Below, piece by piece: positions 1-37,892 of a DNA stretch of 37,892 nucleotides. A model generated the notes under the pieces. The model was not told where the DNA came from. It saw only the letters and a list, made by a program, of their open reading frames with translations, and did no database searches. This stretch comes from a virus, in the IMG/VR virus record IMGVR_UViG_3300032087_005329, positions 1 to 37,892 of that record; one strand, given 5' to 3'. Numbering within the stretch: position 1 is the stretch's first letter; each line of letters begins with the position of its first letter. Position numbers and translations under genes: made by a program.

Positions 1-273
1 TAAAATATCACCACCAACATGAAGTTTTGATGTTGGTATTGTCGTTCCTATTCCAACATTGCCTTCAGTAAAATAAGTATCATAATAATTAGTCCCTACT
101 CCAGCAGACCATGTATTGACTGCAAATACTGTAGTTCCAATACCAACATTTTTGGAAGCGTAAAACTTACCATCATATGTGTTTAGGGCTATTTCCCCTA
201 AAGATAATTGGTCTCCTGTCGGAATTTTTCCGGCGACAGAAGACCTTTTAATTCTTATCGTTGGGTCAGCCAT
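1..273 (-). CDS. Tail-fibre-like virion protein, N-terminal part (3' end beyond window)
   Basis: The gene starts at an ATG at 273 and stays open to the left edge, so only the first 91 residues are visible. The protein begins MADPTIRIKRSS and continues GEIALNTYDGKFY, an opening I associate with cyanophage fibre and other adhesin-type virion proteins. It then has NVGIGTT repeats, including NVGIGTTIPTSKLHVGG, a motif common in the shafts of trimeric phage fibres that end in an S74-type chaperone domain. That C-terminal domain would lie outside the window. It is the last gene seen in the late operon. A GATAAATA late-promoter-like box lies 58 nt upstream, and the purine-rich GAGGAAG just before the start is a plausible ribosome binding site. 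The receptor-binding role is inferred from family and position. Confidence 0.72.
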   Translation of the reverse strand, partial: MADPTIRIKRSSVAGKIPTGDQLSLGEIALNTYDGKFYASKNVGIGTTVFAVNTWSAGVGTNYYDTYFTEGNVGIGTTIPTSKLHVGGDIL

Positions 274-305
274 TCAACTTCCTCATTGATGGTATTTACC
301 TTAAA

Positions 306-321
306 CCTAGTATATACCAGG
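306..321. repeat. 16-bp near-palindrome in the leader of the fibre gene
   Basis: CCTAGTATATACCAGG is symmetric except for one mismatched pair. It lies between the GATAAATA box at 331-338 and the start codon at 273. It could be a protein-binding site or a weak RNA hairpin; no U-tract follows, so it is not a typical terminator. Confidence 0.35.
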
Positions 322-330
322 CATTAAAAA

Positions 331-338
331 TATTTATC
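331..338 (-). promoter_or_regulatory. Late-promoter-like box GATAAATA
   Basis: On the minus strand the sequence reads GATAAATA, matching the NATAAATA form of T4-type late promoters. It sits just after the stop codon of the 109-aa gene and 58 nt before the fibre gene. The leader is longer than for the other late boxes here. Confidence 0.5.
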
Positions 339-340
339 TT

Positions 341-670
341 TCAGAAAGTCCCAGCATCAACATCTATTTGATTATCTAAATCACTTCCCAATTGATTTAA
401 AAATACAGTAGATATTCCTGGAGATGAAGTTTCGTTTACAGCAGCTGTAAATATTTCATCAGGATTGACTGCCTCATAAGTTTGTGTTGACGAATTGTAC
501 ATAATTACATACTTATCAGATACTGAATTTCCATCAAAATCTGAAAGATCTGAAAATTTTGCAGGCACAGATGTTGCTCCTATACTAACACTAGATACTG
601 TTAAAGAAGATGGGGTATCTAAAGAAATACTATATTCCGAACTTGTTAAAGATACGTTGTATTCTGTCAT
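341..670 (-). CDS. Conserved small cyanophage virion protein (109 aa)
   Basis: The ATG at 670 overlaps the stop of the preceding gene (ATGA, 667-670), so translation is probably coupled. The protein is Ser/Thr-rich with a predicted beta character and has no signal peptide or membrane segment. The stretch around residues 38-70 (KFSDLSDFDGNSVSDKYVIM) and the C-terminal LDNQIDVDAGTF resemble segments I recognise from conserved proteins next to fibre genes in cyanophages. Its position between a structural 110-aa gene and the fibre gene suggests a small virion component or fibre-attachment protein. I recognise no enzymatic motif. The function is inferred from context only. Confidence 0.7.
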   Translation of the reverse strand: MTEYNVSLTSSEYSISLDTPSSLTVSSVSIGATSVPAKFSDLSDFDGNSVSDKYVIMYNSSTQTYEAVNPDEIFTAAVNETSSPGISTVFLNQLGSDLDNQIDVDAGTF

Positions 671-999
671 GATGATACAGAGTCATTAACTAAAACCATA
701 CCTTGAATAACTTTTGATACAGTACCTGTACCATCAGTCAATATAACATCGTAGTAATTTCTTCCAGAACTTAATTCTGAAGTAACTGTGGATGCCATTG
801 ATATTATAACTTTTCCCGTCGCTTCAGTTATGGTTGATGCGAAAGATACTGAAGAAGATGCTGTTGGATGTTTTTTAATTTTTGCTGATATTGAAGAACT
901 TTCCAAATTTGCAATCGATTCATCACTATTTGTTAGATTAAAAGTTGCCTCAAAGTCGGTTCCTTTATCTATTGTTAAATTTACCGATGTTGCTGCCAT
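667..999 (-). CDS. Small beta-rich virion protein, BppU-N-terminus-like (110 aa)
   Basis: The protein opens with SVNLTIDKGTDFEATFNL and has SISAKIKKH and GRNYYDVIL later. This pattern resembles the N-terminal fold of phage baseplate upper or structural proteins of the BppU/DUF2479 kind: a beta sandwich with a (G)xYxYDV strand. The similarity is seen by eye, not computed. It lies directly downstream of gp16 with a GATAAATA box overlapping the gp16 stop, and its own stop overlaps the start of the next gene. A structural role in the tail or fibre region is likely. It could instead be a head or neck decoration protein. Confidence 0.68.
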   Translation of the reverse strand: MAATSVNLTIDKGTDFEATFNLTNSDESIANLESSSISAKIKKHPTASSSVSFASTITEATGKVIISMASTVTSELSSGRNYYDVILTDGTGTVSKVIQGMVLVNDSVSS

Positions 1000-1018
1000 G
1001 ACACACTTGTATTTTTAG

Positions 1019-1447
1019 TTATTTATCTTCGTTTTGTTTTTTCAAGAGTTTAGCTAATTCTGCTGTAGAACCAACAAAGAGTGCATTAGTAACATTTGTT
1101 GTACCTTTTGAACCTTTATCTTCCTCAACATCCTTTAGTTTTTTCTGAAGTTCCATTAATTTATCTGTCGCATCTGAAACACTTTTAATTAATTGACCAG
1201 CAACTTCATATGCCCTTGGTTGCTCCGTTTCTTGAGCTAGCTCAAGAATACCATTAATTGCTTCTTGACCTTTTTCAATTATCGAATATAAATTTCCTCT
1301 CGTATATTCATAATCTTTTTGAACATCATTTGAAATCTTTTTTTCATCAGGTGTTATTACAGGTACATTCATGTCATTTTCTTTTTCAGGAACTATTTCT
1401 GCTTCTACATTAAAAGCATCGCTCAAATCTTCATACTTTTTAGTCAT
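1019..1447 (-). CDS. 16: Terminase small subunit gp16
   Basis: The small terminase subunit forms a ring that helps the large subunit gp17 start and regulate DNA packaging at the portal. This 142-aa protein is close to the T4 length of 164 aa. It shows the same layout: an acidic N terminus, a central helical segment with QKDYEYTRGNLYSIIEKGQEA followed by EQPRAYEVAGQLIKSVSDA, then a long helix MELQKKLKDVEE, and a C-terminal NALFVGSTAELAKLL that parallels the FMGSPTEL segment of T4 gp16. It follows gp15 with a 13-nt gap. The gene for gp17, usually next, is not in its place here; the next genes are small structural ones. The assignment is by recognised motifs and synteny. Confidence 0.88.
   Translation of the reverse strand: MTKKYEDLSDAFNVEAEIVPEKENDMNVPVITPDEKKISNDVQKDYEYTRGNLYSIIEKGQEAINGILELAQETEQPRAYEVAGQLIKSVSDATDKLMELQKKLKDVEEDKGSKGTTNVTNALFVGSTAELAKLLKKQNEDK
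1020..1027 (-). promoter_or_regulatory. Late-promoter-like box GATAAATA
   Basis: GATAAATA on the minus strand overlaps the last codons and TAA stop of gp16 and lies about 20 nt before the ATG at 999. Spacing and sequence match the other late boxes in this operon, at 2493-2500, 4793-4800 and 30115-30122. Confidence 0.5.
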
Positions 1448-1460
1448 GTTTTTTAATTAC

Positions 1461-2465
1461 TTAACTTATAGTACCATCAAAACCAAAATCATCTCCAAAT
1501 TCGACAAGTGCATTATCGGCCGCTGTGATTGGTTTTACCGGAGCACCACGAAGATGATCTGTAATAGTAGTGCCATCTTTACCCCTTTCCACTGTTATAG
1601 TATTGCCATCAATTCGAGTGACAAATATTTGCTCTCCTTCCAAATCAAGATACGTTTTATTTGTAATAGAACTTGCATCATCAACTTCAATAGATGTGTC
1701 TGTTTTTACAATATCTGATGTTAGATTGGTTAATACATCACCACTATAATTCTTAATTGCTCTTGGAGTAACTGTGTAAGAAAGATTTCTTGTGGTATTT
1801 GTAGTATCTGTACCAGTAAGATAACTGATTGTTGCAGATTTGATAATATCTTTGGATGCAGAAGAAACAGGTCCGAAAAGATATGTCTTTGCACTAAATC
1901 TCAATGTATAAAGAAGAACTCTTCTTGAAGAATAATCACCTTCATAATCATCTTGCATTGTGACGTTTTCTAAAACAATGGGAATATCCCTTTTCTCATT
2001 TATTCCAGATTCTACGAGAGTTACTGTTAAATTATATGCAGGTTGAAAATATGGGAGAATTTGCTCAACTATTTGCAAAGCATCATCATTGAGTTTTGTC
2101 ATAATACTCAATTCAAATTGCATATTATATGGAACAGGCATGAATGCCTTTTTTACAGTAGATCCATCATTAGCATCTTTGATTGTAAATTGTTGTGTGG
2201 CAGTTATTTTTCTACTCGGATCATATGTAATACCAGTAAACTCAAATGACATTCTTGGCAATGTCATTTGAGTTGGTTTATTTAAGTCTGGTGATTGCTC
2301 AAGTCTTGCTAAAAACTTTTGTGTAGGCCCATATGCAAGTGGAACTTTCATAACATTGACAACAGAATCTGCAGAATTTGTCTGCTTAATTTCTATACTG
2401 TTGAATAATGTTCCAAATGAAATGATGGTTTTTCTAAAAATTTCGTGATAAAAATACTCAAACAT
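1461..2465 (-). CDS. 15: Tail completion / sheath stabiliser gp15, with extra C-terminal module
   Basis: T4 gp15 caps the finished tail tube and sheath and joins the tail to the head. The N terminus MFEYFYHEIFRKTI, the central YELSIM-like segment (FELSIMTKLNDDALQIVEQI), LPYFQPAYN and later IPIVLENV and SSRRVLLYTLRF track T4 gp15 closely. The protein is 334 aa against 272 in T4. The excess is a C-terminal module at about residues 255-305 with TSIEVDDASS, DLEGEQIFVTRI and ITVERGKDGT, which resembles repeats in the giant gp7 and DUF4815 proteins of this window. A perfect TATAAATA late box lies 27 nt upstream. The gp15 identity is secure; the role of the C-terminal module is unknown. Confidence 0.92.
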   Translation of the reverse strand: MFEYFYHEIFRKTIISFGTLFNSIEIKQTNSADSVVNVMKVPLAYGPTQKFLARLEQSPDLNKPTQMTLPRMSFEFTGITYDPSRKITATQQFTIKDANDGSTVKKAFMPVPYNMQFELSIMTKLNDDALQIVEQILPYFQPAYNLTVTLVESGINEKRDIPIVLENVTMQDDYEGDYSSRRVLLYTLRFSAKTYLFGPVSSASKDIIKSATISYLTGTDTTNTTRNLSYTVTPRAIKNYSGDVLTNLTSDIVKTDTSIEVDDASSITNKTYLDLEGEQIFVTRIDGNTITVERGKDGTTITDHLRGAPVKPITAADNALVEFGDDFGFDGTIS

Positions 2466-2492
2466 TTTTATATTTAACGGGCCAATAAATTC

Positions 2493-2500
2493 TATTTATA
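2493..2500 (-). promoter_or_regulatory. Late promoter box TATAAATA
   Basis: The minus strand reads AGTATAAATAGAA, an exact copy of the T4 late-promoter consensus TATAAATA. It lies 27 nt before the gp15 start and immediately beyond the 3' end of gp14. This is the clearest late box in the window. Confidence 0.65.
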
Positions 2501-2502
2501 CT

Positions 2503-3924
2503 TTATGCCTGACCAAAAGGATTTCTTTCTGAAAAGTCGATAATTGCATCAGCTTCTGTCTCTATATCATCATTACTACTAAATCCATCTGATGCTTCAA
2601 ATTCCGTTATTGCTCTTATCATGTAAGATGCTTCAGAATCTTCGCCAACTACAGTTTCTCCAGAGACAAATTCTCCACTAACAGAAGCAATTTCAAGAAC
2701 ACTTGTATTTACATTCCAAGATCTAACTCTTGCTGTTGTTCCACTCGTAGAACCTGTAATAACTTCATTGAAAATATAAGTTCCAATTCCAGACAAATAT
2801 GGAGATCCTATGGTAACCGTTGGTTCTTCAGTATATCCAGTACCTGCATTTGTAATCGTAATTGCAGTAATTGTTCCTGCAGAACTCACCACCGCAGTAG
2901 CGGCCGCTGATACTGTGGAAATTCCTGTAAACGTGACAGGTGGGGCAACAGTATAACCAGATCCAGCATTCGAAACTGTAATTGGACCAATCGAACCTGC
3001 AGATATCATAGAAGTCGCAGCTGCACCACCTCCACCACCTCCAATGAATCTAATTCCAGGTGCAGTGGTATATCCACTACCAGGATTAACTAAATTAACT
3101 GATTGAACAGACTTTGCGTTAGGATTTACATTATCAGTGCAAACTACAATTCCACTAATCATTACTGCCGTTGCTATTCCAGTAGTTCCTCCAGAAGGTG
3201 CAGAGGATATAGCAACTGTTGGTGCACTTGAATACCCACCACCACGATTAGTGACTGTAATATATTGAATTGATCCATTTAACACTTGAGATATGGATGC
3301 AGTTGCAGTTACTCCAGCACCAACCATAGTTAAAGTTTGTACACTACCAAATGTAACATAACCATCGTCTAAATTTGTTGAGATTCCTGTAAGAACATCA
3401 TCAACTTCTGAAATACCCGTATCAAGGATATCATTTTGTTCCATTCTGAATAGTTCACACTTCAGAACATAAACATAGTTTTTTCTAAGTTGATAGAATG
3501 GTTTTTCGTGCTCAACAAACTTAATTTCAAAAATTCTATCGCCTAGTGGAAAATAAATTAAGTCTCCTTCTTTTGGACGAGTAGTTAGTTTTACGTTAGC
3601 CTTATCTTTGAGTAATGGTGATATGTATTGCTCATATCTTTCTTTAGAAATTATCAATTCAATTTCATTTGTTGCTTGTATACCAAACTTTGAAAGGATA
3701 GTTGTATTATCACCATACCCTTCATAATTATTGACATATGCCTCAATAGGATGAGCCTGATCAAATTTAGATTGAATAACTTCTCGGATTATTGTTTTTT
3801 CAGTTGCATATTTTCTGGGAATATAATGTACTTCTACACCATACATTCTCAATTGCTCATTTATGAGATCTTGGACCAGACCTTGCTCTGTTTGCGACCC
3901 TTGTAGAAAAAATGGATTTAGCAT
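2503..3924 (-). CDS. 14: Neck protein gp14 with repeat insertion
   Basis: With gp13, gp14 forms the neck that closes the filled head and accepts the tail. I chose the ATG at 3924, giving 473 aa and 4 nt after the gp13 stop; an upstream in-frame TTG at 3936 would overlap gp13. Residues 1-185 (MLNPFFLQGSQTEQ, VEVHYIPRKY, GDLIYFPLGDRIFEIKFVEH) match gp14 of T4-like phages, and the C-terminal EADAIIDFSERNPFGQA also looks like the family's end. T4 gp14 is 256 aa. The difference is a low-complexity, beta-rich insertion at about residues 195-440 holding four copies of an N-x-G-x-GYT-x-x-P motif (near 221, 273, 313 and 353) and a GGGGGG run. The insertion may form an extra domain outside the neck ring. 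Confidence 0.9.
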   Translation of the reverse strand: MLNPFFLQGSQTEQGLVQDLINEQLRMYGVEVHYIPRKYATEKTIIREVIQSKFDQAHPIEAYVNNYEGYGDNTTILSKFGIQATNEIELIISKERYEQYISPLLKDKANVKLTTRPKEGDLIYFPLGDRIFEIKFVEHEKPFYQLRKNYVYVLKCELFRMEQNDILDTGISEVDDVLTGISTNLDDGYVTFGSVQTLTMVGAGVTATASISQVLNGSIQYITVTNRGGGYSSAPTVAISSAPSGGTTGIATAVMISGIVVCTDNVNPNAKSVQSVNLVNPGSGYTTAPGIRFIGGGGGGAAATSMISAGSIGPITVSNAGSGYTVAPPVTFTGISTVSAAATAVVSSAGTITAITITNAGTGYTEEPTVTIGSPYLSGIGTYIFNEVITGSTSGTTARVRSWNVNTSVLEIASVSGEFVSGETVVGEDSEASYMIRAITEFEASDGFSSNDDIETEADAIIDFSERNPFGQA

Positions 3925-3928
3925 AGCA

Positions 3929-4771
3929 TTAACCAATCATATCTAATGGGGGAAGTTCGTATGTATTTGACATTTTTTCCATTAAGTCGTCTATTTCTTT
4001 TTGAGCATCATCATATAACTGTCTTCCATTAAGCTCCACACCACCAGGAAGTTTTACTCCTTGAAATTTAATTAAATTTTGTCCCCATTGCTTCTTAATC
4101 AGTGAAGTCACATATTTTTTCAAAAAAGAATCATTCCATACTTCAGAATATGAATTTGGATCTAAAACAGAAAAACAATCGATGATAAAAAAGTCTCCGG
4201 CATTTACCGTATTCCAATCAATATCCAAATAAAGTCTATCTTGTCTCTTATTATATCTAATTTGTTTTTGTGTAGTAAGTAAAAAATTAATATCTTCAAG
4301 ATATGTTTTTACCATTGAATAAGATAAAAGTTCTGTCGAACCCCAATAATAAACATCATTTAAAAATAATTGATATTTGGCACTAAACATATTGCTGGAA
4401 ACAGCATTAGATCCATCAAAATGAAATATTTTTGTAACACCAATGACAGAATTTGGAATTTTTAAATAATTTGAATTTTCATAATAACTGAAAGTTGTTG
4501 CTGTACCAACAATTGTTTCTGTGGCAGAAGTCGTAGAGATACCGACACCTGTTGGGGCCTTTGCTTTTCCCCGATTTATGTCTGCTTCTGTTATTTGATA
4601 TTTAAATAATGCAGGATATACACCATCAAAATGCCGTTCTTGAAAAAATTGAACGGCATCATCAATTAAGTCATCAATTTGCTCATCCGCAACATTAATT
4701 TCTAAAACTGGCGCTCCCAGTTTTCTTTTTGCATAATCTATTAACTCTTGTTTTGTGGATGGTTGCGCCAT
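3929..4771 (-). CDS. 13: Neck protein gp13 (head completion)
   Basis: gp13 binds the portal-proximal face of the filled head together with gp14 and prepares it for tail joining. This 280-aa protein (T4: 309 aa) has the family's pattern: an N-terminal helix TKQELIDYAKRKLGAP, then DEQIDDLIDDAVQFFQERHFDG, a central beta region (YLKIPNSVIGVTKIF, MFSAKYQLFLND), and the strongly conserved C-terminal YVTSLIKKQWGQNLIKFQGV followed by KLPGGVELNGRQLYDDA. The start is an ATG at 4771 with a CATAAATA late box 21 nt upstream. gp14 follows after 4 nt, so the two are probably coupled. Length and motifs make the assignment firm. Confidence 0.93.
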   Translation of the reverse strand: MAQPSTKQELIDYAKRKLGAPVLEINVADEQIDDLIDDAVQFFQERHFDGVYPALFKYQITEADINRGKAKAPTGVGISTTSATETIVGTATTFSYYENSNYLKIPNSVIGVTKIFHFDGSNAVSSNMFSAKYQLFLNDVYYWGSTELLSYSMVKTYLEDINFLLTTQKQIRYNKRQDRLYLDIDWNTVNAGDFFIIDCFSVLDPNSYSEVWNDSFLKKYVTSLIKKQWGQNLIKFQGVKLPGGVELNGRQLYDDAQKEIDDLMEKMSNTYELPPLDMIG

Positions 4772-4792
4772 ATCTATGGACTCTTTTTTGAA

Positions 4793-4800
4793 TATTTATG
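4793..4800 (-). promoter_or_regulatory. Late-promoter-like box CATAAATA
   Basis: The minus strand reads CCATAAATATT, 21 nt before the gp13 ATG and overlapping the end of the preceding small gene. It would start a secondary late transcript for the neck genes. Confidence 0.5.
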
Positions 4801-4972
4801 GCATTTTAGCCACGTTAGTTAATACCTCTTGTTGCTTATAGTATAACTTAATATATGCTTTTAACATATTCTTAAGAGAATCAATGCAAGTAATATTGTC
4901 AACTTCTTTAGAAATTTTAAAATATTCAAATTGCTTATTGATATTATCCAGTTGAATTGATTCAGGATCCAT
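4796..4972 (-). CDS. Small conserved protein between DUF4815 gene and gp13 (58 aa)
   Basis: The frame runs from an ATG at 4972 to TAA at 4796-4798 and encodes MDPESIQLDNINKQFEYFKI followed by a helical, Lys/Tyr-rich C-terminal half (IDSLKNMLKAYIKLYYKQQE). It overlaps the end of the preceding gene by 11 nt in another frame, which suggests coupling. There is no membrane segment; the protein is predicted largely alpha-helical. It fills the space between two certain virion genes, so it is likely a small assembly factor or virion component. I do not recognise a named family. Confidence 0.7.
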   Translation of the reverse strand: MDPESIQLDNINKQFEYFKISKEVDNITCIDSLKNMLKAYIKLYYKQQEVLTNVAKMP

Positions 4973-5186
4973 TAGCTAATCTCCTTAGTAAGGTTTTGAT
5001 CTCATCTAGATCTTTTTTCATACTAGCAACTTCTTCCTCCATTTGCAAGGATTTTTGTTTTTCTTTTTTTCTGATCGCTCTACGTTTGACATAATCATTA
5101 TATCCATTTTTATCAGTATTAACAATAGAGTTTGAAAAACTATCTCTTATTAAATGTGGATGGTGTTCTATTTTTGAATATGCCAT
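4962..5186 (-). CDS. Small helical protein downstream of DUF4815 gene (74 aa)
   Basis: I set the start at the ATG at 5186, which gives MAYSKIEHHPHLIRDSFSNS and leaves 2 nt after the stop of the 2,653-aa gene; an ATG at 5201 would overlap that gene. The C-terminal half (KRRAIRKKEKQKSLQMEEEV, then KKDLDEIKTLLRRLANGS) is charged with heptad-like Leu/Ile spacing and probably forms a coiled coil. The HPHLIRDSFSNSIVNTDK opening resembles conserved small proteins I recall at this position in T4-like cyanophages, function unknown. Oligomerising structural or chaperone roles fit the context. Confidence 0.75.
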   Translation of the reverse strand: MAYSKIEHHPHLIRDSFSNSIVNTDKNGYNDYVKRRAIRKKEKQKSLQMEEEVASMKKDLDEIKTLLRRLANGS

Positions 5187-5188
5187 AA

Positions 5189-8100
5189 TTATGCGAAGCA
5201 AATTGCTCTAAAATCTCTAACTCTGGGAGGATGTGCTTGGTCTGTAGATGTCATAACGAATTTAATTCTATATGACTTAAATATTGGTAAATTAGAAGCA
5301 GTAAATGTGTATTCTCTATACGAAAGATCTCTTGCTAACACAGAGTTAGGAGAAGACAGAGGAACAAATTTGTCAGGTCTTCCATCATTTTTATCTATTT
5401 CAATAGTATTTCCAAAATCATCTAGATTATTATATCCTGGGAATGGTATAAAAATAGGTTCAAAATTATCACTGTCAGAAATTGCATAGAAAACGCGAAT
5501 ATCATTATGAATATTGATGTGAGCATTAAATATAACTTTAATAGAAGTTGCTGGTTGTTCTAATTTACTTTCTCTTGTAATGTAAGAGCAAGAATGGGGA
5601 TCTTCAGTGATACTATTCACTCTATTATCAGTAATAAAATCTGATACTGGAGCATCAATTCTATTTGATGTCAGTACAACATTTACACGTTCCAAATCAA
5701 CAACCGGTGAAACAAATGGATTTGATGTTCTCATATTAACTCTTAATCCAAATGATCTTCTTCCTGGTAATTGTGAAAGAGATGAACTATTAAGTTCATT
5801 TACTCTCGATGCAATCACTCTTGTAGAATCCATATAATTTAGAGTGTTTAATTCAACGGGTTCAAATCCTTGATCAACAAAAGGAATATCAGTTCCTTGA
5901 CCACTTCCATTACCAATATTTGTTCCAGTGACTGTCCTCACTTCACCAGTAATAAGAGTTCCCGGCACTGTAATGTTTTGAACTTGTGGATTAATAATTT
6001 CAAATGGCATATTTTGTGATGCGGTTATACCTTGACCTCCTGCAGTTTTTGTTCCAGATAATTTAAGTGCCAAATGGCTTGGCGTTGAATTACCCACAGA
6101 TCTATCATCACCATCCTGTGACATATCTATTTTTACATGATAACTATCAAGAGAGATTGGGTTGGAAATGGTGACATCTGACAAATTATGTGATTTATTA
6201 ATTCTTCTCAGAGAGACACCACTAAATTCATATTTTTCAACCAATTCATTAGCTTCATATGGAACAATGTTTTCTCCTCTAGTAATTCCAGTTAAAGTAT
6301 TTCCAGAAACTCCAGTATATTCAATAATTTCATCATTGATTCTAATGTAACCCGGATGAGTGGATCCTACAGATACATTTTCAAAAGTTCCAAATTCTGA
6401 ACTATCATCAACAACAATAGAAGAAGTATCTTCAATACCATATGCAGATGATAAACGTGTTGGATTTATATCAGATTTTACACCTGAGAGTTGAATTGTA
6501 TTAATTTCATGATGCATTCCATGATTTTTATGATTAACTTTAATGTGCAATCCATCATCTACAACATCAACGCGAGAAAGAGTGACTGTGCCTGGATCTC
6601 CTTCAACATTTTCATTGATAGAAGAAGTGATGCCTGTACCATCAGTATATCTCATGGTCTTTCCTACACCTGTAGTAAACTGACCTTGAACATTATCAAG
6701 AATTAATGTATCAGTTGAGGCAATCGAAACTACAGATAATCTTGCATTTCTACCAACAGATGCATTTCCGATAGTATTAATTCCAAGAACATCACCAACT
6801 TGATATCCAGATCCAGAAGTTGATGTAACTGTTACAACTCCAATTTTTCCACTAGAAACTTCAACCTCGGCAAGAAGATTTCTTCCAAATCCAGTTACGT
6901 TTGTCAATTCGACATCAGAGAAGTAATATACCCCATCCAATGGAGTATATCCAATACCTGCATTAATGACAGCCAAATTTCCTGTGGCAATTCCAGCTTT
7001 TCCTACCAAGTCGCCTGTTGCTATTATTGATTCCCCAGCAGATTCTTGGAAAATAGTATTACCTAATTGCATTGGCAATCTTCCTGTTCCCAAATCTCTC
7101 TCAACTAATGTTGACCCCAAACCAACCACTACTCTATTGGATTTTACTGAAATTGAATCTTTCATCAATGTAGGAATCTGAGAATTAGATTCATTTAACG
7201 GTGGATTATAAAAATCAATACTTCCTGACGCTTGGAACCTTGCTGCATACAAATTAAATGTCAAATCTTCCCACTGACTTGGTTCCCATGTTTTTGCGTT
7301 TTGAGATTTAAATAAAGATCCAAGAGATGGTTGTTGTGAAACATATTCATCAGTAACCAAATCATTTTCTTCAACTCTGGATATGAATACTCTATATTTT
7401 GTCGATAATGACCATAAAATAATTGCATAATCTTTTTCAGGAGCAAGATAAACTGGTGCAGGAAACACAACTCTGTGAGGCACAGATCCATCTTCCGATA
7501 CCGTAATATCTTCTGGGTCTATGGATACTTCAGAATGAGGTAAAATTACTGATGAACTTGGATAACCATTAACAACTGGTCTTAACTGGAATATTACTGG
7601 AATATTCATTTGATCAACTGTCTCAAAGAAAATGTCGCAACCAGTTGCAAACACTCCAGTAGGTTCAAAAACTGAGAATGTTTGTGCTAGTGGGTCACCA
7701 TTTCTACCAATACCAGTATTACGCCAAGCCTGCTGAATGGTTGATTGAATATTCGTTACATTGGTTATATTTTGAACAATTGGTCGAGGTGCTGGTACTG
7801 GAGGAAGTGTAGCAGCATCAGATCCAATAGATGTTGCAGTATCATTAATGATATTAGTTGTAGATCCAAGAGTAAATGTATCTACTTGAGAACCAACAAA
7901 CTCTCTGACCTCTTGGGTATCGGTCATTTCAATCCATTCGATTCTAGCATTTCTTGTTGAAATAATTTCTTCTTGTACAGTTTCAAGTGAACCAGTTGAT
8001 TCAAATTGAGTTGCAGCAGAGGTATCTACGGGAGCTTGTGCATTATCTGGATTGTCAGCTAATACAAATTGTTTCTTACCTGTGTTAAATTTTAAATTTG

Positions 8101-11100
8101 CAGAGAAATTTGGATTTGGTATGAAGAAACTACCATAAATTCTGGAACTGTAATCAACAATAAATTGTTTCTCTGTAACAACTGCTGTAGCACCGCTTGA
8201 TATACCCCGTATCACCATGCCGGACGCAGCATATCCACGGAAATCATTGTTTATATTTGACATGGACAATAAATCCAGATTCAAAAAGTCACTAGTGCTA
8301 GTGTATTCTGTTGGGAGAAGATTTGCTTGTGTCGCAACAGCTGCAGTACCCTCAATTTCATAATAATCCTCAATCGCTGTAGCAAGAACTGTTGTATATG
8401 GATTTGATATAATTATTTTGCTTGGATTATTAAATGGACCTTCTCTATGATTTGGAACTGCTAATCTAGATACAAGAAGTGGATGTATATTATTATTATT
8501 TTTACCTGGCACCCTTCCTACGATTCTTTCACCAACTTGGAAAGTTCCTGATGTCATCCTAATTTGTAAAAGTTTTGGAGTGCAGTACTTATCAATACCC
8601 TTTCCATCAAAGAATGGATAAACTCTGGTTTGTGGTTTTAATTGTGTTCCAACAAATGTAATATTACGAGATCTCATAATAGTAATGACATCTCTTTTAA
8701 TAATCTTATCACCTTGAGATTCATCATTAAATACTTCAGTTACAAGAGCTCGAGTTCCAGTTCTAGTTTCAACGCCAGTCCTAAACACCTCAGCGGTTCT
8801 ATCCATAAAGGTAGTTGTAGTCTGAGTTAATTGAGTATTAAGAGTATTTGAAACCGTAGCACTTACATTTCGTCCACTAACATTAACATCCACATTTGTA
8901 TTGAGATTATTATCAATATTAGAAACTCTAGTTTCATTTCTTGTTATCATAGTGAAATTAACTTCACTACCTGTCCAAGTAGTTTCTGGAGCACCCCATA
9001 TAATTGGGCCAAGACCAGTTTGTGGATCAGCACCAGTTAATTGAAGAGTATCTGTGTAATTTCCTTCAACAACAGTAACTTTAGCATCAAGTCTTACAGT
9101 ATCCACCCATGTATCTGAAGATGGATCAAGTTTTAATGTACCTATCCAGAATGCAACCAGATAAGGTGTTACACTTTCACTTCTTGTTCTAAATGGTTGT
9201 GATAAGAATAAAATTTCATCATAATTTAAAGTAACTGTATTATCTTCACTCTTTCTTATATTGACACCTTCTGCATTTTGATATCTCATATCAGCATCTG
9301 GATCCACATTTTCCACGGGTCCAGGTTCCAAATCAATAGAGTTAGTATAATGTCTAGGTCTTAACTCATTAAGATTAATATCAATACTATTCTTAATTGT
9401 GAAATTTTGTTCTTGATTGAGATTAGTTCCAAAGTTATCAACAAAGAAACCAGATTTGAATTGATCTAATCCATCTGCATCAGGAACAAACAGAGATTCT
9501 GTATTTTGCTCAAGAAGAGATAGTGAAGTGTAATACTCTAAACTTTCAATTCTACGTTCAAGGTTATGGATATCTTTCATCTGATATCGCTTATGCTCCA
9601 AAAATGAAATTGCAGCATCATTAACATTATAAAGATATGGTGGAAGAACAATTGTGGCTAATTCTAGTGCATCATCAACTGGTAATGGTTTTTGAGGAGC
9701 TTCGCTTGGATTTCCTCTCTGAACCTGAAGAGTACCTAGTTTTGAAAGATAAAGTCTGTCAATTCTTCCAAGATAGAAAGAAAATGACGTTAAAATAGAT
9801 TTATCAGATGCTAAAATATTAGCGGCAGAATTTCCACTTGCGTCAAACAATCTTCCATAAAATTCCAAAGGAGATCTTACATTTTCTTGCACTGCATAAT
9901 CATTTACTCTTGGACGAATATCGATCATATCAGTGTTTCTAATTCCATTAATATCACGAACTTCCGTAGTATAATCGAAAGAATTATAAGAATTTTTAAT
10001 GGTAATATCACCAGTATCGGAACCATCATAATATCCGTTAGCAAAATATATCTTTATTGATTTGCTTGGGGCATCAAAACCATCTTTTCTTTTTATAGAT
10101 CCATAATTATAATAAGAAACCTTTTGACCGGTATTGAATACATAATGATCTGATATGTTTTTACTAGTAATTTCTTGTCTTGATAAAAGAGCCTGATATT
10201 CAGTTTCTTGGAAAGTTAATACTTCCCCCTCTTCAAATTCAGATTCTGTAAGATAAACGCATGATATTTTGTCATCATCAATTCTTTCAACATATACAGC
10301 TATAGCTTCTGATCTCTCTCCAAAAATTCTTTCGCCAATATTTAAATCTGTCGTTTTTGTAGATGGTGTATTTAAAGCTGTTAAGGTTAATTTAGGTGCA
10401 GATGGACCATTAGAAAGATTTGTGGTTTCAAAAATACCTAAAATTGTTATAATATCTGGAGAATTTAATGATATTGTTTCATCTTGAACTCTTGTACCAT
10501 AAGGATAATTTCCATATGTCAATCCATCATTGAGAGTTGTTGCTCCAACACCAGAAGAAGCAAGTCTTGATTTATCAACAACAATACTATTTGCCCTATT
10601 TCTTAACTTAACTTTTGCTTTTGGGTTTGTTTTTCTTAAAGTAGCTACTAATGTTGCACTAGTATCATCTCCACCCAAATTTCTTATTTGTAAAGATTGA
10701 CCACCAGATGCAATTTCAAATCTATCTTCAGAAAGTTCCTCTGTTCGACCATCAGATCTAACTAATATATAATCTTCTTCATCAAATGGTAAAAATGTCT
10801 CATTGTCTTCTGAAAGAACTGGAGTAGATAATTTATTATCTGCAATATCAACCGTATATTTTTTTCTGATTGTTAATTGTGCATTTAATAAAGAAACGTC
10901 CGAAATATTTTGTTTCGGCATTGGAGTGAAGAGGCTTCTATCATTATTCTCATTAAGAGGCGATATCATGACCTGTGCACTGACATTCCAAACATAACCC
11001 TGACCCCCAAGTATTCTTCCAGTTCGGCCTATGGTATTTCCATATTCAATGGCACCTGGGATATCGGGAATAGCAGTTAATTGTATATGAGGTCCATACT

Positions 11101-13150
11101 TTTCAAAATCTGTGCCAGTAAAGGATCCTGTCATTGCTGTTCCATCAGCAAGATCTTTTACAACCTTTGTAACTCTATTATACCAAGTTCTGCCGCCTTC
11201 TACGTCACTAGGAGAATTTGTTCCAGATGTCGTATACTTGATAATATCATTAACTCTTACATTTTTAACCATAGAAAGGGAATCATCACCAACCATAGTG
11301 GTAATTCCTGCAGTTGGATAATACACTGCTTTTCTTATATTATCATCTGTTTCTGCACCAAAATCACCCCAATGTAATGATGATGATGTTATTGTGGCTA
11401 AACCAATATTAAATCCTCTTTTGGAAAGAATAATGTCACCAGAAAATGTCTTTGCAAATCCAACATCTCCCAGAGATGGTCCTGCATATATTGATTTTGC
11501 ATCTTGCAACTTACTAGCCGTTACTGCAACCGCAACTCTGCTACTTTCAACACCATTAAAAAGAAGAGGTTCATTAGGAGCAAATTCTCCTTTGGTTTCA
11601 TATAATCTCAAAGCAGTTGAGTCTGTGACCGCAGTTTGTGCAAATCCAGTAGCACCTGTATATTTGCCCTTAACAAAAGTAGGAATACTAATATCAGCAG
11701 GTTCATTTAATGTTACCTTTGTTGTCATCTGAACATCATATAACGTCAAGTCCCACTGATTTATATCACCATTTTCAAATGAATATGATCCAGACTCTAA
11801 TGCAAAATCATATACTCTAGCAACACCAATTTCATCCCCTGAAGGAACTGAATTTTCTCCAGGGTCTGTTCCTACTCTTTGATCTCTTAAACTTAAAATA
11901 TAAGTATTTCCAATTCCAATCTCAGCTAAACCTGTGACTTTATTTAATTTTATAGTAGAACCAGTATTATATTCGATAGATTGATTATTTAATGTTTTTG
12001 TGGTTCTTGGTTTAGCAATGTCTACAAAGTGATGTCCAATTAATTCTGTTTCCCTACCATGAATATATGCCTTTCCTGGAGAAACTTCATATGTTGCCAA
12101 GTCATCAGTTGGAACATTACCATTTGTGGTTAATTGGCCTGGTGAATAAAGACCACCGTTAAGAGAATTATTGAGAGTGTCTAATAAATCAATATCAAAT
12201 GCTTTTACAAAATAGTTTCCAGACTCTTCATATGTTCTTCTTGCAAATTCATCAGAAAGAACATCATATTCCGTATATTTAACTTTTTCAATTAAAGTAC
12301 CATCTCTAACTGAAGCTAGTTCAACAAAATCAGCATCATTAATATCGGAGAATGGTTTAAATGCTAAAGCAACAGATACTTTTAATCTATCTGCTCCTGG
12401 TGCAGCATAATTATTAAATCCCTTTGAATTGTCTGTTAAAGACTCATCCTCATCAGAATTTATAATTTCTTCAAAAACTCTAAAACCAATTCTTCCTGAT
12501 GGTTCATTATTATATTGTGATAGCACTAATCTTTCAGCTGGAACATTAACAAAAAATCCTCTTATAAAATAGACACCATCATTTATTTGAAAAGAAGATC
12601 CACTTGAATTTGAATTCAGTGAAATTAATGATCCAAAGGCTTGACCTGCAGGTATATAATTTGGATTTAAATCTGTTGTTATAACATCTCTACCTAATGC
12701 AATAAATTCTCCATCTAAGAACTTATTAGAAACTTTATCAGATACTGAAGATGATGCATAAGTGATGTATAGTGTATAATTACCTCGTTCAGATTGATCT
12801 GGGGTTAAATATTGCTCAACAATAGCAGTAACACCAGATGTTAATCCAATAATTCTCCTTCCTACCAATTGATCTATGTACAGATCTAAAGGAACTCCAT
12901 TGTGAGTTGAATTTATCTCTATACATGGATAAAACTGCACATACGATGTATTTCCAGGTATCACCTTGGCACCATCTTTGAACAAATGCCGTCCAAATCT
13001 ATCAATCTGACTTTGTAAACTAGATTGAAGAGATGTTAATTCTCTAGCCTGAACAGGATATCCCGGTTTAAACAGAACTTTTTGATAATTACTTCTTTCA
13101 TCAAAATCATCAAAATATGGAGATACGCTAAGATTAGTCTGCTGTGCCAT
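5189..13150 (-). CDS. Giant DUF4815-domain baseplate-associated protein (2,653 aa)
   Basis: The N-terminal ~90 residues (SPYFDDFDERSNYQKVLFKP, VQARELTSLQSSLQ, DRFGRHLFKDGAKVIPG) are the hallmark of DUF4815 proteins, large virion proteins of cyanophages and jumbo phages. A helical segment with IHNLERRIESLEYYTSLSLL sits near residue 1195. A second conserved region near 1817-1980 contains DPLAQTFSV and QLRPVVNGYPSSSVI. The end PPRVRDFRAICFA is also typical. Near 2058 and 2107 are GxGY motifs, and near 2244-2300 a module with VDDSSEF, RINDEIIEYTGV and GITRGE shared with gp7 and gp15. It follows gp8 by 5 nt and takes the place of T4 genes 9-11, so a baseplate-to-fibre connector or adhesin role is likely. 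That role is inference. Confidence 0.85.
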   Translation of the reverse strand: MAQQTNLSVSPYFDDFDERSNYQKVLFKPGYPVQARELTSLQSSLQSQIDRFGRHLFKDGAKVIPGNTSYVQFYPCIEINSTHNGVPLDLYIDQLVGRRIIGLTSGVTAIVEQYLTPDQSERGNYTLYITYASSSVSDKVSNKFLDGEFIALGRDVITTDLNPNYIPAGQAFGSLISLNSNSSGSSFQINDGVYFIRGFFVNVPAERLVLSQYNNEPSGRIGFRVFEEIINSDEDESLTDNSKGFNNYAAPGADRLKVSVALAFKPFSDINDADFVELASVRDGTLIEKVKYTEYDVLSDEFARRTYEESGNYFVKAFDIDLLDTLNNSLNGGLYSPGQLTTNGNVPTDDLATYEVSPGKAYIHGRETELIGHHFVDIAKPRTTKTLNNQSIEYNTGSTIKLNKVTGLAEIGIGNTYILSLRDQRVGTDPGENSVPSGDEIGVARVYDFALESGSYSFENGDINQWDLTLYDVQMTTKVTLNEPADISIPTFVKGKYTGATGFAQTAVTDSTALRLYETKGEFAPNEPLLFNGVESSRVAVAVTASKLQDAKSIYAGPSLGDVGFAKTFSGDIILSKRGFNIGLATITSSSLHWGDFGAETDDNIRKAVYYPTAGITTMVGDDSLSMVKNVRVNDIIKYTTSGTNSPSDVEGGRTWYNRVTKVVKDLADGTAMTGSFTGTDFEKYGPHIQLTAIPDIPGAIEYGNTIGRTGRILGGQGYVWNVSAQVMISPLNENNDRSLFTPMPKQNISDVSLLNAQLTIRKKYTVDIADNKLSTPVLSEDNETFLPFDEEDYILVRSDGRTEELSEDRFEIASGGQSLQIRNLGGDDTSATLVATLRKTNPKAKVKLRNRANSIVVDKSRLASSGVGATTLNDGLTYGNYPYGTRVQDETISLNSPDIITILGIFETTNLSNGPSAPKLTLTALNTPSTKTTDLNIGERIFGERSEAIAVYVERIDDDKISCVYLTESEFEEGEVLTFQETEYQALLSRQEITSKNISDHYVFNTGQKVSYYNYGSIKRKDGFDAPSKSIKIYFANGYYDGSDTGDITIKNSYNSFDYTTEVRDINGIRNTDMIDIRPRVNDYAVQENVRSPLEFYGRLFDASGNSAANILASDKSILTSFSFYLGRIDRLYLSKLGTLQVQRGNPSEAPQKPLPVDDALELATIVLPPYLYNVNDAAISFLEHKRYQMKDIHNLERRIESLEYYTSLSLLEQNTESLFVPDADGLDQFKSGFFVDNFGTNLNQEQNFTIKNSIDINLNELRPRHYTNSIDLEPGPVENVDPDADMRYQNAEGVNIRKSEDNTVTLNYDEILFLSQPFRTRSESVTPYLVAFWIGTLKLDPSSDTWVDTVRLDAKVTVVEGNYTDTLQLTGADPQTGLGPIIWGAPETTWTGSEVNFTMITRNETRVSNIDNNLNTNVDVNVSGRNVSATVSNTLNTQLTQTTTTFMDRTAEVFRTGVETRTGTRALVTEVFNDESQGDKIIKRDVITIMRSRNITFVGTQLKPQTRVYPFFDGKGIDKYCTPKLLQIRMTSGTFQVGERIVGRVPGKNNNNIHPLLVSRLAVPNHREGPFNNPSKIIISNPYTTVLATAIEDYYEIEGTAAVATQANLLPTEYTSTSDFLNLDLLSMSNINNDFRGYAASGMVIRGISSGATAVVTEKQFIVDYSSRIYGSFFIPNPNFSANLKFNTGKKQFVLADNPDNAQAPVDTSAATQFESTGSLETVQEEIISTRNARIEWIEMTDTQEVREFVGSQVDTFTLGSTTNIINDTATSIGSDAATLPPVPAPRPIVQNITNVTNIQSTIQQAWRNTGIGRNGDPLAQTFSVFEPTGVFATGCDIFFETVDQMNIPVIFQLRPVVNGYPSSSVILPHSEVSIDPEDITVSEDGSVPHRVVFPAPVYLAPEKDYAIILWSLSTKYRVFISRVEENDLVTDEYVSQQPSLGSLFKSQNAKTWEPSQWEDLTFNLYAARFQASGSIDFYNPPLNESNSQIPTLMKDSISVKSNRVVVGLGSTLVERDLGTGRLPMQLGNTIFQESAGESIIATGDLVGKAGIATGNLAVINAGIGYTPLDGVYYFSDVELTNVTGFGRNLLAEVEVSSGKIGVVTVTSTSGSGYQVGDVLGINTIGNASVGRNARLSVVSIASTDTLILDNVQGQFTTGVGKTMRYTDGTGITSSINENVEGDPGTVTLSRVDVVDDGLHIKVNHKNHGMHHEINTIQLSGVKSDINPTRLSSAYGIEDTSSIVVDDSSEFGTFENVSVGSTHPGYIRINDEIIEYTGVSGNTLTGITRGENIVPYEANELVEKYEFSGVSLRRINKSHNLSDVTISNPISLDSYHVKIDMSQDGDDRSVGNSTPSHLALKLSGTKTAGGQGITASQNMPFEIINPQVQNITVPGTLITGEVRTVTGTNIGNGSGQGTDIPFVDQGFEPVELNTLNYMDSTRVIASRVNELNSSSLSQLPGRRSFGLRVNMRTSNPFVSPVVDLERVNVVLTSNRIDAPVSDFITDNRVNSITEDPHSCSYITRESKLEQPATSIKVIFNAHINIHNDIRVFYAISDSDNFEPIFIPFPGYNNLDDFGNTIEIDKNDGRPDKFVPLSSPNSVLARDLSYREYTFTASNLPIFKSYRIKFVMTSTDQAHPPRVRDFRAICFA

Positions 13151-13155
13151 GAGAA

Positions 13156-14706
13156 TTAGAATTGCAAAATGACTTTAATGTCTTCTTTTTGATTTGAAGA
13201 TCTAGTTATGGACGGGCGATTATCAATGTATATTATATCTCCAGAATATTTTTTTACTTCTGGATTTGACAACCCATTCGTGAAACGCTGTCCAAGGAAG
13301 TATGTTTTACTATTTATTGAGGTTGAAAACCCGCTAAAACTTGTACTAATTGAAAGCGTAGTAGTGCCTCCTGTAATAGAAACACTACCACCAGATTCTG
13401 GAGATGAAGTAAATCTAGTTAAATTATATCCAAAAGGTGGTGTAGTTTGAGCAATTCCTGCAGTACTAAATCCAGATAAAGTTTTATCTTGCCAATACTT
13501 CAACACTCCAGTGGTTCTATCATAACTAACAACCTTGCCATATGCAGTTGCCCCAGTGCTTACAGTTTGATTAATTATAGAATCTGGGGTGTATGTAGCT
13601 GAACTATATCCAGCTCCAGTCAATCGCAACGCATAAACAGCACTTGCTTTATCTATAGATAACAACTGACTGGTTCCAAAAGAATTTGGATTTTTTACAA
13701 TTCCAATTCTTGATATTTCATTTCCTACTATAAAATCTGGGTTTTCTACATCATTTTCAATTCTAGAGTAAAGAAGAACATTTGTAGCTCCCAATTCTTT
13801 GTATATGTCTTTACCATGTCCTCCACTTGGAGGAATAATAACATCTAATATCGGTAAAGATTCTGCATCAGGAACTCCTCCTGCAGACAAATCAACATTA
13901 CCAAAAGTATAACCAGAACCTTGATTTGAAATAGTAACTGTTTCTATTTGTTGATCATTGTTAACTACTATAGTGCATTCAGCACCACTTCCATCCCCCC
14001 TTATAGGAACTCTAGTGTATGTCCTATTAGCAGTTCCTATTCCAACTCCTCTATTTTTAATGACAACAGTTTTTAAACTACCATCTACAGCATTGAGTCT
14101 AACTTCTGCGTGTTCATCATTTGTTTCCCAATTGGTTGGAACTGGCATATATTCTGTAGAATCAAATTTTATCAATTCATTTGGTTTTATGGTATACAGA
14201 TATTTCCAAATATACCCATCACCACTATTTCCAGCATTTCGTGGTTCCAAATCAACAAAAGTTGGCTCATCTAGAGAAGGATTTCCTTCTGGATTTTCTG
14301 GGGTAGTTCCATTTTGCAGACAAATATAAACTCTATTATCACTATTCACCACATAATAGTTTGAACCGTATAAAGAAGTTCCACTAGAGTTAATTGGAGG
14401 ATTAATTACACTATAATCATGTCGATAATAATCATATGTTGTGCCAGATGACCAAGTGTGTTTTTTAACAACCAATCTAACATCACTATCATTAATTTTT
14501 TTTAAAGCCACCATAGTATCCCAAGTATCCCATTCAGAAGTAAAGTTATCTGTGGGAGTTGGTGGATTATCATTCCAATCACTTTGTATATCTTGTGGGT
14601 TTGGTAAACCCACAAAAGTATAATATGAGTTAGTAGATGTTAAAATGCCAGATACAAAGTTTCTGGCATTCAATATTCTAATATTGTCCGATACAATTGC
14701 CGCCAT
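13156..14706 (-). CDS. 8: Baseplate wedge protein gp8
   Basis: gp8 is a dimeric wedge protein that sits with gp6, gp7 and gp10 in the T4 baseplate. The 516-aa product has the gp8-type N terminus (IRILNARNFVSG, TNSYYTFVGLPNPQDIQSDW, TWDTMVALKKI), a central NRVYICLQNG followed by acidic and Pro-rich residues, and GDGYIWKYLYTIKPNELIKF near 160-178, which parallels the GDGYVWEYLFEI of T4 gp8. T4 gp8 is 334 aa. The extra length comes from beta-rich inserts, including ISNQGSGYTFG near residue 257. Its order after gp6 and gp7 agrees with T4. It begins 20 nt after gp7 and ends 5 nt before the DUF4815 gene. Confidence 0.87.
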   Translation of the reverse strand: MAAIVSDNIRILNARNFVSGILTSTNSYYTFVGLPNPQDIQSDWNDNPPTPTDNFTSEWDTWDTMVALKKINDSDVRLVVKKHTWSSGTTYDYYRHDYSVINPPINSSGTSLYGSNYYVVNSDNRVYICLQNGTTPENPEGNPSLDEPTFVDLEPRNAGNSGDGYIWKYLYTIKPNELIKFDSTEYMPVPTNWETNDEHAEVRLNAVDGSLKTVVIKNRGVGIGTANRTYTRVPIRGDGSGAECTIVVNNDQQIETVTISNQGSGYTFGNVDLSAGGVPDAESLPILDVIIPPSGGHGKDIYKELGATNVLLYSRIENDVENPDFIVGNEISRIGIVKNPNSFGTSQLLSIDKASAVYALRLTGAGYSSATYTPDSIINQTVSTGATAYGKVVSYDRTTGVLKYWQDKTLSGFSTAGIAQTTPPFGYNLTRFTSSPESGGSVSITGGTTTLSISTSFSGFSTSINSKTYFLGQRFTNGLSNPEVKKYSGDIIYIDNRPSITRSSNQKEDIKVILQF

Positions 14707-14726
14707 TTTTTATCTTTTTAAGTTAT

Positions 14727-17700
14727 TTAGGACGTATAATTACGATGTTTTAATGGAGTATTTCTTCTGACAACAGGGCCAGTTCGAATACCCAAGACTC
14801 CATTATTTATCTGAGGATAGTAAGTAATCACACCAACTCTTTCAGAGAAAGTAAGTTTACCCCAACTAAACATTCCAAAGAAATCAGTTCCAATACCAGT
14901 AAGAGTTGAAGGATCAAATTGTGAAATTTCACCTTGGAAATTGTAATCTAAAATACTAACAGTAACTATACCAACAGCAGTTGTTCCATAGGAAACTGAA
15001 GTATAATCTTCTGTAGTTATTCCAGATACTCGATATATATTATCTATAAATGTTGTTCCAACGCCAACAATATTATCTTCATCATCCAATGATGTTATTC
15101 CACTTCCTACGTTGGAATTAGTAATTACAAAGTAATCACCTGGAGAAAGACTAGGCCAAGAGGAAGAAATTCCGGAAGTTCTAAGAGCAGAATCTGATGG
15201 TATATGCATACGGAATACAAATCCAGTAGAAACTCCAACATTTGTTGTTCCCAATCCAACAATGACACCAAAATCACCTTCATATGAAATAATTTGATTT
15301 GTTTCTTTTTCAAAAATTGGTGGGTCAATCAAAACTACAGGTGGAGAAGATCTCGTATAACCAATTCCAGGGTTTGTTATATCTATAGAGGAAACCGTTC
15401 CTCCAATACTGAGTGTTGCATTTGCAATAGAAACTGTTGTCGATCCACCACTTACAGAAATTGTGCTTGCAGCACCAATTGTGCTTGCAATACTTACTGA
15501 TGGGGTTGTTGTATATCCAACTCCACCATCACTAATAACAATTTCAGAAATAGTTCCTGCAATAGACACCCTAGCAGTTGCAGCAGCTGATACTTTTTCT
15601 CCATAATTAATAAGATTGACACTATTTTGGAATCCTAATGAATTGCTCTCATTTGATGGATTAAAGAATGGTCTAACATTATCAACATAAACAATAGTGC
15701 TTCCAATTCCTACAGAATGAATTAAATATGCTGTTGGATAAATACGAGGTTCATATTCTTCTCTATCCTTTCCATAGATAACTCCATTTATGATTTTATC
15801 TCTGGTTTGTTTGCATAATGTTATCGGTCTATAGTTCAAGGGATCTTCGAGTAGTCCTGGGCCATAGTATGTTGTTGTTTTTACTGAACTGGATGAAACA
15901 ATATTATTGACAGATCTTGGATCTTGATCTATGAAATCCGTTTGATCCAATAAAGAGTTTGATTCAATGTCTATTATATCTCCAGGTTGAATTTTATCAA
16001 CAACTTCTCTTCCCAATACGTCAGTACCACTTAAACCTTTGTAGAATATAATCTTAATGGTATCGCCCTGTTTTGGAGCTTCAATAAATGTAATTACACT
16101 TCCATTTACTAGGTATGAAGTGTATGGATTTTGAAGGATATCATTCACAAATACCAATAAACATTCCTCAACTTTAACAATAGATCCAAGATCAGACTGT
16201 ATAGATATTGCCCTTCCAGATACAGACAGTGGGAAAGTTTTTCTAATTCCATCAAAAAGTGATTCAAAATTATCTAACATTTCCAGTTCTCCCACATTCC
16301 ACGCAGAAAACTCATCAGTTTGAACTTCATCAATAGTTATTTGAAATTCACTGAATGAAGGTGTTATTGGCAATCCTGTAACTCCACCTATCGGGAGAGT
16401 TAAAATATGACCAATTCCATAACCATATCCCAAATTAGATATACTAAAGTCAATTACACTAGATCCTTGACCAACAACAATATCTACTTTGGCTTGAGTT
16501 CCTCCAGAACCAACTGAACTTTCACTATAAATTAGAGGAATGTTTCCATATGGAAGTGGTTCATCAAATATTACATATGGTGGAGTACTTACAGTATATC
16601 CGATACCACCATTTGTTATCCTAACAAAGGATGAAACTATACCAGTTCCAGGATAAATTGTCGTAAATCCAACATGAGTAATTGGAACATTTCCAACAGA
16701 ACTAGTGGCAACACCAACATTAACAATTCCAAATTCAGGATCGTTTATTTCAACACTAACAATAGTTCCTGATGGAATTTCATATGAAGAACCACTCCCA
16801 ACACCAACTTCAACAGAGGTAGATGCAACAGAAATAATTGTAGTATTTTCCAATATGAAAGTTCCTACACCAATTGTACAATTAGAATCAGTGCTCAATA
16901 ATTCTAAAATATTGAGCACACTATTTGTGTTTTCCAAGAAAATATTAGTTGAACCAATACCAATTGGGAATGATGTAGTTGTTTCTATTTCATATAAGGT
17001 ACTTCCTCTATATCCTGAACCACTATAACCGATAGTAATAGATTCAATAGTTCCAGCAACAGAAACTACCGATGTTCCTCCAGCAGCTACTAATGGTTGA
17101 TAACCAAATCCTTCTGATGAACCAACAGAAACAATAGTTCCATTTGATGGAAGATCGGAAGAATTTGGATCAGTGGACGTTGAGCTTGGAGTTCCATTAA
17201 ATGTAATTGAGGTTGTTCCGGAAGTTTCGCTTAAAGTGTAATTATTATCCAAACCAAAACCTTGGAAAATACCATTTATCAAAACGATAGCATTATTTGT
17301 CGATACGCCAACAACATCTGAAGTATTGGATGTTAAAGTATATGTGTTTTCTGATGTGGTAAAATTGTGAGAAATATCATCAAAAAGATAATTTTCAGAA
17401 TATGTTTCTGTGGAAGTTCCAACAACTCCAGATTTCATGAATACTCTTCCAGCAAAAGATGATGAGGTAGTGATACCTGTCCAATCTCTATCTGAAGGCG
17501 GATTAAAATCATATCCTATTGGAGTATTTCCAAAAGGAGCCTCAATGAAGTTGAGAGTGTTACCTACAATATTATAATTACCTCGTATTTTTGTGACCAA
17601 AGCACCTGTTTCATGACCAACAAATCCTGTTCCAGCCCATGCTCTAGCTACTGTAATAACATTTGTTGAACCAATGCCAACTCCAGTTATTTTCATAATT

Positions 17701-20700
17701 TCATCATCAATTTTTATGTAATCATTTGCGAAGAATGAAGTGACTCCAACCGTTGTTATCTTGTCTTCAGTCACAAGAACTTTAGAATCCAAAGCCGTCG
17801 TAACCGAAGTTGAAACAATAGGTGATTGAATATAGTTATCTAGAGAAATAAGAACTCTTTGATTTTGATTCTTTGCTGCAATTGAGTGAGAAGTTCCGAT
17901 ACCAACTGAAGTTAGCGTTAACGGAGAAGGAACTTTCTTCAATGCATCTTCAACTGTTGCTGCAAATTGAATTTCACTCTCACTAAGTTTAATGACATAA
18001 ACACTTGATGGTAACTTGTCTGTAGTAATTCCCCCTATCACTGTGGACTGAATTTGAATGTTATTTGTACCAAAACCTACAGATGGTCCATAAGTAACTT
18101 CTTCTCCAGTTACAAAGAAATGATATGGTACAGAAATTGAATTATTTTCAACATTGACAATATCAGTATCAGAACCATCAAAAACTCTTCTAAAAATAGG
18201 ATGTGTTCTATGTGTTAGAGGAAAATCTCTCTTAACATCATTTTCTGTTCCAGTATAAGTACCAAATCTACTATTTAAAGATGAGATGAGCAAATCAACT
18301 GATTCTGGATTACTTACATTTGTTTCAACCCTAAATGCATGGGTAAATGTTTTTATATGAACATTCGAATCTATGGGTGTTGCTATAATTTGAGTAGAAT
18401 CAAATTCATTAATATTTCCTCTCAGATTAACCAATTGGTTATCAGTTTCAATATTTCCAAATTCTGTTAGATATGTTTGATTGGAATCTCTTACAATAAC
18501 AAATTCTGACATTTGATATTTACTGTTATCAGTGTCAGCAACTTGAATAATACCATATGCAGCATCAAAAGTATTTGGAAAATCTACTACATTGTCTTCA
18601 GTACCACTTGTTATTTCTTTTGTTTTTGCAATCAATGCACCATTTGCCATTGCAAATGTAGCTCCAGCACCAGCTGCTTGATTGTTGTAAATTTCTGTAG
18701 ATAGACCTATTGTTAATGTTCCAACTTTGACTGTAGAAAGACCAACCTCTGGAGTGAAAGATATGATAATCGAACCATCATCTTCTCCACTATCGTCCAT
18801 ATAAGCCCAATATGTTCCCATTCCGACAGAGGAAAAATCATCCGTTACTGTATGGGAACTTAAATTACCAAACTCTAAAAGTCCAACTTCTGAACCATTA
18901 TGAATAACATTGAGTTCATTTAATTCTAATCTACCATCATCTCCCTCTAAACTAACGAGAATTTTTGCAGATCTAGTATTTGGAGTTGTAGTTCCAATTC
19001 CTGCCAAACGCACAATAGTGCCTGCAGATCCTCCAGAAACATAGGTTTCTGTAGAAGCAATACTTGCAACCGATCCAAGTTCATCAGGTGCAGTGCCACA
19101 AACACCGATTGTTAAAGTGCTACCTGCACTAACACTTGTCAGATCATCATCAAAATCATTGATGCTATATGAAAATATAGATAAATTATAATTATTATAA
19201 GAGAATTTTGTTGGATAAAATCTCAATGACCCATCATTACCATCAATAGCATAATCAAAATATCCAAGACCCAATACTGAATCTACTACACCATATTCAT
19301 TAATAAACCCAGAACCTTTATTAACATCAGAAAGAACAGTCAATATACTTACTTGTCTTTCTTGTGTATATGTTCTATCTTTTATATACGCAATAAACTT
19401 TTGACTTCTCGATTCATCTGCAGGAATTCTGAATACTTCAGTAAATCTTGTCGGTCTTGGATTACTATTAAAATCACCACTTATATCATCAATAACTACA
19501 ACTCTATTAGAAATAGATTCATCATAATCTGATATAATTTTTGAATTAAATATAATTTCATCAGAGAAAGCATAAGATTCACCATTACTATTCTCTGTTA
19601 CAACATAGTTTTCAAAGGCTAAATCGTAGTTTTTATAGCAACTCAAATCATAAACATTATCCAAGACAATACTTGCCTGCTTATCTGATATAACACCTGG
19701 TGTTAAAGATGTATCAGAAATTGATTCAACTTCCAAATCACTGAATTTTTTGTATCCAGCAGTATGATTTAAAGAATCAATAACATTTTGCCAATCTTGA
19801 ATTGGAACTGGAGATTTGACTGAATATGAAAAATATTGATAATAATCATTATCATGAATTCTTTGTTGATTATCGCTTAATTTTCCTTTATTTGATTGCC
19901 AACCATTATCAACAATCGAATAGTAATCGAGATTATATTTGCTCTCAAAGAATATTTTTTCTTTTACAACACCTTTAGATCCTGTCGCTTTAGAAACAAT
20001 TACATCATTTACTTCAAAATCATCAGAACCCTCAATCCAAATTAGTTTATTATCAAAATCAAATTCAAATACTGATCCTTCCAAATTTCTATCGTTTATA
20101 ACGATATCATTCTTTTTAAATTCTGTTTTTTCTATTTCAATGTTAAACTGTGGGAAATATTTTTCAGGAATAATTTTTGTTGCTGAAGTCAGTTTATTAT
20201 AATTTCCTGGATATTCTCCATCTTTCACGTAATCAAGCATACTGTACGTGACAATTCCAGCGGCCGCGGGTGTGGCTAAAGAAAACCTAGTAGGACCAGG
20301 TATAGAAAGTGAGTTATTCACTGAAGTACCTACTACTTCAAAAAGTGCATAATTATAATTTAATGAATTAAATCCAATTCCAGTAGATCCCACACCAACA
20401 TTAGATCCCTCAACTAAAATTTTATCACCAGTAGATATTCCAGATAAAATTCCGTCTGGATTATCTGATACAGGTTTAAGAACTAATTGAGTAGCACCAT
20501 ATCTATTGCTATTTGTTGGCAGAAAAAATCTCAAAGGAACTCTTTCGAACTCTGCAGTAACTAATTTTGTTACTGGATCAAATGTTAGGTTAGTTACGCC
20601 AATTCCATTTGAATTGCCTGTAGGAATTATCTTTGGAATAGAATCAGATAAATTGGTTGTGTTTTGTACAATTCTTACTGATGTTGAATCCAAATCATCA

Positions 20701-23700
20701 ATAGCCAATTCCACATCATCAACTATTGAATTGGTTATTGCATCTACAACAACTAGTTGTGGGGGAAAACTATAATTGACTCCAGCAGTAGTAATTCCAA
20801 TAGACTTAAATGTTGCTAACTGATCTAACTTTAATACCTGCGGAATATTGGAAGTTGGTCTCAATGTTAAATCTGATGGATAATCATATCCAATATTATC
20901 AATAGAAACTTTTTTTATACGTCCAATGTCTTTACTATAGGCTTGTAAAACTGCTCCTTCTCCTATTTCACTCCGTATTCCTTCAATAAAGGGAGTAGAT
21001 GTATAGTTTTTACCTTTATTATAGATAGAAACATCATGTATTGGTCCATATGCACTATTGGATGATGTGGTGTACTTTAATACTGCTTGAGTATTTAAAT
21101 ATTGCGTACTCTCTGCTTTTCTATCAAGAACATATGAAAATGTGTTATCAGTATAAGCAGATACTGAATATCTTCCATTAAACAAGCTATTTTTAACTGA
21201 TATTTGATTATTTAAAAATACATCATCATCAATTACAATATCTTTATTGTAATTTGGATTATTGTCATTATTTAAAGGTATTAATCGATAATAAAGATTT
21301 TTAGGGGTATTTTTGTTGATGAATAAACTAACTTTTGCATCTGTGGTTATACCTACATCTCCAATGGAATTTGTAGAGAAAGATAAATCATCTTTAGATT
21401 TATAAAATTCATTAGTAAATCCTTCGTCTTCAAATACTTTAAAGTAAAATGCAGGATATAATATATCATCCTGCAAATAGGAAAGGCTAGAGTCGGATAG
21501 ATCAAAAATAATCGTGGAATCTCTGTAAGCATCTATTTGGGGATTTACTAATGAGAGATGTCCATCAGACAGTGTTGATAACCCTACGAAAGATGGTTCT
21601 TTTAGTCCTAGTTCATATCTATCATTGGTCAGTTTTATATTATCCTCATCAATAACATAAACATAATATTGTTTCTTGTTTAAAAATTCTCTTTCACCAT
21701 CTCCAGAATCTATAAAGTTAACTATTTTTTGTCCCTGCTTTAACTTGTGATCTGTTATTGTTATAGTGTTTGTATCTGATGAAATACCACTAGTCGAATA
21801 TTCATACTCATTAAACAAAAGTTTTTTATTATGAGAATCATATTTAACTTTAATGGTAGTTTGATTATTTGGATTTACGTTTATATTGACAATATCATTA
21901 AATAATAATCCATGTGTTGATGCAGTGGTTACATTAACAGTATTTTTTTCAACATTGCCGTTTATTGCATAAGGACTTGTAAACGTAAAGCTGTGGTATG
22001 TTCCTGTTCCAAGTCCTACAAAATACAGTAATCCTTGGTGTTTTGTTGATGCTGCTGTACCAACATAGGTTCCGGTGCTTCCTACTCCAACCTTTACGGA
22101 AGAAATTCCTATAGTATTATCGTCAAATTTGATTGCATATAATGATGAGAAGTCTGAAAGAGGAATTGATCCTCCACCACCAACAGTAGAAACTCCAATC
22201 GTGTCTCCATAATTTACTTTATATCTTAAAATATCTCCTGTTTCTATTTGATGTTTTGGTAAATATATTGATCTTGTAGGAACAAATAATTGCGTTGCTC
22301 CAACTCCAACGTTTGAAAAACTAATTGTTGTTCCCGCACCTACGGATATATCATCACCTATTCCTATTGATTCTGATGGATCAAAATAATATTCTTTAGA
22401 TGTACGAATCTTAAGATTCGTACTAAGGCCAGTATTATTTAAAATGAATCTTCTAGACACTTTTTCTATTGGTGCACCTGCACTAAGCGGACCTGAAATA
22501 TTATTGATACTGCGTAATACTCTTATTCTAGATGATTCTTGTTCAATATTTAAAACCTTAACTTCCTCTATTAATTCTTCTTCTAATTTTATAAATGATG
22601 GAACTGTATCACTTGGATTTTTGAACCCATCACTTACCACTCTTACTAACATAATCATATCACCAAGAGCTGTTACAGAACCATCACCATCAATATCATG
22701 AGTGGTGGTGCTATGTATACCAATAAAATCTCTAATATCACTTGCTCTTGTTCTTGTTGCATTAATGGGAAATTCTACTCCACCAATAAGTCTATCACCA
22801 CTAAAGGCCCTACCAAAATGATATCTTGTAAGTATTAAAGCATCATTATATGAAACAACACCATCACCATCAGCATCAAATGCACTATAATTATCCCAAA
22901 TGTAATCATAGACCTCTGCATCAGTGGTTCTAGTGGAACTCTCTGTCAATGCTTTAGACGTGATTGCAGTTCCTACTTGAGGACTTGTTTGTCTTATACC
23001 AAGTGAATATACTGATCCACCTATACCAATCTTCAATGTATCATTTTCTCTGATGAATGTTTGAGATAAATCACCAGTTATAGACATATATGTTGTCAAT
23101 CCAGTAGTTCCAGAGGAATTTATTCCAGCTCTCAAAGAATATCCAGTTGTAACAATTCCCACATCATAAAAATTTTGTTGAAGGAATTTTGTAGTGCTCA
23201 ATCCACTAACATAAACAGATTCTCCTGATTTAAGATTATGTGCTGCGGTATATATTCCAAGAACACTATTTAATCCATTTGGTACAAATTCTACACCAAA
23301 TATTTTACTAGTTGTTAAGTCAACCGAATTAATACCAACTCCAGAAAGTTCAGATACTCTTGCTAACGCACCATATCCGGTTAATTCGTCTTTTTGGAAA
23401 AGAACATTATCACCAACTCTATAATTAGCTCCACCACTAGAAATTCCAATATAATCTATAGATCCTCTTGATACAAATTTTATGGTAGAATCTTGTTCTA
23501 CATTTTTATAAGATTCTGTCAGATAATCATAACCACTATTTTTTTTATCTAGTGCATATGATTTGGTGTTTCTACTCCATTTCCCATCAGACAAATCAAA
23601 TTCGTCTTGATTTGATCTCTTTTTGAAATTAAATGATATCGGAGAAGATTTATATGATGATCCGATCAAATAAGGAAACACAGGTTGTTTGAATCCTTTA

Positions 23701-26700
23701 AATATACCATCTGCAGATGGAACAGTATCAATAGTTGCAAAATATGCATATACACCATTTGGATATTCTGGAGTAACACAATATCTTCCATTATTTTCAT
23801 CTAAAATGGTATCATCATTATTATTGAACCAAGTAAAGTCTTCGACAAAAAATTCTACTGGAAAATCTGAAGTCGGAGGCCTGCCCGATTTTAAATCTAA
23901 AGAATACCCAGATTTTAATTGAGTTATCGATCCACCTGAAATACTTGAATAACCATAAGGTCCATAAATTGGATTTCCATCGTAAGCCCAACCAATTATT
24001 GGAGAGTGATTTATACTATTAACTTCTATTCCATTTTCCAAAGTCAAATCTGACTGACCATAAACTATACGATTTCCTCTGTCAGTGGAGTAAAGTAATT
24101 TTCTTAAGTCTCTGGGAGCGTACATATAGTTGCACTGTAACCCCAAATCATCCCTTTTACCAAGTGCTAAAATTAAATCATCCCCACTTATAGTTGATTT
24201 TTTCCTTGCAAATTCATTAATTCTCCATTTTTGAAGGTAAGACTTGAAATATACTCCGGATCCAGAATTCTTAACTATTATGGAAGTTTTTTCTTTAGTA
24301 TAGTCTATACCTTTTTGATTTATTATTACATTTGTTATTCTACCATTTGTTATTATGGGAAATAATTTAGCACTGCTACCATCACCAATAACTTCTAAAT
24401 CTGGAATAGAAAAATAATCTTTTCCTGGATTGTTTATTACAACATCAACAATAGATCCATTAGATATTACTGGATAAAGTTCTGCTTGCTGACCGGCACG
24501 CAAAGTTATATTTGGTTCTCTTTCAAATCCTATAATGTCAGAAGATCCATATTTTTCACCCCTATTTGTTAAATCGACACCAATAATTTCACCTCTTACA
24601 ATCGGTTGAACGGAGGCTTTGAATGTTTTACCTTCTACTGATGAAATTCCAACACTACCTGTGACTGTAACTTTTATTTCTGGATAATTGAAAACATGTG
24701 TACCAAAACCAACTGACGTTAAATTTTCATATTGAGCAGTTTTAAGCTTAAATTCTCTATCTGTTGTTCCTATTCCAACAGAAGAAAGACGAAATCTATT
24801 GTTGTCAAGTTTTACCGCATAATATTGTTTTGTTGTAGAAAGGCCGGAAATAGATTCTCCATCATAAGTATATTCTATAATTTCACCACTCTTATATCCA
24901 TGATTTTCGATAGTTATTACATTCAGTGATGTATTAATGCCAGACTGTGAACAAGATCTTTTTTTATTTTCGTAATTAATTCCAGGATTAACAATTCTTA
25001 TTGAAGATACAACCTGTTTTGGTTTTAATGATAATAATGAGTGAATTCCTTCACCATAATCTGTAAATATTACTGTGCCAATTCCTGCTTTTGCAAATAA
25101 TTCAGAACTGTGTAACTTTAGAGTATATGCATCAACAGAACTGACATAATATGTTGAATTTGTAGATAATCCAAGTAATGCCTTATTTCCAGAGGTTATA
25201 TATCTGACAGCATCACCTTCTCTAAATTTATGAAATGTAGAAAATCCTATTGTTGACGCATCTGTTCCCAATCCTATTGTAGCAATGCCAGAGTTAGAAG
25301 AATTAAATGAAACTTCATGTTTTACATTTGTCATTGAAGCTTCAGCTATAACTTGGGATCCATTGCCACCAGTAATTTCTATAGTTGGAGTTTCAATATA
25401 ATCAAAACCACCATCAATAACTTGTATTTCTTTAAATTGTCCACGAACAGAAACCGATCCTGTAGCACCTATACCAATATCATCACCTATATGCAAAAAT
25501 GGAGGATTTATAACATCAAAATTAGAACCAGGAGATGTAACTTCTATGCCATTTATTTTCCCATAATAAACAAACTCTGGGGATTTATAATTTAAAATTT
25601 CAACACCATTTACAAAAATACCAGTATTCCCTGGAAGTGTTGTTAAGTCTAAGTTATCAATGTTTGGAACTGGTGTTGATAATTTTCTAATTAGTTTTTG
25701 AGGTTGTATGATTTTATTTCTAAATCTATACTTTTCAATAATATTATTAGATATAGTAAACTCTTGCCCAGCACCAAAATCTGGAGAAACAAATATATTT
25801 TTGTATATATTTGCTCTACTCTTAGCTAATTTTATCGAATTTTGATCTACTCTTTTTACAAAATATATACCTTCATCAAAAAGATTGGATAAAATCGTTC
25901 CCCCATCATTTTTTTCTGGAGTATAATATACTATATCACCAGTATAAAAGTTATGATCGGTAGTATCTGTAATTTTTAATGTAGGATTTTCATTTTCAAA
26001 GGTTCCTGAAAAAACAATTCTAGTAGAATCTGGATTTATTGCAATTTTTCCAAAAGAAGGGAGGGAATTTGAAGCTATTAGAACATCATCTTTATCAATA
26101 TATGCATTTTGCACATTAGATGTAAATTTATTTAAATATCCATATGAGGAAGAATTTACTTTTGAAATTTCTCTTTTTACAGATACTATAGTGTTGGTAT
26201 CTATAATATCCGATCCTCTAATTAAACATGTAGTGCTATTAACAACATTAATAACTTCAAATATATTTTCTAAAATTTCATCATTTTTATTTTTTAATTT
26301 TACCGTATCACCAACTCTGAATAAAATTTCATCTTTTACTAAAAATCTATAGACAAAATTTCTAGAGTCAATGATCTCAATAGATTTTACATCATATGTT
26401 TGAGAGTTATTAAATATCCAATTATTTTGTTTTGCATTTTTACCTATTTTTCCTAAAGATTTAATTTTTACTTTCGATTCTCTTTTTTGAGTATGAGTAT
26501 TTTGTGGATACTCTAAACTATTCAAAACAGATCTTATTTTTAAATTAACTCCTGTAGAAGAATATGCAAAAGTGTTTTGTTCTATATTTGAACCGTCTAT
26601 GATTCTTTTTTCAACATTACTTACACCTAAAAATTGATTGACAGTTTTGCCAGAATATGTAGATATACCAATAGTCTCATCAAAATATCTAAATGTTAAA

Positions 26701-27728
26701 GTTCCTGAATTTGGAAAACCAACAGTAGAATCTACATCAATATAAGTCTGTCCTACTGAAACATTTTGTAAGCATTTAGTTTTGGGATGTATTGAAAATT
26801 TGTCATAAATTAATTCTACACTCGATCCTTCTTTATTAATATAAGATCCATCAAGACTTATTTTATAATATTCCTCTCCTGATACTCCTGTAGCTAACTT
26901 CTGTACAGCTGAAACTGGGGAGTATGCTTTTGGAATATTTTCAAATTCGTCCTGAAAAAGTGTATTATTAACTAAATCGTTTGGATCTCCATCTAATATT
27001 TCAACTACAAAATCTTTTGTTTTTCTATAGTTTGCATTTGATGGACTTATAAGATAATCCGAAGGTCTTATAATTTTTGCATCTTTACCATATATTGCAC
27101 TAAACAAAATTTTAAACGATGCATCAGTTCCTCTAGAGGAATAGAAATCTCTAGATGATCTTAAAAACTGGGCCTGATTTAATTCTCTTGGTAAAGATAC
27201 GTTTGATAATCCAGGCAATAATTGCTTTTTCGTCTTTTCAAAGAATTTTTGAAGAAATAAATCACTAAGATTTTCGACAACATCCCCCTGATTATGCTCT
27301 ACAGAGTTGGATGTTGAAAAGACAAAAGATTCTGGATTATTATTTGTATCTGTAAAAGAGGTAATTCCACTAAATCCTCTTGTACAGGATACGAATGAAA
27401 CATCCGTTTTACTTTCATATGTTATAATTTCATTTCCAATCTTTATTAATCCATTATTATCTGGAAATCCACTTGTATTATCGACAAAAACATCAACATC
27501 ACCAGTAGTTAAGTCGGCAGAAAGAGTTGTAAATTCAATATCATTTCCATTTTCATTTAATTTAATGTAAGAATCAATATTTTGTATTAAATCAATCGGA
27601 GCTCCTTTATATTCTTGTCCCAAATAATATTGAGTCAAGAATTCACCTATAAGTGGGAATTCTTCTTTTACATAAGAAGGAAGTTGATTTTTTACAATCT
27701 TGTTGAATTCTACTCTTTTTTCCGCCAT
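14727..27728 (-). CDS. 7: Giant gp7-like baseplate wedge protein (4,333 aa)
   Basis: The N-terminal region has KFFEKTKKQLLPGLSNVSLP and, near residues 187-206, RSSRDFYSSRGTDASFKILF. The second parallels the ESRSYDFYSTKGIEASYKFLF region of T4 gp7, the protein that nucleates wedge assembly. Gene order after gp6 agrees. T4 gp7 is only 1,032 aa. The extra length is beta-rich repeats: GxGYTxxP motifs (near 726, 770, 3703, 4061 and 4112 among others), modules of the type HxxxxGDxVxY followed by YYV and KL (near 589, 829, 941, 1493, 1821, 1989 and 3199), and VD..F..IKI..E.I modules near 70, 320 and 3320. A YHYH-type motif GWAYDGNPIYGPYGY lies near 1243-1260, and a dockerin-like pair DADGDGVVS / DIDGDGSVT near 1615 and 1676. 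No stop interrupts 13 kb, so it is under selection. Whether all is one polypeptide in the virion is not known. Confidence 0.85.
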   Translation of the reverse strand: MAEKRVEFNKIVKNQLPSYVKEEFPLIGEFLTQYYLGQEYKGAPIDLIQNIDSYIKLNENGNDIEFTTLSADLTTGDVDVFVDNTSGFPDNNGLIKIGNEIITYESKTDVSFVSCTRGFSGITSFTDTNNNPESFVFSTSNSVEHNQGDVVENLSDLFLQKFFEKTKKQLLPGLSNVSLPRELNQAQFLRSSRDFYSSRGTDASFKILFSAIYGKDAKIIRPSDYLISPSNANYRKTKDFVVEILDGDPNDLVNNTLFQDEFENIPKAYSPVSAVQKLATGVSGEEYYKISLDGSYINKEGSSVELIYDKFSIHPKTKCLQNVSVGQTYIDVDSTVGFPNSGTLTFRYFDETIGISTYSGKTVNQFLGVSNVEKRIIDGSNIEQNTFAYSSTGVNLKIRSVLNSLEYPQNTHTQKRESKVKIKSLGKIGKNAKQNNWIFNNSQTYDVKSIEIIDSRNFVYRFLVKDEILFRVGDTVKLKNKNDEILENIFEVINVVNSTTCLIRGSDIIDTNTIVSVKREISKVNSSSYGYLNKFTSNVQNAYIDKDDVLIASNSLPSFGKIAINPDSTRIVFSGTFENENPTLKITDTTDHNFYTGDIVYYTPEKNDGGTILSNLFDEGIYFVKRVDQNSIKLAKSRANIYKNIFVSPDFGAGQEFTISNNIIEKYRFRNKIIQPQKLIRKLSTPVPNIDNLDLTTLPGNTGIFVNGVEILNYKSPEFVYYGKINGIEVTSPGSNFDVINPPFLHIGDDIGIGATGSVSVRGQFKEIQVIDGGFDYIETPTIEITGGNGSQVIAEASMTNVKHEVSFNSSNSGIATIGLGTDASTIGFSTFHKFREGDAVRYITSGNKALLGLSTNSTYYVSSVDAYTLKLHSSELFAKAGIGTVIFTDYGEGIHSLLSLKPKQVVSSIRIVNPGINYENKKRSCSQSGINTSLNVITIENHGYKSGEIIEYTYDGESISGLSTTKQYYAVKLDNNRFRLSSVGIGTTDREFKLKTAQYENLTSVGFGTHVFNYPEIKVTVTGSVGISSVEGKTFKASVQPIVRGEIIGVDLTNRGEKYGSSDIIGFEREPNITLRAGQQAELYPVISNGSIVDVVINNPGKDYFSIPDLEVIGDGSSAKLFPIITNGRITNVIINQKGIDYTKEKTSIIVKNSGSGVYFKSYLQKWRINEFARKKSTISGDDLILALGKRDDLGLQCNYMYAPRDLRKLLYSTDRGNRIVYGQSDLTLENGIEVNSINHSPIIGWAYDGNPIYGPYGYSSISGGSITQLKSGYSLDLKSGRPPTSDFPVEFFVEDFTWFNNNDDTILDENNGRYCVTPEYPNGVYAYFATIDTVPSADGIFKGFKQPVFPYLIGSSYKSSPISFNFKKRSNQDEFDLSDGKWSRNTKSYALDKKNSGYDYLTESYKNVEQDSTIKFVSRGSIDYIGISSGGANYRVGDNVLFQKDELTGYGALARVSELSGVGINSVDLTTSKIFGVEFVPNGLNSVLGIYTAAHNLKSGESVYVSGLSTTKFLQQNFYDVGIVTTGYSLRAGINSSGTTGLTTYMSITGDLSQTFIRENDTLKIGIGGSVYSLGIRQTSPQVGTAITSKALTESSTRTTDAEVYDYIWDNYSAFDADGDGVVSYNDALILTRYHFGRAFSGDRLIGGVEFPINATRTRASDIRDFIGIHSTTTHDIDGDGSVTALGDMIMLVRVVSDGFKNPSDTVPSFIKLEEELIEEVKVLNIEQESSRIRVLRSINNISGPLSAGAPIEKVSRRFILNNTGLSTNLKIRTSKEYYFDPSESIGIGDDISVGAGTTISFSNVGVGATQLFVPTRSIYLPKHQIETGDILRYKVNYGDTIGVSTVGGGGSIPLSDFSSLYAIKFDDNTIGISSVKVGVGSTGTYVGTAASTKHQGLLYFVGLGTGTYHSFTFTSPYAINGNVEKNTVNVTTASTHGLLFNDIVNINVNPNNQTTIKVKYDSHNKKLLFNEYEYSTSGISSDTNTITITDHKLKQGQKIVNFIDSGDGEREFLNKKQYYVYVIDEDNIKLTNDRYELGLKEPSFVGLSTLSDGHLSLVNPQIDAYRDSTIIFDLSDSSLSYLQDDILYPAFYFKVFEDEGFTNEFYKSKDDLSFSTNSIGDVGITTDAKVSLFINKNTPKNLYYRLIPLNNDNNPNYNKDIVIDDDVFLNNQISVKNSLFNGRYSVSAYTDNTFSYVLDRKAESTQYLNTQAVLKYTTSSNSAYGPIHDVSIYNKGKNYTSTPFIEGIRSEIGEGAVLQAYSKDIGRIKKVSIDNIGYDYPSDLTLRPTSNIPQVLKLDQLATFKSIGITTAGVNYSFPPQLVVVDAITNSIVDDVELAIDDLDSTSVRIVQNTTNLSDSIPKIIPTGNSNGIGVTNLTFDPVTKLVTAEFERVPLRFFLPTNSNRYGATQLVLKPVSDNPDGILSGISTGDKILVEGSNVGVGSTGIGFNSLNYNYALFEVVGTSVNNSLSIPGPTRFSLATPAAAGIVTYSMLDYVKDGEYPGNYNKLTSATKIIPEKYFPQFNIEIEKTEFKKNDIVINDRNLEGSVFEFDFDNKLIWIEGSDDFEVNDVIVSKATGSKGVVKEKIFFESKYNLDYYSIVDNGWQSNKGKLSDNQQRIHDNDYYQYFSYSVKSPVPIQDWQNVIDSLNHTAGYKKFSDLEVESISDTSLTPGVISDKQASIVLDNVYDLSCYKNYDLAFENYVVTENSNGESYAFSDEIIFNSKIISDYDESISNRVVVIDDISGDFNSNPRPTRFTEVFRIPADESRSQKFIAYIKDRTYTQERQVSILTVLSDVNKGSGFINEYGVVDSVLGLGYFDYAIDGNDGSLRFYPTKFSYNNYNLSIFSYSINDFDDDLTSVSAGSTLTIGVCGTAPDELGSVASIASTETYVSGGSAGTIVRLAGIGTTTPNTRSAKILVSLEGDDGRLELNELNVIHNGSEVGLLEFGNLSSHTVTDDFSSVGMGTYWAYMDDSGEDDGSIIISFTPEVGLSTVKVGTLTIGLSTEIYNNQAAGAGATFAMANGALIAKTKEITSGTEDNVVDFPNTFDAAYGIIQVADTDNSKYQMSEFVIVRDSNQTYLTEFGNIETDNQLVNLRGNINEFDSTQIIATPIDSNVHIKTFTHAFRVETNVSNPESVDLLISSLNSRFGTYTGTENDVKRDFPLTHRTHPIFRRVFDGSDTDIVNVENNSISVPYHFFVTGEEVTYGPSVGFGTNNIQIQSTVIGGITTDKLPSSVYVIKLSESEIQFAATVEDALKKVPSPLTLTSVGIGTSHSIAAKNQNQRVLISLDNYIQSPIVSTSVTTALDSKVLVTEDKITTVGVTSFFANDYIKIDDEIMKITGVGIGSTNVITVARAWAGTGFVGHETGALVTKIRGNYNIVGNTLNFIEAPFGNTPIGYDFNPPSDRDWTGITTSSSFAGRVFMKSGVVGTSTETYSENYLFDDISHNFTTSENTYTLTSNTSDVVGVSTNNAIVLINGIFQGFGLDNNYTLSETSGTTSITFNGTPSSTSTDPNSSDLPSNGTIVSVGSSEGFGYQPLVAAGGTSVVSVAGTIESITIGYSGSGYRGSTLYEIETTTSFPIGIGSTNIFLENTNSVLNILELLSTDSNCTIGVGTFILENTTIISVASTSVEVGVGSGSSYEIPSGTIVSVEINDPEFGIVNVGVATSSVGNVPITHVGFTTIYPGTGIVSSFVRITNGGIGYTVSTPPYVIFDEPLPYGNIPLIYSESSVGSGGTQAKVDIVVGQGSSVIDFSISNLGYGYGIGHILTLPIGGVTGLPITPSFSEFQITIDEVQTDEFSAWNVGELEMLDNFESLFDGIRKTFPLSVSGRAISIQSDLGSIVKVEECLLVFVNDILQNPYTSYLVNGSVITFIEAPKQGDTIKIIFYKGLSGTDVLGREVVDKIQPGDIIDIESNSLLDQTDFIDQDPRSVNNIVSSSSVKTTTYYGPGLLEDPLNYRPITLCKQTRDKIINGVIYGKDREEYEPRIYPTAYLIHSVGIGSTIVYVDNVRPFFNPSNESNSLGFQNSVNLINYGEKVSAAATARVSIAGTISEIVISDGGVGYTTTPSVSIASTIGAASTISVSGGSTTVSIANATLSIGGTVSSIDITNPGIGYTRSSPPVVLIDPPIFEKETNQIISYEGDFGVIVGLGTTNVGVSTGFVFRMHIPSDSALRTSGISSSWPSLSPGDYFVITNSNVGSGITSLDDEDNIVGVGTTFIDNIYRVSGITTEDYTSVSYGTTAVGIVTVSILDYNFQGEISQFDPSTLTGIGTDFFGMFSWGKLTFSERVGVITYYPQINNGVLGIRTGPVVRRNTPLKHRNYTS
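22640..22910 (-). other. Dockerin-like double calcium-loop region within gp7
   Basis: This segment of gp7 (about residues 1605-1695) encodes FDADGDGVVSYNDALILTRY and, 60 residues later, HDIDGDGSVTALGDMIMLVR. Each has the DxDGDGxVxxxD calcium loop followed by a short hydrophobic helix, the two-repeat layout of type I dockerins. Dockerins bind cohesins; here the domain may instead be a calcium-stabilised structural or docking unit. The match is by eye. Confidence 0.7.
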
Positions 27729-27740
27729 TTTAGTTAAAAA

Positions 27741-29681
27741 TTAATATGGTTTATTATTAACGTTGACATAACTAGAACTTGATTTATATGTTGATCCCGA
27801 GGGATCGATACCAGAACTAATTGGATCTAATATCATTTCAATATCAGTTCTATCTAGTTGCAAATAAAGATCATGTAATCCAATTACATCATTTGAATGT
27901 GGACAAGCTGTGATTTCCATTACTGGTTGTTCATTTTTCAACTTTCCTGATGTGATGTTAATCGGATTTAGTTTTATCCTACCAGCCTTATAATCAATTG
28001 TTCCAACATTTCTTCTTCTAACAATAGGAGTTTCTGAATTTTCAGAATCTAATGAATATAATGATATATTTCCAGTTGTTCTGTTTGGTAGAGGAGTGTC
28101 GAATAAATAAACATCGTCTGCAATGTTTAAAACTTTAAATGCGGATGATTTGATATTATATCCATTCATAGATTGAATATGAAATTCATTTCCAAAATCA
28201 ATTGCATATTCGGCAAAAGAATTGATTGCTAGTCCCAAATCTCTTCTCATCTTAACATTAGTAATATTAGAAGTTATTGATTCGTGACTTTGATCAATTA
28301 TTTTTAAGAAATTACTATATTTGAATCTTGCACCATATCTATTTAACTCAGAAGATTCTGCATATTTTGTGACATTTGCTTGTACTAAAGAGGAAACTTC
28401 TGTTACTCCCTGGGCTAATGTTGAATTATAATAAACTTTACTACTTGTTTCCAAAAATAAGTATTTTAAATCTAAAATTTCAGGAACAATACCTGCCACT
28501 GCATAATTTCTTAGTTCCTGCTTTATATTTTCTTTAATCGAATTAGGAACAAAATCACCGTTTCTTGGTTTAATACTGATAAAAACTTTTCCATATTGTG
28601 GAGGAATAAGTTCCTCTCCACCAAACACAGAAACCGATTCTGCTTCAGTATAAATTTTGTTCGGAATCAATATTTCATAGTCATTTGATGTTAAAGCTCT
28701 ACCTTGTGTAGAATAAACTTGTGGGGCATACTTTCTTATCGAATCAACACTTTCGATAGGTTCTCCACCACTAGTAGATCCTCCAGTGAGAGACACTAAT
28801 GATATTCCCTCAGAAATAATATTCTCTAAAGAATTTCTTACATATGTTATTCTACCACTAAATTGTAACTGCCTAACACCATTTGCTTCTGGTCCAGAAG
28901 ATACTATGTATGAAACTTCAATTACATTTCCATCTTCGAGAAGTTTTCCAAAAATACCATCACCAAAAATAAGTTCATATTCTTCTCCAGCAATTTCTTG
29001 AATGAAGTATATTGTAGAATTTTCATTTACTACACTTCTTAAATTATTATCAAAAAGATTATCTTTTCTTACATATTCTACACTTGTTGTAGACGAAGAC
29101 GAATTCTTAACTCTTACTCTCAATGTGTTAAGATCTATTCCCACATTAGGAAGAACAAATCTTTGGCGCTTGTTTCTAGAAGAAACTTCAAATGATTGAC
29201 TAATCAGTGTTCCTTCAAATACTTCAATATCAGTGAAATTAGCCGTATCATCATAAACAGGTACTGTTATATCTTCTGGAATTGAAAATGTATATGATTG
29301 ATTTCCAAATTGAGATGTTGTCGATGCAACAGGTCCTTTCTTTAAAACTAAAGATGATGGTTTAGGGAAAGTAGTAGAGGTATCAACAAAAAAAGAAATA
29401 TTTGTTCTTGAAGATTTTCTTGATCTTGGAAGATACCCAATATTTCTTGCAAGAGCAACTACATTTTCTCTTAATGTGGCACTATCAATAAAAACCTCAT
29501 TCGATACCATATTGGCATTGTATGAGGTAATATATGTGTTATATGCCAAAACATCCAGGATCGTTGACAGATTCGATCCCTCAAAGTCATAATCGGTGAA
29601 ATTGGAATTAGCTCTTAAATAATCCCTAAGTGTTGTTTTTATCTGGTCAAAATCGAGACCAGTGAAATTTTGGAGAGGCAT
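27741..29681 (-). CDS. 6: Baseplate wedge protein gp6
   Basis: gp6 forms the continuous inner ring of the T4 baseplate that links the wedges and moves during contraction. The 646-aa product is close to T4 gp6 (660 aa). Diagnostic stretches are the N-terminal GLDFDQIKTTLRDYLRAN and NFTDYDFEGSNLSTILDVLA, then YNANMVSNEVFIDSATLREN and ARNIGYLPRSRKS. In the middle are YFIQEIAGEEYELIFGDGIF and GKLLEDGNVIEVSYI, the baseplate-J-like part, followed by LTSNDYEILI and the C-terminal beta domain. It follows gp25 by 9 nt and precedes gp7 by 12 nt, the standard wedge order. There are no large inserts, unlike its neighbours gp7, gp8 and gp14. Confidence 0.95.
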   Translation of the reverse strand: MPLQNFTGLDFDQIKTTLRDYLRANSNFTDYDFEGSNLSTILDVLAYNTYITSYNANMVSNEVFIDSATLRENVVALARNIGYLPRSRKSSRTNISFFVDTSTTFPKPSSLVLKKGPVASTTSQFGNQSYTFSIPEDITVPVYDDTANFTDIEVFEGTLISQSFEVSSRNKRQRFVLPNVGIDLNTLRVRVKNSSSSTTSVEYVRKDNLFDNNLRSVVNENSTIYFIQEIAGEEYELIFGDGIFGKLLEDGNVIEVSYIVSSGPEANGVRQLQFSGRITYVRNSLENIISEGISLVSLTGGSTSGGEPIESVDSIRKYAPQVYSTQGRALTSNDYEILIPNKIYTEAESVSVFGGEELIPPQYGKVFISIKPRNGDFVPNSIKENIKQELRNYAVAGIVPEILDLKYLFLETSSKVYYNSTLAQGVTEVSSLVQANVTKYAESSELNRYGARFKYSNFLKIIDQSHESITSNITNVKMRRDLGLAINSFAEYAIDFGNEFHIQSMNGYNIKSSAFKVLNIADDVYLFDTPLPNRTTGNISLYSLDSENSETPIVRRRNVGTIDYKAGRIKLNPINITSGKLKNEQPVMEITACPHSNDVIGLHDLYLQLDRTDIEMILDPISSGIDPSGSTYKSSSSYVNVNNKPY

Positions 29682-29690
29682 TTAACTCAC

Positions 29691-30092
29691 TTATCTAGTT
29701 GGTAAGAGGACGAATTGTAAACTTTGTGGATCTATATCGGCACCAATAATTCTATATGAAATGGTAACATCATAATTATGATTATCATAATCTGGAATCA
29801 CCTTTACATTTATAAGTTCAACTCTCGGTTCATATCTATTAATTGATAATGTAATCTCATCCTTAATTGCAATTGCATTCACAGGATCCATATTTTCAAA
29901 TAATATTCGAGATACTCTAGAACCAAAGATAGGATCAAAAACTTTTTCGCCACGTTCAGTAAATACAATATTCCGAACGGATCTTGCAATTGCATTCTCA
30001 TTTTTGAGCGCAATTAGATCATCATTAACAGGATTTCTGAAAAATCCCATACTAATGTCTTTAAATCCTTGACTAACTCTCTCTAGAGGCAT
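29691..30092 (-). CDS. 25: Baseplate wedge protein gp25 (lysozyme-like fold family)
   Basis: gp25 links the inner wedge to the sheath and nucleates sheath polymerisation; it is one of the most conserved contractile-tail proteins. The 133-aa product (T4: 132 aa) has DDLIALKNENAIARSVRNIV-like sequence and the signature TERGEKVFDPIFGSRVSRIL followed by FENMDP near residues 48-73. The C-terminal strand PRVELINVKVIPD is followed by a YDVTISYRI beta hairpin. It is the first gene of the late baseplate operon seen here, with an AATAAATA box 23 nt upstream. Despite historical naming, this family has no catalytic lysozyme motif. Confidence 0.95.
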   Translation of the reverse strand: MPLERVSQGFKDISMGFFRNPVNDDLIALKNENAIARSVRNIVFTERGEKVFDPIFGSRVSRILFENMDPVNAIAIKDEITLSINRYEPRVELINVKVIPDYDNHNYDVTISYRIIGADIDPQSLQFVLLPTR

Positions 30093-30114
30093 TTAAAATA
30101 AAAGATCTTAACCT

Positions 30115-30122
30115 TATTTATT
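30115..30122 (-). promoter_or_regulatory. Late-promoter-like box AATAAATA before gp25
   Basis: The minus strand reads CTAATAAATAAGG, 23 nt before the gp25 ATG. It would be the main late promoter for the wedge genes, which have only 5-20 nt gaps and no further late box between gp25 and the DUF4815 gene. Confidence 0.5.
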
Positions 30123-30131
30123 AGAGATTTA

Positions 30132-30157
30132 TTGAGTTATTTTTTTAAAATACTCAA
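30132..30157. repeat. AT-rich inverted repeat between gp25 and the 226-aa gene
   Basis: TTGAGT and ACTCAA arms flank an A/T-rich centre that can extend the pairing to about 11 bp with one bulge. It lies in the 119-nt gap where the small-gene region meets the late operon. It may be a weak transcript-end or stabilising hairpin. It lacks the GC stem and U-tract of a normal terminator. Confidence 0.35.
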
Positions 30158-30211
30158 TTATTTTGATTTGTTTTGTCAAAAATCATTAAAATGTCCTGGT
30201 CCACAAGAAAT

Positions 30212-30892
30212 TTAACCATTTTCAAGCATTTCGGCATCTTTTTTTAACTTTTCTTCGGGTGTTTCCCAAAAATATTCATCAGTATCACCTAATCGACCCC
30301 AGTCAACATCATTTTCGACCTCATAATACTCCGTAGATACCTTAAAATCGGGTATTTTAGCTTCTGATGGTGTTAATGAGATGTCATAAACGCGACAACG
30401 GTTGTTTGGATATAGTGCATATTGCCCATTTTCAAGTTCAATGAGGTTAAATGACTTATGTTCCTGTGGAATCTCACTTGTACTGTAGTCAATCTCATTC
30501 GCACTATGATGATAATTGTCTAAAGTGCAAATATATGACCCATTAAGTGTTCCAAAATTCCTTGTTCTAATTTCCCAACGCATTGAACCAGTGAATTGCT
30601 TATGAATATTAGTGACTCCATAATCCATACAATTCCAAAACTGAAGGTTAGGTAAGTCAAGGTCAGGAGAAGGCAGCTCAGGGCGACTACAGAAGGCACT
30701 GATGGGCAATTTATCAAACATTGCCGCATACTCTGGTAGATAAGTCTCAAAATAAAAAGCACGTCCAGGTATGGACTTTGCCGATACCCAAACGCCTTCT
30801 ACAAATTCACCATGTCCATCTTGTAAATCACGTAAGTATTCCTTACGAACCCATACTTTTTGTGCAGGTAAATTTACAATTAACTCACTCAC
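30212..30892 (-). CDS. Conserved cyanophage protein of unknown function (226 aa)
   Basis: The start is a GTG at 30892 that overlaps the stop of the 44-aa gene (GTGA), a classical coupling junction. The product is soluble, rich in aromatic and acidic residues, and opens SELIVNLPAQKVWVRKEYLR. Later features are FWNCMDYGVTNIHKQF, MRWEIRTRNFGTLNGSYICT and LDNYHHSANEIDYS; the C terminus is acidic (EEKLKKDAEMLENG). It has no signal peptide and no membrane segment. I recognise no fold or catalytic motif. It lies just before the baseplate operon and after a glycosyltransferase-like gene, but its transcript looks separate from the late genes. Confidence 0.85.
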   Translation of the reverse strand: MSELIVNLPAQKVWVRKEYLRDLQDGHGEFVEGVWVSAKSIPGRAFYFETYLPEYAAMFDKLPISAFCSRPELPSPDLDLPNLQFWNCMDYGVTNIHKQFTGSMRWEIRTRNFGTLNGSYICTLDNYHHSANEIDYSTSEIPQEHKSFNLIELENGQYALYPNNRCRVYDISLTPSEAKIPDFKVSTEYYEVENDVDWGRLGDTDEYFWETPEEKLKKDAEMLENG

Positions 30893-31023
30893 CTTCCTTG
30901 ACCCCTATACCTCTTCTTTTTACCATTACGAGAAGACGCTGCAAGTTTAGTATATTGAGACGAGCCTTGACGAGTTTTTTTAGGCTTACCCTCAACATAA
31001 GAACCACCTTTCATCATTGCCAT
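30889..31023 (-). CDS. Small basic protein (44 aa)
   Basis: The frame from ATG 31023 to TGA 30889-30891 encodes MAMMKGGSYVEGKPKKTRQG, then SSQYTKLAASSRNGKKKRYR and GQGR. Lys and Arg make up a large share and acidic residues are almost absent. A strong Shine-Dalgarno (CAGGAGAAAG) lies 4 nt before the ATG, which supports the gene despite its size. Its stop overlaps the GTG start of the next gene. The composition suggests nucleic-acid or ribosome binding; this is inference. Similar tiny basic proteins recur in T4-like cyanophages to my recollection. Confidence 0.82.
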   Translation of the reverse strand: MAMMKGGSYVEGKPKKTRQGSSQYTKLAASSRNGKKKRYRGQGR

Positions 31024-31047
31024 AATACTTTCTCCTGTAAATAAAAA

Positions 31048-31818
31048 TCAAATAATACGAGTTTTTTCATGTCCAACACGAATTCGAGGATCACACCAAA
31101 TCTCAAATCCTTCATCCTTTGCATCAAGACAGAATGAGACATCCTCACCACACATGTCTTGTACATTTCCAGATTCAAAGACTTGCATCTTCGGTGCAAA
31201 CCATGGATACTCAAGATTCTCAAAAACTCCCTTCTTAATCAATACCCATCCAAATCCTGTGTAGTCCACCGTGAATGGTTTCTTACGCTTGGACATTGAT
31301 TCGACAGTTTCGTGATTCATCACTCCACCATTCTTACGGAAATCATCTTCTTCTAACCAGTGTGCGACAGATGTAGTTTGACCATCCTCTGTGGCATACC
31401 ACCCAGCAGTAATCTCTCGTTCTGTGCCATCTTCAGATAATGCAAGATCACACAACTGCCAGAATTTGTTAGCATCAAATACAATATCACTATCAATCCA
31501 TAACTGATAGTCATAATCTAACTTACCATCCCAAGGAACTTGCTTTGGTCCACGAAGTACATTTGCTCCAAGTACCTTGCAACGTGCAAAGTTAACCATT
31601 GAACTATAATCTTGACTGATCTGAATGGCCATACCATTCTGTACCATATCAAAACATAGTTGTACAAAGTTCTTCAGAAAGATATATGAACATCCTCGTC
31701 CTGGAAGACAAAATACAATCGTCTTTCCCCTCATACGTTCCTTAATTGCAGGAATGTCAAAATCAGGTTTTGATTCCTTCTTTGGTGCTACAGTTTTTAC
31801 AGTAAATCCTTTTGCCAT
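31048..31818 (-). CDS. GT-A-fold glycosyltransferase-like protein (256 aa)
   Basis: After a basic N terminus, TIVFCLPGRGCSYIFLKNFV (residues 33-52) gives a first Rossmann-like strand and helix. YQLWIDSDIVF (104-114) carries a DSD motif, the DxD metal/nucleotide-sugar signature of GT-A enzymes. Later are TAGWYATEDGQ, FTVDYTGFGWVLIKKGVFE (182-200), CGEDVSFCLDAKDEGF (223-238) and RIRVGHEK, where E225, D226 and H250 match the usual acceptor-base and metal-binding positions of family-2-like transferases. It would move a sugar from a nucleotide donor to DNA, protein or surface glycan; the acceptor cannot be read from the sequence. A TTGACT-17-TAGAAT promoter lies directly upstream. Confidence 0.8.
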   Translation of the reverse strand: MAKGFTVKTVAPKKESKPDFDIPAIKERMRGKTIVFCLPGRGCSYIFLKNFVQLCFDMVQNGMAIQISQDYSSMVNFARCKVLGANVLRGPKQVPWDGKLDYDYQLWIDSDIVFDANKFWQLCDLALSEDGTEREITAGWYATEDGQTTSVAHWLEEDDFRKNGGVMNHETVESMSKRKKPFTVDYTGFGWVLIKKGVFENLEYPWFAPKMQVFESGNVQDMCGEDVSFCLDAKDEGFEIWCDPRIRVGHEKTRII

Positions 31819-31841
31819 AATGGAAATAAACTTTCAGTTCA

Positions 31842-31870
31842 ATTCTAACAGATTATATATGTTCAGTCAA
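31842..31870 (-). promoter_or_regulatory. Sigma70-type promoter for the glycosyltransferase-like gene
   Basis: On the minus strand TTGACT (31865-31870) and TAGAAT (31842-31847) are 17 nt apart, each one base from consensus. The predicted start is about 15 nt before the ATG at 31818. It would be read by the host polymerase, independent of the late boxes. Confidence 0.72.
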
Positions 31871-31882
31871 GACCAAGGTCCG

Positions 31883-32086
31883 TCAATACGAAGGTGAATC
31901 GTAAGGTCCTCCTCCGTGCTCACTTAAAAATACAGCTTCCTCATAACTTAAATCTTCCGTTGTATAATCTGTCTTCATTAATCCTACCATACTATTCAAT
32001 TGATTCCAAGTCCTTCGAAATTCTTCCTCCTTTAATGAATGAAATATACATTTATTCTTTGCATATATGTGATATATTTTTTCCAT
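31883..32086 (-). CDS. Conserved small protein (67 aa)
   Basis: The product opens MEKIYHIYAKNKCIFHSLKE and continues EEFRRTWNQLNSMVGLMKTD, then DLSYEEAVFLSEHGGGPYDS. It is soluble and mixed charged, probably alpha/beta, with no membrane segment. A Shine-Dalgarno (GAGG) lies 5 nt before the ATG at 32086. The pattern fits small phage proteins found near the end of early gene blocks, but I assign no function. It stands alone between the terminator at 32171-32198 and the promoter at 31842-31870. Confidence 0.75.
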   Translation of the reverse strand: MEKIYHIYAKNKCIFHSLKEEEFRRTWNQLNSMVGLMKTDYTTEDLSYEEAVFLSEHGGGPYDSPSY

Positions 32087-32170
32087 AGGGTCCTCAAAAA
32101 TTTTTTCGGAATTTTTTTTTACTCAATTTATTTTACATCTTAAAATTATATATCAAATTTTATAAAAACT

Positions 32171-32198
32171 AAAAAAGGGACTTCTCAGCCCCTCAAAA
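32171..32198 (-). terminator. Intrinsic terminator after the seven-codon ORF
   Basis: The minus strand reads AGGGGC-TGAGAA-GTCCCT followed by six T. The stem is 6 bp with one G-T pair and a 6-nt loop. An A-rich run upstream makes it potentially bidirectional. It ends the short transcript from the promoter at 32343-32371 and any read-through from the 51-aa gene. Confidence 0.75.
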
Positions 32199-32206
32199 TT
32201 TTTTTT

Positions 32207-32230
32207 TCAGTTTTTATATTTAGCTCGCAT
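32207..32230 (-). CDS. Seven-codon mini-ORF MRAKYKN with strong ribosome binding site
   Basis: ATG at 32230 is preceded by AGAGGTGA at 4 nt spacing, one of the best Shine-Dalgarno matches in the window. The ORF encodes MRAKYKN and stops at TGA 32207-32209, 8 nt before the terminator stem's A/T-rich approach. It is the only ORF with a ribosome site on the ~165-nt transcript predicted between the promoter and the terminator. It may be a micropeptide, a leader peptide, or a site that loads ribosomes onto a regulatory RNA. Confidence 0.45.
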   Translation of the reverse strand: MRAKYKN

Positions 32231-32342
32231 TTTGTCACCTCTGTAGGTTAGGGTAGTGATGGATTTTTATATACGGGGACAACGCCCGCCGGGCGATATC
32301 AACGAACCGCATAAATCACTGCTCATTCACTGATATAAACTC

Positions 32343-32371
32343 ATTATAATACGGGAAGAGACTGTTGTCAA
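32343..32371 (-). promoter_or_regulatory. Perfect sigma70 promoter TTGACA-17-TATAAT
   Basis: On the minus strand TTGACA (32366-32371) and TATAAT (32343-32348) match consensus at all 12 positions with the ideal 17-nt spacer. The predicted start is near 32335. The first ORF downstream with a good ribosome site is the seven-codon one, and a terminator follows about 165 nt later. Confidence 0.85.
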
Positions 32372-32393
32372 CTCCCCGCACGGAAACTATCAA

Positions 32394-32549
32394 TCAGAAC
32401 GCAAAATCGGCACTGATAGCAGCATAATGCTCTGCACAATCCTGAATATTATCATCTTCAATATCAGAGACGATCACATCCAGAATTGCCAAGATATCGT
32501 TGCCAGTGTTACCTTGACGGAGCATACCAAGTGCAGTTTCGCGAGTCAT
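32394..32549 (-). CDS. Conserved small acidic protein (51 aa)
   Basis: The frame from ATG 32549 to TGA 32394-32396 encodes MTRETALGMLRQGNTGNDIL, AILDVIVSDIEDDNIQDCAE and HYAAISADFAF. It is acidic, probably all-helical, and has no membrane segment. The opening resembles small proteins I recall from T4-like cyanophages, with no known function. It is the last gene of the unit that starts at the promoter 33213-33241, and the strong promoter of the next unit begins 19 nt beyond its stop. Confidence 0.72.
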   Translation of the reverse strand: MTRETALGMLRQGNTGNDILAILDVIVSDIEDDNIQDCAEHYAAISADFAF

Positions 32550-32622
32550 AATAACGAGAGAAAAGTGTAAAGAACTGATAGAGAGTTTATTGACATCTCC
32601 AGGTCAATTTGCTAAACTGATA

Positions 32623-32880
32623 TCAGAGTTCTTCTAACATTTCATTCAGTTCAGTGATATCAAGCTCACTGTCCTGCCAGTTAACACCATCAGGAGTATT
32701 AGGTCCATAATGTTCAACTAACACGTGTGACAGAGACTTATAACCATGATGACGATAACCACGGGCAAGGTGATACAAAACCTCAGCATTACCTAACCAA
32801 AGTGCTACATTCCAGGTCTCATAATTCGCCCACCCGTTGTAAGTGGTATCGGTGAGATTAGACTTCAAAGTTGATGTCAT
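32623..32880 (-). CDS. DUF7249-like small phage protein (85 aa)
   Basis: The central YNGWANYETWNVALWLGN is the signature of a small phage and bacterial family (DUF7249-like) of unknown function, usually written as WxNYETWNVALW. I start it at the ATG at 32880, giving 85 aa; an in-frame TTG at 32931 would add 17 residues of ordinary-looking leader and is less likely. The C terminus is acidic (DSELDITELNEMLEEL). The 88-nt leader between the GGGCCC element at 32968-33000 and the ATG contains a perfect 14-bp palindrome. Confidence 0.8.
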   Translation of the reverse strand: MTSTLKSNLTDTTYNGWANYETWNVALWLGNAEVLYHLARGYRHHGYKSLSHVLVEHYGPNTPDGVNWQDSELDITELNEMLEEL

Positions 32881-32906
32881 AAGACTGATAATTAACGGTG
32901 ACTGAT

Positions 32907-32920
32907 GATCAGATCTGATC
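32907..32920. repeat. Perfect 14-bp palindrome GATCAGATCTGATC
   Basis: The palindrome lies in the 88-nt leader of the DUF7249-like gene. It contains two GATC sites and a BglII-type AGATCT core. It could bind a dimeric regulator or be a coincidence of local sequence. Confidence 0.45.
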
Positions 32921-32967
32921 TTGAGATTCAATCGGTGAGGTGTCAGTGGGTCCGTCCGATTGCGTCC

Positions 32968-33000
32968 CTTATACTACTAGAACACTTTACAGGGCCCACT
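32968..33000 (-). promoter_or_regulatory. GGGCCC intergenic element, copy 1 of 6
   Basis: On the minus strand it reads AGTGGGCCCTGTAAAGTGTT then CTAGTAGTATAAG. It begins about 9 nt after the stop of the 57-aa gene and precedes the DUF7249-like gene, with a longer leader (88 nt) than the other copies. Confidence 0.65.
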
Positions 33001-33009
33001 GTTTATAAC

Positions 33010-33183
33010 TCACCAAAAGTCCGGTGTGCTCAAATCCTCCACATAAGCTGTCACCTTCTCTGCCGGTTCCAGCTCAAAGAGTTTCTCCCAATCAAGCTGG
33101 TGCGGGTCGAAGTCATGCATTACATCAAGCTCAAGAGTAATGCGATAACGCTGTTTCTGTGCCTGGCGATAAGCAACTGACAT
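33010..33183 (-). CDS. Small conserved protein (57 aa)
   Basis: The frame from ATG 33183 to TGA 33010-33012 encodes MSVAYRQAQKQRYRITLELD, VMHDFDPHQLDWEKLFELEP and AEKVTAYVEDLSTPDFW. The pattern of a basic start, a beta strand RITLELDV and an acidic C-terminal part is intact and codon-like. It is the first gene after the consensus promoter at 33213-33241, with a leader of about 20 nt and no clear Shine-Dalgarno. Function unknown; small DNA- or protein-binding roles cannot be told apart. Confidence 0.72.
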   Translation of the reverse strand: MSVAYRQAQKQRYRITLELDVMHDFDPHQLDWEKLFELEPAEKVTAYVEDLSTPDFW

Positions 33184-33212
33184 ATCTTTGGGGGGATTTG
33201 AGTGACTTTTAT

Positions 33213-33241
33213 AGTATAATCTAACAGAGCATATCTGTCAA
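33213..33241 (-). promoter_or_regulatory. Sigma70-type promoter TTGACA-17-TATACT
   Basis: TTGACA (33236-33241) and TATACT (33213-33218) on the minus strand are separated by 17 nt; only one of 12 positions deviates from consensus. It would start a transcript about 20 nt before the 57-aa gene and drive it with the DUF7249-like and 51-aa genes. Confidence 0.8.
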
Positions 33242-33362
33242 GTCATTGCAGGTATTTATCAGAATCATTATGATTTTTATAAGTCTTATTTCTGGAAATT
33301 CTGACATCGGGGGGTTGACAATTTCTCGGTGGTGTGATAAGCTGACGCACGGTAAGATCACA

Positions 33363-33450
33363 AGGTCTGGACACATTTATCAGAACATAATTACCAGGTC
33401 CGGAAGGATTTAGAAGAACATAATCACCAAGGTCTGAACACATTAAAACC
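33363..33450. repeat. Imperfect 33-bp tandem repeat (about 2.7 units)
   Basis: Units at 33363-33395 and 33396-33428 share AGGTCnGGA...GATTTA/CATTTA...AGAACATAATnACC, and a partial third unit starts at 33429 (AAGGTCTGAACACATT). The 33-bp period keeps the reading frame of a minus-strand ORF, giving GDYVLLNPSGP and GNYVLINVSRP, but no start or ribosome site supports a gene. Confidence 0.6.
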
Positions 33451-33520
33451 ACAAATAAGACCCTTAAATATACTCTACAGATACTGGCAAGATACCACAG
33501 AGTCACTCTATTTTCCTTAT

Positions 33521-33535
33521 TGATAATGATTCTCA
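33521..33535. promoter_or_regulatory. Fur-box-like site
   Basis: TGATAATGATTCTCA matches the 7-1-7 Fur consensus TGATAATnATTATCA at 13 of 14 fixed positions. It lies in gene-free DNA about 280 nt before the promoter at 33213-33241 and 55 nt past the terminator of the 114-aa gene. No promoter is evident right at the site, so function is uncertain. Confidence 0.4.
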
Positions 33536-33590
33536 TTAACAAAGCTATATTTTTTAATACATTTTTAATACAAAATTAACACAAAAACAT

Positions 33591-33620
33591 AAAAAAAGAG
33601 GGGTTTTTTGCCCTCTTTAT
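33591..33620 (-). terminator. Intrinsic terminator after the 114-aa gene
   Basis: On the minus strand AAAGAGGG and CCCTCTTT form an 8-bp stem around an 8-nt A-rich loop, followed by a run of seven T that overlaps the stem end. It lies 22 nt past the stop of the 114-aa gene and closes the right-hand small-gene unit. Confidence 0.85.
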
Positions 33621-33642
33621 GTGTTATTGTAATAATGCAGCT

Positions 33643-33987
33643 TCAGGCAAACATGAAACCATCAGTGAACTCGAAAGTGTTATAAACCTTGGAAGTTCCT
33701 GCTTGTCCGATGAACTTATCAACATACCATTTGAAGTTCTTTTGATACACACACTCACCATCAATTGCATGTTCTTTGAGAATAGCATTCAGACGGGATT
33801 TGGTGGTATTGGATTGCCGACCTCCATCAAAGATCTGAATATAATTATCACCAACCTCTGCAATCTTGTTGCCGTGCAGATACACATGAGAGACACCATT
33901 GTCATCACAAACAACACTGGTGTTTGCAGATTGCCAGGACTTGTTGTTAGAAATGGCATCGTTCATTTGTTGTTCGATCTTACGCAT
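33643..33987 (-). CDS. Conserved phage protein (114 aa), function unknown
   Basis: The product begins MRKIEQQMNDAISNNKSWQS and continues SHVYLHGNKIAEVGDNYIQI, then TKSRLNAILKEH and VYQKNFKWYVDKF. This series, with a VYLHGNxIA strand, an NTTKSRLNA helix and an xxWYV strand, recurs in small proteins of many tailed phages, with no assigned function that I know. It is soluble. GGGCCC element copy 2 lies 24 nt upstream and an intrinsic terminator follows. Confidence 0.82.
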   Translation of the reverse strand: MRKIEQQMNDAISNNKSWQSANTSVVCDDNGVSHVYLHGNKIAEVGDNYIQIFDGGRQSNTTKSRLNAILKEHAIDGECVYQKNFKWYVDKFIGQAGTSKVYNTFEFTDGFMFA

Positions 33988-34010
33988 TGTTTTTTTGTTC
34001 AGTGATTGTG

Positions 34011-34043
34011 CTTACACTACAGGGACACTTTCAGGGGCCCAGT
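34011..34043 (-). promoter_or_regulatory. GGGCCC intergenic element, copy 2 of 6
   Basis: On the minus strand it reads ACTGGGCCCCTGAAAGTGTC then CCTGTAGTGTAAG. It starts 5 nt after the stop of the 101-aa membrane protein and ends 24 nt before the ATG of the 114-aa gene. Confidence 0.7.
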
Positions 34044-34048
34044 AATGA

Positions 34049-34354
34049 TTAGTCTTGTGAACCATACCAACACAGAAGACCAATAATCACTGCAGTAGGT
34101 ATAGCAATCCACCACCATTCGATGAGAACCCAGAGTGCAACTACAATCGCAATAAGTGTAAAAGAACCACCAATGTTCAAATCAGAATTTGATGATGAAT
34201 TACCTGAGTTTACCTCTCGAAGGTTAATAATTTGTTCAGCACCATAGATTCTTTCAAACTGTTCATATGCCCCATTACGGGTGTTAGATTGCACTTCAAG
34301 TTCTTGATACCCAGATGAAGAACCTAACCAACATTTAGCACGATAAGTTGCCAT
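34049..34354 (-). CDS. Small membrane protein with N-terminal soluble domain (101 aa)
   Basis: Residues 1-50 (MATYRAKCWLGSSSGYQELE, TRNGAYEQFERIYGAEQIIN) form a small soluble alpha/beta domain that resembles the repeatable phage pattern YRAKCWxG..YQxxEV. A Ser/Asn linker follows, then two closely spaced hydrophobic segments near 62-78 and 83-97 (FTLIAIVVALWVLIEWWW, IPTAVIIGLLCWY) that probably make a hairpin in the host inner membrane. No lysis or enzyme motif is seen; it could be a small superinfection or membrane-remodelling factor, but that is a guess. Confidence 0.78.
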   Translation of the reverse strand: MATYRAKCWLGSSSGYQELEVQSNTRNGAYEQFERIYGAEQIINLREVNSGNSSSNSDLNIGGSFTLIAIVVALWVLIEWWWIAIPTAVIIGLLCWYGSQD

Positions 34355-34426
34355 AATTAGAATACAAATTAGGGGCGCGACTCGACTCGAAAAACCTCGG
34401 AAGATTTCGGAGAGAAGAGAAAAGAA

Positions 34427-34588
34427 TTAACCTCCGAACATATCATCGAAGAGTTGTTGAGAATCACGATCTAATTGTTCACGATTGTCTTGTATCCAAC
34501 GCTGTTCATTTTGCATTCGTTGAATAGCAAGTTCACGGGTTAATCCATCGTGCATGATGATTTTACCGTTAGGGAGTTGATGTAACAT
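34427..34588 (-). CDS. Small helical protein (53 aa)
   Basis: The frame from ATG 34588 to TAA 34427-34429 encodes MLHQLPNGKIIMHDGLTREL, AIQRMQNEQRWIQDNREQLD and RDSQQLFDDMFGG. The middle is a charged, Gln-rich helix, likely coiled-coil-forming, and the C terminus is acidic. It starts 2 nt after the stop of the 55-aa gene, so it is probably translated from the same RNA. No family recognised. Confidence 0.7.
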   Translation of the reverse strand: MLHQLPNGKIIMHDGLTRELAIQRMQNEQRWIQDNREQLDRDSQQLFDDMFGG

Positions 34589-34590
34589 AA

Positions 34591-34758
34591 TCAGGCAGTA
34601 AGTTTGAAAATTTGAGTGATCTTTGCATCAATCGAATCAGCAATGTTTGCTTCTTCGTCACCATAATCAGCATAATCTTTCATTGCAGAAGAGATAGCAT
34701 CCCACTCACAATCAGTGAAGAGTTGACGATAGATAGAAGCATTGAGTTGTTGAGACAT
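34591..34758 (-). CDS. Small acidic protein (55 aa)
   Basis: The frame from ATG 34758 to TGA 34591-34593 encodes MSQQLNASIYRQLFTDCEWD, AISSAMKDYADYGDEEANIA and DSIDAKITQIFKLTA. It is soluble, acidic and probably helical. GGGCCC element copy 3 ends 20 nt before the ATG, and no Shine-Dalgarno is visible, a feature shared by several genes behind this element. Function unknown. Confidence 0.7.
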   Translation of the reverse strand: MSQQLNASIYRQLFTDCEWDAISSAMKDYADYGDEEANIADSIDAKITQIFKLTA

Positions 34759-34777
34759 TTGAGAGAGTTGTTTCGTT

Positions 34778-34810
34778 TCTATACTACTGAAACACTTTAA
34801 GGGGCCCAGT
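34778..34810 (-). promoter_or_regulatory. GGGCCC intergenic element, copy 3 of 6
   Basis: On the minus strand it reads ACTGGGCCCCTTAAAGTGTT then TCAGTAGTATAGA. It begins 5 nt after the stop of the 66-aa gene and ends 20 nt before the 55-aa gene. Confidence 0.7.
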
Positions 34811-34815
34811 GTTTG

Positions 34816-35016
34816 TTATCGAACAACATCATAAGAGAATGACTTGACAAACCATCCGGTGTTGTCACTAATCACATCACAAAGATCATCCTCATTTGTT
34901 GCATCCCATAGACAAGCTTTGGCACCTTCGATCACTTCATTCTGTTCCTCCAATGTAATGTCTTCATAATCAAAATCAAACTCAATATCAGTAATCTTGT
35001 AGAATTTCATCATCAT
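34816..35016 (-). CDS. Small acidic protein (64-66 aa)
   Basis: Three ATG codons in a row (35016, 35013, 35010) offer starts; GAGGA just upstream gives the best spacing to the second or third. The product continues KFYKITDIEFDFDYEDITLE and EQNEVIEGAKACLWDATNED, then DLCDVISDNTGWFVKSFSYD. It has a strand-rich start and a helical acidic middle, typical of small phage proteins with YDVVxxxxG-type C-terminal strands. It overlaps the end of the 51-aa gene by up to 29 nt in another frame. Function unknown. Confidence 0.76.
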   Translation of the reverse strand: MMMKFYKITDIEFDFDYEDITLEEQNEVIEGAKACLWDATNEDDLCDVISDNTGWFVKSFSYDVVR

Positions 35017-35143
35017 TGTCCTCGTAAATTAAACTTGTGCGGTGATGTCCATCAATCAATTCATAAGTCCATTGTTCACTATCATCATGATAGTAAGCAT
35101 CAAATTTAGACCATGAATTGCCATTACAAAATGATGTTTTCAT
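34988..35143 (-). CDS. Small acidic protein (51 aa)
   Basis: The frame from ATG 35143 to TGA 34988-34990 encodes MKTSFCNGNSWSKFDAYYHD, DSEQWTYELIDGHHRTSLIY and EDNDDEILQDY. Its start overlaps the stop of the 23-aa ORF (ATGA) and its end overlaps the next gene, so it sits in a tight string of coupled genes. It looks like a small beta-rich domain with an acidic tail. The overlap means its last ten codons also encode the ribosome site of the next gene. No family recognised. Confidence 0.62.
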   Translation of the reverse strand: MKTSFCNGNSWSKFDAYYHDDSEQWTYELIDGHHRTSLIYEDNDDEILQDY

Positions 35144-35211
35144 TTGGATTCCTTTGATTTGGGTTCTTTCGTTGGTTTTGGTTTAGTCCAGTAATCTTTG
35201 TAAATTGACAT
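35140..35211 (-). CDS. Very small basic ORF (23 aa)
   Basis: The frame from ATG 35211 to TGA 35140-35142 encodes MSIYKDYWTKPKPTKEPKSK plus ESK, a Lys/Pro-rich peptide. Support comes from position only: it fills the gap between two genes and its stop overlaps the next start as ATGA. There is no clear Shine-Dalgarno. It may be a leader for coupling rather than a functional protein. Confidence 0.42.
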   Translation of the reverse strand: MSIYKDYWTKPKPTKEPKSKESK

Positions 35212-35224
35212 GTTTTGAGAGTTA

Positions 35225-35449
35225 TCAATCCTCCAACAATTGTGGGTAATACTCTTCGACTTCTTCGACAATTTCATCAACTGAATACTTGTCATAGCTT
35301 TCAGACATGTAATCATATAAGCAAGAATACATCGTCTTCAAATCCATATCATCCAGAATCTGATTGATAAGATTGGATTGTAATTCGTCACGGTTGATGA
35401 TGTTGTCAGTCATGGAATTAGTATGATCAAAGGTGGAAACAAATGACAT
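35225..35449 (-). CDS. Small acidic protein (74 aa, or 62 aa from an inner ATG)
   Basis: The ATG at 35449 overlaps the preceding stop as TGATG, which argues for coupling; a second ATG at 35413 would give 62 aa starting MTDNIINRDELQ, and the extra 12 residues look unconserved. The rest (LINQILDDMDLKTMYSCLYD, SYDKYSVDEIVEEVEEYYPQ, LLED) is acidic and helical with Tyr-rich faces and may form a compact helical bundle. It resembles other small acidic proteins in this cassette. Function unknown. Confidence 0.72.
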   Translation of the reverse strand: MSFVSTFDHTNSMTDNIINRDELQSNLINQILDDMDLKTMYSCLYDYMSESYDKYSVDEIVEEVEEYYPQLLED

Positions 35450-35640
35450 CAGTTAGCAGGAAAGTTTTTGCAAACAGCATCACACAATATCCTTACAAGT
35501 TCTTCGTCATAATTGACATCGTACTGTGAAAAGTATTCAGTGATGATACAATCAATGTCCTCCATCAATTGTTCACGTTGAGAAAGCATTTCGAGACGAT
35601 CCATCATTTTATTGTGAAGATAAGATTGAATAATTGACAT
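35449..35640 (-). CDS. Small helical protein with duplicated N terminus (63 aa)
   Basis: The product begins MSIIQSYLHNKMMDRLEM, identical to the first 18 residues of the gene just upstream; the DNA of this segment is duplicated (35587-35640 and 35773-35826). The rest is its own: LSQREQLMEDIDCIITEYFS, QYDVNYDEELVRILCDAVCK, NFPAN, an acidic helical sequence that resembles the downstream 74-aa protein in general style. It starts 6 nt after the stop of the upstream gene and ends in a TGATG junction. Function unknown. Confidence 0.72.
   Translation of the reverse strand: MSIIQSYLHNKMMDRLEMLSQREQLMEDIDCIITEYFSQYDVNYDEELVRILCDAVCKNFPAN
35587..35640. repeat. 54-bp direct repeat, copy A
   Basis: This covers the first 18 codons of the 63-aa gene and differs from copy B (35773-35826) at one position, a G/A change in the Glu codon. 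The copies are 186 bp apart, so a recombination between them would delete or fuse one gene. Confidence 0.85.
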
Positions 35641-35646
35641 GTGAAG

Positions 35647-35826
35647 TCATTTGTACTTTGAAGGTCGAAGTTTAAGAGTATTAAGATCGATAACCATGAC
35701 AGGTTCTTTCTTGATTTTGATTGAATCAAAGAACTCTTTGCGTTCTTTCTCTGCGAATACACTTTTAGAAAACATTTCAAGACGATCCATCATTTTATTG
35801 TGAAGATAAGATTGAATAATTGACAT
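35647..35826 (-). CDS. Small basic-ended protein with duplicated N terminus (59 aa)
   Basis: The frame from ATG 35826 to TGA 35647-35649 starts MSIIQSYLHNKMMDRLEM, shared with the next gene, then diverges to FSKSVFAEKERKEFFDSIKI, KKEPVMVIDLNTLKLRPSKY and K. The second half is basic with a VMVIDLNTLKLRPSKYK tail that reads like the end of another small protein. One reading is that the repeated start was copied onto, or replaced the start of, a different gene. It begins directly after the stop of the 83-aa gene (TGA-ATG). Function unknown. Confidence 0.66.
   Translation of the reverse strand: MSIIQSYLHNKMMDRLEMFSKSVFAEKERKEFFDSIKIKKEPVMVIDLNTLKLRPSKYK
35773..35826. repeat. 54-bp direct repeat, copy B
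   Basis: This covers the first 18 codons of the 59-aa gene. The match to copy A at 35587-35640 extends a few bases further with one more mismatch, then stops abruptly in both genes. Confidence 0.85.
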
Positions 35827-36078
35827 TCAGCAAGCAAGACCCATTGCAGAATTAAAGAGTTGTGGAATCATCGAATCATCAGTGACTTGATAACCATAAC
35901 CCTTCACACGAGAATCAACCTCACGTTGAAAATCTTTCTTGTTGATGTAAGATTTGGATTGAGTTGCACCAATAAAAGTAACAACCTTGAGCATCAAACG
36001 ATTGTGAATCTCACCGTCTGCAAATTTGACGGGATAGAAATCAACAACCATGTTACCATCTTTGGAAGTGAGTTGCAT
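35827..36078 (-). CDS. Conserved small protein (83 aa)
   Basis: The product MQLTSKDGNMVVDFYPVKFA continues DGEIHNRLMLKVVTFIGATQ, SKSYINKKDFQREVDSRVKG and YGYQVTDDSMIPQLFNSAMG. A beta-rich first half and a helix with a Lys/Arg face (INKKDFQREVDSRV) suggest a small alpha/beta domain. GGGCCC element copy 4 ends 19 nt before the ATG. Its stop is immediately followed by the start of the 59-aa gene. Function not recognised. Confidence 0.76.
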   Translation of the reverse strand: MQLTSKDGNMVVDFYPVKFADGEIHNRLMLKVVTFIGATQSKSYINKKDFQREVDSRVKGYGYQVTDDSMIPQLFNSAMGLAC

Positions 36079-36096
36079 GACTGAAATAACGAACGA

Positions 36097-36129
36097 CTTA
36101 CACTACTGAAACACTTTCAAGGGCCCACT
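36097..36129 (-). promoter_or_regulatory. GGGCCC intergenic element, copy 4 of 6
   Basis: On the minus strand it reads AGTGGGCCCTTGAAAGTGTT then TCAGTAGTGTAAG. It begins 5 nt after the stop of the 50-aa gene and ends 19 nt before the 83-aa gene. Confidence 0.7.
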
Positions 36130-36134
36130 CATTA

Positions 36135-36287
36135 TCAATCAGGAAATTGTGCAATCTTTGCATCAGCAAGTGCTGCAATCATAGTCCAAACTTTCTCTCC
36201 ACTTAACATATACTCATTACAAATATATTCAACGGAATCCTCAATGGTTTCCATCACTTCAAGAGCTTCGAGTTCAGTTTCGTTCAT
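36135..36287 (-). CDS. Small acidic protein (50 aa)
   Basis: I start it at the ATG at 36287, giving MNETELEALEVMETIEDSVE, YICNEYMLSGEKVWTMIAAL and ADAKIAQFPD. A longer reading begins at a TTG at 36338 inside the preceding gene and is less likely. The sequence is acidic and helical with Met/Ile-rich faces, perhaps a small helical bundle or inhibitor-type protein. No family recognised. Confidence 0.68.
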   Translation of the reverse strand: MNETELEALEVMETIEDSVEYICNEYMLSGEKVWTMIAALADAKIAQFPD

Positions 36288-36327
36288 GATCAAAAAATGT
36301 GTGTGAATCGTTTGTGTGTTGCTTTGG

Positions 36328-36492
36328 TCATTCTTCAACAGTGATAGAGTGAATCACAAAGTTAGGATAAAGTCGATTACATGTTGCAATCGCATCCTCT
36401 TTTGTTTCTTTGATGTAACCTAAACAATCATTCATGATCCAACCATTGTCACGATGAAATTGACCATGAAGAAGAAACTTTGATTCTTGCAT
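36328..36492 (-). CDS. Small conserved protein (54 aa)
   Basis: The frame from ATG 36492 to TGA 36328-36330 encodes MQESKFLLHGQFHRDNGWIM, NDCLGYIKETKEDAIATCNR and LYPNFVIHSITVEE. The arrangement strand, helix with AIATCNRLYPNF, strand (VIHSITVEE) resembles short proteins common in phages that have a helix followed by YPxxxVxSIxxE. GGGCCC element copy 5 ends 15 nt before the ATG. Function unknown. Confidence 0.7.
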   Translation of the reverse strand: MQESKFLLHGQFHRDNGWIMNDCLGYIKETKEDAIATCNRLYPNFVIHSITVEE

Positions 36493-36506
36493 TTTTCTGA
36501 ACTGTG

Positions 36507-36540
36507 CTTACACTAATGAGACACTTTAAGGGGGCCCACT
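36507..36540 (-). promoter_or_regulatory. GGGCCC intergenic element, copy 5 of 6
   Basis: On the minus strand it reads AGTGGGCCCCCTTAAAGTGT then CTCATTAGTGTAAG, one base longer than most copies. It overlaps the stop of the 47-aa gene and ends 15 nt before the 54-aa gene. Confidence 0.7.
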
Positions 36541-36682
36541 ATTTGAAACTCCCATTCACTCCAATAACTTTAGCAGTGGGATTTCGTGCTAATGCTGTCT
36601 CCCTTGCATCTTGTGCATCTCGTGCATAAACTTCTTCGGTAAATACCTTTCCTGCAACATACAGTTTCACATCCCATTTCAT
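36539..36682 (-). CDS. Small protein (47 aa)
   Basis: The frame from ATG 36682 to TAG 36539-36541 encodes MKWDVKLYVAGKVFTEEVYA, RDAQDARETALARNPTAKVI and GVNGSFK. It looks like a small beta-alpha-beta unit: strand KLYVAGKVFTEEVYA, helix with DAQDARETALARNP, strand AKVIGVNG. This pattern recurs in small phage proteins with unknown roles. Its start overlaps the stop of the membrane protein gene as ATGA, so the two are probably coupled. Confidence 0.7.
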   Translation of the reverse strand: MKWDVKLYVAGKVFTEEVYARDAQDARETALARNPTAKVIGVNGSFK

Positions 36683-36909
36683 GATACAGTCACTCCTAAA
36701 TTGAAAAGTTTGCTAGTTGAAATGATCAAAAGAAATGCCAACATAATTACAACATCCCATGACTTTGTTCGTATAAAGAATGGAATGGAAATTGCATCGG
36801 CAATGAAGTGCATCAGAACTCCAAATGTTACATTTACATGTAAAACAACAAAATAAGCAGAAACAACCAGAAAGCTTCCGATAATTCGACCTACAATGTC
36901 AATTCTCAT
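36679..36909 (-). CDS. Small membrane protein (76 aa)
   Basis: I use the ATG at 36909, 2 nt after the stop of the preceding gene; a GTG at 36915 would overlap that stop as GTGA and add two residues. The product (MRIDIVGRIIGSFLVVSAYF, VVLHVNVTFGVLMHFIADAI, SIPFFIRTKSW, DVVIMLAFLLIISTSKLFNL) has about three hydrophobic stretches near 8-24, 26-46 and 51-67, so it is an integral membrane protein. The role is unknown; placement with other small early-type genes suggests host membrane modification. Confidence 0.76.
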   Translation of the reverse strand: MRIDIVGRIIGSFLVVSAYFVVLHVNVTFGVLMHFIADAISIPFFIRTKSWDVVIMLAFLLIISTSKLFNLGVTVS

Positions 36910-36911
36910 GG

Positions 36912-37229
36912 TCACACAAGTTGTGCTAATGTTTTCTTGTTTAGAATAGAAAATGCTCGGTAATAAGCATCCAACCAGTTATCATAAACTCCAAGTGTTT
37001 TTGTGGTTGATGATAACACATTTCCATTCTCATGATATGCAGTAACTTCAGTGAAAGTTACAGCAAATTGATCAACACTTTCACCATCAACATATGGTGC
37101 AGAATGTATGATCGCAATGTCATCATCTTCCAGCAGACGATAAACAGAACGAGTGTTCATGTGATGAGCACGAACTTCAGTGCCCCAATACTCTTCAAAT
37201 TTGATTCCTTGACGGAAAAGTGTTGTCAT
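36912..37229 (-). CDS. Conserved small protein (105 aa)
   Basis: The start used is the ATG at 37229 (MTTLFRQGIKFEEYWGTEVR), which puts the start 25 nt after GGGCCC element copy 6, like the other genes; ATGs at 37244 and 37256 are possible, but the last overlaps the element. Later are RSVYRLLEDDDIAIIHSAPY, DGESVDQFAVTFTEVTAYHE and LGVYDNWLDAYYRAFSILNK. The sequence suggests a mixed alpha/beta domain with a Tyr-rich helix (WLDAYYRAFSIL). No known family. Confidence 0.74.
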   Translation of the reverse strand: MTTLFRQGIKFEEYWGTEVRAHHMNTRSVYRLLEDDDIAIIHSAPYVDGESVDQFAVTFTEVTAYHENGNVLSSTTKTLGVYDNWLDAYYRAFSILNKKTLAQLV

Positions 37230-37253
37230 CTTGTTTTCTTTCATAGTGGTCTT

Positions 37254-37284
37254 CATACAACTAGGACACTTTAGAGGGCCCAGT
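37254..37284 (-). promoter_or_regulatory. GGGCCC intergenic element, copy 6 of 6
   Basis: On the minus strand it reads ACTGGGCCCTCTAAAGTGTC then CTAGTTGTATG. Unlike the other copies it overlaps the 3' end of the upstream gene: the last residues of the 63-aa protein (TGPSKVS and the stop) are encoded inside it. Confidence 0.65.
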
Positions 37285-37452
37285 AATGTGAAGCAATGAA
37301 TGGATTCTGTTTATGATGTCCTCACACTTATCAAAATACTCCTCACTTTCATCCAATAAAAATGCTTCCTGTTCGATAGCATCAATCACAATGTGCCACT
37401 GCTCATCTGTTAGAAAGTCTCTGATAGCTTGCATCTCTTGATCATTTTCCAT
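37261..37452 (-). CDS. Small acidic protein (63 aa)
   Basis: The product is MENDQEMQAIRDFLTDEQWH, IVIDAIEQEAFLLDESEEYF, DKCEDIINRIHSLLHITGPS and KVS. It is acidic and helical, with amphipathic helices that may dimerise. The final residues TGPSKVS fall in GGGCCC element copy 6, so the protein's natural end may have been extended by insertion of that element. A promoter-like TTGCAA-17-TACAAT lies just upstream. Function unknown. Confidence 0.72.
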   Translation of the reverse strand: MENDQEMQAIRDFLTDEQWHIVIDAIEQEAFLLDESEEYFDKCEDIINRIHSLLHITGPSKVS

Positions 37453-37460
37453 TTTTCTTT

Positions 37461-37489
37461 ATTGTAGTTTGAGAAATTGACACTTGCAA
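37461..37489 (-). promoter_or_regulatory. Possible sigma70-type promoter TTGCAA-17-TACAAT
   Basis: TTGCAA (37484-37489) and TACAAT (37461-37466) on the minus strand have a 17-nt spacer. The -10 differs at one position from consensus and the -35 at two. It lies just after the metallopeptidase-like gene and before the 63-aa gene. Confidence 0.45.
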
Positions 37490-37892
37490 CTATGTTAAGA
37501 TTTCATTACAGTACAGATTGTAGAGTCTTTCTTCTTCCTCTCGTGCTTCAATTTCATGTGGTTGATCTTCATAGTCATAGATTTCCACTGGTTCTTGTGA
37601 ATAACACAATTTTCCATATCGGTGTCGTAGATCACCTCTTACCCATTGTGCAAGATGAGTCAATTCATGTAAAAGAGTTTTTATATACAACTCCTTACAC
37701 ATATCGGTCTGAAGTTCAATCAGGAAGTGTCTTGGTCGATAAGAAGGACCAACTACATCACAATACCCCAGTACATTTTCACGTCTCAATCCACGATGTA
37801 AAATATCCACATCAATCTTATGACGTGGATAATACTTCTTCAGAAACCAAGAGGTAACACTCTCACAGAGCTTTTTAGAATAACCGTATCCA
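37490..37892 (-). CDS. HExxH metallopeptidase-like (SprT-type) protein, 5' end beyond window
   Basis: The frame is open to the right edge, so the N terminus is missing; 133 residues are visible. They read ...GYGYSKKLCESVTSWFLKKY and YPRHKIDVDILHRGLRRENV, then CDVVGPSYRPRHFLIEL. The motif LLHELTHLAQW gives HELTH, the zinc-binding HExxH of SprT/gluzincin-type proteins. RGDLRHRYGKL and DYEDQPHEIEAREEEERLYN follow, where a Glu or His may be the third ligand. Such proteins are common in T4-like cyanophages. Substrate is unknown; SprT-like roles in host protein cleavage are one possibility. A GTG at 37810 would be an internal start and is not needed. Confidence 0.78.
   Translation of the reverse strand, partial: GYGYSKKLCESVTSWFLKKYYPRHKIDVDILHRGLRRENVLGYCDVVGPSYRPRHFLIELQTDMCKELYIKTLLHELTHLAQWVRGDLRHRYGKLCYSQEPVEIYDYEDQPHEIEAREEEERLYNLYCNEILT

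Follow-up and report, generated by a model that had tools for sequence, protein, structure and literature searches.

The minimal T4 origins oriF, or ori(uvsY), and oriG, or ori(34), span ~100 bp and consist of a promoter and an A+T-rich unwinding element, and the transcript made from the promoter primes replication via an R-loop (PMC3016281). The T4 origins share little sequence among themselves (PMC3016281). For the cyanomyovirus Syn9, a single theta origin has been predicted, as cited in the available text of PMC2984593, which does not give its position. Noncoding RNAs have also been described in this group of phages. The CfrI antisense RNA of S-PM2 is ~225 nt long and antisense to psbA and a homing endonuclease gene (available text of PMC2984593 and PMC5931967), and the manA, wcaG, and PhotoRC-II motifs, which are structured RNAs tied to gene classes, occur in marine T4-like cyanophages (PMC2864571). 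The locus described here belongs to a noncoding DNA element that recurs across the Kyanoviridae, once per genome. Like oriF and oriG, it is a unit of ~100-200 bp in which, in the window and many relatives, a promoter is followed by A+T-rich DNA, and it lies close upstream of gene 25, the gene that oriF adjoins in T4. It differs from them in that its promoter is of the sigma70 rather than the MotA type, in being present once where T4 has several origins, and in carrying a GC block and a ~20-nt invariant core, neither of which is described for T4. With the predicted Syn9 origin it shares the occurrence of one site per genome. CfrI is comparable as a short noncoding transcript of a cyanomyovirus, but its position is unrelated to that of the element, which is intergenic and precedes the baseplate module; unlike manA, wcaG, and PhotoRC-II, the element has no Rfam match, covariation, or linked gene family. 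We found no description of the core sequence in phage in the openly available literature searched, and a prior description is possible; the available text of the cyanophage genome papers, a review, and the transcriptome papers does not describe the element.

The window, by which we mean the entire 37.9-kb record IMGVR_UViG_3300032087_005329 (37,892 nt), belongs to a T4-like marine cyanophage of the Kyanoviridae, and all features of the element lie on its minus strand. The original prediction placed here a strong promoter, a GC-rich hairpin, a seven-codon ORF, and a terminator, and checking the sequence confirmed that each is present where it had been placed. The promoter (TTGACA-17-TATAAT, 32343..32371, with TTGACA at 32371-32366 and TATAAT at 32348-32343) matches the sigma70 consensus at 12/12 positions and is the sole perfect match within 28000-37892; transcription from it is predicted to start at ~32336. 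It is followed by an RCAGT box (GCAGT, 32318..32322) located 70 nt ahead of the core reference point, a GC block of ~20 bp and ~80% GC (CGCCCGGCGGGCGTTGTCCCCG, 32274..32295) that contains the hairpin sequence CGCCCGGCGGGCG (32295-32283), an A-tract (TATATAAAAA, 32264..32273) in a bin of 8% GC, and the near-invariant 20-nt core recognized from cyanophage matches (ACTACCCTAACCTACARAGG / ACTACCCTAACCTACAGAGG, 32257-32238), within which RNAalifold predicts a small hairpin, ACCU-ACAG-AGGU (32237..32248). An AT-rich stretch 3' of the core (32195..32222), picked out by the GC content of relatives, is a candidate unwinding region. The ORF encoding MRAKYKN (ATG CGA GCT AAA TAT AAA AAC TGA, 32230-32207) has AGAGGTGA 4 nt ahead of its ATG, and the intrinsic terminator, GAGGGGCTGAGAAGTCCCTT plus a T tail (32194-32175), is, like the ORF, nearly private to the window phage and one near-identical contig, L116. 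The predicted RNA (~32336-32171, ~166 nt) folds at -39.9 kcal/mol, only slightly better than its shuffles (z -1.67), and no tRNA was found in the window element. Elsewhere in the window, a second strong sigma70-like promoter (TTGACA-17-TATACT, 11/12, 33241-33213, minus strand) lies ~870 nt upstream of the first, before small ORFs, and a symmetrical hairpin, AAAGAGGG...CCCTCTTT (33595-33618), located between small genes, is terminator-like on both strands.

A sensitive DNA search with 311 bases around the window element matched 103 records, all of them cyanophages by name except one marine virus, and the matches fell almost entirely within unannotated gaps. In the ten relatives that were read, the shared part was TATATAAAAAnnnnnnACTACCCTAACCTACARAGG, and neither the ORF nor the terminator was shared; the ATG is replaced in relatives, for example by CAGAGGTGACAATTCGACC. 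Two consensus queries of 68-69 nt, run at E<=10 against 50,697 phage records, matched 297 and 325 records at 298 and 326 places, again cyanophages and the same marine virus record, and no other phage among these records matched even at this threshold. The element is thus effectively present once per genome (326 places in 325 records). A 13-mer of the core has a single occurrence in every one of ten complete cyanophage genomes and likewise in Syn9, at 53506, while its count is zero in T4 and in the podovirus P-SSP7; in P-SSM2 the element is at ~69.1 kb. Overall, 11/12 complete Kyanoviridae genomes carry a single copy, the exception being S-PM2, which lacks the 13-mer and has a diverged version at the same place (~25.1 kb) with a CAGT box, a 15/16 GC block, and TACCTAAGCTATAAACGTTTCCCAGAGCG. 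A 45-position profile was trained on the complete-genome sites with Syn9 left out; the lowest training site scored 35.6 and Syn9 17.8, and the next best site elsewhere in those genomes scored -2.7. A scan for the layout from GC block to A-tract alone proved too strict. In IMG/VR, the 18-mer core was found in at least 120 stretches, and 112 loci were kept from those listed after sequences more than 88% alike had been dropped. Given that these loci were chosen by an exact core match, the conservation of the core is to be judged from the genomes found by BLAST, and the statistics on the flanks are unbiased by the choice. The sequence 3' of the core divides the 112 listed loci into three classes, AGAGGTGACA (66 loci), AAAGGT (24), and AAAGTGTTAC (21), with one other; class 3 is P-SSM2-like.

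The conserved unit, which the original prediction did not single out, consists of the RCAGT box, the GC block, the A-tract, and the 20-nt core, and the full order is promoter, RCAGT box, 80% GC block, 8% GC A-tract, core, and AT-rich DNA. Sigma70 promoters matching at 10/12 positions or better precede 53/105 listed loci compared to 7% of control segments, which is beyond chance, with the -10 box mostly at a distance of 77-90 nt from the core. The original prediction was right to see a strong promoter of early type acting on a functional segment that holds no ordinary gene. Classes 1 and 2 are enriched for the promoter and class 3 lacks it, with 58%, 87%, and 0% of the listed loci of the three classes (0/19 in class 3) having one within 300 nt compared to 12.7% of 270-nt controls. 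In class 3 loci such as L007, L012, L061, and L097, an TTCGTTCGTGA motif is repeated before the GC block at about -110..-60 from the core, sometimes twice, and may replace the promoter. The RCAGT box occurs at -110..-25 in 95% of the listed loci, in all classes, compared to 18% of controls, and lies mostly 40-75 nt before the core. By position, the 112 listed loci average 80% GC at -30..-21, 8% at -20..-11, and 20-27% at +30..+70, and the AAAA of the A-tract is nearly invariant in the profile. In 9/10 complete genomes, the GC block falls within the top 0.8% of 12-bp windows by stability, and its composition is rare in 8/11 (at most 0.33% of 16-bp windows); in P-SSM2 (35.5% GC), it is the sole 16/16 GC site in 252 kb. 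Its sequence varies from phage to phage. The AT-rich region falls within the bottom 7% of 50-bp windows by stability in 7/10 genomes, P-SSM2, DSL-LC02, and Syn9 being those in which it is not.

We considered whether the element acts through RNA. The GC-rich hairpin had been noted as part of the predicted transcript, but the GC block showed no excess of folding on either strand compared to control segments (mean z -0.76 versus -0.77, n = 112 listed loci), which argues that its composition is kept rather than a hairpin. Together with its extreme stability, this points to properties of the DNA or of a hybrid. RNAalifold predicts a core hairpin of 4-6 bp, ACCU-ACRA-AGGU, in every class, in class 3 in a shifted register (UAAC..GUUA) with a bulge, and its covariation term is 0. 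A structured noncoding RNA is not supported, as the upstream z equals that of the control, the covariation term is 0, and the stem test around the A-tract, at z 2.0, is unconvincing; a mutual-information signal of covariation stemmed from the three sequence classes. No Rfam family matched the window or 11 relatives at gathering level, and the weak hits were far below threshold (rliG, rejected, at 23 bits versus 55).

The layout proposed for the window phage likewise held only in part among relatives, with the promoter recurring in two of the three classes and the terminator and ATG failing to recur. The ATG is at the same offset in 4/113 listed loci, among which is a near-identical relative, and neither the start codon nor the frame is conserved, so a translated micropeptide is not supported. 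The MRAKYKN ORF is probably incidental, as judged from the sequence, and the element has no coding potential. The terminator occurs in 2/111 listed loci compared to 4% of controls, which does not support a closed promoter-to-terminator unit or a discrete small RNA gene, even though the promoter is present in classes 1 and 2. Conservation is not confined to a promoter within a long transcript either, since conservation is much stronger in the core than in the promoter, which one sequence class lacks. That the micropeptide or the ~165-nt closed unit functions in the window phage alone, as the well-placed AGAGGTGA before the ATG and the terminator shared with L116 could suggest, is highly improbable, since both are missing in almost all relatives despite the kept core.

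A trans-acting early noncoding RNA, made in abundance from the strong promoter, whose invariant, single-stranded CUACCCUAACCUACARAGG would recognize some RNA or protein of the host or the phage and alter, for example, translation or RNA turnover, is a serious rival explanation, if a rather unlikely one, and has several points in its favor. Most class 1 and 2 copies among the listed loci have strong early-type promoters, usually 77-90 nt upstream, the small hairpin is predicted in the core of all three classes, and the class 1 sequence AGAGGUGA resembles a Shine-Dalgarno sequence and might base-pair to the 3' end of 16S rRNA. However, classes 2 and 3 have other sequence in place of AGGUGA, class 3 has no sigma70 promoter, the terminator is not conserved, the upstream part has neither excess RNA structure nor covariation, and Rfam gives no match. 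In addition, no cyanobacterial genome contained the 17-mer or its complement; cellular genomes overall gave 9 chance-like matches.

The surroundings of the element are consistent from phage to phage in position and variable in gene content. It occupies one syntenic place at the border of early and structural genes, after a cluster of small ORFs of unknown function, with gp25 or the first large structural gene no more than a few kilobases downstream. In the window, the order downstream is a 67-aa gene of unknown function with a PHROG match (phrog_2626, 31883..32086, minus strand), a 256-aa gene (phrog_1574), phrog_3704, gp25, a baseplate wedge gene serving as landmark for the conserved location (29691..30092, minus strand; phrog_261, E 4e-54), and a second baseplate wedge gene. 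The phrog_3704 gene (30212-30892, minus strand), an auxiliary gene listed as ferredoxin, has no Pfam match. The structural module of the window also contains two giant ORFs of 4333 aa (14727-27728) and 2653 aa (5189-13150), both on the minus strand, which are probably virion or fibre proteins. Across the listed loci, the first downstream ORF belongs to five unrelated families or is one of 14 singletons, and DSL-LC02 and a few contigs have a convergent ORF as the next long one. That the downstream genes vary or are convergent argues against a gene-specific leader, such as an mRNA leader or riboswitch. These same findings weigh against a role in cis, in transcription or RNA processing, at the early/late boundary, in which the nascent RNA or the DNA core would govern read-through, pausing, antitermination, or cleavage as RNA synthesis enters the baseplate genes. 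Such a role would suit an element that, read in the sense direction, comes after the small-ORF cluster and before the structural module, with an early promoter ahead of most class 1 and 2 copies and the next start codon within ~100 nt of the core in many listed loci. It has to contend, however, with the lack of a 3' terminator to be read through and with an A-tract that reads TATAAAAA, not the cyanophage late promoter NATAAATA (available text of PMC2984593), and we regard it as a serious but unlikely rival. The late promoter was itself rejected as an identity for the A-tract, in which the T at the seventh position is not conserved.

An element that is noncoding, present once, and independent of the neighboring genes, with a GC clamp, an A-tract, and an invariant core, looks like a cis-acting DNA site. 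Single copy, GC-block composition, an invariant core, and variable neighboring genes would also be in keeping with another DNA site kept once per genome, for packaging, recombination, or the binding of a phage DNA protein. We consider this quite improbable, given that it leaves the strong promoters unexplained and that T4-like phages package by headful and have no strict site. Because a promoter is present, a replication origin is the most economical cis-acting site, and we tentatively propose as the best explanation, by analogy, that the element may start replication in the manner of T4 ori(uvsY) and ori(34), a reading we hold to be a substantial possibility somewhat short of probable. Under this proposal, within minutes of infection host RNA polymerase with sigma70 would initiate at the strong early promoter, and the transcript would elongate across the GC block and A-tract. 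The RNA would then remain hybridized, or the duplex would open around the A-tract, core, and AT-rich region, and DNA synthesis toward the late genes could be primed by the RNA 3' end or by a primase-made primer in the core. Cyanomyoviruses lack motA according to the available text of PMC2984593, so an origin promoter in these phages would need to be of another type. Since the core is nearly invariant and the T4 origins are dissimilar, a sequence-specific factor that T4 does not require would be needed, which counts against the analogy. The more specific proposal that the Kyanoviridae have one dedicated, sequence-specific origin of new layout (RCAGT box, GC clamp, A-tract, and CTACCCTAACCTACARAGG core), used by a phage factor without a T4 counterpart, is possible and rather doubtful.

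Several observations count against an origin. The element and T4 oriF lie on opposite sides of gene 25, and the oriF primer runs away from the gene; class 3 has no sigma70 promoter within 300 nt (0/19 listed loci), and the AT-rich region is ordinary in P-SSM2, DSL-LC02, and Syn9. GC skew at 4-fold sites showed no step at the element in 11 genomes, which also counts against it, but some active T4 origins are not at shifts in strand composition (PMC3016281), and a skew step is therefore not strictly defining; cumulative GC, AT, and keto skews were uninformative, being dominated by one-sided gene orientation. A strong top-strand bias of GTT was seen at -80..-20 in class 1 and 3 loci, and its direction reverses inside the core. 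GTT, the T4 primase start site (PMC10359460), occurs at 4.96 per 100 nt compared to 0.62 on the other strand across all listed loci, and upstream its top-strand frequency shows a 3-fold enrichment. The bias was not seen in the class 2 complete genomes, and GTT is thus a lead only.

In summary, few viruses of marine Synechococcus and Prochlorococcus are commoner than the Kyanoviridae, and a single-copy, near-invariant noncoding site common to hundreds of their genomes is a precise experimental target, for which we tentatively infer a function in replication. If the element instead acts as RNA, the family would possess a noncoding RNA of very wide conservation. Either way, it provides a short, family-specific DNA marker at a place that is blank in current annotations.
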